A DNA stretch of 64,000 bases from Styela clava (taxonomy: Eukaryota > Chordata > Ascidiacea > Stolidobranchia > Styelidae): assembly GCF_964204865.1 (NCBI RefSeq), contig NC_135262.1:7502001-7566000 (forward strand), written 5' to 3'. Under the pieces are notes generated by a model. The model was not told the origin of the DNA. It did no database searches and was given only the letters and a program-made list of their open reading frames with translations. Positions 1 through 64,000 of the stretch are shown piece by piece. Position 1 is the first letter of the stretch, and the number at the start of each line of letters is the position of its first letter. Made by a program: the position numbers and the translations under genes.

Positions 1-434
1 TCGACGACTGGTGATCGTACGTGAGGACGTGATTGGCGATATGATGAAGCCACCTCTTCCTTGGGGAGAATTTGATAACCCCATCATTTAGTAACTAATG
101 CATGTATGATGTGGAACAGGAAGAGAGAGGTTTATTGTTTCGTCAACTAGAAAACAAAAAAGTTAAGTCGGTTTAGACTTTAGGGAGCGTTGCAACCACA
201 CGGTAACCGCGGGGGGTGGCGCGACCCTTCTTCAACTGCCAATGTTTTCCGTTTTATATTTATTTTATTGATATTTATGTGTATCATCTCTCATATTGAT
301 TCTTGCATGAAAGAAATGAAACATCTTATGTCCGTCCGTTCATAAGGTAAGGTGAGCTTCGGAGTATGGAGATACCGGTATACCTTTCACTAATCACGCG
401 ATGGCGTGAATGATTTTCTTATTTTGTTTTGGTA
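1..434. other. Left flank, no gene seen
   Basis: No credible coding region, RNA gene or repeat was recognised here. The final bases run straight into the 9-bp target duplication of the foldback element. Confidence 0.4.
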
Positions 435-443
435 GATTTTGGC

Positions 444-971
444 GGACAACACTAAAAGGCTGGAGGAAGAAACGGATGAAGTGGAGGGAAAACGGAAGTT
501 GAAGTGTTCCCAAAGGTGAAAAATTAAAAAACACTAAAAGGCTGAACACTAAAAGGAAGAAGTGGATGAAATTTCTTCCGACGGGTAGTTAGTTAGGTGG
601 CTGAAGTCACTAAAAAGCTGAACACTAAAAGGAAGAGGTGGATGAAATATTTTCCGACGAATAATGAGGTGGTTGAAGTCACTAAAAAGCTGAACACTAA
701 AAAGAAGAAGTGGATGAAATTTCTTCCGACGAATAATGAGGTGGTTGAAGTCACTAAAAAGCTGAACACTAAAAGGAAGAAGTGGATGAAATTTCTTCCG
801 ACGAATAATGAGGTGGTTGAAGTCACTAAAAAGCTGAACACTAAAAGGAAGAAGTGGATGAAATTTTTTCCGACGAATAATAAGGTGATTGACGTCACTA
901 AAAAGCTGAACACTAAAAGGAAGAAGTGGATGAAATTTTTTCCGACGAATATTGAGGTGGTCGAAGTCACT
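444..971 (+). repeat. Left foldback arm: terminal segment plus about six 72-bp units
   Basis: Positions 444-600 are the unique terminal segment. From about 600 to 971 a 72-bp unit repeats, each containing two CACTAAAA motifs, a GAAGAAGTGGATGAAAT block and a CCGACGAATAATGAGGTGG block. Because 72 is a multiple of three and the unit lacks stops in several frames, open frames appear on both strands. They are a by-product of the repeat and not evidence of protein coding. Confidence 0.85.
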
Positions 972-975
972 GCGT

Positions 976-3185
976 GAATTCACGATTGCGTGAATAAAGA
1001 ATGTTGATTTAAAATCTGAAATAAAGGCATTTCTACGTTGTCGTTTGGCAGCACTCTTGAACGATATTTTACATACGCGACCTGATACCAAAAAAATTGT
1101 AAACAATTTTGTGTCCAAGTGCTTTTCGTACCTAGTAGAAGGGAAGACGCTAATTATAATTAATCACCTCAAGTCACCATTTATTTTACAACAAATCAAT
1201 ACCCCGACCAATATCATAGCTAATATCGTTACCGGGAAATTCATAATTTTATTTACGGAATTTGCAAATTCAACACTCCAAAAAAAACGTCTTTGTAACT
1301 CTTAATTTCCGAAAATGATTTTCTATTCGGGTCATGCATGCGGAGGCTAATAACATCTTTAAAATCTGGTAACTTTATTTTAGATATCTTATTTGGGTTG
1401 ACGTTTCTACATTTACGGACTAGTGTCGGCACGCTTTTTGCATAATAACAGTGGAAGCCGAGGGTGAATTCTCGCGTAATCCAAGCGATCGATTTACCGG
1501 CGTGAATTCCGTGCCCAAGCAAAGCGGTACAGATTATGTGGTATTGTACATACGAATAGTAAAATGGCATTCGAATATTTTAATATTGTATTCGCTATTC
1601 GAATATTTTGCACAGCCCTAGACCGGCCATGCTTAAAAACTCATTTCGCAAAGATAGGTAGTGGAAAATGATAGCAAGATTGGAAGCGGTTGTGAACCGC
1701 GCTTTGTGAAATTTATATAAATCCATCGGACGGTTAAATATCAGTTATGACGTCATAATACTGCAAAAAAGCAATTCTCTGCGGAACACCCGGAGGTCTC
1801 TCGCGGAACACCGGTTGAAAATCAATGATCTATAGCAGTGGCCGGCAACCTTTTTTCAGTAACGGACCGGTAAAGCCTGACCAAAATTTTGGCGGACCAC
1901 CTTTATACAAACGAACTAATCTAATGTAATAAATAATATGCGTTAGAAAATGTATGTTGACAATACATTCAAAAACGAAGGTGATACTATTCACGTAACG
2001 TATTTCTTACGTTAAACCCACTTCGATCTTTCGTTTTTGTAATTGCCATTTTAAAAACCCAACCTCACATGAAGATAACAATGGCATTGTACGTTTTCAT
2101 GTCACCTTTCTGCGGACCGGTAGTGACCTTTCCGCAGACCGGCGATGGGCCGCGGCCCGGTGGTTGCCGACTACTGATCTATAGTATATGAAGGAATTTG
2201 CATACAATAAACAATGGAATAACTGTTATCTACAACATGACTATATTACCATGCATTTCATGTTTGCAGATTACTGCGATATATTTTTATATACCATGAG
2301 TTACGTCATCAGAATTAAATTAATACGGCAAGCATTTAAAATAGTGCTATCGGTCATAGATTTGAACATTTTGCGCAACACAAAATCATCCTAGTAAAAG
2401 TCCATACTTTTAAATACCAACCATTATCCAAATTATTTGCCAAAAAGCGGGATAAAGTATAAATTATATTTCTGACTTGCGACAATTTTTTCGTGAGTAC
2501 GTAAATACGAATGGATTTTTTTTATATTCGGGCACTTCAATGTCCGCATATATATCTTTTATTATTTTATAAATACGAAAATATGTATCAAGAATTAATT
2601 ATAATCGGGCAGTTTACCACACATTTTAAGTCCATGGATCGCCGTTGTATTTTGTAAATACGAAAATAGGAATCAAAAATTAATAATAATTGCCGTGATT
2701 AATAATAGATTGCCGTGATATTGTGCCCGAATATAACTTATTTTTGATTCCGTATTTCATTCCTTGAACTTAATATCTGTTTTTATAAATTTTGCAAGCA
2801 GTTCACGCACGAAGACTTTGAATAATGATGTATTAGTCAAATCGAAGTCCTGTTAGACCACTGGTTCTCAACCAATGGGCCATGGGCCACTGGTAAGCCT
2901 CAGAGGCATTTTGAGGTGGGCCACAAACATATTATAAATTACAAGGTTTGTTGATCTAGAACAGCTAGATATGAAAATATATATATATTAATTTGTTTGC
3001 ACATTACATCAAAATTAAAAAGAATATAACGAGAATGTCATGGCCTTCAATTCGCCAGGCTCGAACTGAGCATAACATATAAAAAATTAACAAAAAACGA
3101 ATCCACGAGGACATTGTCTCATAAATACGAACAGAACAAACATTGAATTACCCAATTCCTAATATATTAAATTTTCACGTATTCC
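976..3185. other. Loop of the foldback element
   Basis: About 2.2 kb lie between the inverted arms. They contain a complete hAT-type MITE (1836-2176) and, at about 2858, one end of another hAT-like repeat (CTGGTTCTCAACCAATGGGC). Open frames at 1045-1305, 1253-1570 (minus) and 2188-2394 show no recognisable domain or codon pattern and are judged chance. Confidence 0.5.
1836..2176. mobile_element. hAT-type MITE nested in the foldback loop
   Basis: The element has terminal inverted repeats (CAGTGGCCGGCAACC at the left, GGTTGCCGACTACTG at the right). It is flanked by the perfect 8-bp duplication ATCTATAG (1828-1835, 2177-2184), the size made by hAT transposases. It is 341 bp with no coding capacity. 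A related internal segment lies inverted in a KIF15 intron (about 11145-11253). Confidence 0.85.
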
Positions 3186-3188
3186 TCA

Positions 3189-6135
3189 CTATCCATCGGA
3201 AGAAATTTCATCCACTTCTTCCTTTTAGTGTTCATCTTATTAGTGACTTCAACCACCTCATTATTCGCCGGAAGAAATTTCATTCACTTCTTCCTTTTAC
3301 TGTTCATCTTTTTAGTGACTTCAACCACCTCATTATTCGTCGGAAGAAACTTTATTCACTTCTTCCTTTTAGTGTACAGTTTTTAGTGACTTCAACCACC
3401 TCATTATTCGTCGGAAATTTTTTTATCCACTTCTCCCTTTTAGTGTTCAGCTTTTTAGTGACTTCAACCACCTCATCAATCGTCGGAATAAATTTTATCC
3501 ACTTCTTCTTTTTAGTGTTCAGCTTTTTAGTGACTTCGACCACCTCATTATTCGTCGAAAAAAATTTCATCCACTCCTTCCTTTTAGTGTTCAGCTTTTT
3601 AGTGACGTCAATCACCTTATTATTCGTCGGAAAAAATTTCATCCACTTCTTCCTTTTAGTGTTCAGCTTTATAGTGACTTCAACCACCTCATTATTCGTC
3701 GGAAGAAATTTCATCCACTTTTTCCTTTTAGTGTTCAGCTTTTTTGTGACTTCAACCACCTCATTATTCGTCGGAAAAAATTTCATTCACCTCTTCCTTT
3801 TAGTGTTCAGCTTTTTAGTGACTTCAGCCACCTAACTACCCGTCGGAAGAAATTTCATCCACTTCTTCCTTTTAGTGTTTTTAGTGACTTCAACCACCTC
3901 ATTATTCGTCGGAAATTTTTTTATCCACTTCTCCCTTTTAGTGTTCAGCTTTCTAGTGACTTCAACCACCTCACCACCCGTCGGAAGAAATTCCATCCAC
4001 TTCTTCTTTTTAGTGTTCATTTTTTTTGTGACTTCATCCACCTCACCAGCCGTCGGAAGAAATTTCATCCACTTCTTCCTTTTAGTGTTCATCTTTTCAG
4101 TGACTTCAACCACCTCATTATTCGTCGGAATAAATTTCCTCCACTTCTTCCTTTTAGTGTTCAACTTTTTAGTGACTTCAACCACCTCATTATTCGTCGG
4201 AAGAAATTTCATCCACTTCTTCCTTTTAGTGTTCAACTTTTTAGTGACTTCAACCACCTCATTATTCGTCGGAAGAAATTTCATTCACTTCTTCCTTTTA
4301 GTGTTCAGCTTTTTAGTGACTTCAACCACCTCATTATTCGTCGGAAGGTAATTTCATCCACTTCTTCTTTTTAGTGTTCAGCTTTTTAGTGACTTCAACC
4401 ACCTCATTATTCGTCGGAGGAAATTTCATCCACTTCTTCCTTTTAGTGTTCAGCTTTTTAGTGACTTCAACCACCTCATTATTCGTCGGAAGAAATTTCA
4501 TCCACTTCTTCCTTTTAGTGTTCAGCTTTTTAGTGACTTCAACCACCTCATTATTCGTCGGAAAAAATTTCATCCACCTATTCTTTTTAGTGTTCAGCTT
4601 TTAAGTGACTTCAACCACCTCATTATTCGTCGGAAGAAATTTCATCCACTTCTTCCTTTTAGTGTTCAGCTTTTTAGTGACTTCAACCACCTCATTATTC
4701 GTCGGAAGAAATTTCATCCACTTCTTCCTTTTAGTGTTCAGCTTTTTAGTGACTTTAACCACCTCATTATTCGTCGGAAGGTAATTTCATCCACTTCTTC
4801 CTTTTAGTGTTCAGCTTTTTAGTGACTTCAACCACCTCATTATTCGTCGGAAGAAATTTCATCCACTTCTTCCTTTTAGTGTTCAGCTTTTTAGTGACTT
4901 CAACCACCTCATTATTCGTCGGAAGAAATTTCATCCACTTCTTCCTTTTAGTGTTCAGCTTTTTAGTGACTTTAACCACCTCATTATTCGTCGGAAAAAA
5001 TTTCATCCACCTATTCTTTTTAGTGTTCAGCTTTTTAGTGACTTCAACCACCTCATTATTCGTCGGAAGAAATTTCATCCACTTCTTCCTTTTAGTGTTC
5101 AGCTTTTTAGTGACTTCAACCACCTCATTATTCGTCGGAAGAAATTTCATCCACTTCTTCCTTTTAGTGTTCAGCTTTTTAGTGACTTTAACCACCTCAT
5201 TATTCGTCGGAAGAAATTTCATCCACTTCTTCCTTTTAGTGTTCAGCTTTTTAGTGACTTTAACCACCTCATTATTCGTCGGAAGAAATTTCATCCACTT
5301 CTTCCTTTTAGTGTTCAGCTTTTTAGTGACTTCAACCACCTCATTATTCGTCGGAAGAAATTTCATCCACTTCTTCCTTTTAGTGTTCAGCTTTTTAGTG
5401 ACTTCAACCACCTCATTATTCGTCGGAAGAAATTTCATCCACTTCTTCCTTTTAGTGTTCAGCTTTTTAGTGACTTCAACCACATCATTATTCGTCGGAA
5501 GAAATTTCATCCACTTCTTCCTTTTAGTGTTCAGCTTTTTAGTGACTTCAACCACCTCATTATTCGTCGGAAAAAATTTCATCCACTTCTTCTTTTTAGT
5601 GTTCAGCTTTTTAGTGACTTCAACCCCCTCATTATTCGTCGGAAGAAATTTCATCCACTTCTTCCTTTTAGTGTTCAGCTTTTTAGTGACTTCAACCACC
5701 TCATTATTCGTCGGAAGAAATTTCATCCACTTCTTCCTTTTAGTGTTCAGCTTTTTAGTGACTTCAACCACCTCATTATTCGTCGGAAGAAATTTCATCC
5801 ACTTCTTCTTTTTAGTGTTCAGCTTTTTAGTACTTCAACCCCCTCATTATTCGTCGGAAGAAATTTCATCCACCCCTTCCTTTTAGTGTTCAGCTTTTCA
5901 GTGACTTCAACCACCTCATTATTCATCGGAAGAAATTTCATCCACTTCTTCCTTTTAGTGTTCAGCTTTTTAGTGACTTCAGCCACCTAACTACCCGTCG
6001 GAAGAAATTTCATCCACTTCTTCCTTTTAGTGTTCAGCCTTTTAGTGTTTTTTAATTTTTCACCTTTGGGAACACTTCAACTTCCGTTTTCCCTCCACTT
6101 CATCCGTTTCTTCCTTCAGCCTTTTAGTGTTGTCC
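3189..6135 (-). repeat. Right foldback arm: about 39 inverted 72-bp units
   Basis: This is the reverse-complement array of the same 72-bp unit as the left arm, followed by the terminal segment (about 5990-6135). Units differ by a few substitutions. Two rare variants recur 433 bp apart: an extra base giving GGAAGGTAATTTC at about 4343 and 4776, and a CCACCTATTC variant at about 4575 and 5008. A block of six units (6 x 72 + 1) was therefore duplicated recently. Degenerate units lie at the inner edge (3190-3600). Open frames of about 340-360 codons on both strands are by-products of the period. Confidence 0.85.
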
Positions 6136-6144
6136 GATTTTGGC

Positions 6145-7423
6145 GGGAATTTTCAATTACAAAAACTGGACAGGTTATTTTGTGGTATCCCAAGTTAGAA
6201 AAGTTAATTTAGAAAACACTGTTGGACTACAAAACTCACATTTATTAAAATTTATTTTCCGGTTAATTTGTAATTATTAGATACCGGTATTAAAACTTGT
6301 CACGAAAATTTGGTTAAACATTCAAATTCCTATCGCAAAAATGGGTAATCATACAGTTAACTTACAGACTCCAGAACATTTTTATTTTCAGTAATTTTAT
6401 AGCTTCGTGTTGGGTCTAACTTCCAGTCGTTGTGCAATAGGCTAGTACCGGTAGTCAGAGCACTAGGTTCAGAGAAAAAAATACTCACAACACAGCTATA
6501 TGTGTCTGTGTGTTAAATCCAATGATCCACTAGGCATAGCATGTGACTTTCAGGAGAAACACATAACACCCAATCTGCCAATAGCCTAATGCTGTAGGCT
6601 ACCGCAGTGTAATGGAACTGAAGGCAGGGAGTGAGACAATCATTATACCAGTACTAAAAATATTACAAATATTAAAAACACTACAGTCAGACAGTATAAA
6701 TTTCATCCCACTGTTTGGGTACCGTACCGGTACCGGTACTGAAATTGTGCATCTTTGTTTTAATAACAAACTAATTCTGATATTACACACTTCACAAGTC
6801 TGCATGTGGAACAGCATTGTAGAATTTGGAAGGCGTTCAATATAATGATCAATATAGTTATCCCTTCTTTCTAAGACTCCTGGTAGTACTGTAGTAATAG
6901 GTACGGTAGTAGTAGTATACTTTGTATACCACACAATCACAATGCGTAGGCTTACCATACGTCCCGGTTTAGCCGGGACAGTCCCGGTTTTAGCGTGTTT
7001 TCCACCGTCCCGGCGATGGACTCAAATGTCCCGGTTTTGCAGTATGACAGTCATAAATAACTTTTCTATTTGATACTATTACAAAATTGCTTTTTTTTCA
7101 ACGGACGCAGCCGATTTACCACTGATTTGCGTCTCACTCACTAGTTCAGATAGAGAGAAAATTGTTATGACATGACGTATGAAACATATATATAATATAA
7201 CATCCAAGTGTACTGTCGTTGAATCATCAAAATGTCGAAAACAAAGTGCAAGTTTTCTAATGAGTTGAACAATTTTCCAAAGACCAATAGAGGATTTTTC
7301 AATATAATTCACAGCTAATTTTGGTCCCTATAATATGCCCACAATGGTATGGTAAACGATCAGAGTATTACTAAACCCCTAGAATCAAACCAAAGTTGGC
7401 TTGTCCTATCCGCTTCGTCCCGG
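6145..7423. other. Intergenic region with scattered repeat sequence
   Basis: No gene was recognised. At 6958-7035 there is a cluster of GTCCCGG motifs, partly palindromic (CCGGGACAGTCCCGG), typical of dispersed invertebrate transposon ends. A single further CGTCCCGG occurs at about 7414 just before DTYMK. No matching inverted ends or target duplication could be defined. Confidence 0.35.
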
Positions 7424-7436
7424 TTTTTTGTTTCAG
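7424..7436 (+). promoter_or_regulatory. 3' splice acceptor 4 bases before the DTYMK start
   Basis: TTTTTTGTTTCAG is a textbook polypyrimidine tract and AG acceptor, ending 4 bases before the ATG at 7441. No upstream donor exon is evident. In tunicates such acceptors commonly receive a spliced leader, so trans-splicing is inferred; a short 5' UTR exon spliced in cis remains possible. Confidence 0.55.
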
Positions 7437-7440
7437 AAAT

Positions 7441-8094
7441 ATGGCAAGCCTAACAATGCGACCAATATCTCGTGGAGCGTTAATTGTTGTTGAAGGTATC
7501 GACAGAACTGGAAAATCAACACAATGCGATCTTCTGGTAAAATCGCTACAAAAACGAGGCCAATCAGCGAAGCTAATGAAATTTCCAGACCGGTCGACAA
7601 CCATTGGTGAAATGATTGATTCCTATTTGAAAAAAGGATGCGATCTTGATGACCATGCTATACATTTATTATTCTCCGCTAATCGCTGGGAAGCAAATGA
7701 GACTATGAAAAAGGATCTTCTCAATGGTACAACGCTTGTCATTGATCGTTATGCTTTTTCTGGAGTTGCTTACAGCTCAGCGAAAAAAGGAATGGATATA
7801 GAATGGTGTAAAAAATCTGACGTTGGATTACCAGAACCAGACGTCGTCATGTTTCTAAATCTTAAAGCAGAGGAAGCCCAACGTCGTTCTGGATTTGGAG
7901 AAGAACGTTATGAAGAAAGAGATTTTCAAAAACGGGTTGTGAATAATTTTATGACGCTTAGTAATGCAGGAGGTCACTGGGTGCACGTTGACGCTGGCGG
8001 CACAATTGAGGATGTTAGTAAAACAATGAGTGAAATTGCCCAAATAACAATTGATCAGGCTAAAAATTCAGAAATCAAGAAATTATGGGTTTAA
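7441..8094 (+). CDS. DTYMK: Thymidylate kinase (dTMP kinase)
   Basis: This is a single uninterrupted reading frame of 217 residues; animal DTYMK is about 212. It phosphorylates dTMP to dTDP with ATP, the step feeding dTTP synthesis. Visible motifs: P-loop EGIDRTGKST at residues 18-27, FPDRST at 48-53, the DRY motif at 102-104 (VIDRYAFSG), and a LID-like stretch RRSGFGEERYE at 148-158. The frame extends upstream without ATG. The ATG at 7441 is chosen because it directly follows a strong splice acceptor and gives the family's usual N-terminus, a few residues before GALIVVEG. Vertebrate genes have introns; none is present here. The frame looks intact and conserved, so a functional gene is more likely than a processed pseudogene. 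Confidence 0.93.
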   Translation: MASLTMRPISRGALIVVEGIDRTGKSTQCDLLVKSLQKRGQSAKLMKFPDRSTTIGEMIDSYLKKGCDLDDHAIHLLFSANRWEANETMKKDLLNGTTLVIDRYAFSGVAYSSAKKGMDIEWCKKSDVGLPEPDVVMFLNLKAEEAQRRSGFGEERYEERDFQKRVVNNFMTLSNAGGHWVHVDAGGTIEDVSKTMSEIAQITIDQAKNSEIKKLWV

Positions 8095-9354
8095 TAAGTA
8101 ATATTTTAGTGTTTTTTTTCATAAAATTGTGTGCATATTCTGTTTGATGGCAATTAACGAAGCTGCGTAACAATATGTCGCATTTGTTCGACAACCATTC
8201 TGAATTGCTAATTTTCTGTAGTGCCATGTCCAATGTTGTCATTGAGATTCACATTTTACACAGACGTTAAAAAAATTTCAAATGCATGGTATATATGGCA
8301 GACGTTGAAAAAAAATTTCAAATGCATGGTATATATGGCTGATTAGGGTAGCTGTTCCAAACTACTGAACTATTTATTTTTTTGTTGTTTCCTATGTTAC
8401 ATCACACTTTCACAATTTCTTTCTTTATTATTTCATCTGGCCGAAGTCAGACGTCTTCAGACAAGCAATTTATAACATAAGTTTTTACAACCTCCTCACA
8501 TAATGTTTTATTGTACCCAAAGTGCCATGTTTGGGCTCACTAGTTCATGTTATATGAATTGACTAAATATCTTTCATACTTCACTACAAGGGTCAAATAA
8601 TGTTAAAAAGGTAAATGGTAAAATTATATCACAAAAATAGCCAAAATAACTAAACATAGAATTTCAATTTGTGGTTTTCACTGAATGGCCACAAAGACAA
8701 CAGTGACAACTTCTCTTAGTAAGCACTTATCAATGATCATTATTTTTGTGATTTTCTTTAATTTTTCTTCTCTGCAACTACCGAGAACATTTTTTTTAAA
8801 TAAGACAGTGACAGTGATAACGGATAGAAATACTCTTTCGGATAAGTTTATTTCTATTAAAGAATTTATTCATTAAATCATTGTTAGAATTGTAACAATC
8901 ATGTGCTAAGTTCCATTCAATTAATATATTGTAATCTCAGAATTCAGATTTTCTTCCCTGGATTTAAATAACATACGGATTAAAGGGGAGACTCCAAACT
9001 TCGAGTCTTTTAAAAGAGTCTCGTCCTCTTATTGACAAAAATTGACTCAAAGTTGAAGGATTTCTATTCATACTTTAGATCTAAATTTGAAGAAAACCTG
9101 CTGTAATTTCGCTTACAAAATATTAATTAGCAATTGAAAGCTTTCTGTTGAGAATGCATAGTTACCTCGAACCTTTTTTAATTATTGTTGAAACTTATCG
9201 ACGAACAAATTGTCACAGAATAGGTCAGATTGGTCAAAATAGGGACAAATAACTGTTTATGTATCATTTTTGTGTAATTCTTGTATGTGTCTGCTTGTTT
9301 ATACAATTTAGAATCTTAATCCTAACATATTCCTTACATAAAATCCTTGTTACT
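8095..9354. other. DTYMK-KIF15 intergenic region
   Basis: No gene was recognised. A short tandem duplication (two copies of a roughly 38-bp AAATTTCAAATGCATGGTAT-containing segment) lies at about 8262-8340. The spacing to KIF15 is far longer than in tunicate operons. Confidence 0.4.
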
Positions 9355-12300
9355 ATGGATAAACTATCGAATTCTGAAGTTGACAGGGGTGGAGATTGTA
9401 TCAAAATATTTGTTCGTGTTCGTCCAGCGGTTACAGAAACAAACGTTTGCTTGACTGTCAAATCTGAACAAGAAATAATTCTCCAGAATCACTCAAATCC
9501 GAAATTGTATCAATTCGATCACGTCGCCGATCAAGTGACAACTCAGGTGATTAAATGATTGTCAACTTTTTTCGCAATAAATTTATAAATATTTTCGACA
9601 GTGTACAGAAAATAGATTGCAATTAAATTTTGTATAGGCCTACTTATTATAAATGATTAAATTTTTTTTTGCTGTAAATTTTAGGAAACTGTCTTCAGTA
9701 GTGTTGGAAGACAAATTGTTGAAAGTTGCGTAGAAGGCTACAATGGAACCATATTTGCTTAGTGAGTATTGGCATGATGTTCTAGACTGGGACTGAGCTA
9801 ATTGAAAATACCGTAAAGAATTTTTTTTAGATTTGATTTCACCCACCTTATTTTGGATATTTACATTTTAAAACTTTTACTTTATTTCATTATTAATGTT
9901 CCCTTCACGTATTTTCAACAATTTTTCGAATAAAATATACTTTCCCCTCACTATCTGTTATTTGTAGCTTGTTGTCAGCTAGTTATTTTTGGGGTGTGAC
10001 GCGAGACTTGACAAATTCTAAAAAGGGCCTTGGCTTAAAAAGGTTGAGAGCCACTTTTCCAGACCTATACAAACTGTCAATATTTTTTCATACAAAGCCT
10101 TAAAATTAATTTCAATGGTATTCTAATTAAATTAATTTCAAAAAATCGGTGTATTAGTATTTTAGGGAATGTTTTTTTATGTGAAGAAATTTGCCATCGA
10201 CCTATGGAAACTTTGCTGGATTTGTGTTGTTGGTGACACAATTATCATTCTTGGGTAAAAACTGTTTTCTGATTGCAACTAATTGTCCAATTGATTTGAA
10301 GATAGAGAAAGTCGCTAAAAGGCCATTTTGTGTATTTTTTTTCAAATTTCCTCGGAATTTCCCGAGCTCAATGGAACCAGATACTCCACGAAAAGTTTTG
10401 ACGATTTACTTCAATTGAATTGGACTGTTTTTTATTCACAACACTTGATCTTCCAATCTTTGGCGCTCGCATGCATTGCTGTAACAGTACCGATACAAAA
10501 TCTTCTTGTCTATATATTTTAGCGTTTCTCTCTATTTTAACTTCTAGTGGGCAAACTGGATCAGGAAAAACCTACACAATGTTGGGTCCAGGTGAAGATG
10601 CCATGGCAAGCTTTGAACACAGATTGAGAGGAATTATACCAAGAAGTCTGCAATATATGTTTGAACTTATTCAAAGAAAACAAGAAATGGTACGATTATA
10701 TTCGAATAGTTTATAGCAGGTAAATCCTGCTTCATAACATTGTTCCCAGCCTCCCACCCCTTGACTTCATAAAACGTCTTCCTATACTTAACATTTTTGA
10801 TGCTTATTTTAAGTGTGTTTTCAGGAGTCATTTGCAATAACAAACTGGTTTACTTGTTTTATAACCACCATTTTTATTCAGTACATTTCATCTGCCATTG
10901 TTAGTTCAATATCAATCAAACAACAAACATCAATCAATACCCAATACCAATAGTCATGGCTACAGGAGCTTTACAGGCATTGTTACCTTTTTCGACATCG
11001 TATTCATTTGAGGCCGGGTTTTCAATATTGAAACTACAAAAACGAAATATCAAACTAGGCTGTATCAGCTACTGCTTTCCACCATATCTTCAAATTAGGA
11101 ACAGTTGATAGCCAGTAAACAAATACAGATATCGCATTAAATAGCATCACCTTCGTTTTTGAATATATTTTCAACATTAATTTCCTAACGTGTATATTTT
11201 ATCACATAAGCTCAGTTTGTTTGTATAAAGATGGTCCGCCAAAATTTTTCACCTATTGGCCTAGTGGTTGAAGCGTTATAATTGAATATCTTGGCTTCAC
11301 AGGTTAAATCCCATGTCTATTGTCTGCCACCTCACCCTCGGTGTAATTAAATGGTTATGCAATGCTGAACCACAAGTATTCCGCCCTATACTAGCTCCTT
11401 ACCTGGTAGTAGTCTCTTATGTAGAGCCTTGTTCAGAGCAAAATACGTTGTATAAAATGAGATTTTTTTCAACAGCATGGAAAACAATTTGAATGCACAT
11501 GCAGAGCATCGTTTCTTGAGATATACAATGAACAAGTGTTTGATTTACTCGATCCTTCAAGTCCGAAACTTCAGGTTCGAGAATCGAAGAATCGAGGAGT
11601 TTTTGTAGAAGGAATTATTGAAAAATATGTCACAAGTGGCTCAGAAGCTTTCAATGTAAGTATGGTTCGTTACCTTGTCTGAGATCGATCGATCGATTAT
11701 ATACTAGGAATTTTTGTAGAAGGAAATATTGAAAAATGTGTCGCTAGTGGCTCAGAAGCTTTCAATGTAAGTATGGTTGGTTAGTGGTTACCTCGTCTGA
11801 AATCGTAGATTAATCTAAACAGAAGAAGAAAATTAAGGTTAGGATTCAGGTAGAGAAGTAGAGAATAAACTCACACTGGGTATGAATGTTTAAAAAAAAT
11901 TGGGGACAAACAAAAGTGGTCACAAAGTAGAATTATTTATAGTTTGGAATTAAAGGCATATGATATGTTGATATTATCCATGGGCATGACAAGAATCAGG
12001 GTTGTGGAATCAGAGAAAATTTACAATCAGTATTCTTGAAAATTTGACTTCAACTCTCACTCCGGGTTTTTGACTGCAGCTCCAAGCTTGAAAAAATCTA
12101 TTTTTGATAACAAAAACCTTGCTTGGTGTACGCAAGACTTCTTTAATATGCTGTAAATTTAGGACACTTGATGAAATGAGTGTTTTTTTTTTATTTTTTG
12201 TAGAAAATTTTGATACACTTTCAGAATTTCGAAACTTTTTCAGATATTATCAGAAGGTTGGTGTAACAGAAGAGTTGCTTCAACATCAATGAATAGAGAG

Positions 12301-15300
12301 AGTTCTAGAAGTCATGCTGTGTTTACAGTAACTGTCGAAACTAAAGAACATACCGGTTTGTATTTTGTGTTAATCTTACCCCAGAACAAGTGGTGATAAC
12401 TAATTTAACGCTCTAATAAAGTGTCTCAAAAATGGTATGTACCACTTGTCTACTTGTTCCGCACTTTGGAACGTTTATTTGCGGTGGCTCCGCCAGGGAC
12501 AGTGGTTTTTGGAGGTGAATCATGAATCAGAAATGGACCCATAAAAGAGTTCTGAAAATCTATATTATAAATAATACTTCAAATTTTGCAAAAAGTTCAC
12601 AAACTACTCATAAATGAAGACTAATAAATTGTGAATCTATGAGACTATGACCCACATTCTTGTTATCCGTGAAAAATATATAATGTGTGTTTCACCCATT
12701 CAGTGAAAAGGGTTGCAACCTGCACTGTTTGGGATGGATGAAAATTCAGAAATACCTCGGTAGTCGAACGACTCGATACTTCAACAATTCGGTAGTTGAC
12801 CAAAAAATTCCAGTCAAAATGATGCGGCACTCGATCGATGCTCAAACACACGAGCATGCTGCCAAGTGAGATGACGCTACTCATCCTCGCATCTCGACTG
12901 CCTCTCGACAAGAGAGCGATGCTCGATTATGTGCATACAAGCTTAATTTTCCATTTTAACTTTAATTTTTCAGCTAGCATTACCAAAGTGAGACAATCTG
13001 TATTAAATCTTGTTGATTTGGCTGGTTCTGAGAGACAAAAAGATACACTAGCAAGTGGAACACAGCTTAAAGAAGCCGGAAAAATAAACGGATCCCTTTC
13101 AGTTCTCGGACAAGTTATCATGGAATTAGATGATGTTGCTCACAATAAAACAAGACATATTTCTTACAGGAACTCAAAGTTGACATTTTTATTGAGGGTG
13201 AGATTTAGGCAGAAGTTTGTTTTTTATTCACTTGGTTTGTTTGTTATTGTTATTTGTGAGTTTGGATTAATCAAGATTATAAAACAAAATTATGGTATAC
13301 ATCAATATCATGCCTAAGTAGGTAGAGTTTGGAATTAAATCGCGGGGACCTGGTGGTGTGCTGCGATTGGGCCTGTTATAACTATAAGGTGATACCTCGG
13401 TAATCGAACAACCTGATACTCGAACGAAAATTCAGTGCTAAAACACAAGAGTGTGCCGCCCAGTGGGATGACGTCACCCATGGAACCCACATCTTTATCT
13501 TTATTAATACACGTTTAAATAATTATGTTGTTTAGGTACGTTTACGTTTTGTTGATAAATTGGGTATTTCGGAATGCTTAGGTACGAATTAAAATAATTT
13601 CCATTTTTTAGTGCAAAAAAAAGGTTCGTTACTCGAACAAATTTTTAGTCGAGCACCTATCCTGAACGAATTATGTTTGCCAACCGAGGTTATCACTGTA
13701 ATTATGTTAGCATCGCAAATTAAGATTCCAAATCTTCAGTAATTGTAAAAAATACTATCATTGAGCCTAAGTTTGTGGAGAGAAGTTGAGTATTTCCATG
13801 AGAATGATGTAAATCAAACTTTTCTAAGTGGACGAAGCATTTTTATTAGTCTATTAAATGAGGATTGCATATGCCAAAGTTTTTTTCAATCAAGTTTGAT
13901 TTCTTCTTGATTTTAGAGACAAAACTAATATCAACCCGAATTTGGGGTTCAAAGTCGGAGTCAAAATTTCTGATTTGGGGTCAACGGTCAATAATCTGTT
14001 GCCAATTTCTTTCCAGAGCCGTGATATAAAACTTAAAATTTCTTTTAGGATTCTCTTGGTGGAAATGCGAAAACTTTTATAATCGTTAATGTTCATCCGA
14101 ACGCACAATTCTTCGGTGAAACTACTTCTACTCTACAATTCGCGGCTCGAGCGAAACAAATCAAAAATAGAGCAAGAGTGAATGAAAATACTCAAGGAGA
14201 TTATACACAATTACAGGTAAATGCAATTTAATTTTTTTTTTTAAGAAATTTCCTAATATTCAATGGCAGACTGTTTTGATTCTTTTCCTGCCATTGTGAC
14301 AAAACAATACTTTCTTTAGCTTTCATTTGATTACTGTGCTGGATTAAGTTTTAAACTGTAACTGTTACTCTGACTTTTGCACAGTTTAATGAGTTTTCAT
14401 CGGTGCATGAAAATGTAGTACAAATTTACAATAATACTATTGTTTAAACCAGGGGTGTGCAACCTTTAATACAGAAGGGTCAAATACAAATAACTGGGTG
14501 AAGCCACGTGCCGCACCTTTATTCAAATGTGCTTTCTAGTAGTTGCAGGCACAAAAGTGATTGGAAAGAGATTGGAACTTCTCAGTTCTCACACAAACCA
14601 GATTAAACTAAATCAAAAATTCTTTTTGTTGCCGCACACCATTCAAAATTGCCACTTTCGCACAATTTGGGCCGCATTCGGTCCTCGGATCGTACATTGC
14701 ACACACCTGATTGAAACTATACAGAATACAAAGTAATACTTTTTGTTTTCCCTTCCCAAAAATTCGTCTTGGGGAAATATTTCTACTCAGTTGGGAAACG
14801 CTGGCATTTTCATTATCGGTCCTGTCATAGAGCTTGCTTCTATATATTATATTCTTAACTTCTGACCAGCAAAAAGTATCTCCTAATCAAATAAAATGGC
14901 CTTTGTAATTGTAAGCCATATTTCATTATTCTAGACTGAGATAGAAAGATTGAAAGCCATAATATGTCGATATGAAAGTAGCGGAAAAAACAGAACATTA
15001 GCAAGTATAAGTGATCAAGTGGAATCTGAACTTTCTAAAGGTTTGTCTGATATTTTAAACGTAGTAATTTTTCAATTGGTGGCTCATATAAATGATCGAA
15101 AAGTTTTCCAGTATTACTTCTCAATATTTTTTAATGTCGTTTTTATAGGCTTTTCAATTCGAACGAAGCCTTGTACGAGCAGCTACTGCTAGGTATGAAG
15201 TTGCTATAGTTTTAGAGGAACGGCATTTACCACGACCTGGGTCAGGTGGTGACCATGGGATTTGAACCCAAGATTTTTAACCTGCGATGCCAATACTGCC

Positions 15301-18300
15301 GATTTAGAACCGCTATGTGGCCCCTTCGCAGGACAAAGGCACTGTTAGAGAAACCTATTCTGTTTTTTTTTTTATGTGTATTCTACCTGGCCCAAATATA
15401 ATGACACCTTTTTTTTTTCAGATTATTATTACGACGATATAAGACAAATGTTTTTTAACGCGATGCAAATGAATCACAGACTAAGAGACGAACTAGAAGC
15501 GACTAAAAATCATATCACAAAAATGAATAACTTTAATATGTCCCGTAATTTTATTATTAAATTACGAGATTCAAAAATTTCTGAGTTGAGAAAAGGAAAA
15601 ACTCCAGAAAGGGATGAAGAAATTGAAGCATTGAAAAAAGAACTGCAAGCTGTGAAAGACCAGGCTAGTAGACTCTGTAGCTCTTTGGACTTACTCTCTC
15701 AGTCTCAAATATCAATCTCCTTTATTTATGACTGAGTGAGTGTGACCTTGTTTTGAGTAATTTTTGGAATTTGAATCGATTGGATTATGATTTTCAGGAT
15801 TTTTACAGTGATAATAGAAATCAAAATTTTTAACAAAAATTCTTAAAATAATTAGGTATGCCAAATAAAGCTCATCATCAAAATATGATTTTTTAAGTTC
15901 GGAGCTTCAGTCCAATCCAAATTTTCACCAACTCAAAGTCAGTATCAAGAGTCAAAATTCTCGAGTCGAGTCTATTGTAGAATATTTCCAGACTATACCA
16001 TCCTGTATAGAACAACAGTCAAAATTCATAAGTCTCAATATTAGAGATATTCAAGATGCAATTTATAAATATATCATATTCATTATTAACAGCTTTTGCA
16101 TAACCCTGAAGTTGCTTTACAAAAGACGAAAATAACGGAGTTACAACACGAAGTCGAAAAACTTCGACAGACTACATTAAGAGTCAAGGTACATACCGAA
16201 CATTTTGAGTATTATATATAGGATTGCTCAGCGAGAAAAGGGCACTCACTCAAGACGGAGTGAAACCCCCCTCACTCTAAATTTGAGGCAATCTGTTTCA
16301 TATTTATGGACAAGGTCATAATATGGTATATCTGTTTTAAATATATTGTTTTATTCTGTTATAAATCTTTTGTATTTGTGATTCTGAAAATTTTTTCCTA
16401 ATGTTAACTGTTTCAATAAACACTTGTTAAAGTCGGACTGGTGCCAAAACAGATAACGCCTAACACCAGTTAGCTCCCTAGCATCTGTGTTCAAAACAGG
16501 GGCGCTCAATATCCCGACTTTAACTCATTGTTATTCCTATATGGTCCTTCTTTGCATGTTCAAAAATAAATATTGTCATCTCGTAAATGTATTTCTTTAT
16601 AATACGAATGAAGATATTAACATTTTATAATATTAACTACATCATCACCAAGTAAATTCTGTTTGGTCGAGATGCCGTAAAACTGTAAAATTTCTATTCA
16701 AGCTATTAAAAGAACAAGAAAAAGAACTGGATCAATTGTACGAGCAATTGCTCAGTGAAATGGAACCAGATTCGTTCATGCATAGCAGAAGAGAATCTGT
16801 TTTCGATTCCAATGGTTCGACACCAAATTTTGTCAACGATGCCGCTGACAAAGCAAAAATAGCAGAATTGGAACAAAAATTGAAATCCAGAAATGATGAA
16901 TTTGCACAATTAGAGTAAGTATATTATTAGAAAAAGTATAATTTCAATTATTTAACCAGATTTGCAAAGTTTCAATTTTACGACCCTGTTATTATGCACG
17001 ACAGTTACATGATTGAATTCTGGGCTCGGTGGTTAGCGGATTGTGCCACATACTCGCCGTCGCACCTCTTATCACCCTACACGGGTATGCAAGTTTGAAT
17101 CCTGTGTGGCATAGTTATATCAAAAGGGTTACTATTACTAGACTCCTTGTCACTGATGGGTGGTTCATGTATCAATTCCACTCGTGCATTTGAAACAAAT
17201 AACTGATTATATATTCCCATACCCAACATGGATTGCTAACTGGACGAGAGGCTGTAGTACGCCATATGATAAAGACGTTATATGATTATATCATCATTCC
17301 GATTACCTTTTCGACGAATGAATATGAAATGACTTTTTTTAAAAGCTGTGAAAGTGTTTAATTAATCAAGTAATATACTCGAAGAAGTGAATTATTACGT
17401 TTGGCCCATCTCTGCAAGTAACATACACCCTCGTTTAGAGAAAAGAGCGCGAACCTTGAGGCTGAACTTAAAAGCACACAAAATCAAGTGAAAGACTTGG
17501 AAGGAGTTTTACACGCTAATCTAGCTGAGGACACAATGCAGCGAAGAAGATTAAGTAAAATGCATGAAAATGCCATCATTCGCATCACAACACCCAAAAG
17601 AAAAAACACAGAAGGTGCTAGTTCGTCACGTTCCAAAATAGCACGAGGTAGTTCGATACCATCTGGATTAGATAGTAAGTAAACGTTTATAGTAGAACAG
17701 TCTTGCAAGTTGGACTCAAGTTACCAGTTGTCAGAGAGTCTTCCAAATCAGTGTTTCTCACATTGAGTGTCCATGACCCCTGGGGGCCTTGATGTCTACA
17801 CAGGGGTCCGCAAAGATATGATAAAAGTCTGATTGATCTTTAATGATCGATTTCAATTTGAAAGCCATTGCAAATTTTTGGTCAAGCGTTGCGGACGAAT
17901 ATCCATTATAGTCAAATAATGCAATAACTTTTTTTTGCTCCTGAAACTACCTACATGTGTGAGGCAGCATTTTCAGCTCTTACCAATATGAAGACAAAAT
18001 ACAGGTCTAGACTTGCCGTAGAGTCTGACTTAAGAGTTTGTTTGTAACAAATTGCTCCGAGAATTGATAAATTATGCAGTAGGAAGCGACCGCATCATCA
18101 CATCAATGTCGTTTGTGTCGTATTGTAAATGAAAACATTATCCTTCTTCATTGGTTAGGCATAAAAATTGATACGGCATAGGATGGGGATCAGTCATAAC
18201 CAAGATTCATAAATAGGGGTCCATCACCTGAAAAGTTCAGGAACCCTGCTCGAAATGGAACGACCTGACCTGTGATCAACTAACCCCCAATGAGACTTAA

Positions 18301-21300
18301 CTCAGCGATTGACTCGACTTCGGATTTGATGAGACTTAATAGGCTCGTTACCCGGGTTTAGGGACCCGGCACTGTAGTAAATAATGATCGTTTATAGAAA
18401 TCCAATGTCGGGAGACTCGAGTTAGATTCATTTATCAAAGAGCCGATTTTGAAAATGCCTGAAATCACAAATTGAAAACCATTGACTTTATTGATAAGTC
18501 ATATCTTTTCCTTTTCAATAAATCGAATTACTTGTTGCTTTTTTATTTCAGTGTTCACTGTTTAGTGTTCATAAAATTCTGTTCCATTTTCACAGGTTCT
18601 GAAGCACTTTTTGATGATGATTTCTTTTTGAATGTATCGATGTTAACGGATCAAAAAATGCCTGAAGTTATGGAAAAAATGGTCCATGAAGAATTACAGG
18701 AAGAACTTCAACAAGTATGTAATGTTGTACAATTTTAATCTTTTTTTACTTTGTTTCATGTATCATTGCTAGGGATTTGGATCAAGAGTTGGCTTGTTTT
18801 TATTGATATTGGAATCACAGTTGTATTTTCAAACTACCCAGAGATGAATGAGTCGAACTTTTAAATTGTTAAGAGTAGAAAGTTCAGACTTGTAAATTAT
18901 AATGAAGATCAAACATATTGGACAGAAACTAGAAGCATTAAGTTCACCACCCGTAAATATTCTTAATATTCAATTGAAGATGGCTTGCACATATCAAATT
19001 TTGGTTTTCTTGTAGTTTTAAGACGGTGTTATTGTCAAAATTTTCTTCGAATAAAAAATGGCTTTCAGAAGTCAATCATGAAATTTGCATTGCATAAAAA
19101 CAACAGCAATGGGTCTTATTAACATGTACTGCATAATTTAAATTGGATCTGTGAACTTATAAAAAAATTATAGTTGCCTCAAAACTCATGGCTGAAAAAT
19201 TAAAAACAAGTTCGACTCTGGGTTGTTAACCTAATTCAACTCGCACTCCAGATTAAAAAAATATTCGACTCTGACCCAGTTCTGAACTCTGAGAAATCCA
19301 ATCAAACTTTGAGATTTTTTGTCTTCGTTCTTTCTCTGGTTGTCTGTTGATAATGCCAAGTCAGAACTTGATGCTCTATGTGTTTCTGGCATAAATTTTT
19401 ACTATGATCAACATTACTACAAAAATCTAAAATTAACTGAAGTTTTGATTTGACGCCAAGTTTAAACTGACGACACCAAATTCACTGCTATATATATTTC
19501 AAGTAAATGACTGTTCTAACTTCTAAAATCATTTCGTTGAGTCCTGTTCTGGGGCGCCATTCGCCAAACTTCTTTATCGTTTAACGTGTTAGTAAAGCAC
19601 CCACTTTCTCGTAAAAGGCAAAAATGGTATTCTCGAAGTATCGTTAATATTCGAGAGAAATTTTTGCGCGCCAAAACAGGCGTCTCGTAAAGAGTCTTCT
19701 CTCATTTTACCGAGAATCTGTATTCACCAACGTACTTTAACGCACCGGAGTGCTCGCAAACTAACGAGGGAAAAATTTTACTCGTTAACAGTAGTTCGGC
19801 CTGTTCTTAGCATGAATTAAAGTGAAAATGTATGTGTGTTTGTTTGTAACAGTATCTACATAATAATTAAACGGTATAACTAAGACGGGATACATGTTCA
19901 ATACCTTACTGGCCTAAGACAAGTACGTGCGACATGCACCCCAACAAATGCTGTGGTGTTTGCATACAAAAATTTGTATCAAAAATCTCTAAATGCCTAA
20001 CTTAGGTAGGAGTGACTGCAGTCTAGTGACTGTGGACCAACCTACATATGCCAACTAACAACGTACCAACATCAAATATGGGATTACATATTCATCTATT
20101 TTGTTGTCTGTTACAGAAGTAGTTTAACAATATGTATCTAAGAATTTATTCCATTCATCCATAGATTACTGCTATATTCCCCAAACTTTAAATCACAGGC
20201 TGCAAAAAGTAAAACAGAGATTATTGCAAAATAGGCTTATCTGCGCTGGGAGGCTGGCGGCAGTGAATGATACGATTGAGTGATCATACAGTGGTTTTTG
20301 TTCATTGACGACTGTGCGTTAGATTTCGAGAGAACTTGCGTGACCGTGCGTAAAGTTTTTAGATTGTTTCGTGAATCGCACTTAACGAGATTTCGTAACT
20401 GCGTTTTTGAGAGACAAGGTTACGTGCTCGTAAACGCGGCTTTTTACGAAGTTTGGCGAATGGGATCCCAGGTCAGTCTTCTAAAATTGTTAGCTCACTT
20501 CAAAATCAGAGCTATGATCATTTTTGTCCTTACTGTCCCATGTAACGATGTAACATAATTTTTTTTTTATTTTTTCAATATTTATCACAGGTCAAACAAG
20601 AAATGGAAAAATTTAAAGAAGAAAGCTTATCTAAGGATTGTGATTTGGCTTCAGTTAGGAAATCTGAAAATACATTGATGGAAAAGTTAGCTTTAATTAC
20701 GCAGGTTTGTATACTAATACTCATGCTTTTGTAACTTCATCCTGATTGGTCTAGATCTGTGTAGTGGGAATCCGAAATGTTTTCACTGGATTCGTAGTCT
20801 GTCGTATTTTCCAATTTTCCATAGCATAAACCAGGGGTAGGCAAGGTTTTGTGCACCAGCGGCGAAAATTTCTCCCATTCGAACTGGCGATCATGTAAGT
20901 GTTACATAAATGATTTGTTACAGTGGCAAAGAATATTGTATTCTCTTAAAACAGCAAAGTTTTTTTGTCATACAAGAAGCACTGCAGTTGATCCAGTCTT
21001 TTGACAATTCCTTCCTTTTTGAAATGTCTGGTCCTGTTATCGATTTTTATTTCCTTGACAGTCTTGTGTAAAAATTAGGCTCTAATAATTTAGCTATCAA
21101 TCTTCATGAATTAGAGTCGGAAAAGGGATCCAGCAACAGTTTAACTATACTACATGGCAAGAATTTGTGAGCTAGGAACAAAATAATAACATTAAGATAG
21201 TGTTGTGGTGAGTTAACAAAACTTTGTCATAACTAAATTGAAACGTTAGGCTGTGCATGGCCACACACGACAATCGCAAGAGGCAAAAGAAAGATGTGTG

Positions 21301-24300
21301 CAAGAGTTAGAGAGACGGGGTAAAATTTTGTAGTCTGGAGTCATCGTTCCTCTGTATTCTAAGGATGGCTATAGTTTCCTAGTCTTGGTTTCTAAGTATT
21401 TTTATCTGTTATCCATCCTGATCAAACTTTATGGGTTGTGGTTTGAAATTTGGATTTTGTTTTTAGAATCTTTCGGATGCAAAAAATCAACTATATTGGC
21501 TGGAAGCTGATGCAGCGACACATAAAGCAAATCTTCAAGGTAAAAAGCATTTCATATATTTGCCCATTCTACAATGATCTTTTTAAAGGCTGTATGATAA
21601 GCCAAGGCCAAGTAAATTTTGTAACGAAGATATAGAATTTCAAGTAAAAACATATTTCCGGGAAATGAACAAAATTATGTAGCACCAAATTGTTTATTTA
21701 ATCATAAGTTTTAATCTTGTTATGAATTAAAGTTCTCATAATTAAATAATCTAATTAATTAAATAATCCAAAAAATTTCTATTATTCCACTGTTTTGATA
21801 TGCTTAATCTAATCAGTTGCTTTTCCTGACCCATGACCCCATAGATGGTGTTCTTACACTTCATCATTTTATTTCCTATTTTAAATGTATTTTCGAGAGT
21901 GAGCGTCGAAATTGGTTGTTTCAAAAACATGGTTTTGTTACAAAATTTACAAGTAGCTTCCATTCTAAAGTATCGATAGCTAAATTTGAAAAGCTTCGTC
22001 TATCCCGTTTTTTTGGCCGATTCCAATTGAGTAAAAAGATAACATATGAACATATGAAAACAAGCCAATGATTTCAGTCATGCATCAAATTTTAGTTGTA
22101 ATGTCATTGTTGACTTATTCAGAATTAGTCACGATCACGAATATGGACAGGAAATTTTGGGAAATATCTATTTTCAGCATGCAGATATAGCAGATATACT
22201 TTTTTCTCTATTTTCTTAGGTAAAATGGAAGAACTTGATGAGGCAAGGATAATGTTGGAAAGTCAAGGGGAAGTGATAAAAGAATATAAAGACAAAGAAA
22301 AGTCACTAACAACGGTATTATTTAATATCAGTGCTGTTCAACCTTTTTCCCTCTTGTGTGGTATGCTATTGGCTTACATGGAACCCTAATTAGGAAAAGT
22401 AAAAACACATATCAATGTATGAAGGTTGGTATTGGTCATTCCAACGATAATAATGCGGAGTTACCACAACAGTTAAATAATATATTGAATCTTCATTTCT
22501 TGCATTTATCTCACAAACTGCTGAAATCTTGGCCCTAGAGTGGTTCATACAATCATGCTCATATCTACACTACTCAAGCGACTTATGGGTTAGTTTTTCA
22601 CTGTTGTTAAAAGTAGAAACTGTTTCACGCAAATAAAACTGGCAAATTGTACAGTTTACACACACAGGTTCGGGAGTGTAAGCGGACGGAAGGCTGTGAT
22701 TCGACATTTGATTAGGTCATCTTGTCGACTTTTCTCTGGATAAATATGTAAATTCTATATTATCAATGAGCGAGATTCTTCCACAGAATCCTACAGAATC
22801 CCATAGAGTGTTTTGTGGAACATCAGGGCTATTCTATTGTTGGAAGGCTTGAGTAATTGATGTACTTAAGTTGTACAGAGTCACCTTATATCAAAGATTC
22901 GAAGGCATTCGTCATCAACTAACCACCATTCAGATTTAACTTTGATGGACTCGACAAATGACTCTGTCCTGTGGTCTTCTACCCAACACGGTTATAGTGT
23001 AAACATCTTGAGCCGCTGCCATTAACAGCATAATAACTTATTTTTTCATACAGTTCTGTCCTGTGCATACTAAAGTATAAGAAGTTAGTATTTTTAAAAG
23101 GCTATAACCCTTTCCGTTCTGTATTGCTCGACCAATTTATAGTACCCTTGTGAGGTGTTGAGCACGAGGTGCGAGCAAGAGTCTCACTCACATAACACAC
23201 TCACTCACATGTTTCAGAGAATCACTAATTTGGAAGCAGAGTTGTTCCAGAAGCAAATCCACCATTCTAAAATAGAAAAAGAAAACGAAGATTATTTAAA
23301 AGAAGCGCAGACTTTAGAAGTTGACGTTTTGAATCAAAAACTTGAACTCGAATTCTTTGGAGGAAAATTAAAAGAAAAAACTCAATTGTTAGAATCAGAA
23401 CAAATTAAAAACAAAGACTTGATTGCAGATTTGAAGGTTTGCTTCGATAATTTGAATTTAGATAGTTTATATTTATTTCAGAGATAAAAAGTTGATCGCT
23501 TTGTTTCTGGTGGGAGTCGTAAACTGGAGCAAACTAGCCTCGGCAATGGCTAGTAAAATTGCTTTTGTCTCCGCGAAGTGTACAAATAGATCGTTTTTCT
23601 GCATTGCTGTTGTGAGAAACCGCTTTTCTTCACAACTGAGGGATCAATCAATTTCAAATTTTCATCGCTTGAAAATGATCAAAGCTGCTAGAAGTCCGAG
23701 CCCTATAGGACCCCCGTATATTTCACCCAAAATTTTACTTTTTTATTTCGATTCACAGGAACATTTTTTATGTAATATGGGAACTCTTTATTCTGTCATT
23801 CTTGTCTGTCTACCTTTTCAGTAAATTTGGTGGTCCAAAAAGGCCCAGTAGGGATAGTGACCTCTGCGTCCATATAGCTACATATTGCTCACCAAGTTTT
23901 ATTTCAAGTATTCTACGGGGCTCTTTGGTAACTGCTTTTTTAACGCAAAAGTCGCTTAATTCGATCAGATCACCACCCTGTTTTAAACTCAATATGGAAC
24001 TTACTATGTCATTTTTCTACGTCAGGAGAAAGAAGCACTTTTGGTACAGGAAAAAGAAAACTGTTTTACGCTGCAACAACAATTAGAAGGTGAAAGTAAA
24101 ACAACTTCTGAACAATTATCATTATTGCGCAATTCTAAATTTGAATTAGAAAAAAGACTTGCAATCAGGGAAGAGGAAATTACTACACTGAATACAGGAA
24201 AAGAAAATTTAAATATAGAGTTAGAAAATGTGAAAAAGGAGAGATTGGAAGATCAGGTTGGTTTAAGTAAAACTTAACTTGTAGGGTTTATTTTAAATAT

Positions 24301-27300
24301 GCTCATACTACATTGGAAATGTGTTTTTATGAGCACAATGGCTAAATTGTTGAGTCTGATCGTTCCCAACACATTTCAAGAAAAGGAAGCGCGATCTGAA
24401 ATTGTCACGATTGGATTCCTTGGAATAAAATTACTAATGTACCGAAAAAAAAAACTTTGCGCTGAAACAGAATTTTAAAATATTGCAGCGAATGAAACTA
24501 ATGGTGCGAAATACTGAAAATAACATGTAAGTATTTGACATAGTTCAACACGGTCTGTTGTCCTAACAATAATACGATTATCCCAATCCTTAGAAAAAAA
24601 AATTTTTAGAATAATTTTGTACTGTTAGTCTGTTCATTTTCATACCTAACTTTGTCTTCCATTATTTATTGTGTGTTAATGGCAATCCAATGAATAGTCA
24701 TCTACGGACACCCTCATTCAAATGGTACTTTTGACTTAATTTTTTATTATCTATGCCAGGGTGGTCCAAGGTTGTCGGTCTTGCGGGCCACACTATTATT
24801 TTTGGATTGTTCGCGGGCCACAATAGTGCCAAGAATAGATAAACAGTGCAATACAAAACAAACATTTTTATTGTCCAAACATATTGATCATTATTTGTCA
24901 TTTATCAAGCTAAAACACGCAAAAACCACCAGAAAACTCACTAAAACCTGCACAGATCGTACCATATCTACATTTAGTTGAAGATTTCCAACTCTGCCAT
25001 AAGGAGAAAATGCTGCTTTAGATTGTCACTGACACAACTTGCATACATATCAAGAAGGCATTGTGGTATTTTCCATCCCATATCCAGTCAAAAATCTGTT
25101 TGAATTGGTCAGTTTTCTTCAAACTCATGTTTACAAAATAACTTACAAATATCTGCTGATTAATTGATTACCGAATTTTAGTAAATTCGAGATACAGGCG
25201 ATTAATAATATTTAGTTATCAGGCATAGTCAACCTAGGCTAATAAATTCCAATCTCGATTTTTAGTTTTGTATGAAGCCTATTTTGTTAGCATATATTCC
25301 TGACCAAAAAAATAGAAATCCAGCAGTTAACAATATAGACTGCCAAGCACATTATTCAACTTCGCTACAACTAGCCATAACACTAGTCACTTCGGTGACA
25401 TTAGTGATGTAACAATATGTCCAAAGATTTTTCTGGCGAAACAACACCAAATGAGATTTTTGTTTATCCTCCCGCAAATGCGACGCGGGCCACAGATTAT
25501 GAAGTGGCGGGCCAGGGTTTGGACCACCCTGATCTATGCAATGCCATTCCTATCACTAACTTACTGTTTACCAGATTGCTATTAAAACACTGCATAAACA
25601 ATACATGGAATTGCAAGGTTCTTATTTTGAAATGCAAAATCAAAATATTGGATATGAAGCTGAAATAGAGGAATTTAGGGAAGAGATGAAAAGATCTGAG
25701 TCTTATTTGGAAAAAGAAAGAAAATTGAGGGAAACGTTTGAAAGGAAATTGAATGATGAAAGAGAAGTTTATAAAACAAAAGAATCGAAATATGAATTTC
25801 AGGTAAGACTTTTAGACATCAATTTTATAAAAATCGCTTTTCTCTTCAACTACTAGACCAATTGTTTTGAAATTTTCAGTGGTTAAAGATTGTATTTTTT
25901 GCTAGAAGGCTATTACTTTTGTTTATTTAAAAAATTTCTGCGATTATGTCTTCACGTTAACGATCTTGTGGTTCCATGAAGTCGTATATACTGTGGTGCC
26001 AGATGACTACGGTGACCAACTGCTTACTTGTACTACTTTGTGTTCGTATATTTGAGTATTGCTCTCTTGTTCTATTCTTATATCGGCAATCAGGTTGGCG
26101 GTCAGCAACTAAGAAATCAAATTTTGAATGCTAAAAAATTGGTAATAGGAACCTTCTTTAATAACCTGTTAGGAACGATTGGTCAACTATTTTTAGTTGC
26201 TGTAGAAATCTCTACTCGACGAATTCAAAATTTTGATTCTGGGGGGTTTGAAAATATGAATCCGGTTCTGGTGTAATCATGCCATACTGCAACTCCCTTA
26301 TTGTGCTCTTAATCTGCTATGTCTTATAACCTGTGTTGCAATACATCTATGTAGTTTCGTAATAAATTTACAGATGGAGTCGTTACAAGAAGACGTGATT
26401 TGCTGGAACGAACAATATTCTGCTTTAGATAAAAAACTAAAAATTGCAGAAGAAAAGGTGGAAGATACTAAGAAAACCATTGAAAATTTACAAAAGGAAA
26501 TTAACAAAAGAGAAGAAATAATAATAGAAAAAGGAAAGGAGACTGAGGTTGGCCTTGTCTTACTCCCATGACGGTTCACATTGATTTTACCTCAGTAGTA
26601 TTAAATTACATTGTCCTTAGCCCATCATTGTACGGTAATCACATTGTCAGTGACTTCATCATCTTGATTTTTTCAGCTTATGTGAAACGAACGAAACATA
26701 GCTCAAACTCAAGTGAATAAGATAAAATCAAATTGTTAGCCTCGACTCTAACTCAATAATAATTTTTATAATATTCTTGTCTCATTTCTTTTAATTTTTA
26801 GAGAATCTTTCGGTTTTGTGAGTTTGTAGCAATTCTTTCCAATTGTATTTACCTTGAAAAATATATTTGAATAGTTTGTCTTTTCCCAAATCTCAAATAT
26901 ATGGACATAAAGGCTACCATCGATAAGGCCTGAGAGGATGAAAGTACCGAGTTCACTCTGAAAAGATTGGCGTAGAAATGTAACAGTATGGTTAACCATA
27001 ATGGAATAAAAAGTTTACCCTTTATTTAAAATAAAATGCAAAATTTTGGTGAAATACTGTGTCCTTTGGTGGTGGTGGTAATATAGGCTAAACTAGCCAA
27101 ATTTGCAACGAAAGGTTGAGTTGACTTCTTTCATCGTCAACTTTGTCTTTTGTGTGTTTTAGGTGAAATTAAAAAAAATTGAGAGCTTGAAAGAAGAATT
27201 GGTTGAGAAACACAAGATTGAACTTAGAGAAACAAGAGAAATGTTGTAAATATAATTTCCTATATTTTTGTATCAATTCAAACAATGTTATTGAAAATCT

Positions 27301-28826
27301 GATGTTTCGTCACAGTCCTAAAATTGTTAATTGCAACAAATTGTTAAAGTATGGTATTATGGGATAAAATACCAAAGAGGGTTCATCATTTCAGGATAAA
27401 TAACAAGATATTCAACAAAAAAAACTAGTGCATTCATCATGATCATTTCAGCATGAACAGTTATAAAGGCTTCATTCAGTTTCTAAATTTCAAAACACTG
27501 ATTAGATAATCTTTTGTAGGGCTATGGAGTATGAACAAATGGTTTCATCACTGAAAAACAACAATAAAGATCAATCAAACCAACTTCAAGATATGCAAAA
27601 TCAACTCGAAGAAGCCCAGCAATTCAGAAAACATGCGGAAGAGGTAATTTCTGGATATTTAAACATTTCAACAAAAAAAACGTTAGACTCTGTGAGAGCA
27701 ATGTTGAAATATATGAACAAGGGGGTTGGGTATCAGTTGAAAAAAATGAAATGGAAAAAGGCCAAACGATGCTTCTTCCATATTCATGTACTAAAAATTT
27801 GATATTGATTGGTCCTTAGTCATAAAGAAAAGTGATTTTTCACAAATATTTAGCAAAATGGATCGGTCCGTATTCATCAAATATATTTAAATTGTATTTA
27901 TTTCATAACTGAAAATGCTTTTTTGATCACCATATTTTTTTGAGCGAATAACATCACAAAGTTGAATCTTTGTCTATGATGTATAAATGACATTTTAATA
28001 TGGGTGCTTTCCACTGCTTTGTACAGAGATGGGTGGGTTTTTCGTACAACTCCAAAATATGCAGGCATTCTTCTGGCCTTTATATTATCAATATTGTTTG
28101 TATGATTTATTCAGGAACTTGAAAAGATTCGGGCTAAAAAAGAAGAATTGATGACTGAAAATGCTGCTTTAGCTGGACATTCAAATCATCGTCAAAAAAT
28201 TCAGTATTTGATAAAATTCAAAGAGAAATACAATACACTTGAAATGGTGAGCTTTTTCAAATGGAGTATTTCAGTATTCAGTATTATCTATATATTCATT
28301 ACCTTTCAGCTGTTTTTCTAATTGTACTGAAATCCAGCATCAGTTACTATATACTAATTCATGCATATTTTCATTGTTCTCTGGGTTAGATGTTGATTGG
28401 GGTAATGGCATCTGACCCCATGTCAGTTGCTATTGGCATTTAGTGGTGCCCGCATCTTCACCCCTGGAGATCAATCCTGAGTGAATGCGCATTTGCTTTG
28501 AGAGTCGGGCAGTTGTGCGACCTGTAATTTAACCAATTAGTTGCATAGTCAGGCAATGTTAGTACAATAGGTATAGAACAACACCTTTGCAACTTATCTG
28601 TAGTTAATTATTGTATTCTCTGTTACAGGCACACACCAAAACAGCTATGGAACTGCAGAGAGCGTTGTTGGCTTTGAAGAAATATGAACCTGATTTTATT
28701 CCTTCTCGTAATGCTCTTACCGTTAATACCAGCAACATGAGCAATCATCGCTCACCTTTAAAGCCAAAAGATGTGAATGATCAAAATGAATGTCAGTTTA
28801 TAACAGAGGGAATAGAAAATGCATGA
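9355..28826 (+). CDS. KIF15: Kinesin-12 motor KIF15, 25 exons
   Basis: Plus-end-directed spindle kinesin that helps maintain bipolar spindles alongside kinesin-5. Exons read by splice sites and frame: 9355-9546, 9685-9761, 10548-10689, 11476-11655, 12244-12355, 12974-13197, 14049-14216, 14935-15040, 15169-15192, 15422-15663, 16093-16188, 16703-16914, 17439-17674, 18596-18714, 20591-20704, 21467-21539, 22220-22314, 23218-23436, 24026-24256, 25575-25802, 26374-26547, 27163-27245, 27520-27643, 28115-28246, 28629-28826. They sum to 3801 nt, 1266 residues (human about 1388). Motor motifs: IKIFVRVRP near the start, P-loop GQTGSGKT at 91-98, switch I NRESSRSH at 214-221, switch [10 protein letters not shown] at 247-254. 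The rest is Glu/Lys-rich coiled coil. Near the end [16 protein letters not shown] matches the conserved KIF15 tail, and RITTPKRK matches the mid-stalk IITTP region. All joins keep frame; the 24-nt exon 9 and the GC donor of exon 10 are the least certain. Confidence 0.9.
10020..10063. mobile_element. hAT-like terminal fragment in KIF15 intron 2
   Basis: The sequence AAAGGTTGAGAGCCACTT resembles the inward end of a hAT element (reverse complement of a GTGGCTCTCAACC terminus). The partner end and target duplication were not found, so it is a fragment. Confidence 0.35.
10975..11253. mobile_element. hAT remnants in KIF15 intron 3
   Basis: At about 11000-11050 a plus-strand frame reads [14 protein letters not shown], resembling the degenerate C-terminal dimerisation segment of hAT transposases. 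Immediately downstream, 11145-11253 is an inverted, diverged match to the interior of the MITE at 1836-2176 (shared GGTCCGCCAAAATTTT and a CACCTTCGTTTTTGAATA-like stretch). No target duplication was found. Confidence 0.45.
11258..11460 (+). mobile_element. Old tRNA-derived SINE in KIF15 intron 3
   Basis: An A-box-like TGGCCTAGTGG is followed about 36 bases later by a degenerate B box, GGTTAAATCCC. This is the spacing of RNA polymerase III promoters in tRNA-derived SINEs. Ends are not defined. Confidence 0.4.
11692..11815 (+). pseudogene. Partial tandem duplicate of KIF15 exon 4
   Basis: The segment repeats the last ~50 bases of exon 4 plus its GTAAGT donor and start of the intron (GGCTCAGAAGCTTTCAATG then TAAGTATGGTT). 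It carries a few substitutions and lies about 106 bp downstream. The upstream TACTAG could act as an acceptor, but the frame would then meet TAG within four codons. It is therefore a decoy or pseudo-exon, not an alternative coding exon. Confidence 0.75.
12751..12930. mobile_element. Partial pogo-like MITE in KIF15 intron 5
   Basis: ATACCTCGGTAGTCGAACGA and the following interior match the family of the more complete element at about 13388-13697. Only one end is recognisable. Confidence 0.45.
13388..13697. mobile_element. pogo/Tigger-like MITE in KIF15 intron 6
   Basis: Inverted ends GTGATACCTCGGTAATCGAA (left) and the reverse complement of AGTGATAACCTCGGTTGGC (right), each next to TA, fit a Tc1/mariner-pogo type element with a TA target duplication. 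It is about 310 bp and non-coding. Confidence 0.6.
14450..14709. mobile_element. hAT-type MITE in KIF15 intron 7
   Basis: Ends are CAGGGGTGTGCAACC at the left and TTGCACACACCTG at the right. Flanking 8-mers GTTTAAAC (14442-14449) and ATTGAAAC (14710-14717) agree at 6 of 8 positions, consistent with an aged target duplication. Confidence 0.65.
15213..15325 (-). mobile_element. tRNA-derived SINE fragment, minus strand, KIF15 intron 9
   Basis: On the minus strand the sequence GGTTCAAATCCC is a good B box, preceded by a tRNA-like head with a weak A box. Anticodon-region structure is degenerate, so this is a SINE or tRNA relic, not a functional tRNA. Confidence 0.45.
17020..17290 (+). mobile_element. 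tRNA-derived SINE in KIF15 intron 12
   Basis: An A-box-like GGCTCGGTGGTTAGCGG is followed by a B-box-like AGTTTGAATCC, then a non-tRNA body ending in ATATGATTATATCA-type sequence. It belongs to a different family from the three SINEs at 30-34 kb. Confidence 0.45.
17749..18248. mobile_element. hAT element remnant with transposase C-terminus, KIF15 intron 13
   Basis: Ends CAGTGTTTCTCAC and GGAACCCTG are flanked by TTCCAAAT (17741-17748) and CTCGAAAT (18249-18256), agreeing at 6 of 8 positions. At 17952-18045 a plus-strand frame reads [19 protein letters not shown] followed by an acidic LRVC stretch. This matches the conserved hATC dimerisation domain. The frame then stops, so it is an internally deleted, inactive copy of a coding element. 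Confidence 0.7.
19549..20471. mobile_element. Unclassified terminal-inverted-repeat transposon in KIF15 intron 14
   Basis: The left end GGGGCGCCATTCGCCAAACT and right end GAAGTTTGGCGAATGGGATC form inverted repeats of about 25 bp. The interior is about 920 bp with no recognised transposase. A clear target duplication is not visible, so the superfamily is undecided. Confidence 0.6.
20832..20900. mobile_element. hAT-like terminus in KIF15 intron 15
   Basis: CCAGGGGTAGGCAAGG followed by a GGCG-rich strip is a typical hAT MITE end. The opposite end was not located. Confidence 0.35.
24757..25531. mobile_element. hAT-type non-autonomous element in KIF15 intron 19
   Basis: Perfect inverted ends CAGGGTGGTCCAA and TTGGACCACCCTG are flanked by the perfect 8-bp duplication ATCTATGC (24749-24756, 25532-25539). 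It is 775 bp with no transposase frame. Subterminal CGGGCCAC blocks recur at both ends. The right end stops 43 bases before exon 20. Confidence 0.88.
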
Positions 28827-30134
28827 CCAGAACGATGTGGATTAGTTGGAAGAGATAGATATTTTGTCATCCGCAACATAGAATGATAAAATGCCATATC
28901 AGTTTTATTGTTCTCTGTTATGTTGATTATTTTACATTAGAAATTGCTTTTTAAATGAGCGCTATTCATGAGAGACTATCGGACTGCAATATAGTTTGCA
29001 AATTTGATTCTTGAGGACTACTCGCTGCCTGTACTGCCAATCAAGCGTAATTTAAAAACTTCAGTCTTCGCTGGAGCTTTGACTAGATCTTATCATTAAT
29101 AGCTATTCGTTTGAATGACGTATTTGTTTTTGGTACCTCATTAACATATAAACTCAAAATATGTAATAATTTCTCAATCTCCTTTGATTTCAATGTAATG
29201 ACTTCACAGATATAATGATGCGACCATAGAATATAACAGCATTAATATGCGCTGCAAGTTTGTGATCCTCGTAATATATATTTTCAAATATTGAGTGATT
29301 TTAAAGTTCTATATACCGGTAATAGTTTGGCTGCATCAAGTCTAACAAAAACTTGGACAACTTGATAGAGTTTTATTATAAACCTTTTGGTATTCCCAGC
29401 AAGGTAAATGGTTCAATTTGGAATAGGCCCACTAATACAAGGTATCAAAACAATGCGATCAAAATGATGTAAGGGTGCTACTGCCAGATCTATCTTATAA
29501 TAATCTTGCGTAATTTTCTACATACCTTTGGTAAAGGCTCAAATGAGATGCTGGCCTTGATTGAATTGTCAGGCAAAGCTCTGCATTGTGAGGCATTGAC
29601 CACTTTCAACACAGTAGTCAATGCTTGCATCCCCTGCATGAATTCTCTTATTTTTTTCCTAATGTTTCTTTCATTAAGTTATATATTCACATCTAAACTA
29701 TTTTTACCAATATACTTGGAATTTTGAAAAAGCAAGTGAGGTATGATAAAAACCGATTTGCGTCTCTGGGAATTTTCTCTCTCGGAAAATGAACTTGCTG
29801 AACGGAGCTGTATTTTGGTATTAAAATATTTGCATTTTATTTGTAATCTATTGGCGTTTATACCTGTCCTAAACCAAAAAAATGTTCTATCCAATGTAAT
29901 ATTCGTTGTTTCATGAGAATTTACGTAGATTGCAAACAACTTCGTCTGAATTTGGCAGTCGTTATGACGATTCTTTCGATTAACTGAATTTTGGTAAAGA
30001 TTTCACACAGCATCAGGCATAATTGATGAAGTTAACTACTTTGACCTGAAGCTTACTATGTAAACACTCAAGGATGTGCATTATGTTCGAATCTGGAATA
30101 GCATAAAACCAAGTGGGCAAGTGAATTCCATTTA
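28827..30134. other. KIF15 3' flank, no gene seen
   Basis: This region should hold the KIF15 3' UTR. No clear AATAAA signal close to the stop, no RNA gene and no recognisable coding sequence were found. Confidence 0.4.
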
Positions 30135-30462
30135 GGATAGGATTTACATATTTATCCCGGGGGAGAGGAAAGCCGATAAGACGGCTTATCCATATGGCGA
30201 ACCACAGCCTCTCGTCCGGTTACCATTACAAGTCTGGTATGGGATTAGTTATATTGTTTGTTTTCGGAAGCATTGACTTGGTGGTGGAGGAAGCCGTAAC
30301 CGACCAGCGGTTACGTGAACTACCCAACGACGGCGAGGAGTCCAGCAATCCTCTCGCACATAACCATCTCTGCATGGGATTCGAACCTGCGAGCAGAGTA
30401 ATTAGAGGTGCGGTGGCGAGCGTATTCCTAACGCTTAGCCCGTTGAGCCACATCGCCGCGCC
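30135..30462 (-). mobile_element. tRNA-derived SINE, copy 1
   Basis: Minus-strand SINE. The tRNA-like head lies at the right (A box TGGCTCAACGG, perfect B box GGTTCGAATCC). The body contains a GTCTTATCGGC palindromic stretch, and the tail is a short ATCC-type repeat (GGATAGGAT on the plus strand). This copy has lost a few bases between the two boxes relative to copies 2 and 3. The flanking duplication is unclear. Confidence 0.8.
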
Positions 30463-32114
30463 TAATTTCAATAGAAAATGCAAGTCTGGTGTGAGTGCTC
30501 ACCAAGAGGCAGATAGATCAATTAATCATCATTTTATTCGTCAGCACAAAATAAACGTATCATAAGAAAAATACGTTTCAGACACAATGGGAATCTAACT
30601 TAAGTTGTGTGACAGGAGTCGCGAGGGACCTCGTAATGTCTTCAGGCAGCGATCGCCAATATTCTCCCGTTAGTTTCAAACTTGCCGATGTCACATGGTT
30701 GTGATTTGGACATAATGGTGAGAACGACAAACTTGAACCAATGGAAAGATTGCGATTATATTCTAGTAATGTTTATAAAAGATCTTCCTCGTCATTAAGA
30801 GGCGAAAAAACATGAATATCACGAAACATTTCTGCCGCGAGAATTGTCGCTCTTGGTACGCCATGACGTCATAAAGGATTATTTGTCGAAGTTGGTTTTT
30901 AAGCTTGAAGCCTTTGGTAATGATCACAGTGCTGCCTACGCGTTACAGGTCTTGTAAACGGAATGATTGTTATGCCCGAGATATTTTGATATCGTAAAAA
31001 AATTCGCTAAGTTCAGTCGTAAGCTTAGACGGCCGTTTTTAATCGGTAAATTGGCGTAAAGGGTAAACTACCGGTACCGTACCATCGGTCAGTAAAGACT
31101 ATTTTGCCCATTTGCTAGACTGGCCTTTCTTTATGTACTAAGGTCAGATCATGTAGGCAATAGACAATAGACAATAAGTTTATTTCGTCGTGCAAGAAAT
31201 CACAACACAAATTCAGTATTACAGTACACTTCAAATACAGTAACGGATTTCATCGCAATTGACAGGAAGTCGCGAAGGACCAGGAATGGTCATCACAAGT
31301 CTGCGACACCAAGATTAAAAACGAGTCAATAATAAAAAATTGAAATAAGGGAAAGCAATATGCACAAAGAAAAGCTTATCCATTCATAAATTAACCAACA
31401 AGGTTGGTATGAATCATTATATATGATTTGGGAGAGAAAGTAAAAGTAAAAGTCGGGAAAATTCAATTGATATACAGTAATTATAAAAATAAATCACCAT
31501 ATCATTCAGCTGTGTTTTTGTACAATTGCAGCGATTAAATTTTTATATATTGTCATATGCAACATTAAATTGAGCGATCATTTTATTTGATGAGAAAAAT
31601 TAAATTAAGCAACCTCTATGTACGAATTATAAGGCACAATTCATACTCAATGTACAACCATCCACATAAAACTTTTAGGGTAGAAAATAAAATTTGGCAC
31701 CAGGCCGATGTTAGGCGCATATATCCAGATCGGAGGCGACTCCAACCACATCTTAGTTACAGTTGGTTAGCTACGGAGGGCAATCATTTGTCAACGAACT
31801 GGAAAATTGTTCAGGTTGCTGAGCGACCGCACGCGCTAATTGAATCATCCAGTAGGCCGGGCCTCTTTGACAATAACAGTCTGACAAAACCCCTTTGCTT
31901 TTCCGTGCGGACATCCATTAGCGGTACCATGTCTCATTTTGATTCCCAGACATTACGGTACAACAGTGGTGACTTGAATTGTACAAATCTTGTGTAAATC
32001 AAATATTGCACTCATCTACCGACCAGTATGAATTTCATGGCCTTTTCCCGCGAGAAATCGGGCGTACAGTCCCGGCGTGAAAAATTAGAAACCTCGGAGT
32101 GCAATTAGTGACCG
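30463..32114. other. Repeat-derived intergenic DNA
   Basis: No gene was recognised. Two diverged minus-strand retroelement 3' ends are suggested at about 30520-30680 and 31160-31330. Both carry TTTATT(T)CGTC followed later by GACAGGA(A)GTCGCGA. The second has a tail of repeated CAATAGA units, as seen at 3' ends of CR1/L2-like elements. Frames at 31587-31997 and elsewhere look random. Confidence 0.4.
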
Positions 32115-32299
32115 CGACACGCCAAACGTCCGCATGCAGAGATACCGAGATCGCGTGAAAACCTATATTTTCAGCCACGTTCAACTCTTGCAGTCCGCAG
32201 AAATTTTTGAAATAAGTATGAGTAATAAGAAAAAATGGCAACAAAATCAATGTTCAACCACTGAAAATTTCAAAGCAATTGGTCCAGTATTTGAAGTAA

Positions 32300-32520
32300 G
32301 GCGCGAGCCGAGGCCCTGAAAAACGCCTAGAAAGTGAGTTTCGTAGCGCACATCAGGTAACTACCTGAAAATAATTTAAAAATGTTCCTTAAAAATTTAG
32401 TAACAAATATTGCCTTGTTCCCACTTCCAAAAGTTGCACGTTTTACAGAAAAGACGCTTTTCAGGTAGTTACCTTATGTGCGCTGCGAAACTGAAAGATA
32501 AATGGCCTCGGCTCGCGGCC
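32300..32520. mobile_element. Harbinger-like MITE with long inverted repeats
   Basis: Inverted repeats of about 70 bp start GGCGCGAGCCGAGGCC at the left and end GGCCTCGGCTCGCGGCC at the right. Inside they share AGGTAACTACCTGAAAA and its complement. Flanking TAA on both sides (32297-32299, 32521-32523) fits a 3-bp PIF/Harbinger duplication. It is 221 bp and absent from the second tandem copy. Confidence 0.7.
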
Positions 32521-33001
32521 TAAAGAGAAAAGCGATTTCAACATGACGAAGGAGAAAAAGAACAACAACATAATATTGAAACGATCGTTGTGTACACTGA
32601 CGTGTCCAAAAACAAGTATAAAATTATTTGGACGAAACAGTGCAACCAACGACTACCAGTGCAACTGATTGCTTTGACGCAAACCACGGTGACGATGCGT
32701 ATTTTTGTTTAGGTCAAAGGTCAAATAATTGACGCGAACAAAACGCAAACAGGCTAAAAAGCCTTGCGTTTCAAGACTGGTCTATTTACAGATTTAGTTG
32801 ATAATCGTCATGTTTTTGGCGCGCTTTTGAGTTCGCTATTTGATTAAGGCGTATAATTAAGCACTAGCCTAGTATTGTAACCTGAATTTGCAGAAGGCCT
32901 GAAGTACGGTATGCCAGATGGAGACGACGAGGAGGAGGCAAATGAAGAAAGTGATAGAATGGAAGAAGAAGAAGAATTTGTAGAACACGTAAATACTTTT
33001 A

Positions 33002-33353
33002 GGATAGGATAGGATAGGATTTACATATTTATCCCGGGGGAGAGGAAAGCCGATAAGACGGCTTATCCATATGGCGAACCACGGCCTCTCGTCCGGTTAC
33101 CATTCCAAGTCGGGTATGGGATTAGTTTTACTGTATTGTTTGTTTTCGGAAGCATGGACTTGGTGGTGGAGGAAGCCGTAACCGACCAGCGGTTACGTGA
33201 ACCACCCAACGACGGCGAGGAGTCCAGCAATCCTCTCGCACATAACCATCCCTGCATGGGATTCGAACCTGCGAACCCACGCAGAGTAATTAGAGGTGCG
33301 GTGGCGAGCGTATTCCTAACGCTTAGCCCGTTGAGCCACACCGCCGCGCCGGG
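33002..33353 (-). mobile_element. tRNA-derived SINE, copy 2, inside LINE ORF1
   Basis: Minus-strand copy. The complement of the B box is at 33259-33269 and of the A box at 33328-33338. The tail is GGATA repeats at the left. Flanking CTTTTA (32996-33001 and 33354-33359) is the target duplication, and its placement restores the ORF1 frame exactly. Confidence 0.88.
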
Positions 33354-33736
33354 CTTTTAACATCAAATTTCCCTACAACAGATGGTTGAAAAGAGAAGAA
33401 ATAAAGAAATTGATATATGATCAAACGGCAATAGGAAGCATATCTAGCATATACTTTTTGGATAAGAAGAGCTGCTGGAGGATCAAATTGAAAACCAAAG
33501 AATTCTATGATAAAATAATCAAAAATGGAATTTCATACAAACACCAGGAAAATGTATACAATGCCAAACCAGAAGAGGTATATTCTAATGCCACTGAGGT
33601 AACACTCAGCTATGTACCTGTGGAAGTACCAGACAACACAATTAATAAAATTTTATCAAAATTTGGGGAGATAAAGTCGTTCAACAGATATTTGGACGAT
33701 GATGGTACGGAAAACGGAATCAGAAAGTGCAAAATA

Positions 33737-34088
33737 GGATAGGATAGGATTGGATTTACATATTTATCCCGGGGGAGAGGAAAGCCGATAAGACGGCTTA
33801 TCCATATGGCGAACCACGGCCTCTCGCCCGGTTACCATTCCAAGTCGGGTATGGGATTAGTTTTTACTGTATTGTTTGTTTTCGGAAGCATGGACTTGGT
33901 GGTGGAGGAAGCCGTAACCGACCAGCGGTTACGTGAACCACCCAACGACGGCGAGGAGTCCAGCAATCCTCTCGCACATAACCATCCCTGCATGGGATTC
34001 GAACCTGCGAACCCACGCAGAGTAATTAGAGGTGCGGTGGCGAGCGTATTCCTAACGCTTAGCCCGTTGAGCCACACCGCCGCGCCAA
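33737..34088 (-). mobile_element. tRNA-derived SINE, copy 3, inside LINE ORF1
   Basis: Nearly identical to copy 2 and in the same orientation. Flanking CAAAATA (33730-33736) and CCAAATA (34089-34095) form an imperfect 7-bp duplication. Removing the SINE with one copy keeps ORF1 in frame. Confidence 0.85.
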
Positions 34089-35505
34089 CCAAATAATCAT
34101 GCATAGTGACATTCCACCAATAGTCAGACTTCCAAGTAGCTGTACAGGTGATGAATTTGGGGTTTATTACACCACAAGACCAGCTAACTTGAGGAAATTT
34201 GACAATTGGTGTTACATATGCCATTCTCTAAGTCACGAAGTGGAGGCTTGTCCAAGACGAAGGAAATGCAAATATTGTGGAGGAAAAGGAAAACCCCATT
34301 TAGAGAAAGATTGTATTGAGAAAAAACAAATCCAAAAAAGTCAAAATGCTAATCAAGAAAATACTGAAAATACAGATACGTCAAAATCTTATGAAAGAGC
34401 TGCCAGAGATCAAACCGTTTCCGTAATCAGTGAAATAACAAAAGAATTACAGAAACAAACAAGTGTAAACAAACAAAATACACAGTCACCATCAACAAAA
34501 ACTGGAAATAAAAATATATCCCAGAATAATGCCGGAGTCTCAAACTCAGGGCAAGAAATAACTAGAGGGAATCCAATAAATAACGTTGAGATGAGAAATA
34601 CAATACAAAAAACAATAAATCCTGAATCCTCGAAGAAAATAACAAATACCACAATAGATACTAGGTCAGCAAATAGCAATGTTGCGAAGATAAATCCCAG
34701 GAAGGACAAGAGCGCCGAGAATAAACCAGACTCATCAATGGAAGCCACTGAAACTGAAAATATGTTAACAGCCAGCAACCAGTCGGAGAACAAGAATGAA
34801 ATTCTACTCATTGGCGACTCCCAGATGGCGCACATGCAAAGAAAAATTAAAAACAAAAAGATTATAAAAAGAACTTACTCAGGAGGAACTTTTGAACGCA
34901 TAACCTTCGAAATAGAAAATGAACAAAGGAAATTTGGAAAAATTGTTGTTTATGCAGGTACAAACGATACCCATAAAACAGACGACGAAATTAAACAAGA
35001 TATACGGGAAATGATACACAAAGCAAGGGAATATAGTGACAATGTTTATATCTGTGGCATCATACCAATTCATGGAAGAAGTGCTGGTAAATATGGTTGT
35101 GACAGGATTAACAAACAACTTGAAAAAGAAGCACTGAAACAAGGAGTAGTATTTGTCCCAAAACCAGATTCTTTCTCAGAAGAAAAAATCATGGACAGCT
35201 ATTATTTAGATGATATGATGCATCTCAGTGCAACAGGAGCGGAAGTAGTCATCGAAAATATAAACGAATATGTGACACTTAGAGAACCAAAGCTAAAAAG
35301 GGCGACAGACGACAGCCCTCCAATAGCCAAGAAGCATGTGAAAAAATACCAACATGCATTGGATAAAACTGGAAGTTGAAACTCAACTACACTGATACAT
35401 GCAATTTGATAGCCCACATTAGCTCGTATTAGAAGTGAAGTATTTTTTTGCTTTCATAGGGAGATATTATCATAGTTTTCTTTTTCTTCATACAGGATAC
35501 ACATC

Positions 35506-38500
35506 ATGCATTTTAAAGAGGGAGTAAAGGTTTTAACTTATAACGTTAAGGGAATTCGAAACATGGCTAAAAGAAAATCAATTTTTGAATTTTTAAAAAG
35601 GGGAAAATCAGACATAATTTGCCTGCAAGAAACGCATTGTGGGTCAGATGAAGAAGCAGACGATTGGACAAAGGAATGGGGGAATAACGCATTTTGGTCC
35701 GTAAGTTCTAATATAACATGTGGTGTAGCAATTTTATTTTCAAGTAAAATGGATTCAGACTTATTTATTAAAGAAATTGACATAAATGGTAGATATATAA
35801 TTTTGACTTGGCAATCATCTGAATCTCTCCATATGTTAATAAATATATATGCACCAAATTCTTGTAGGGATAGAAAAGAATTTTTTGAGTTTATTGATAG
35901 TAAAATTGAATTTTATATAAGTTTGTTAACAACTCCACTATATCAAATTTGGCTGGGAGGTGACTTTAATTGCGTGTTAGATAAACTAGATAAATACCCG
36001 GAACAAAATTTCAGAAGAGATAATAGTATTGTAAAATTGGAGGAAATTATAGATAAATGGAATCTTGTTGATATTTGGCGTCATTTAAATTTAAATTCTA
36101 AAGTATATACATGGAAACAAAAAAGAGGCTGTTCGCGAATGGCCCAGAGTCGTTTAGATAGATGGTATTTATCTTCAAATCAAATCTATAATGTTATTAG
36201 AACAGATGTTGAAATGGCCACCTTTTCTGACCACTATCCATTTCAAATTGTTACTTCATCCTTTAAAAATGTAAAAAGAGGACCGGGTTATTGGAAATTT
36301 AATGCACAACTGATTGAATTTGAGTATTTTATCCTGGGAATTGAATCAATACTACAGGCATGGCATTTTAAATTATGTAACTTGGATGATGCAGAAAAGG
36401 GAGCTTTTTGGGACACATGTAAATCCAAAATAAAAATATGGGCAATCCATTGTAGTAAAATAAAAAAAGAATCAGACAATCAAAGGGAAGATAAATTACT
36501 AGTAAAATATAGAGAAGCATACAGGGAAATGCAAGATAATATAGAGGATGAGGACACTCATCAAGCAATACATGATACAGAATTAGAAATTAAGGAGTAT
36601 TATGAACAAAAATCCAAGGGGGCAATAATTAGGGCTAGAGTTAATTGGGCGGAAAAAGGGGAAAAATCGAATAAATATTTTTTGAATTTAGAGAAATCTA
36701 AAGGTAAAGCAAAAATGTTCAAATCTTTGAGGAAATCTGACAACTCTTTAGTTTATACATGTAAAGAAATTCAGGAAGAACAGGTCCAATTTTATAAAAA
36801 TCTGTATCAAAGTGATGAAAATTTGGACGTTAATATTCAAAATTATTTATTAAATAATTATCAGCAAAAAGTGTCAGATGAGCAAAAACAAGAAATGGAT
36901 AACGATTTAACAGAAGAGGAATTGGAAAATGCGTTCAAACAAATGAAGTTAAATAAATCCCCCGGCCTAGATGGTTTAACAAAAGAGTTTTATGTCAAAT
37001 TTTGGAAACAATTGCGCCCAATTCTCTTACTAATCTATAATAGTTATCATAAACAATCATGTCTGTCTCAGAACACAAGTCTTGGTGTAATAACTTTACT
37101 TTATAAAAAAGGAGATAAAAATGATATAAAAAATTGGAGACCTATTACTCTACTTAATTTCGAATATAAATTAATCGCAAAAGTTTTAGCTTTGAGAATG
37201 AAAGCAGTACTGCCTGATATAATAAATCATGACCAAACAGGATTTATTGAAGGAAGAACGATTCATGAAAATTTATTAACAATAAGAGATGACATTTTTT
37301 GGGCGAATAAACAAAACCAACCGTTAATAATTTTTAGTATAGACCAAGAAAAGGCTTACGATACTGTTGATAGAGTTTTGTTACTAAGAATATTAAAAAA
37401 AGTTAATTTTGGTAATTATTTCATTCGATGGGTCAATACCCTATTTAACAACACCAATGCAAAAATAATAACAAATGGATTTTTATCAAAGCAATTTAGT
37501 ATAACACGAGGAGTTAGACAAGGTTGCCCCCTTGCCCCACTTTTATATATTATAATGTCCGAATTGTTAGCATCCAGCATCAGATACAATAGAGCAATAA
37601 TAGGTTTTCAAAATTGTGCAGGAGATAGAGAGAAATATAAAGGTTTTGCGGATGACACTATTGTCACAGTAGAAAGTTTATCCTCCATAGATGAAGTATT
37701 AAAATTAATGGCAGAATTTGAAAAAGCTACAGGCTTGAGAATAAATATTCCAAAATGCAACATAATGTTGTGTGGGTCAGCAAAACGGCTAAACTTAGGA
37801 CCTTCATACAAGGGTATTCAAATTCAAGAAGAGCTTAAAATTCTAGGAGCTTATATAGGAAACAATGTTGTATCAAGAGATAAAAACTGGTTGAAAATCA
37901 TTAACTCAATTCAAAATGTAGTAAATTTATGGCAGGGACGAAAGTTATCAATGATAGGAAAAATTATTATTGTCAAATCATTAATGTTATCCAAAGTGTG
38001 GCACATTGCCAATTTTGAAATTATGCCAGGAAACTTCGTTCGAAAATTAGAATCTATAATATGGAAATTCATTTGGAATAATAAAACTCAACTAGTGTCA
38101 AGACAAATTACATCTAATATTTTCACATCCGGAGGTTTGAATATGTTAGACCTCAGGAGCCAAATAAAAGCTCTTCAGGTCAAATGGATTTTTAAAATCC
38201 TCAAAAACGAGAGTAGGCCATGGAGTAAAAGAGCCAATTATTTTATTAATAATTATTGTAATATTTTGTCCAAAGATAATTTGGAATGTCTGTATTTGAA
38301 AGTCCAATTTGACAAAGTAACTACCATACCTAATTTTTATACCGCCATTATCAATTCATTCAAGGATATTAAGTTGGAGAGAAATCATCCCTTTAATATT
38401 ACAGAGGTTAAAAATGAAATTTTATGGTACAATCCCTTAATCTCAGAGCAAAATTATAGATTTTCGTCCAAATGGATCCAAGCAAAAGTCATTTCTGTGG

Positions 38501-39306
38501 CTGATATTGTGGATAACACTGTGCATTATTTAACAAATAGAATATATTCTATTGATCAAATTGGGGATCACAGAAGAAAGCTCTTTTATTTAAATAGATG
38601 CTCTAGTGAAATCCAACAGGTTTGGGGCAATCTACCTATTAGCTGGAAAGAAATTCTATCGAGAAATCATAATTTACCCGAAAACAGACTTGGAATCGAT
38701 AGATATATGAACTCCAATTTATCCACCAAAAAAATAAGTAGTTTATTGAAAATAAGGAAAATCACAGAAATTGCTACACAGCATGATATGTACATTACAC
38801 AAAAATTAAATTTGAATATTCCTATAGACTGGTCAAATATTTGGCAATATAAACTCTCAAATAAATATAAAATTCTAAGTTGGAAAATTTTACATAATGG
38901 TTTACCTACGGGGGACAAATTAAAATATTGGTTTGATGATGAGAATGGACAATGTGTATTTTGTAATGAAAATGAAGAAACCTGTATACATTTATTTTGT
39001 TATTGTGATTGGATAATTGACTTTTGGCAGTGGTGCAATGTAAGGGAAATCAATTGTGACATAATTATTGCTAATAATATTCATAGTGAAGTGGTATCAT
39101 TAATCATTCAATGTGGAAAATCAGCCATATGGGAGTTCAGGAATAGTGTCAAATATGATGATGTATTCCAAATGCAATGTAACTTGCGAGCTATTTTTAA
39201 ATGCAAACTCCTGGGTGTAATCAGATTAATGTCAGATTTTGATAGGCAAAAAATATTATCTGACGAAATTGTTGATGAAGTACTACAAAAATCGATAATG
39301 AGTTGA
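35506..39306 (+). CDS. LINE ORF2: endonuclease and reverse transcriptase
   Basis: Intact frame of 1266 residues. The N-terminus is an APE-type endonuclease: TYNVKGIRN from residue 11, QETH at 41-44, a GGDFN block and an SDHYPF block carrying the catalytic Asp-His. The reverse transcriptase follows with WRPITLLN, IDQEKAYDTVD, GVRQGCPLAPLLY and the catalytic FADD at 714-717 (Phe replaces the usual Tyr). Near the C-terminus, CVFC at 1150-1153 with a downstream HLFCYC forms a zf-RVT-like zinc module found in Tx1-like and plant L1 elements. It nicks target DNA and copies the element RNA (target-primed reverse transcription). No stops or frameshifts are seen, so the copy is probably young. Confidence 0.95.
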   Translation: MHFKEGVKVLTYNVKGIRNMAKRKSIFEFLKRGKSDIICLQETHCGSDEEADDWTKEWGNNAFWSVSSNITCGVAILFSSKMDSDLFIKEIDINGRYIILTWQSSESLHMLINIYAPNSCRDRKEFFEFIDSKIEFYISLLTTPLYQIWLGGDFNCVLDKLDKYPEQNFRRDNSIVKLEEIIDKWNLVDIWRHLNLNSKVYTWKQKRGCSRMAQSRLDRWYLSSNQIYNVIRTDVEMATFSDHYPFQIVTSSFKNVKRGPGYWKFNAQLIEFEYFILGIESILQAWHFKLCNLDDAEKGAFWDTCKSKIKIWAIHCSKIKKESDNQREDKLLVKYREAYREMQDNIEDEDTHQAIHDTELEIKEYYEQKSKGAIIRARVNWAEKGEKSNKYFLNLEKSKGKAKMFKSLRKSDNSLVYTCKEIQEEQVQFYKNLYQSDENLDVNIQNYLLNNYQQKVSDEQKQEMDNDLTEEELENAFKQMKLNKSPGLDGLTKEFYVKFWKQLRPILLLIYNSYHKQSCLSQNTSLGVITLLYKKGDKNDIKNWRPITLLNFEYKLIAKVLALRMKAVLPDIINHDQTGFIEGRTIHENLLTIRDDIFWANKQNQPLIIFSIDQEKAYDTVDRVLLLRILKKVNFGNYFIRWVNTLFNNTNAKIITNGFLSKQFSITRGVRQGCPLAPLLYIIMSELLASSIRYNRAIIGFQNCAGDREKYKGFADDTIVTVESLSSIDEVLKLMAEFEKATGLRINIPKCNIMLCGSAKRLNLGPSYKGIQIQEELKILGAYIGNNVVSRDKNWLKIINSIQNVVNLWQGRKLSMIGKIIIVKSLMLSKVWHIANFEIMPGNFVRKLESIIWKFIWNNKTQLVSRQITSNIFTSGGLNMLDLRSQIKALQVKWIFKILKNESRPWSKRANYFINNYCNILSKDNLECLYLKVQFDKVTTIPNFYTAIINSFKDIKLERNHPFNITEVKNEILWYNPLISEQNYRFSSKWIQAKVISVADIVDNTVHYLTNRIYSIDQIGDHRRKLFYLNRCSSEIQQVWGNLPISWKEILSRNHNLPENRLGIDRYMNSNLSTKKISSLLKIRKITEIATQHDMYITQKLNLNIPIDWSNIWQYKLSNKYKILSWKILHNGLPTGDKLKYWFDDENGQCVFCNENEETCIHLFCYCDWIIDFWQWCNVREINCDIIIANNIHSEVVSLIIQCGKSAIWEFRNSVKYDDVFQMQCNLRAIFKCKLLGVIRLMSDFDRQKILSDEIVDEVLQKSIMS

Positions 39307-39768
39307 AGAAATTGAGATTGTCTTGATTTAGGAGGTTTGACTATATAAATGATTGCATAACATAGACAGATTAAATGAAAATCTAGTAGCATGATAGGTT
39401 TTTGAATTTTCTGTCTAATTTTTTTGAAACCTTCTCTTTTTCCATGCTAATATAAAATAATTAATTATATATGTACATAAAAATGTTATATTTATGACGA
39501 AATATGGACAATCTTCAATACAAACGGATATATGACGAAAAATGGATTATCATCACTGGGTTTGATATGTATTAAAAATTGTTTATCCAACTGTTTTAAT
39601 TTTCCTCAATTACCGTAATTGGAACGCAATACATGCAATTGGTTTCCAACAAACAAAAAAAAAATAAAATTATATAAAACAAAAACTGAAAATTTAATTG
39701 GATTCAAAAACATAATTAAATAATTCCATATTGACTCTGGAATTGAATTTGGCAAAAAAAAAAAAAAA
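39307..39768 (+). other. LINE 3' UTR and poly(A) tail
   Basis: An AT-rich stretch with A-rich patches at about 39653-39690, ending in a 14-A run that abuts the right target duplication. Confidence 0.8.
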
Positions 39769-40727
39769 GTTTTTGGCGTTTTGGTGAAAAGCCGAAAGGT
39801 GCGTGTTATCTATAACCAGTCAGTTTCTAATGTCAATACGGTACTTGTTAGCACTGTTTATTGACAGCGTTTTCATTCCACCACCGTTCATACTGTCAGT
39901 GTCAGACAGTAATGGCAGAATGGTGACTGGTGACAATCACGAGTTTTACCCGTGAAAGTGGATTTTCGCTCGCGTGTATTTTCGGGGAGCGCTAGCGTGC
40001 AATTGTCATGAAATCCAATCTGGCCTGTCGGTAGTTATCAAGTTGTATTAAACGACACGCCAAACGTCCGCATGCAGAGATACCAAGACCGCGTGAAAAC
40101 CTAGATTCTTAGCGTGCAACTGGGAGAATGGCTCTATTTGAGAAAAGCCTTAATAAACAAATATAAAATTATTTGAACGGAACAGTGCAACTGCGTGACT
40201 TGACGCAAACCACGGTGACGATGCGTATTTTATATAGGTCAAACGTCAAATAATTGACACAAACAAAAAGAAAGGAACAGTTTCGTACAGGTATAAATTC
40301 TTTCGTTTTAAGACTGATCTATCTAGTTGGGATAGGATTTACATATTTATATCATTGATAATCGTCATGTTTTGCTGAAAAGCGGAAAGGTGCGTGTTGT
40401 CTATAACCAGTCACTTTGTAATATTGAAACCTGTTAGCACTGTTTGTTGACAGCTGTTACATTCCGCCACCCTTCATCTGTTCATACTGTCAAATATAAC
40501 TGTAATGGTGACTGGCTGACTGGTGAACAATCACGAGTTTTCTCTGTGAAAGTGGATTTTTGCTCGCGTATATTTTCAGGGAACGCTAGCATGCTCGGCG
40601 TGCAATTGCCATGTGATCCAATCTGACCTGTCGGTAGGTACCCTATCAAGTTGAATTGAATATTTTTTTTAAAATTCATGTCTTTCATGCGGGTGATGTA
40701 ACAGGTTTAAATCATTTCTTTTTATAA

Positions 40728-40743
40728 TAATCTGTTCTTCCAG
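40728..40743 (+). promoter_or_regulatory. 3' splice acceptor before P450 gene 1
   Basis: AATCTGTTCTTCCAG ends 23 bases before the ATG at 40767. With no intron in the coding region, it implies a spliced leader or a short non-coding first exon. Confidence 0.5.
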
Positions 40744-40766
40744 CATTGTCAACAAAAATATTTACA

Positions 40767-42287
40767 ATGTTTAACCCACTGAACTTATTATCTGCCGAAT
40801 CACTTATCTTAATTTGCACACTTTTCTTGCTTGTGAGATATCTTCTTCAACGCAAATGGAGCATTCTCTCATCCTGGAATATTCCGCACGACCCTCCATC
40901 TGTTAGAAATTTTGGTCACGCAAAGATCATAGTATCAGAAAAAGTTTTTGAATACGAGTTAGAATGCAAGAAAAAATTTGGTCCCATATGGGGGTATTAC
41001 GTCATGACCGCTCCGAGAATTGTCATCCATGATCCAGAGATTCTGAAAGTAATATATATCAAAGAATTTTCAAAATTTCCAAATCGAGTGAATAAATTCA
41101 GACTCGTTCATGGAGAAGAATTAGCAAATGGTTTGTTGTTTACGCTTGATGATCAATGGAAGCGCATCAGAACGACTATGACGCCTACTTTTTCCACAGC
41201 AAAATTGAGGCAAATGGTTGGAATAGTGAAACGGTGTGGTGACGATACTATTGATGTATTTCGTCGCAAAATAAATTCAACAGATGGAATTTTTGTGGCA
41301 AGAAGTGTTTTTGGGGGACTTTCGATGGACGTTGTTTGTGCGGCTGCATTTAGTACTGACGTAAATTCGCAAGACGAAACCAAGATACAGCCTCGTATAA
41401 CAGCCAATGCAAATAAGTTTTTCAGGACTGGATTTTTTCAAGCTTCATTTCTGATTGCTGCAATATTTCCGTTTTTAGAGGGTTTGGTATCAAAACATGC
41501 AAGCCAGAGAAGTCATATTGTGTATTTTCGTGACTTGTGTCATGATTTAATGGAACAAAGACGTAAAGAAAAAGGGGATAGAGTCGATTTAATGCAATTA
41601 ATGTCAGATGCGGAAGTTCCAGAATCAGAATTGAAAGATGATGCTAAAAAGGGAATGTCAGAATTGGAGATAATCGGAAATTCTATCACAATGCTTTTTG
41701 CTGGATATGAAACAACAAGTACAGCTATGTCATTTTTGGCATACAACTTAGCCCAGTATCCCGAAACCCAGAAGCAACTTCAGACAGAAATTGATAAAAT
41801 GTTCGAAGAATGTGTTGAGTTGGATTATGATAGTGTAAATCAGCTGAAATTTCTTGATATGTGCTTGAATGAGAGTTTACGTTTGTATTGCCCCATTCCA
41901 CGGAACTCAAGAATCGCCAAGGAAGAAGTCACCATTGGTGGGCTCACCATTCCGAAAGGATCACTTGTAGCCATTCCGATTTATGCCTTGTGTCATGATC
42001 CCGACTACTGGGAAGATCCGATGGAATTCAAGCCAGAAAGAATGAGAAATATGGATGAAATTGACAACATTATTTTCCAACCGTTTGGCTGTGGACCAAG
42101 AAATTGCATTGGAATGAGGTTTGCAATGATGGAAATCAAAATCACATTCTGCAAACTCCTGCATCTATTTAGCTTTGAACCAACAGCTGAAACACCGAAG
42201 CCACCACTGAAGCTTAAATATGATTTGACCACCAGATCTAAAGTTAATTTTAATCTGAAAGTCGTGCCCAGAGATAGAAACCCCTAA
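40767..42287 (+). CDS. CYP3-like cytochrome P450, gene 1
   Basis: 506 residues, full length for microsomal P450s and uninterrupted by introns. Haem-thiolate monooxygenase, expected on the ER membrane with a signal anchor (hydrophobic residues about 10-24) followed by a basic patch and a Pro-rich hinge (IPHDPPS). Motifs: helix C WKRIR, helix I AGYETT at 312-317, ExxR ESLR at 369-372, FKPERM, and FQPFGCGPRNCIG with haem ligand Cys447. The sequence resembles vertebrate CYP3A more than other P450s (for example the IPKG and HDPDYW region). The ATG at 40767 is taken because the upstream frame has no earlier ATG and the acceptor lies between. Substrate cannot be deduced. It is the most diverged member of this cluster. 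Confidence 0.93.
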   Translation: MFNPLNLLSAESLILICTLFLLVRYLLQRKWSILSSWNIPHDPPSVRNFGHAKIIVSEKVFEYELECKKKFGPIWGYYVMTAPRIVIHDPEILKVIYIKEFSKFPNRVNKFRLVHGEELANGLLFTLDDQWKRIRTTMTPTFSTAKLRQMVGIVKRCGDDTIDVFRRKINSTDGIFVARSVFGGLSMDVVCAAAFSTDVNSQDETKIQPRITANANKFFRTGFFQASFLIAAIFPFLEGLVSKHASQRSHIVYFRDLCHDLMEQRRKEKGDRVDLMQLMSDAEVPESELKDDAKKGMSELEIIGNSITMLFAGYETTSTAMSFLAYNLAQYPETQKQLQTEIDKMFEECVELDYDSVNQLKFLDMCLNESLRLYCPIPRNSRIAKEEVTIGGLTIPKGSLVAIPIYALCHDPDYWEDPMEFKPERMRNMDEIDNIIFQPFGCGPRNCIGMRFAMMEIKITFCKLLHLFSFEPTAETPKPPLKLKYDLTTRSKVNFNLKVVPRDRNP

Positions 42288-42698
42288 CTTTCCTCCAGGA
42301 ATACCAGTATATGTATCTCCTATTTTATCCACTTATATGCATGTTTGAATGTAATAGAATCATGTAAAATGAGTTATATAAGTCTTCTATAAAAATCTAG
42401 TCAAACTACTATTCTATCAGGAACTCGACTTGCTACATAGTGTAATTTACAACATGTTGACGAGGCAAATTGAGGGAGTTGCAAAATGCAGCAGAATTGA
42501 AAAATAAGAATAATTTATACTCTAGATCAAATGGAATTTGCTGAATTTCAGCTTGGATGAAACTTAACTCAAATATTTTTATACATTTTCTATATCTTTC
42601 GACTCTGGACAAGGCTCTGCACAATAAGCCACTGATATTGCTATTTAATTTGTAAAGATTGAAATGTAACGTAACATGTATTGTTCCTTGATATTGTA

Positions 42699-43006
42699 CA
42701 GGGGTGTGAAACATTTTTTGTTGGTGGGCCATATAACCAACTTCAGACATTCAGCTGGGCCACACAAAAATTTTTGTTTTTCCATGTACACAACGATTTA
42801 AAATATTCTCACAAGGCAAAATTTAATTTATAGAATAGGAGAAAAAAACATGATATATTTTTACCCGCGTGAGCGTTTTTTAAACATAAACTGTCGGAAT
42901 AGGATTTCATACTTAATAGGGATTAATTTGAGTGTCGACAAGAGCCACACTAAATGGCTTTGATAGGCCAGGTTATGGCCTGCAGGCTGCCTGTTGCACA
43001 CCCGTA
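42699..43006. mobile_element. hAT-type MITE downstream of P450 gene 1
   Basis: CAGGGGTGTGAAACA at the left and TGTTGCACACCCGTA at the right, flanked by the perfect 8-bp duplication ATATTGTA (42691-42698, 43007-43014). It is 308 bp and non-coding. Confidence 0.82.
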
Positions 43007-44993
43007 ATATTGTATATATTTGTATTGTTCTTGTGCCTTGTATGTGTCAAACACACCACTGTTTTCCATAATATATTAATTGATATTTTTGGGCAAAAAA
43101 ACACATGGTTATCTATGCAGGATGTCTTAAAGACAGGATTCAATTGAAAAAAAAGTTAGATGCAATAAAATAATCGAATCCTTTTATTCTCAGATTCAAA
43201 TTCTGCCGTTAATACCAAAATGTACTCGATTCTTTTTTGTGACTTTTGTGACTTGTGACAATGTGACTTTTGTAACATTTGATGAAAAGTTCTACAATGT
43301 GTTCTTAGGTTAGGTATTTAACTTCGGGCAAATTGTTTTAGTAAGCTTAAGATGGGGTTTATTATGGAACCAATGGTTTGGCAAAATGTAACCAATATTA
43401 GAATTGATTTATATTATATTTCTTTTTCTCTCATGCTGCCTTTCACATGATATTAATATGATATATCATATATGTATATTTTTAAATTTCATCTTATATT
43501 GTTTATATGATGCATGCTTGGAACTTGCTCTAATATTTCACTCAAGATGATCTTTACACTAAAAAAATTTGTTCAGTTTTCAGCAACAAAACTATTGCAA
43601 CTTTAAATGTAATACACATTATTTCACTTTCAGGAAATTTATTCTATACACGACAACACATACATGTATTCTATTGTTAATAGGTTGATCTTGCTTTGAT
43701 ACACATAACTATTGAAAATATATCATTTCTTCAGTGAGGTGCTAGTCACCCAATCTGTTTTTACAGTAACAAATACTTGAAAATAAGTTTTACATCTTGT
43801 CAGGTATTAAATTATATGTTTCGAATTATATTATTTGTTTTGCTTCTCTTTATAACATAGAGTATAATATTGCTGTATATACATTTTTTGATTTTTTGTT
43901 TAATCATAACACATTGTTTAACTTCATTTTTAACCCGAAGTTTTCAATTTTCTTCTTCTCGTTTAGTCATTTGCTTGAATAGTAGGGTCCGATGCTGCAC
44001 AGCTGTTTGTTAAATGTATGCTGTGTGATAAATTTAGCACTTACATGGTGTTGTATACTCAAGGGTGTTATTTCCACTTCAGAAAACTGTTCTTCACAGT
44101 AAAAAATTCTTTCACATTTTCTGATTTTTTTTATGAAAGAGATAGGTTTTGAGTTGCTGTCATTTGTTTTATTATTAAGTGTTGTTTACAAAATTATTGG
44201 AAATCCCACATTAGGAAGCTATTAACTGTATTCACATTTTGCACTTTCATTATTTTAAGTGCAGTTTATTATTTGCTAATAATAATCATCAAGGATGTGA
44301 AATAAATATCTAAAGTGTAATGTAGCTCTTACTACTATAGTATTTAGCACTGTATAGCCAAACTAAAATATTGTGTTTATCCATATTGTCAGCATGATAT
44401 TTTTTTCAGGTGGCTCAAAAGAGGCCTAATTGCAACATTTTTTTACACATATTTAAAAAAAATATATAATCATATTATGTTCCTTCCCTCTATATATTTG
44501 TGTTTTTTTTTTGTAGATTTTAAACTTGAATAATGATGATGTACTTAACTTGACTGACCTATTAGAAGAAATCCAGAAGTGAGATTATTCTATTTTTCTA
44601 TCGTGAATAGTACATGCATTGGAAGTATGCATCTTCTAACTCAAATATTCATGATTATATGATACTGAACCATGGATGCATATATAAGCAAGTAAGCGTA
44701 AGTAATATTTTATTCCTGTTCTATTAGATTTCACACTTTCGGGGAAGATATATTTGCATAACAGCAAGTATTTTATATATTTTATTTACCATATTTGAAT
44801 ATAAATTTTATTGGTAATAATCTATGGATTTCCACTTGGATTGTACTTACACTACTTTTACTGTTATGTATCGATATAAAAAGGACTGTAAATTATGTAA
44901 AAATTGCCAATCAATCCAATTTTGCAAGGTTTCTTTTTTTATTTTGCCATAAAATCACAGTTTGGTCAGGTGTGCTTATATATTTATCTAACC

Positions 44994-45287
44994 CTGACAT
45001 GGGCAAGTTACGGCCAGAGGGCCAATTCAATCTGGCCCGCCTGATACTTCCGCCACCAAATTGAAACCAAATTTTGATTATTTAGCGTAAGAAATAGCTC
45101 AAAAAATTTGTTGAGATTGCGATCAGATTTAGGTTTGGCACAAGGTTTATTTTTATCCACTTTTGCTTTCGTAACACTGTAAATATTGTTCATAAAATAT
45201 ACCTAACTTTTATGTCACATTTACATGGTCCGACCTTCTAGATGGGCAAAATTTTTGGCCCTTCGTCGAAAACCTTGCCCACTCCTG
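44994..45287. mobile_element. hAT-type MITE upstream of P450 gene 2
   Basis: CTGACATGGGCAAG at the left and CTTGCCCACTCCTG at the right form inverted ends. Flanking 8-mers ATCTAACC and TATTAACC agree at 5 of 8 positions, so the duplication is weak. Confidence 0.55.
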
Positions 45288-46315
45288 TATTAACCTCAGA
45301 TCAAGATTTATGTATTTCATGCAAATTTAGTTCCTAATTAATTTTGGTCCTTCTGAAGTATGCGCACCAAGATGGCGCACAACCTGAACTCAGGTTATTA
45401 CAGTAGTTTAAATCCATATTTCTCATTTCAACCCAATATTGCATATTTTTTGAAAAGCTATGAATTTTACTGTATGCTAAACTTGAATCGATTAAAATTT
45501 AGTAAAAATATTTCATTTGAATGAATAGACATATTTTGTTAACAACACTCCTACTCTCCTAGTATACAAATCTGATATTAAATTAATAATACTGGCGGTT
45601 GTTTACCTTGAAACCTAACTATTGTTTTTGACATGTACCGGTAATACTTTTCAACCTTATAAAAAACCTTTTGTGATAATCTGTATTGTAGATTTATATC
45701 AGACTTGAAAGAGATTTTTTTTCCATCCATTATAATATTAGGTATAAAGAGTTAAATCAAATATTATTTTTCATTATACAATCCTCAGAATACATGTTAA
45801 TTTTCACTGATTGAGGTTATTGTATTGGGAATTTGTTGCTGCCCCATATTAGATATTGAAATTGGGCTATTTGTTAGTAAAAAGTGTTATCTATTATGCA
45901 CCTTTCAACATACCTAAGTCAAACTGGATTTGGTAGTATTTGATGAGGTTGACTTGTCAAAATTTTTCAGCCATGTACCTTGACAGTTGACATATATTGG
46001 TAGTATTTTTTGTTGTAATCATTACTCTTATTAACATTTTTGGCAACTACCGTAGTTTTCCTCAAGTTTAATGCATTTGCCATCAAAATTTTATTCTCCA
46101 TACCCATTTTTGGCTTTGTTTAGTTCAATTTTTTTGATAAATTTGTTTTCACCTGATATGCTTTGGTTCCAAAAATCTTGTAATTACATACTGTAGTCTG
46201 TATTGGTTTATAAAGTCAATTCAAAACTCCAGAACAATATTTTTGGCATTAACTCCGACTGCTCAGTATAAGCAAGAAAGGTAGCCGATTTTTAACCCCT
46301 GTAAATAATACTTGT

Positions 46316-46327
46316 GTTTATTTTCAG
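46316..46327 (+). promoter_or_regulatory. 3' splice acceptor before P450 gene 2
   Basis: TTTATTTTCAG ends 22 bases before the ATG at 46350, repeating the arrangement seen at genes 1, 3 and 5. Confidence 0.5.
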
Positions 46328-46349
46328 AAAATTACTACCTATCATAATT

Positions 46350-47885
46350 ATGCAATATTTTTTTGAATATTTGTCCTTTGAAACATGGATACTATTAGGC
46401 TCTTTGATCCTGTTGGCAAGATATTATATTCAACTAAAATGGAGTATGTTGGACAGCCTGCATATTCCACATGACCCACCTTCTATTTGGAACTTCGGGC
46501 ATTTGAAGCAAGCAGTTATGAACAGAATTTCCAATTATGACTCTGATCAGAAAGAAAAACACGGTCCAATTTGGGGTTATTATGTTTTCTTTCGGCCTAG
46601 GATAGTCTGCCATGACTTGGAAATACTTCAGCAAATATTTATTAAAGAATTTTCAACTTTTCGTAATAGATTGGGTGGATTTGCGGGTTTAAATGGAGAG
46701 GAAATGGCGAATGGTTTACTCGAAGCTGCGGACAGCCAGTGGAAGCGTATGCGTAAAACAATGACCCCAACATTTTCTACTTCCCGGCTGAGACAAATGT
46801 TTAATATCATTGACTGGTGTACGAATAATACTCTTGCTGTATTTAAAAATACGGTTGACAGGAAAAATGGAGTGTTTACAGCCAAAGATGTTTTCTCAAG
46901 ATTGTCCCTTGATGTCATATGCTCATCTGCTTTTAGTACTGATGTTAATTCACAAGATGATTCTAAAGATGAGCCTCAAATCTCTGTCAATGCTAAAAAT
47001 CTTTTTAAGAATAGTCGTTTTGATCCAACATTTCTTATTAGCATTATGTTTCCATCACTTGGGAGTAAACTTTTTAAATTTAGTAAGAGAAGTCCTCTGT
47101 TTCGTTATTTTAATGATGTATGCAAGAAAATAATACAGCAGAGAAATGCTGAAGATTCTCTTTCAAATCGGATTGACTTATTACAACTTATGTTGAATTC
47201 TAAAGTCCCTGCTTCTGAGTTGGACAAAGATTCCAAGAAAGGAATGTCAGAAATAGAGATAATTGGAAATTCGATCGTTATGATTTTAGCTGGATATGAA
47301 ACCACCAGTACTGTCATGTCATTTCTTGCTTATAATTTGGCTCAATATCCTAAAGTTCAACACAAACTTCAAGCTGAAATAGATGAAATGTATGAAACGA
47401 AAGATTCGCTAGACTTTGACACTGTGAATTCACTTCAATATCTTGATATGTGCATTAATGAAAGTATACGCCTCTACACACCAGTTCCCAGAACAGTTCG
47501 TAAGAGTAATAAAGACATTACTCTTAGTGGTTTAACAATACCTAAAGACATGTTGATTGTAATACCAATTGCTTCACTTTGCCACGATCCTGAGTATTGG
47601 AACGAACCCATGGAATTTCAACCAGAAAGAATGAGAAATGTAAATGAAATGCATCCTATGGTATTTCAGCCATTTGGAAGTGGACCAAGAAATTGTATTG
47701 GTATGCGGTTCGCATTAATGGAGGTAAAAGTTGCATTCTGTAAACTCCTGCATGAATTTAGTTTTAAGCCGACTTTAGATACCCCTGTACCTCCACTGCA
47801 AATAATAGTTAATGCGTCTACCATTCGGCCAAAGGTAAACTTTAATCTTCAAATTGTACCAAGGATGAATCAGGTAGATAGATAG
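46350..47885 (+). CDS. CYP3-like cytochrome P450, gene 2
   Basis: 511 residues, intronless. N-terminal signal anchor (FETWILLGSLILLARYY), hinge IPHDPPS, WKRMR in helix C, AGYETT in helix I, an ESIR ExxR motif, FQPERM, and FQPFGSGPRNCIG with haem ligand Cys449. It is closest to gene 3 (shared EYLSFETWIL start, ARYYI, WCxxNT and CIGMRFALMEVK blocks), so the two are recent tandem paralogues. The start follows the acceptor at 46327 and aligns with gene 3. It is expected to be an ER monooxygenase; substrate unknown. Confidence 0.93.
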   Translation: MQYFFEYLSFETWILLGSLILLARYYIQLKWSMLDSLHIPHDPPSIWNFGHLKQAVMNRISNYDSDQKEKHGPIWGYYVFFRPRIVCHDLEILQQIFIKEFSTFRNRLGGFAGLNGEEMANGLLEAADSQWKRMRKTMTPTFSTSRLRQMFNIIDWCTNNTLAVFKNTVDRKNGVFTAKDVFSRLSLDVICSSAFSTDVNSQDDSKDEPQISVNAKNLFKNSRFDPTFLISIMFPSLGSKLFKFSKRSPLFRYFNDVCKKIIQQRNAEDSLSNRIDLLQLMLNSKVPASELDKDSKKGMSEIEIIGNSIVMILAGYETTSTVMSFLAYNLAQYPKVQHKLQAEIDEMYETKDSLDFDTVNSLQYLDMCINESIRLYTPVPRTVRKSNKDITLSGLTIPKDMLIVIPIASLCHDPEYWNEPMEFQPERMRNVNEMHPMVFQPFGSGPRNCIGMRFALMEVKVAFCKLLHEFSFKPTLDTPVPPLQIIVNASTIRPKVNFNLQIVPRMNQVDR

Positions 47886-49187
47886 TTTTATTGGAGTTCA
47901 CTTCAAATTTCTTGAACTTTTCTTATATATGGAATACATCTCGAACAAGTATTATATTATATATACACAATTAAATTTCTAAATATATTACATCTCCACT
48001 TCATATCAATAACACATACGGTATATTTTTTAAAGGCATAACTCGGGTTTAAATATTTCAGATTCAATGGTACTTGATATACCAGTATTTTAAACTCAGG
48101 GGAATATTTAATAATTCAAATGGTATTTTTCTACTATATTAGAATTATATATATTGGTATGGACCCTCTTCCAAAGTCATTGACTGTGGCGCTAGCTGAA
48201 TAAATTTGTATAATTACTCACCTACATCATTTATCTGTATTGATATGTATCAGTACTTGATTTATAATATTAGCTAAAGAGATACCTTTTCATAACCATG
48301 TAGATTTTTATTAGTATAATCATATTTTTAGATTACTGCCACAAGATTATCAGTTTCATAAATGTTATTTATTATTATTTCATTTTTCATTTGCTGTAAA
48401 TATTGCATTACTTTTTATATTTTATACCAGAATCATAGTTTGATATATTTTCAGCATTAGTGTATCATTAGAATTGTTTCAGGATCTATGTATCATTTTG
48501 CAAAATTATTATTGTTCTTGTTGGGGTTTGTTGCCTTGTGGGGTATTCTTCTCTCTTTTCTCCACCAATAATGGACCAATCAATTCTAACTTTGTAGTAC
48601 TTTAATTAATAAAGTTCTATACTAATTCTCAGCTAAGCTTTCACTGGTACTGAAGTAAATTGCCTCAGTTGTTGTCTATGACCGACTATTCACTTATTTC
48701 AAGTCTTTTATTATTTATTTCACCTTCGTTCCCATATTTCTGAACATTTCTATATTATTTATATTAAGTTTAATAGTAGTAAAATTCAGTCAAAAATAAG
48801 GAATGGCTTGTGACCTGTCGTGAGTTCTAAAAAAGTACAGAAGCTAAATTGTTGGGGCATTTATTAAAACTCATGCATATGCATATTTTTACAGTAGGCC
48901 TTTTAAGTTATTGCATGTTGTTAGAGTAGTACTTGAAATGAAACTAGATTTCTGTTACTGGTAATATATTGTCATGAAATACTCTCAAGTTGGTCACACA
49001 ATACACTTGAAGTTCATTGTATTATTTATTTGTGTATTTGAACTTGTCTTTTTTCACTTGCTCCAACTTGTCAGTATTCAATATGTCTTATGATTTTGTA
49101 CAGTTCTATATCATATGCAAATAAACTGTCATCTTTTTTTTTATCAGTTCACATTCAGTATTTGCTGTCTGTATTTTGTCAGGAATT
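47886..49187. other. Intergenic region between P450 genes 2 and 3
   Basis: AT-rich, without recognisable genes or defined mobile elements. It should contain the gene 2 3' UTR and the gene 3 promoter. Confidence 0.4.
49170..49182 (+). promoter_or_regulatory. 3' splice acceptor before P450 gene 3
   Basis: TGTATTTTGTCAG ends 5 bases before the ATG at 49188, close enough to suggest a spliced-leader acceptor. Confidence 0.55.
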
Positions 49188-50708
49188 ATGACTTATTTTT
49201 TGGAATATTTGTCATTTGAGACATGGATACTCATTGTCTTTTTGTTGCTGCTGGCAAGATATTATATTCATCGTGAATGGAGTGTTTTGAGCCGGCTGCA
49301 AATACCTTATGATCCACCTTCCATGCTCAACCTTGGTAATTTGAGACAAGCGATGTCGAATGAGGTGTTTACTTATGACTTGGACCACAAGGAAAAATAT
49401 GGTTTGATTTGGGGTTTCTATGCATTACTGAGACCCAGAATAGTTTGTCATGATTTGGAAATACTTCAACAAATATTCATCAAAGAATTTTCGAGTTTTC
49501 CAAACAGATCGCCAAATGCTGCAGGAATAAACGGGAAAGAAATGCAAAATGCTCTGATAGAATCAAAAGATGGCCAATGGAAACGTATGCGCAAAACAAT
49601 AACTCCAACATTTTCTACTTCTAAGTTGAAACAAATGCTCAATATTATGGACTGGTGTGTCAAAAACACTTTTTCAAGTCTCCAGAAAAAGATCGAACAA
49701 ACAAATGGAGTTTTTTCAGCCAAAGATGTTTTTGCAAAATTGTCACTCGATGTCATATGCTCATCCGCTTTTAGTACTGATGTTAATTCACAAGATGAAT
49801 CTAAACAGGAGCCTCAAATCTCTGTCAATGCAAGAAATATTACTAAAATGGGTAATGACCCTACTCTTTACCTGAGCATTTTGTTTCCATGGATTGGTCC
49901 TAAACTTTATGAATACAGCAGAAGGAAACCTGGGATTCAGTTTTTAAGTAATGTTTGTAAAAAAATAATACAGCAGAGAAATGATGATGATTCTGTTTCA
50001 AACCGGGTGGATTTACTACGGCTTATGTTGGATTCCAAAGTCAAGACTTCTGATATAAATAAGGATTTGAAAAAAGGATTGTCAGAAATAGAGATCACCG
50101 GAAATTCGATTATTATGATTCTAGCAGGATATGAAACCACCAGTACCACCATGTCATTTCTTGCTTATAATTTGGCTCAATATCCTGAAGTTCAACGCAA
50201 GCTTCAAGCTGAAATTGATGAAATGTACAGAATTAAAGGGGTACTTGATTATGATGCTGTTAATTCTCTTCAATATCTTGACATGTGCATAAATGAAAGT
50301 ATTCGTCTCTACACACCTATTCCCAGAACTTACCGTACAAGCAATAAGGAGATAACTCTCAGCGGCTTTACCATTCCCCATGGTATGGTAGTTGTAGTTC
50401 CAATTTATGCTCTTTGTCATGACCCAGAGCATTGGAATGATCCCATGGAATTTCAACCAGAAAGAATGGAAAATATAAATGAAATGCATCCAATGCTGTT
50501 TCAGCCATTTGGAAGTGGACCAAGGAATTGTATTGGTATGCGGTTCGCATTAATGGAAGTGAAAATTGCATTCTGTAAACTTCTACATGAGTTCACATTC
50601 GAGCCGACATTGGATACTCCCAAACCCCCATTGAATCTGGTAATAAATGGTAACACTAGTCGCTCAGAAGTAAATTTCAATCTTCGAGTTGTGCCTAGAG
50701 AAAGTTGA
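49188..50708 (+). CDS. CYP3-like cytochrome P450, gene 3
   Basis: 506 residues, intronless, sister of gene 2. Signal anchor FETWILIVFLLLLARYY, hinge IPYDPPS, WKRMR in helix C, AGYETTSTTMSF in helix I, ESIR, FQPERM, and FQPFGSGPRNCIG with haem ligand Cys448. All catalytic landmarks are intact. Differences from gene 2 cluster around residues 105-130 (NAAGINGKEMQNALIES), the B-C loop region. In P450s this region lines the substrate pocket, so specificity may differ; that is inference. Confidence 0.93.
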   Translation: MTYFLEYLSFETWILIVFLLLLARYYIHREWSVLSRLQIPYDPPSMLNLGNLRQAMSNEVFTYDLDHKEKYGLIWGFYALLRPRIVCHDLEILQQIFIKEFSSFPNRSPNAAGINGKEMQNALIESKDGQWKRMRKTITPTFSTSKLKQMLNIMDWCVKNTFSSLQKKIEQTNGVFSAKDVFAKLSLDVICSSAFSTDVNSQDESKQEPQISVNARNITKMGNDPTLYLSILFPWIGPKLYEYSRRKPGIQFLSNVCKKIIQQRNDDDSVSNRVDLLRLMLDSKVKTSDINKDLKKGLSEIEITGNSIIMILAGYETTSTTMSFLAYNLAQYPEVQRKLQAEIDEMYRIKGVLDYDAVNSLQYLDMCINESIRLYTPIPRTYRTSNKEITLSGFTIPHGMVVVVPIYALCHDPEHWNDPMEFQPERMENINEMHPMLFQPFGSGPRNCIGMRFALMEVKIAFCKLLHEFTFEPTLDTPKPPLNLVINGNTSRSEVNFNLRVVPRES

Positions 50709-50805
50709 ATGGATAAATGATTTTTTATTTCAATAATTACATTTCCCTAATTATGCAGTACGCTATTCTTCAATTATTATTGATATCAACATCACAATTT
50801 CAGTA

Positions 50806-51070
50806 GTTGAAAAGCTTAACCCTTTTCAAGAGTCACTGGCAAATGGGTAATTTATGTTGAAGACGAACACTGGGAACGTGTCAGAACAACTATGACTTCA
50901 GCATTTTCAGTTGCGGTTGATGATGAAAAACGTATTATGAAAAAAATGGAAATATGAAAATTTGATGAAAAGATGATTTTTGGAGATTGTTAGTTGTGCA
51001 TCTGCTGTAATACAGACATTCATTCTAGAATACTCCCAAAAAAGAACCGCAGACCCAGTGTGACTCAACA
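50806..51070 (+). pseudogene. Degenerate CYP3-like P450 fragment
   Basis: The stretch GTTGAAAAGCTTAACCC at 50806 and GTCAGAACAACTATGACT at about 50880 match gene 5 at its VEKLNP and VRTTMT codons. Weaker matches then run through the GDVFG-like and CASA regions to about 51070, with deletions, stops and frameshifts. No N-terminus, helix I or haem-binding region is present. Downstream sequence to about 51460 also resembles the 3' flank of gene 4 (shared CTGTATCATGCAATTTG). The whole is therefore an old, decayed copy of the gene 4/5 unit. Confidence 0.8.
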
Positions 51071-52204
51071 AATTGTCATTTGATCACACCTTACATGCTC
51101 ATGACATCAAAATTTACAATTGTCTTGTAAACGGTTTAATGAAAGCAGTTTTTATAGGCTTATTGTTTCACAACCCTTATCTGTATCATGCAATTTGTGT
51201 TGCGTCTTTCAAGATATTTTGATTAATTGTTAGTGCTAACTAAATTGTTATATCTATTAAGTTCCTATCCTATTGTTCTCTCTCTTCTACAATCACTGTT
51301 AAACATTGTATTTTGAGCAACTAAATTGTATTAATATTAGTCTGTCTATCAACCAAATCCTACTGTTTGGGTATATTGCAGTGTATTATTTTATTTTTTC
51401 AATTGATGTTATCAGCAGTATGTTGCATTCCTTTTACTTCAATTCAATTCATATAGTTTGCTAGTAGTGTCCGACGTTTTATCATCGCTAATTCATTGCT
51501 ATTTTTAATTTAGATAGATTTTGATAGATTAAACATATTTTAAATTGTCCCATGAAATATTGATACATTTTTCATCAGCATTGTTTCTGATCTATCTATA
51601 TTTGTTCTGAAGAAAAGAAAAGAATTTGAATATGGGATGGAAGTTGTAGAAACAACCAGTTGAAGAACCAGCAGGTAAGATGGTTTTGACGAGAGTGTGA
51701 TATTTTAGGTAGGACTTAAAAAAGTTTCTATGCAATGGTATTGGTGACTTCAGATATATGACTCGCATTTTGTATAGGTCATATGATGGAATTTTGCCTT
51801 GCTGTTGCTGTGTTTGCCATTCTTGGGATATTATAAATATTTCCATTCTTGCCATTGTAAAATGTTGTGTGAAACTGGTAAAAACCATCATATGGATAGC
51901 AACGAATATTTATTGTAAATTAGGATATATCTATAAGGGATTATTTCTGTGTTAATATTATGAATCATTCATAATATAAATTTATGCGTCCTTCCATACC
52001 ATAGCCAAGTCATATATGAAAACCAGTTATATACCATATTATTGATAATAAAGACTTATATACAGTGTAAATATATGGGCTTCAATATTTTTCATTATTC
52101 AGATTCATGTTGAACTTTCTCTGTACAAATGCTAAAACAGAGATTGAAATAAGGATATACTTGATGATTTGAGCAATATAAAAGAATTTTTCCGTTGGAT
52201 AAAG

Positions 52205-53728
52205 ATGATCTGGCCTTCAGATCTACTGTCTTCTGCTACATGGTGCCTTCTCGTCCTCATCATTGTTTTGATCAAATATTATTTGCATCGGAAATGGAGT
52301 TTGTTAAAGAACTTGAACGTTCCGCATATTCCTCCATCTATCAGAAATTTTGGGAATGCACGGGCAGTATGGTCAGAAAAGCCATTCATGTTTGATCTTG
52401 AATGCAAGGAAAAGTTCGGTCCAATTTATGGATTTTATATTATGACGAAACCCAGAATTGCCGTTCATGATTTAAACATTTTGCAGCAAATATTTGTGAA
52501 GGATTTTTCAAATTTCACTAATAGAGCAGAAAATCTTAACCCGGTTGAAGAATCAGTGGCAAATGGTTTATTGTTTATTAAAGATGAACATTGGAAACGT
52601 GTCAGAACAACAATGACTCCAGCATTTTCAAGTTTAAAACTAAAATTGATGACAGGAATTGTTGAGAGATGTGTCAGCAATACTATAGAGGTGTTAGAGA
52701 AAAAGTGTAAAAATGAAAATGGCATTTTTAATGTGAAAGATGTTTTTGGAAGATTATCTCTTGATGTCATTTGCGCATCTGCTTTTAGTACTGATATCAA
52801 TTCTCAGGATACCTGTAAAAAAGAACCCCAGATTTCTATTCAGGCTAAGAAAATATTTAAGGCAGGATTTTTTAACATATATTTTCTTATTGGGATTTTG
52901 TTTCCGTTTCTTATCCCCTTCATAGGAAAGATATTGGCGAAAAAACCCTTTATGGTTTACTTCAAGCAACTATGCAATAATATCATGAATCAGAGAGACG
53001 ATCATCAACATGGCAATAACCGTGTGGATTTGATGCAGATTATGTTAGACTATAAAGTGTCTGATACAGTGATTAAAGAAGGCGCCAGAAAAGGAATGTC
53101 AGAAATTGAAGTTATCGAAAATTCTGTGACAATGCTTTTAGCAGGATATGATACTACAAGCATTGCAATGGCAAATTTAATATATAATCTGGCTCAATAT
53201 CAAGAAGTACAGGAGAAACTCCACTTGGAAATTGATGAAGTGTTTCGTAAAAAAGATGGAAATTTAGATTATGATAGTGTTAATGACTTAAATTTCCTTG
53301 ATTTGTGTATAAATGAAAGCATTCGTTTGTATCCTCCAATTGCTAAGACAACAAGGGTGGCTAAAAAAGAAATAAACATCCATGGATTGACTATACCAGC
53401 TGGAATGCTTATGGTAATGCCCATTCATGCATTATGCCATGATCCTGAATACTGGGACGATCCAATGGAATTCAAGCCGGAAAGAATGAAATACATGGAT
53501 GGAATGAATCCCATGGTTTATCAACCATTTGGTAGCGGACCAAGAAATTGCATTGGAAAGAGATTTGCACTCATGGAAATGAAAATAGCAATCTGTAAAT
53601 TACTTCATCAATATAAATTTTTCCCCACAAGTGAAACTCCAAAACCTCCATTGAAGTTGAAATTTGATCTCACAGTTCATCCTAAAGATGAAATCACTCT
53701 TAAAGCTATTCTTCGACAAAACCGTTGA
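52205..53728 (+). CDS. CYP3-like cytochrome P450, gene 4
   Basis: 507 residues, intronless. Signal anchor (WCLLVLIIVLIKYYL), hinge IPPS, WKRVR in helix C, AGYDTT in helix I (Asp in place of the Glu of genes 1-3), ESIR, FKPERM, and YQPFGSGPRNCIG with haem ligand Cys449. It is nearly identical to gene 5. The ATG at 52205 is chosen by alignment with gene 5; the upstream frame has no earlier ATG. The acceptor just upstream in gene 5 is altered here (TTTTTCCG instead of TTTTTCAG). The leader may be joined at the shared ACAG at 52140, or expression may be reduced. Confidence 0.92.
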   Translation: MIWPSDLLSSATWCLLVLIIVLIKYYLHRKWSLLKNLNVPHIPPSIRNFGNARAVWSEKPFMFDLECKEKFGPIYGFYIMTKPRIAVHDLNILQQIFVKDFSNFTNRAENLNPVEESVANGLLFIKDEHWKRVRTTMTPAFSSLKLKLMTGIVERCVSNTIEVLEKKCKNENGIFNVKDVFGRLSLDVICASAFSTDINSQDTCKKEPQISIQAKKIFKAGFFNIYFLIGILFPFLIPFIGKILAKKPFMVYFKQLCNNIMNQRDDHQHGNNRVDLMQIMLDYKVSDTVIKEGARKGMSEIEVIENSVTMLLAGYDTTSIAMANLIYNLAQYQEVQEKLHLEIDEVFRKKDGNLDYDSVNDLNFLDLCINESIRLYPPIAKTTRVAKKEINIHGLTIPAGMLMVMPIHALCHDPEYWDDPMEFKPERMKYMDGMNPMVYQPFGSGPRNCIGKRFALMEMKIAICKLLHQYKFFPTSETPKPPLKLKFDLTVHPKDEITLKAILRQNR

Positions 53729-56009
53729 ATGTAATTTTGTTTGAACTTTATTATAGAAAACAAAAAGTTATAAATACTTTAATACCTGCGACTGACTCGA
53801 TAAAAAGACACAATTGTATTTCTCAGCAAAAATGTATTTCGTTGCATATCACACGTATGTCATATTTTGACCATATAACTTTCTATAATATAAGTACCAA
53901 GATAAGGAAATGTGACTCAAGAAAATTGTTTGATGATGTGCATGCTGTATAGCCGAATAGTTAAAGTTTTGTAAAGAATCCTTTGTTTCTACAATGATTC
54001 ATTTTTTATTGAAATTTTAAATCTGCATGTTTTCTCATATGCATTTCTTAACAAAACATCAGAAGGAATTAAATTGTATATTAAAGTTCTTTCATGCAAT
54101 ACTCACCACTTTTCGTTAACAGTTTATATATGTATATATATTAATATTTACACCTTACACACCAATTAACATTTTACAATTAAGTGTCTTTTAAATGATT
54201 TGATAAAATTTTCGTCCTAATCAGGTTTTAATTGTTACTTTTACAAATTAATATCATGAATTTTTGTTCGCTTATGAGATTATCCTATTATAACTATTTC
54301 TTTGTATTTACCTATTAGCTATGTTTATAGGGTTTGGGTTCCACAAGCCTTTCCTGTATCATGCAATTTGTATACTTTTAGGAAACTTTGTGCCTTTGTT
54401 ATCAACTAAAATTATTATATCTAAAAAGGACATATGGTTCTCTTCTCCAATACCGTCAATTTTTATTTACAAATATTTGAATTTTGAGCCACTGAATTGT
54501 GTTACTGATAATACCTGCAACCCTCAACCATATGCAATCATATATCTTTTTATTAGGAATGGTGTGCTTCGACAAAATCCTACTATTGGTATATTGAACT
54601 GTATCTTTGTACCTACCGTTATCAGTTGAGTTAAGTTTTTCTTTCAATCATGTCTATGCCCCATACAGAACGTAAAATGTGTTCCTGGATAGGGTTTGGC
54701 TATAATTTCAGGTACAAATACTATGAGAGTCACTCGACTAGAACTCGAACTTGTAATTGTAACTTGTAAATAAGGAAAATTGGAAAAAAATTCTAACCTA
54801 ACCCTAACCTGGTACACATACTACATTCCGGTGTCCGCCATCTTGGTTAACATACTTCGGGAGTACCCAGAAAAGTTCTTGCCTTTTAAAATAATTTTTT
54901 TGTTTGCTTTCATAACCCTGTTGCAACTTATCCATGGTTGAAATACTTATACACAATTATTGCATTTATACAGATCTTAATGCAATATTTTAATGTTTAT
55001 GACATGGATAATATTTGATATAACACATATAAAAGATAAATTCGAGTTTCTATAAGCCTATGATCATGAGGAAGTGTATTATAAGTGTACTCTGCAATAT
55101 GGATTCTACATTGGAATGAAGAATGAAATTTCTGAATTTGTAGGTATAATAGTAAGTTAAGGGATATTTTTACAAAATGTTACAAACATATTTTAAGGAA
55201 ATTTTATGTAGGTCAAAGACTTGATCAATAGCCTATTGACTAATTTGACTCACATGACACTGACAAGCGATTTTGTACTTTGGACCATACTGCCATTTTT
55301 TAAATAATTTGAATCGTATGAATGGTTCAATAATATATTTACGATTTAAATCAAAATTGTTCAAAATTATATTAGCTTAATTGAGCATTTTACAACCAGA
55401 TACCAAAAGGTATATTTCTCAATACCTATTCCTAATATGATCATATATAATTGGGAAATATGTTTTTCTTCTTTTAAAATGTAGCATGATATGTTACATT
55501 TTAATTTGTACTATAATGGTGAAATTCATATTGCTAATTTATTGTTTGTTTCGTTTATTGGCAAACAACTATTTTTACTTTTTAATCAATCTTTTGTATA
55601 AGTAATTTCAAAAGTACTAAATATTTGAAAGCTTATAAAACTAAAACTTAGAACTAGGAGCCCAAAATTTCATTTTGCATGATGGTTTACATTCCGATGA
55701 TAAACGAAAATGCCATTATCAAATACATTTCGAAATAAAAGTGATTGTTTTCTCAGCATTTTGGTAGAATATTTTGCAAATCAGCATTTAACCCGTATAT
55801 TAACCAAACCTTCTTTCTGTTTTATTCTGGCCAAATAGGCTACCTATGCACATATATAGTCTTTTCCAATATTTTTTATTATCCAGATTTGTGTTAAACT
55901 ATAGGCGTATTACTCAGTACAAATGCTAGAACAGAGATCGAAATATGGATATACTTGCTGACTTGAGCAATATAAGGGACTGTTATTAAAATTTTTCAGT
56001 CGGATAAAG
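53729..56009. other. Intergenic region between P450 genes 4 and 5
   Basis: 3' flank of duplication unit A plus the gene 5 promoter. It shares long stretches with 57540-60381 and has no gene of its own. The frame at 54321-54629 has no recognisable domain; because its counterpart in unit B is broken, it is not supported. Confidence 0.5.
55991..55999 (+). promoter_or_regulatory. 3' splice acceptor before P450 gene 5
   Basis: ATTTTTCAG ends 10 bases before the ATG at 56010. The same position in gene 4 lacks the AG. Confidence 0.5.
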
Positions 56010-57539
56010 ATGATCTGGCCTTCAGATCTACTTTCTTCTTTCACATGGTGCCTTCTCGTCCTCATCATTGTTTTGATCAAATATTATTTGCATCGGAAAT
56101 GGAGTTTGTTAAAGAACTTGAACGTTCCGCATATTCCTCCATCTATCAGAAATTTTGGGAGTGCACGGGCAGTATGGTCAGAAAAGCCATTTACGTTTGA
56201 TCTTGAATGCAAGGAAAAGTTTGGTCGAATTTATGGGTATTATATTATGACCAAACCCAGAATTGCCGTTCATGATTTAAACATTTTGCAGCAAATATTT
56301 GTGAAGGATTTTTCAAATTTCACTAACAGAGTTGAAAAGCTTAACCCATTTGAAGAAACAATGTCAAATGGTTTATTGTTCATTGAAGATGAACAATGGA
56401 AACGTGTCAGAACAACAATGACTCCAGCATTTTCAAGTTTAAAACTGAAATTGATGAAAGGAATAGTCGAGAGATGCGTCAGCAATACTATAGACGTATT
56501 AGGGAAAAAGTGTAAAAATGAAAATGGCATTTTCAATGTGAAAGATGTTTTTGGAAGATTATCTCTTGATGTTATTTGCGCATCTGCTTTTAGTACTGAC
56601 GTTAATTCTCAGGATACCTCCAAAAAAGAACCCCAGATTTCTATTCAGGCTAAAGAATTATTTAAAGCGGGATTTTTTAACATATATTTTCTCATTGGGA
56701 TTTTATTTCCGTTTCTCGAAACCTTCATAGGAAAGATATTGGCGAAAAAATCCTTTATGGTTTACTTCAAGCAACTATGCAATAGAATCATAAATCAGAG
56801 AGACGATCATCAACATGGCAATAACCGTGTGGATTTGATGCAGATTATGTTAGACTATAAGGTGTCTGATACAGTGATTAAAAAAGGCGTCAGAAAAGGA
56901 ATGTCAGAAATTGAAGTTATCGCAAATTCTGTGACAATGCTTTTAGCAGGATATGATACTACAAGCATTGCAATGGCAAATTTAATATATAATTTGGCTC
57001 AATATCAAGACGTACAGGAGAAACTCCACTTGGAAATTGATGAAGTGTTTCGTAAAAAAGATGGAAATTTAGATTATGATAGTGTTAATGAATTAAATTT
57101 TCTTGAGTTATGTATAAATGAAAGCATTCGTTTGTATCCTCCAATTGCTAAGACAACCAGGGTGGCTAAAAAAGAAATAAACATCCATGGATTGACTATA
57201 CCAGCCGGAATGCTTATGGTAATGCCCATTCATGCATTATGCCATGATCCTGAATACTGGGACGATCCGATGGAATTCAAGCCGGAGAGAATGAAATACA
57301 TGGATGGAATGAATCCCATGGTTTATCAACCATTTGGTAGTGGACCAAGAAATTGCATCGGAAAGAGATTTGCACTCATGGAAATGAAGATAGCAATCTG
57401 TAAATTACTTCATCAATATAAATTCATCCCCACGAGCGAAACTCCAAAACCCCCGTTAAGGTTGAAATTCGATCTCACTGTTCATCCTAAAGACAAAATC
57501 ACTCTTAAAGCTATTCCCCGACAAAACCATTCAATGTAA
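56010..57539 (+). CDS. CYP3-like cytochrome P450, gene 5
   Basis: 509 residues, intronless, the tandem twin of gene 4. Same anchor, WKRVR, AGYDTT, ESIR, FKPERM and haem ligand Cys449. Substitutions relative to gene 4 are scattered (for example N-term SFT for SAT, and KLNPFEETM for NLNPVEESV in the B-C region). It has a two-residue longer C-terminus. Both copies keep all catalytic motifs, so both are probably functional or only recently duplicated. Confidence 0.93.
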   Translation: MIWPSDLLSSFTWCLLVLIIVLIKYYLHRKWSLLKNLNVPHIPPSIRNFGSARAVWSEKPFTFDLECKEKFGRIYGYYIMTKPRIAVHDLNILQQIFVKDFSNFTNRVEKLNPFEETMSNGLLFIEDEQWKRVRTTMTPAFSSLKLKLMKGIVERCVSNTIDVLGKKCKNENGIFNVKDVFGRLSLDVICASAFSTDVNSQDTSKKEPQISIQAKELFKAGFFNIYFLIGILFPFLETFIGKILAKKSFMVYFKQLCNRIINQRDDHQHGNNRVDLMQIMLDYKVSDTVIKKGVRKGMSEIEVIANSVTMLLAGYDTTSIAMANLIYNLAQYQDVQEKLHLEIDEVFRKKDGNLDYDSVNELNFLELCINESIRLYPPIAKTTRVAKKEINIHGLTIPAGMLMVMPIHALCHDPEYWDDPMEFKPERMKYMDGMNPMVYQPFGSGPRNCIGKRFALMEMKIAICKLLHQYKFIPTSETPKPPLRLKFDLTVHPKDKITLKAIPRQNHSM

Positions 57540-57767
57540 TTTTGTTTGAATTGTAATATATAAAACGAAAAGTTATAAATACGGTACTTGAAGACCTGCA
57601 GCTGACTTGATAAAAAGACACAATTGTTTTTCTTAGCAAAAATGTATTTCCTTGCATATTACGGGTACCTTATGTCATATTATGACCATATAACTTTCTA
57701 TAATGCAAGTACCAAGATAAGGAAATGTTACGCAAGGAATTGTCTTGATGATGTGCATGCTGTATAG

Positions 57768-57905
57768 CAGGGGTGAGCAACTTCCCTAGTCAGCGGGCCA
57801 TGTATGTACGATGTACGAAAATGAACCGGATTATTACAAAAAATACTTCCAATCTTTGAGATAAAAATCTGGTCGCGGCCATGAGCCTTATGTTGCCCAC
57901 CTCTG
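57768..57905. mobile_element. hAT-type MITE in duplication unit B
   Basis: Ends CAGGGGTGAGCAAC and GTTGCCCACCTCTG, flanked by CTGTATAG (57760-57767) and CCGTATAG (57906-57913). The matching site in unit A (CATGCTGTATAGCCG near 53941) is empty. The insertion is therefore younger than the duplication and the 8-bp duplication is confirmed. Confidence 0.88.
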
Positions 57906-59790
57906 CCGTATAGTCTAGTAGCTTAAGTTTTGTAAAGAAGCCTTTGTTTCTACAATGATTCATTTTTTGCCAATTTATATGAAAAAAAATTAAATTGTAT
58001 ATTTAAGTGTATTCGTGCAATTAACACTACTTTATGTTAACAATTTGTATAATATATCAAATTAAATTATATATTGAAGTGTATTTGTGCAATTAACACC
58101 ACTTTATGTTAACAATTTGTATAATATATGTATATATAATTGCACGTTACACGCCCAAAAAATAAAATGAAATTTTACAATTGAGTGTCTTTTAAATGAT
58201 TTGATAAAAATTTCGTCCTAATCAGGTTTTAATTGTTACTTTTACAAATTAATATCATGAATCTTTGTTCGCTTATGAGATTATCCTATTATAACTATTT
58301 CTTTGTATTTACCTATTAGCTATGTTTATAGGGTTTGGGTCTCACAAGCCTTTTCTGTATCATGCAATTTGGATACTTTTGAGAAATGTTTGTGCCATAT
58401 TTTGACTTTTTGTAGCTGTTATCAACTAAAATATTATGTCTATTAAGGTTCTCTCTGATAACATCAATTTTTATTTATAATAATTTAAATTTTGAGCCAC
58501 TGGATTGCGTTATTAATAATAATTGCAACCTCTGTCACATGCAATCATATGTATTTTTATTAGGAATGATGTGCTTCAACCTAATCCTACTCTTGGGTAT
58601 ATTGAACTGTATTCTATTTGCCTACGAGTAGTTTTTCTTCCAATCATGACAATGTCAACCAGAGATATGTTCCTGGCCCTGCCTTATAATATAATTTTTT
58701 TTGTTTGCTTTCACTAGCCTGTTGCAACTTTCCAGTGTTGAAATACTTATAAACAATTATTACATTTATACAGATTTTAGATCTAAATGCAGTAGTTTAA
58801 TATTTATGACATGGATATTATTTGTTGAAACAGATTTAAAAGAGAAATTTGAGTTTTTCTAAACATTGTCTCATGAGAAAGTGTATTATGAGTGCAACAT
58901 GGATTCTACGTTGGATCACAGAATGAAATTTCTGAATTCGACAATGATGTTTTTGAAATCAAGACCACAGTAAGCTGATGGATATTTTTGAAAAATATTA
59001 AAAACAAATTTATGTAGGTCAAAGACTTGATCAATATTGACTCACATGACACTGACGAAGCGACTGTGTACTTTGGACCATACTGTCATTGTGTTTAATA
59101 AATAATTTGAATCATGAATGATTCCATAATATATTTATGATTTAAATCAAAATTGTTCAAAAATATGTTAGCTTAACTCAGCATTTTTAATCAATCTCTG
59201 CAATATGGATTCTACATTGGATCACATAATGAATATTCTGACTTTGACTTTAAAGCTTTTGAAATCAAGACAAGTTTGGTAGGTCTAACGGTAATTTGAG
59301 GGATAATTTGAAAAAATGTTAAACACGAATTCTAGTCGCTATGTAGGTCAAAGACTTGATCAATATTGACTTATTCGACTCTCATGACACTGACAAGCGA
59401 CGGGTGTACTTTGGACCATACTGTCATTTTTTTAAAAATAATTTGATTTATATAAAATGGTGCGATAATATATTTATGATTTTAATCAAAACTGTTCAAA
59501 AATATGTTAGTTCAACTGAGCATTTTACAACTATGTACAAAAATGTCCATTTTGTCAATATTCCAGATAATATTATATATACCGCCACTGCTAATATTTA
59601 TATACACAGGTCCTTTAAATATTTTCGTATTTTCACATATGTTTACCTGCTTATAAAAATATGGTATGTAAAAATATGTTAATATTTTACAATGTAATTC
59701 ATACCATTACAGTAAAATTCAAATTGCAGCTTTTTTCGTTGTGGTCACTGGCAAACAAATATTTTATACCTTTTAATTAATCTTTTATAT

Positions 59791-60181
59791 CAGTGGTTCC
59801 CTAACTCTTTAGAGTTGGGACCCACTATTTTTTACCACAGCTTATGGCGACCCATTTAACTTTAATAAATTAATAAAACATTGATGGAGGAAACAAAATT
59901 TATTTTCCTAAACTGAATTTTCAGTGAAGCTAGTGAGAAAGATGAGATTGTTTCTTGCTATTTTCCACTAAAGACTTGACATTTTTTTCAATTCCAGATA
60001 GTTTTAGACATGAAAAATTGAAAAAGTTGCAGTTTATTTCAAAATTTGCTTTTAAATTTGCTTTGCCACCGATCCTAATAACCAGTATAATTGATCAAAG
60101 CTTTCTACATCTTTTCACGACCCACTGAGATTCCTCTTGCAACCCACCAGTGGGTCGCGACCCATAGTTTGGGAACCGCTG
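59791..60181. mobile_element. hAT-type MITE, second in unit B
   Basis: Ends CAGTGGTTCCCTAAC and GTTTGGGAACCGCTG, with the perfect 8-bp duplication TTTTATAT (59783-59790, 60182-60189). Unit A has the uninterrupted site (AATCTTTTGTATAAG near 55590). It is 391 bp and non-coding, with GACCCA-rich subterminal blocks. Confidence 0.9.
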
Positions 60182-61031
60182 TTTTATATTATTATATTTG
60201 AAAATAGTAAACATTTGAAAGATAACGGAATATACTAATTTCATTTTGCACTGATGGCTCACATTTCAATGATAAATGAAATGCTGTTATCGAATAATTT
60301 TCCAATTGAAGAATATTTTGCATATCAGCATTTAACCCATATGTTAATCAAAACCCTTTTTCTGTTTTATTTTGGCCAATTCTGATGCCAGGTTCTTTAA
60401 CAGAACCAATGCAGTTTTGCTATTTACTATCAGTTCTGGCATTGTGTTGTAGTGTCTTCAATTATCTTTCAACTTATCCTTATTCAAATTGAAACGATCT
60501 GCCCTAATCAATATAATAAGATATCATGACATAACTTGTGTTATTGAGCTGATCAGATTCATGCTTTTGAAATTTTTGTTAAAATTCTTAGTAAGCTCTT
60601 AACTTGCGAACATTAATTTGTTTAATCAAGTGGCAAATGTCAGAATATTCAACTTGAACCATGGTAATACTCAAAACTAACTAAACTAACTTTTTTCTTG
60701 ACAAAGTGACTTCGGGCTGGAGGATTGGCGTTTTGTCCCAGTTTCAGTAAGAATGCTGAATGAAAGCAAAAAAATTACTTCAACTGAATATTGCATTATG
60801 ATTGGAACTATTATGTACCGAGTCATGTTGGAGTTTCTCAACCATTGTGGTATATTTTACAGATATTGATACGCTCATTAACTACAGTATAGTATTCGAT
60901 AGCAAACAACAATTAGTTTTTGTCCGTAACTGCTCATTATCTGCAAGAGAATCGCGATCACTAAAAAATCAGTAGTAAAGTTGAGATTGTAAGTATAAGT
61001 TGAGCAAGGTTGTTAGTAGTCAGTATCCAAC

Positions 61032-63276
61032 ATGAATGAAATTGAAGCTCAAAATGAGAATCCGGAATGGGAAAAAGCAAGGAAAGCACTCGAAAACCTC
61101 AATCAAGACAAGAGTGGTAGCAATAACAGTAAGGTAAGTTATGAATTGAGGAATACATTACTTGAATCTGGTTTTCCAGTTCAATATTATTGTATTTTCT
61201 TTAGAATGCAGTAAACTAATAATCGAATCATTTTGTTTTTTCAGTATGGCAAAGGAACACCTAGGAATGGACCAGATAAGTTTTTTCAAGGTAACAACAA
61301 CATGAGGAATATGGGATATCATCCTTCAGGTTCATGGGGTTCGCCATTTGGATATGGAGCCATGGGAGGGTATAGTCCAATGCAAAGAGGACCCTACCCA
61401 CCTATGGGATACATGAACCAATTTGGATCGATGGGTCCAGGAATGCGTAGAGGATCTCCAATGCAAGGAAATAGATTTCGTATGGGAATGAATAATATGT
61501 CTCGAGTAAGTATGCAGTATTTCAAATGAAATGATTGGTGTTACAAATTGTTTTGAATGTTGACTATAACAAAATTCTTTATTTAGATGCCATCAAACCC
61601 TTATGGAAATTTATATACGGGATTTGGATCATCACCCAATGGCCGGAGGATTGATGATAGTCCAAACAAAAATGTCTCTAGTAGAGATCATAGAAATGAC
61701 GACAATGAACCGCCTCTGCCTCCTGATTCATCTCAGGGCCCTCCTCCACCGCCACCAGGTTCTGAAGGGAAACCATCTTTCCCTAAACCAAGATTGCCCA
61801 ATAATTCCTATCGATTTAGGCATGACAAAGGTCCAGGTAGGTCATTATTAATAGCGTTATGTAATTGGTTATGTGGGTTTCATGTATTACAACTTTAGAA
61901 TATGATTTATTATGTTTTAATAAGGACCTATTCGATTTAATCTTGGATCAACAAAATCAGAGTCAGAAAAATCAAACCCAAGTAAAGAGAAGATGAGTGA
62001 AGGGAGATCATCTCGTAGTCCACCCAAGATAGATGATCATCAGATGAAAAATGATGAATCCAAAAATGAAACGAAACAACCTGATGGTGCAAATTCTTTT
62101 CAAATGGGGAATAAGTCTTGGTCTCCAGAATTAATGTTAGTAGTTTCTATTTGTTATATGCCGTAACAGTTATCAATTATTATGTGTTAACGTTTTCAAG
62201 CCTATCAACTTTCATGGTCACATCATCACATGCCCCTTTTGTTCGGTATGGTTGAATGAATTTTCTTTATGTACTTTGTGGCATAACTTGTCGTTAAATT
62301 TCCCAAATTACTTGATTATTTCTGCTAAGTAAAATTCAAACTTGCTCAAATTTGTTCCTGTCTAACTTCCTACACCATAATTATAATATTATATCATTTT
62401 ACGAAATCTTATCTTTTATCTCACAGTTAAGTGCAATCTTCTTCACACTTACAAGGTGTTAGATTGTTATCACTTTTATCTTGGCACTTCACAATTGCTT
62501 CATTGGTACAGTTACAGAGCTTTTATCTGAATGTTAATAAGAAACAGTTCACTGACAAATATGTATTCTTGCAGGGAATATATTCAACGTTCATTTCAAG
62601 CGTGCACCTCTGAAAGTGATAAAGATAGAACAGAAGCATATTTGAAAAGTCTTTTAAATGAAAGAATGAAGAGTGGGGTGGCACATCAAATTGATTGGAA
62701 TGTTGAACCTCTGCCTATGTAAGATTAAAATGAAGTTTTTGTTGTTGTTTTGTAGTAGGATGAGATCTTAGTTACAGAAATCTTCTCATCCAAATTAACC
62801 CAGGATAGAAAATTTGTCATTATGTAATTTTATTTAGGCTCACTTATATGTATCAAGAAAATTTATTGAAATCATGAAATTGAGATAAATGATCCTTAAT
62901 TACCGATATGTGTAGACTGATGAGTATCAATAGCCTACTTATATTTTTAGGCTCAGACTATGACTGGGATTAAGTTTACAACTGTTTTGAGATTCTTGCT
63001 GCCATACTCTAGCTAATGTAACTCAGTAATCTAGTCCTCTTCAAGATTACCGGTACATATTAACAATTTATCAGTTGTTTAATCAGCCTGGCAATTTCTT
63101 ATCAGGCTGCAAAATTGATTTCCCCTGATAATATCTCATAGCTTTCATTTTTTCCTACTCAGTGATCTGATAAAACCGAAACCAGAGTTAAAAATGGAAT
63201 TACGAAATAAACTATCACAGAGACATGATAGCTCACCAAAGCAAAGTAGAAATACAGATAGAAGGAAAATTTCGAG
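61032..63276 (+). CDS. LENG8: LENG8-like SAC3/GANP-family protein, 5' part
   Basis: Exons: 61032-61133, 61245-61505, 61587-61836, 61925-62135, 62575-62718, 63163-63276, all joining in frame (360 codons plus two bases, continuing past the right edge). The N-terminus carries [11 protein letters not shown], nearly identical to the conserved start of human LENG8. A low-complexity Gly/Met/Pro-rich segment follows (exons 2-3, with a proline run PPPPPPG), then IRFNL. The diagnostic block is [20 protein letters not shown] in exon 5, ending WNVEPLP. Human LENG8 is a nuclear protein of the Thp3/SAC3 group linked to mRNA processing and retention; that role is by homology. The C-terminal SAC3/PCI domain would lie outside the window. 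Confidence 0.9.
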
Positions 63277-64000
63277 GTTTGTAACCTTTACAAAGATAAT
63301 ATGTATAATTGTTCTATTTCATTTGGTATAGTCTTTTATATGACAAAATGTTACCAATAGCATGCAGTTACTGGCTAATACTGTACTTTTATTTTTGGCT
63401 TCATATTTGCCTAGCCAGTTATGATTAATCTTTCAAATGAATATTTGTTTTCTGTGTCATATTCATGAATCATATAAAATGTAATCGCTTTCAATAATCA
63501 GTATCCAATAAAGCAATGGTAGCAGCCTTTCATATTGCTTTTTTGAATATTGACCCGTAATCCTTTTCCGATCTGAAACCATAATACTGTTTACATATTC
63601 TTGTTATTGCAAATGGTTGTCAATATGGTATGTTCTGTAATGATTAGATTTGTTTTTGCTATGCTCCATTAAATATGATCAATAATGATTTGAACCAGGG
63701 GCGGACACCCGGGGGGGGCGAGGGGGGGCGGTCGCCCCCCCAATAATTTAGTAAAAAAATTTAATATATGTTGTTTCCGCCTTACAAAATTATCATTTCC
63801 GAAAAGTGCGATAGTCATAGTCAAACGCAATTAAACGGTTGATAGTTACCGATATTATAACTGTTTTCTTACAATAATGTGGACCAGAGCGCCTTGGAGC
63901 ACCTCACATTTTCGTAAAACATGCGCGCCCGCACGGGTAATACTCCGTCTTCAAACGCACCGCCGATCACGCGCCACGGTTTTGCACTAATTCATTTTTG
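63277..64000. other. LENG8 intron, with a transposon end
   Basis: Intronic sequence after exon 6. From 63699, CAGGGGCGGACACCCGGGGG and a run of G/C tracts (to about 63741) mark the left terminus of a DNA transposon, probably hAT-type. It runs off the window, so its partner end is not visible. Confidence 0.5.

Follow-up and report, generated by a model that had tools for sequence, protein, structure and literature searches.

Does the ORF1 protein of a single LINE family combine the RNA-binding domains of one ORF1 type with the esterase of another? The question is raised by a 64,000-nucleotide stretch of the Styela clava genome (hereafter the window), for which a first-pass annotation described an ORF1 with an RRM-like segment, two CCHC knuckles and an SGNH esterase, and noted that this did not appear to be a standard architecture. 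That impression agrees with the 2013 survey, which called the combination unseen: in its excerpted text, no esterase-bearing ORF1p of Repbase has an RRM or another structural RNA-binding domain (Schneider et al. 2013, PMC3905857). The same excerpt asks whether an esterase and an RNA-binding domain would be redundant in one ORF1p or would exclude one another, and its authors suggest that their combination never arose or gives no selective advantage. ORF1 proteins are sorted into Types I-V, and among 448 Jockey-superfamily elements Type IV, the one with an esterase, is given only for CR1 subgroup 7 and L2 subgroup 9 of vertebrates (PMC4120745, as excerpted).

The element, its copies and the ORF1 reading frame

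The features of the locus are the following (strand in brackets).

32812-32821 (no strand): left target-site duplication (TSD), GTTTTTGGCG, 10 nt, an exact match to the bases after the poly-A
32822-39768 (+): full-length LINE, including two later SINE insertions; limits from TSDs and from homology to seven sister copies
32911-33001 (+): ORF1 segment 1, with the start codon and coding for the acidic N-terminus (MPDGDDEEE...); sister copies read on from here into segment 2
33002-33353 (-): SINE 1 in ORF1, tRNA-like head on the right, (TATCC)n tail on the left, TSD CTTTTA; absent from sister copies, edges set by eye
33359-33736 (+): ORF1 segment 2, a domain of ~80 aa followed at about 33590 by the N-terminal part of the RRM (by profile)
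33737-34090 (-): SINE 2 inside the RRM, TSD AAATA; absent from sister copies
about 34091-34183 (+): second part of the RRM, from alignments
34210-34251 (+): CCHC knuckle 1, CX2CX4HX4C; Cys and His invariant in the 10-row alignment
34267-34314 (+): CCHC knuckle 2, CX2CX6HX4C; last Cys kept in 9 of 10 rows (exception L039)
34315-34797 (+): linker of variable sequence that includes a short, conserved motif, EI..EL..Q, from alignments
34798-35283 (+): SGNH hydrolase (esterase) domain; Ser 34819-34821, Asp 35212-35214, His 35221-35223
35284-35376 (+): basic C-terminal tail; a K/R cluster, by a loose pattern, is present in all 10 families whose C-terminus is complete
35506-39306 (+): ORF2, with AP-type endonuclease, L1-group reverse transcriptase (RT) and C-terminal zf-RVT
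39754-39768 (+): poly-A tail, 15 A
39769-39778 (no strand): right TSD, 10 nt
40731-42287, 46305-47885, 49125-50708, 52148-53728 and 55962-57539: P450 ORFs, by Pfam p450

In the window, ORF1 starts at 32911, stops at 35379 and is split by the two SINEs (98-100% identical to each other) rather than forming one open frame. The seven other copies of the family include six (L021-L026) in which ORF1 is a single open frame of 579-585 codons, L027 being broken, and the intact order is acidic N-terminus, ~80-aa domain, RRM, two CCHC knuckles, variable linker, SGNH domain and basic tail. The single ORF1 that had been inferred from the window is therefore right; the statement that RRM, knuckles and esterase share one frame holds for these near-identical sisters, but not for the interrupted window copy. 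The interruption by two SINEs is what could suggest that the combination is an artefact of separate ORFs or of a chimaeric or decayed copy. As six of the seven sisters, on other contigs, have one open ORF1 and divergent families repeat the architecture, we consider such an artefact extremely improbable, and two adjacent ORFs or a decayed chimaera are rejected on the same grounds. By eye, and from a similar ORF translation, a further copy of this SINE family lies at 30125-30565.

Querying the 376.6-Mb genome with the esterase gave at least 52 matches, eight places among them (window included) representing the window family, and seven of these eight are 100% identical over 193 aa. At the DNA level the copies of the family are ~98.3-99.4% identical to L021 in long aligned pieces, the window copy aligning at 99.4% (5679 nt), 100% (383 nt) and 95% (145 nt). 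TSDs of 7-10 nt flank four of the eight copies (window, L025, L026 and L027) at unrelated sites; for L021-L024 simple matching at the expected positions gave none that reached 7 nt. Site-specific insertion is rejected, since the TSDs of those four copies have no sequence in common. Judged from the TSDs, the poly-A tail and copies that are ~98-99% identical, the window family is young and recently copied, and TSDs together with a poly-A tail suggest that it moved by target-primed reverse transcription.

Diverged direct repeats flank the LINE (32115-32750 and 39778-40640), which suggests a duplication, older than the LINE insertion, of the sequence that precedes the first P450 ORF, and by eye 40360-40390 resembles the empty site of the LINE. 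The five P450 ORFs stand in tandem at 40731-57539, with no introns visible and all with a Pfam p450 match. Elsewhere in the window a 72-bp minisatellite, long open in several frames, occupies 3184-6047 (~40 copies) and 532-971 (~6 copies), and a thymidylate kinase ORF, again with no introns visible, lies at 7375-8094.

RNA-binding and esterase domains of ORF1p

Profile searches support each of the three segments, RRM, knuckles and SGNH. A ten-row profile of the RRM matched the solved RRM of RBMS1 (E 3.6e-10) and other RRM proteins. When the rows were scanned singly, the Pfam model RBD_ZCCHC3_2nd was found at E <= 0.1 in 8 of 10 (best 1.3e-4) and RRM_1 in 3 of 10; a smaller set at a laxer limit gave RRM_1 in 4 of 5 rows (best 3.6e-7), and both L021, the row for which bits are shown, and the window RRM segment lie under the Pfam cut-offs. 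The former model describes the second RNA-binding domain of ZCCHC3, a cellular gene (RRM-like plus CCHC) that is not known to carry an esterase. The two knuckles were confirmed at 34210-34251 and 34267-34314; for knuckle 1, Pfam zf-CCHC matched three of the ten rows (E <= 0.1), and the ten-row profile also matches retroviral nucleocapsid. The RRM-like segment of the first reading is thus an RRM by profile, but it is only the second of two N-terminal domains and has SINE 2 inside it. The ~80 aa before it (about 33359-33589) are conserved among relatives in the alignment, and no RRM profile matched them convincingly. We do not claim this first domain as a second RRM: its best PDB profile match is to an unrelated chain (E 0.014) and RRM_1 was found in 1 of 8 rows (E 0.098).

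At least one RRM immediately upstream of a CCHC knuckle, as the window family has it, is the definition of a Type I ORF1, described for the I, Jockey, R1, Tad1, plant L1 and L2 clades (PMC4120745); in the excerpts of that paper Type I is without an esterase, whereas the window family has one. The EI..EL..Q motif of the linker that joins the two parts (34426-34458) is exact in 6 of 14 rows, variant in 2 and absent in 6 more distant ones.

The SGNH domain of the window scores 36.8 bits against Pfam Lipase_GDSL_2 (cut-off 32.9), a model found in 9 of 9 rows. Its best PDB match is 4c1b, the esterase of the ORF1p of the zebrafish LINE ZfL2-1, both from the single sequence (E 1.3e-6) and from the family profile, which matched 24 PDB sequences (4c1b at 7.1e-13, the next at 1e-9). 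As the first-pass annotation had stated, the Ser-Asp-His signature is complete (Ser 34819, Asp 35212, His 35221, with the Gly and Asn also present), and across the families Ser, Gly, Asn and His stand in the conserved blocks of SGNH hydrolases. The catalytic Ser, the oxyanion Gly and the Asn are present in every one of the 11 rows, the Asp in 10 and the His in 9; the exceptions are L039, whose reading frame is lost ahead of the Asp and the His, and L045, where His is changed to Arg. L042 and L045, the most divergent esterase group, have TDSQ or ADSQ for GDSQ and, like ZfL2-1, Ser at position 228. ORF1p thus has the SGNH esterase of a Type IV ORF1 and departs from the description of that type by Schneider et al. 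2013, with no RRM or other structural RNA-binding domain, as RRM and CCHC are in the same ORF. It shares with ZfL2-1, a Type IV element, the C-terminal position of the domain and the catalytic residues; ZfL2-1 ORF1p is without RRM or CCHC in the excerpts of PMC3905857.

The SGNH fold could instead serve as a non-catalytic platform for binding RNA or protein, as in Oskar. A weak Pfam OSK match (E 0.0053, in 1 of 9 rows) and the RNA-binding nature of the rest of ORF1p point in this direction, but the retention of the catalytic residues in nearly all rows makes it unlikely. Single-sequence AlphaFold2 models were poor (pLDDT 40.7 and 46.3), and we therefore build no claim about the fold on them. 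Where dS was finite, the dN/dS ratio (Nei-Gojobori) was 0.16-0.41 for the SGNH domain (7 of 12 pairs), 0.13-0.45 for the RRM part (7 of 9) and 0.13-1.26 for the linker (10 of 12), the other pairs being saturated; all values are rough, as dS is near saturation. With that proviso, constraint on the SGNH domain appears to be similar to that on the RNA-binding part.

Class of the LINE and age of the fusion

The ORF2 of the window, whose first ATG is at 35506, is open over 1276 codons between stops, as is that of L021, L023, L025 and L026, while the frame is split in L022, L024 and L027. The window ORF2 scores 295 bits to human L1 and 80 to R2, with an RT 35% identical to human L1 over 236 positions and a PDB E of 7.7e-87; as a control, the non-L1 LINE L040 of the same genome scored 57-62 bits to L1 chains and 36-55 to R2-named chains. 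An AP-type endonuclease N-terminal to the RT, a poly-A tail and TSDs are likewise those of the L1 group, and the organisation of ORF2 is the same as in human L1. Human L1 has a Type II ORF1p (coiled coil, RRM and CTD), which in the excerpts of PMC4120745 is without CCHC or esterase.

The RT tree comprised 31 rows, nine of them from elements with a seen esterase, plus L063, whose RT is like that of L037; human L1 was the only named RT, and L039, a fragment without the DD motif, was left out. A branch with 100/100 support separates the L1 group from elements of this genome that, from their motifs, we take to be CR1/L2-like and jockey/I-like. Human L1, L047, L048, L049 and L065 fall on the same side of this branch as the esterase elements, the order within the L1 group being left open by the tree, and the esterase elements (plus L063) are split from everything else at 99.3/99. 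Identity to the window RT is 47-77% for seven esterase elements, 34-36% for three other L1-group lineages and human L1, and 22-27% for six CR1/L2-like or jockey/I-like elements. A position of the RT inside the CR1/L2-like group is rejected by the 100/100 branch. Of the L1/Tx1-like ORF2 announced downstream of ORF1, the assignment to the L1 group, which includes Tx1, is upheld at 35506-39306 by the tree and the bit scores; the zf-RVT is a domain associated with Tx1. Here the element differs from ZfL2-1, whose RT is not of the L1 group. Based on these data we hold with high confidence that the window contains a young copy of an autonomous L1-group LINE, whose ORF1p fuses a Gag-like module of RRM and two CCHC knuckles to a C-terminal SGNH hydrolase.

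About ten divergent families of this genome share the ORF1 architecture, and a single clade unites the nine of them that contributed an RT to the tree. The domain order is the same even where identity to the window family is no more than about 20-50%, so that the combination is not due to chance; it is unbroken in L032, L037, L041, L042 and L043 and partly broken or cut in L039, L044, L045 and L030. Among the matches listed, 44 of the 54 esterase loci are preceded on the same strand, at a distance of at most 3 kb, by an RRM-CCHC match, and 44 of the 60 RRM-CCHC loci are followed by an esterase match; many of the remaining 10 and 16 loci, respectively, are short or contain stops. At one unpaired locus (C10:5958738) a search outside the 44/54 count found a divergent esterase 3.4 kb downstream. 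Beside the sister lineages L047, L048, L049 and L065 there was no esterase or RRM-CCHC match among the matches listed, and no relative was confirmed in IMG/VR, in GTDB contigs (49-aa query) or in phages.

Three groups, one window-like, one of L037, L041 and L043 and one of L042, recur in the trees of the RT, the RRM-CCHC part and, weakly, the SGNH domain. In the RT tree the window-like group has support of 89.5/93 and the L037/L041/L043 group 97.5/98; the RRM-CCHC tree gives 98, 92 and 100 for the three groups, and the esterase tree only 71.7/36 for the middle one (L037/L041/L043). The simplest reading of these trees is that one old fusion was inherited together with the RT. As the fusion predates a clade within which RT identity has dropped to 47%, the gain of the esterase is not recent.

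Origin and possible role of the esterase

Where the esterase came from is less certain. The first-pass annotation had suggested recombination between LINE classes as one source, and this we rate as possible at most: a query with the ZfL2-1 esterase showed no donor, the residue pair H191/S228 is absent, and the esterase tree is neutral. H191/S228 is called transposon-specific in PMC3905857, where the esterase is reported from CR1, RTEX and Penelope-like elements and the double mutation of the pair blocks ZfL2-1 activity. Across the 11 rows of the families described here, the H191 position has ten Y and one S, so that H191 itself occurs in none, and the S228 position has five C, two M, two S, one V and one L; the window family has Y and C. 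The esterase tree, which is unrooted, contained ten family rows, ZfL2-1 and three bacterial segments, with no cellular SGNH protein of an animal, and L039 was left out as truncated. The family forms one group against ZfL2-1 and the three bacterial proteins (90/89); under midpoint rooting ZfL2-1 goes with the bacteria, and under another root it is sister to the family (33.6/68). Read in this way, the tree would be compatible both with an exchange between LINEs and with an independent capture.

According to the first of these two readings, the esterase passed, by recombination or by nested insertion, from a CR1/L2/RTEX-like element into an L1-group ancestor that had a Type I ORF1. The ZfL2-1 esterase as the best of the 24 PDB matches speaks for this, as does the ZfL2-1 query, in which all eight matches at E <= 0.01, among the matches listed, were to these elements and to no other place in the genome; an exchange of esterase ORF1s between LINE clades has moreover been proposed in the portions of PMC4120745 and PMC3905857 consulted. 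Against it stand the residues at 191 and 228, and no esterase was found beside the CR1/L2-like elements of this genome, among the matches listed. We therefore treat this exchange as possible without calling it probable. According to the second reading, the ancestor of the L1-group clade captured a cellular SGNH gene independently, parallel to the retroelements of rotifers. The missing H191/S228 pair fits such an event, and so do the repeated GDSL captures in other retroelements (PMC5408684, as excerpted): Vesta and Athena of bdelloid rotifers likewise captured an SGNH/GDSL domain, there as a separate ORF3 of LTR or Penelope-like elements and not fused to RRM-CCHC. But ZfL2-1 is still the best solved match, its esterase led to no host gene among the matches listed, and the tree covered bacterial rather than animal cellular SGNH proteins; we rate an independent capture as about as likely as the exchange, at somewhat below an even chance.

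As for what the fused protein does, we tentatively propose, by analogy with known elements, a mechanism in which ribonucleoprotein (RNP) formation is combined with a role of the SGNH domain at membranes; plausible as it is, we would stop short of calling it probable. The RRM and the CCHC knuckles would coat the element RNA to form an RNP, the basic tail, with its K/R cluster and perhaps a nuclear signal, may assist nuclear entry, and the SGNH domain would be a low-turnover esterase engaging a lipid or an acylated substrate. The RNP would thereby be placed at, or released from, a membrane en route to the nucleus, as proposed for ZfL2-1. The ZfL2-1 esterase is real but slow and binds negatively charged liposomes, a binding ascribed to its surface charge (pI 10.8; PMC3905857, as excerpted). 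As efficient retrotransposition of human L1 and of Zorro3 needs ESCRT (PMC5478143, as excerpted), membrane steps are plausible. The pI of the SGNH domain is 6.6 in L021 (the window family, near neutral), 9.1 in L032 and 9.3 in L037 (both basic), 5.6 in L041 and 5.9 in L043 (both acidic), and since the charge varies in this way between five families, charge-driven membrane binding in the manner of ZfL2-1 need not hold; judged from these values, it is at best not general among them. Taking identity and mechanism together, we regard the explanation as a whole as fairly probable.

The literature names CR1, L2 and RTEX as the non-LTR clades with an esterase, and LTR and Athena elements of rotifers are described as having GDSL ORFs too (PMC5408684, in part). 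An esterase ORF is described in two fish L2 subclades, and Tx1 is discussed without one in the part of PMC7140322 consulted; in that of PMC5940361 the esterase appears only among the references. The titles and abstract openings of open-licence PMC papers, among the matches listed, contained no esterase in an L1 or Tx1 LINE, nor one together with RRM-CCHC. An ORF1 class that joins Types I and IV thus looks new as far as this open-licence literature goes. On balance we lean towards an old, undescribed class of L1-group ORF1 that unites Type I RNA binding with an SGNH esterase, possibly captured independently of that in CR1, L2 and RTEX.

If true, this class overturns the conclusion drawn in 2013 that no ORF1p ever combines an esterase with a structural RNA-binding domain. 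It would be a further case of modular, reticulate evolution of ORF1, and it would widen the range of the esterase to another group of LINEs. With both domains in one L1-group ORF1p, kept through long divergence and recently copied, the family offers a testable system, in which removing either function within one protein could show whether the esterase has its role in RNP assembly, in membrane traffic or elsewhere.
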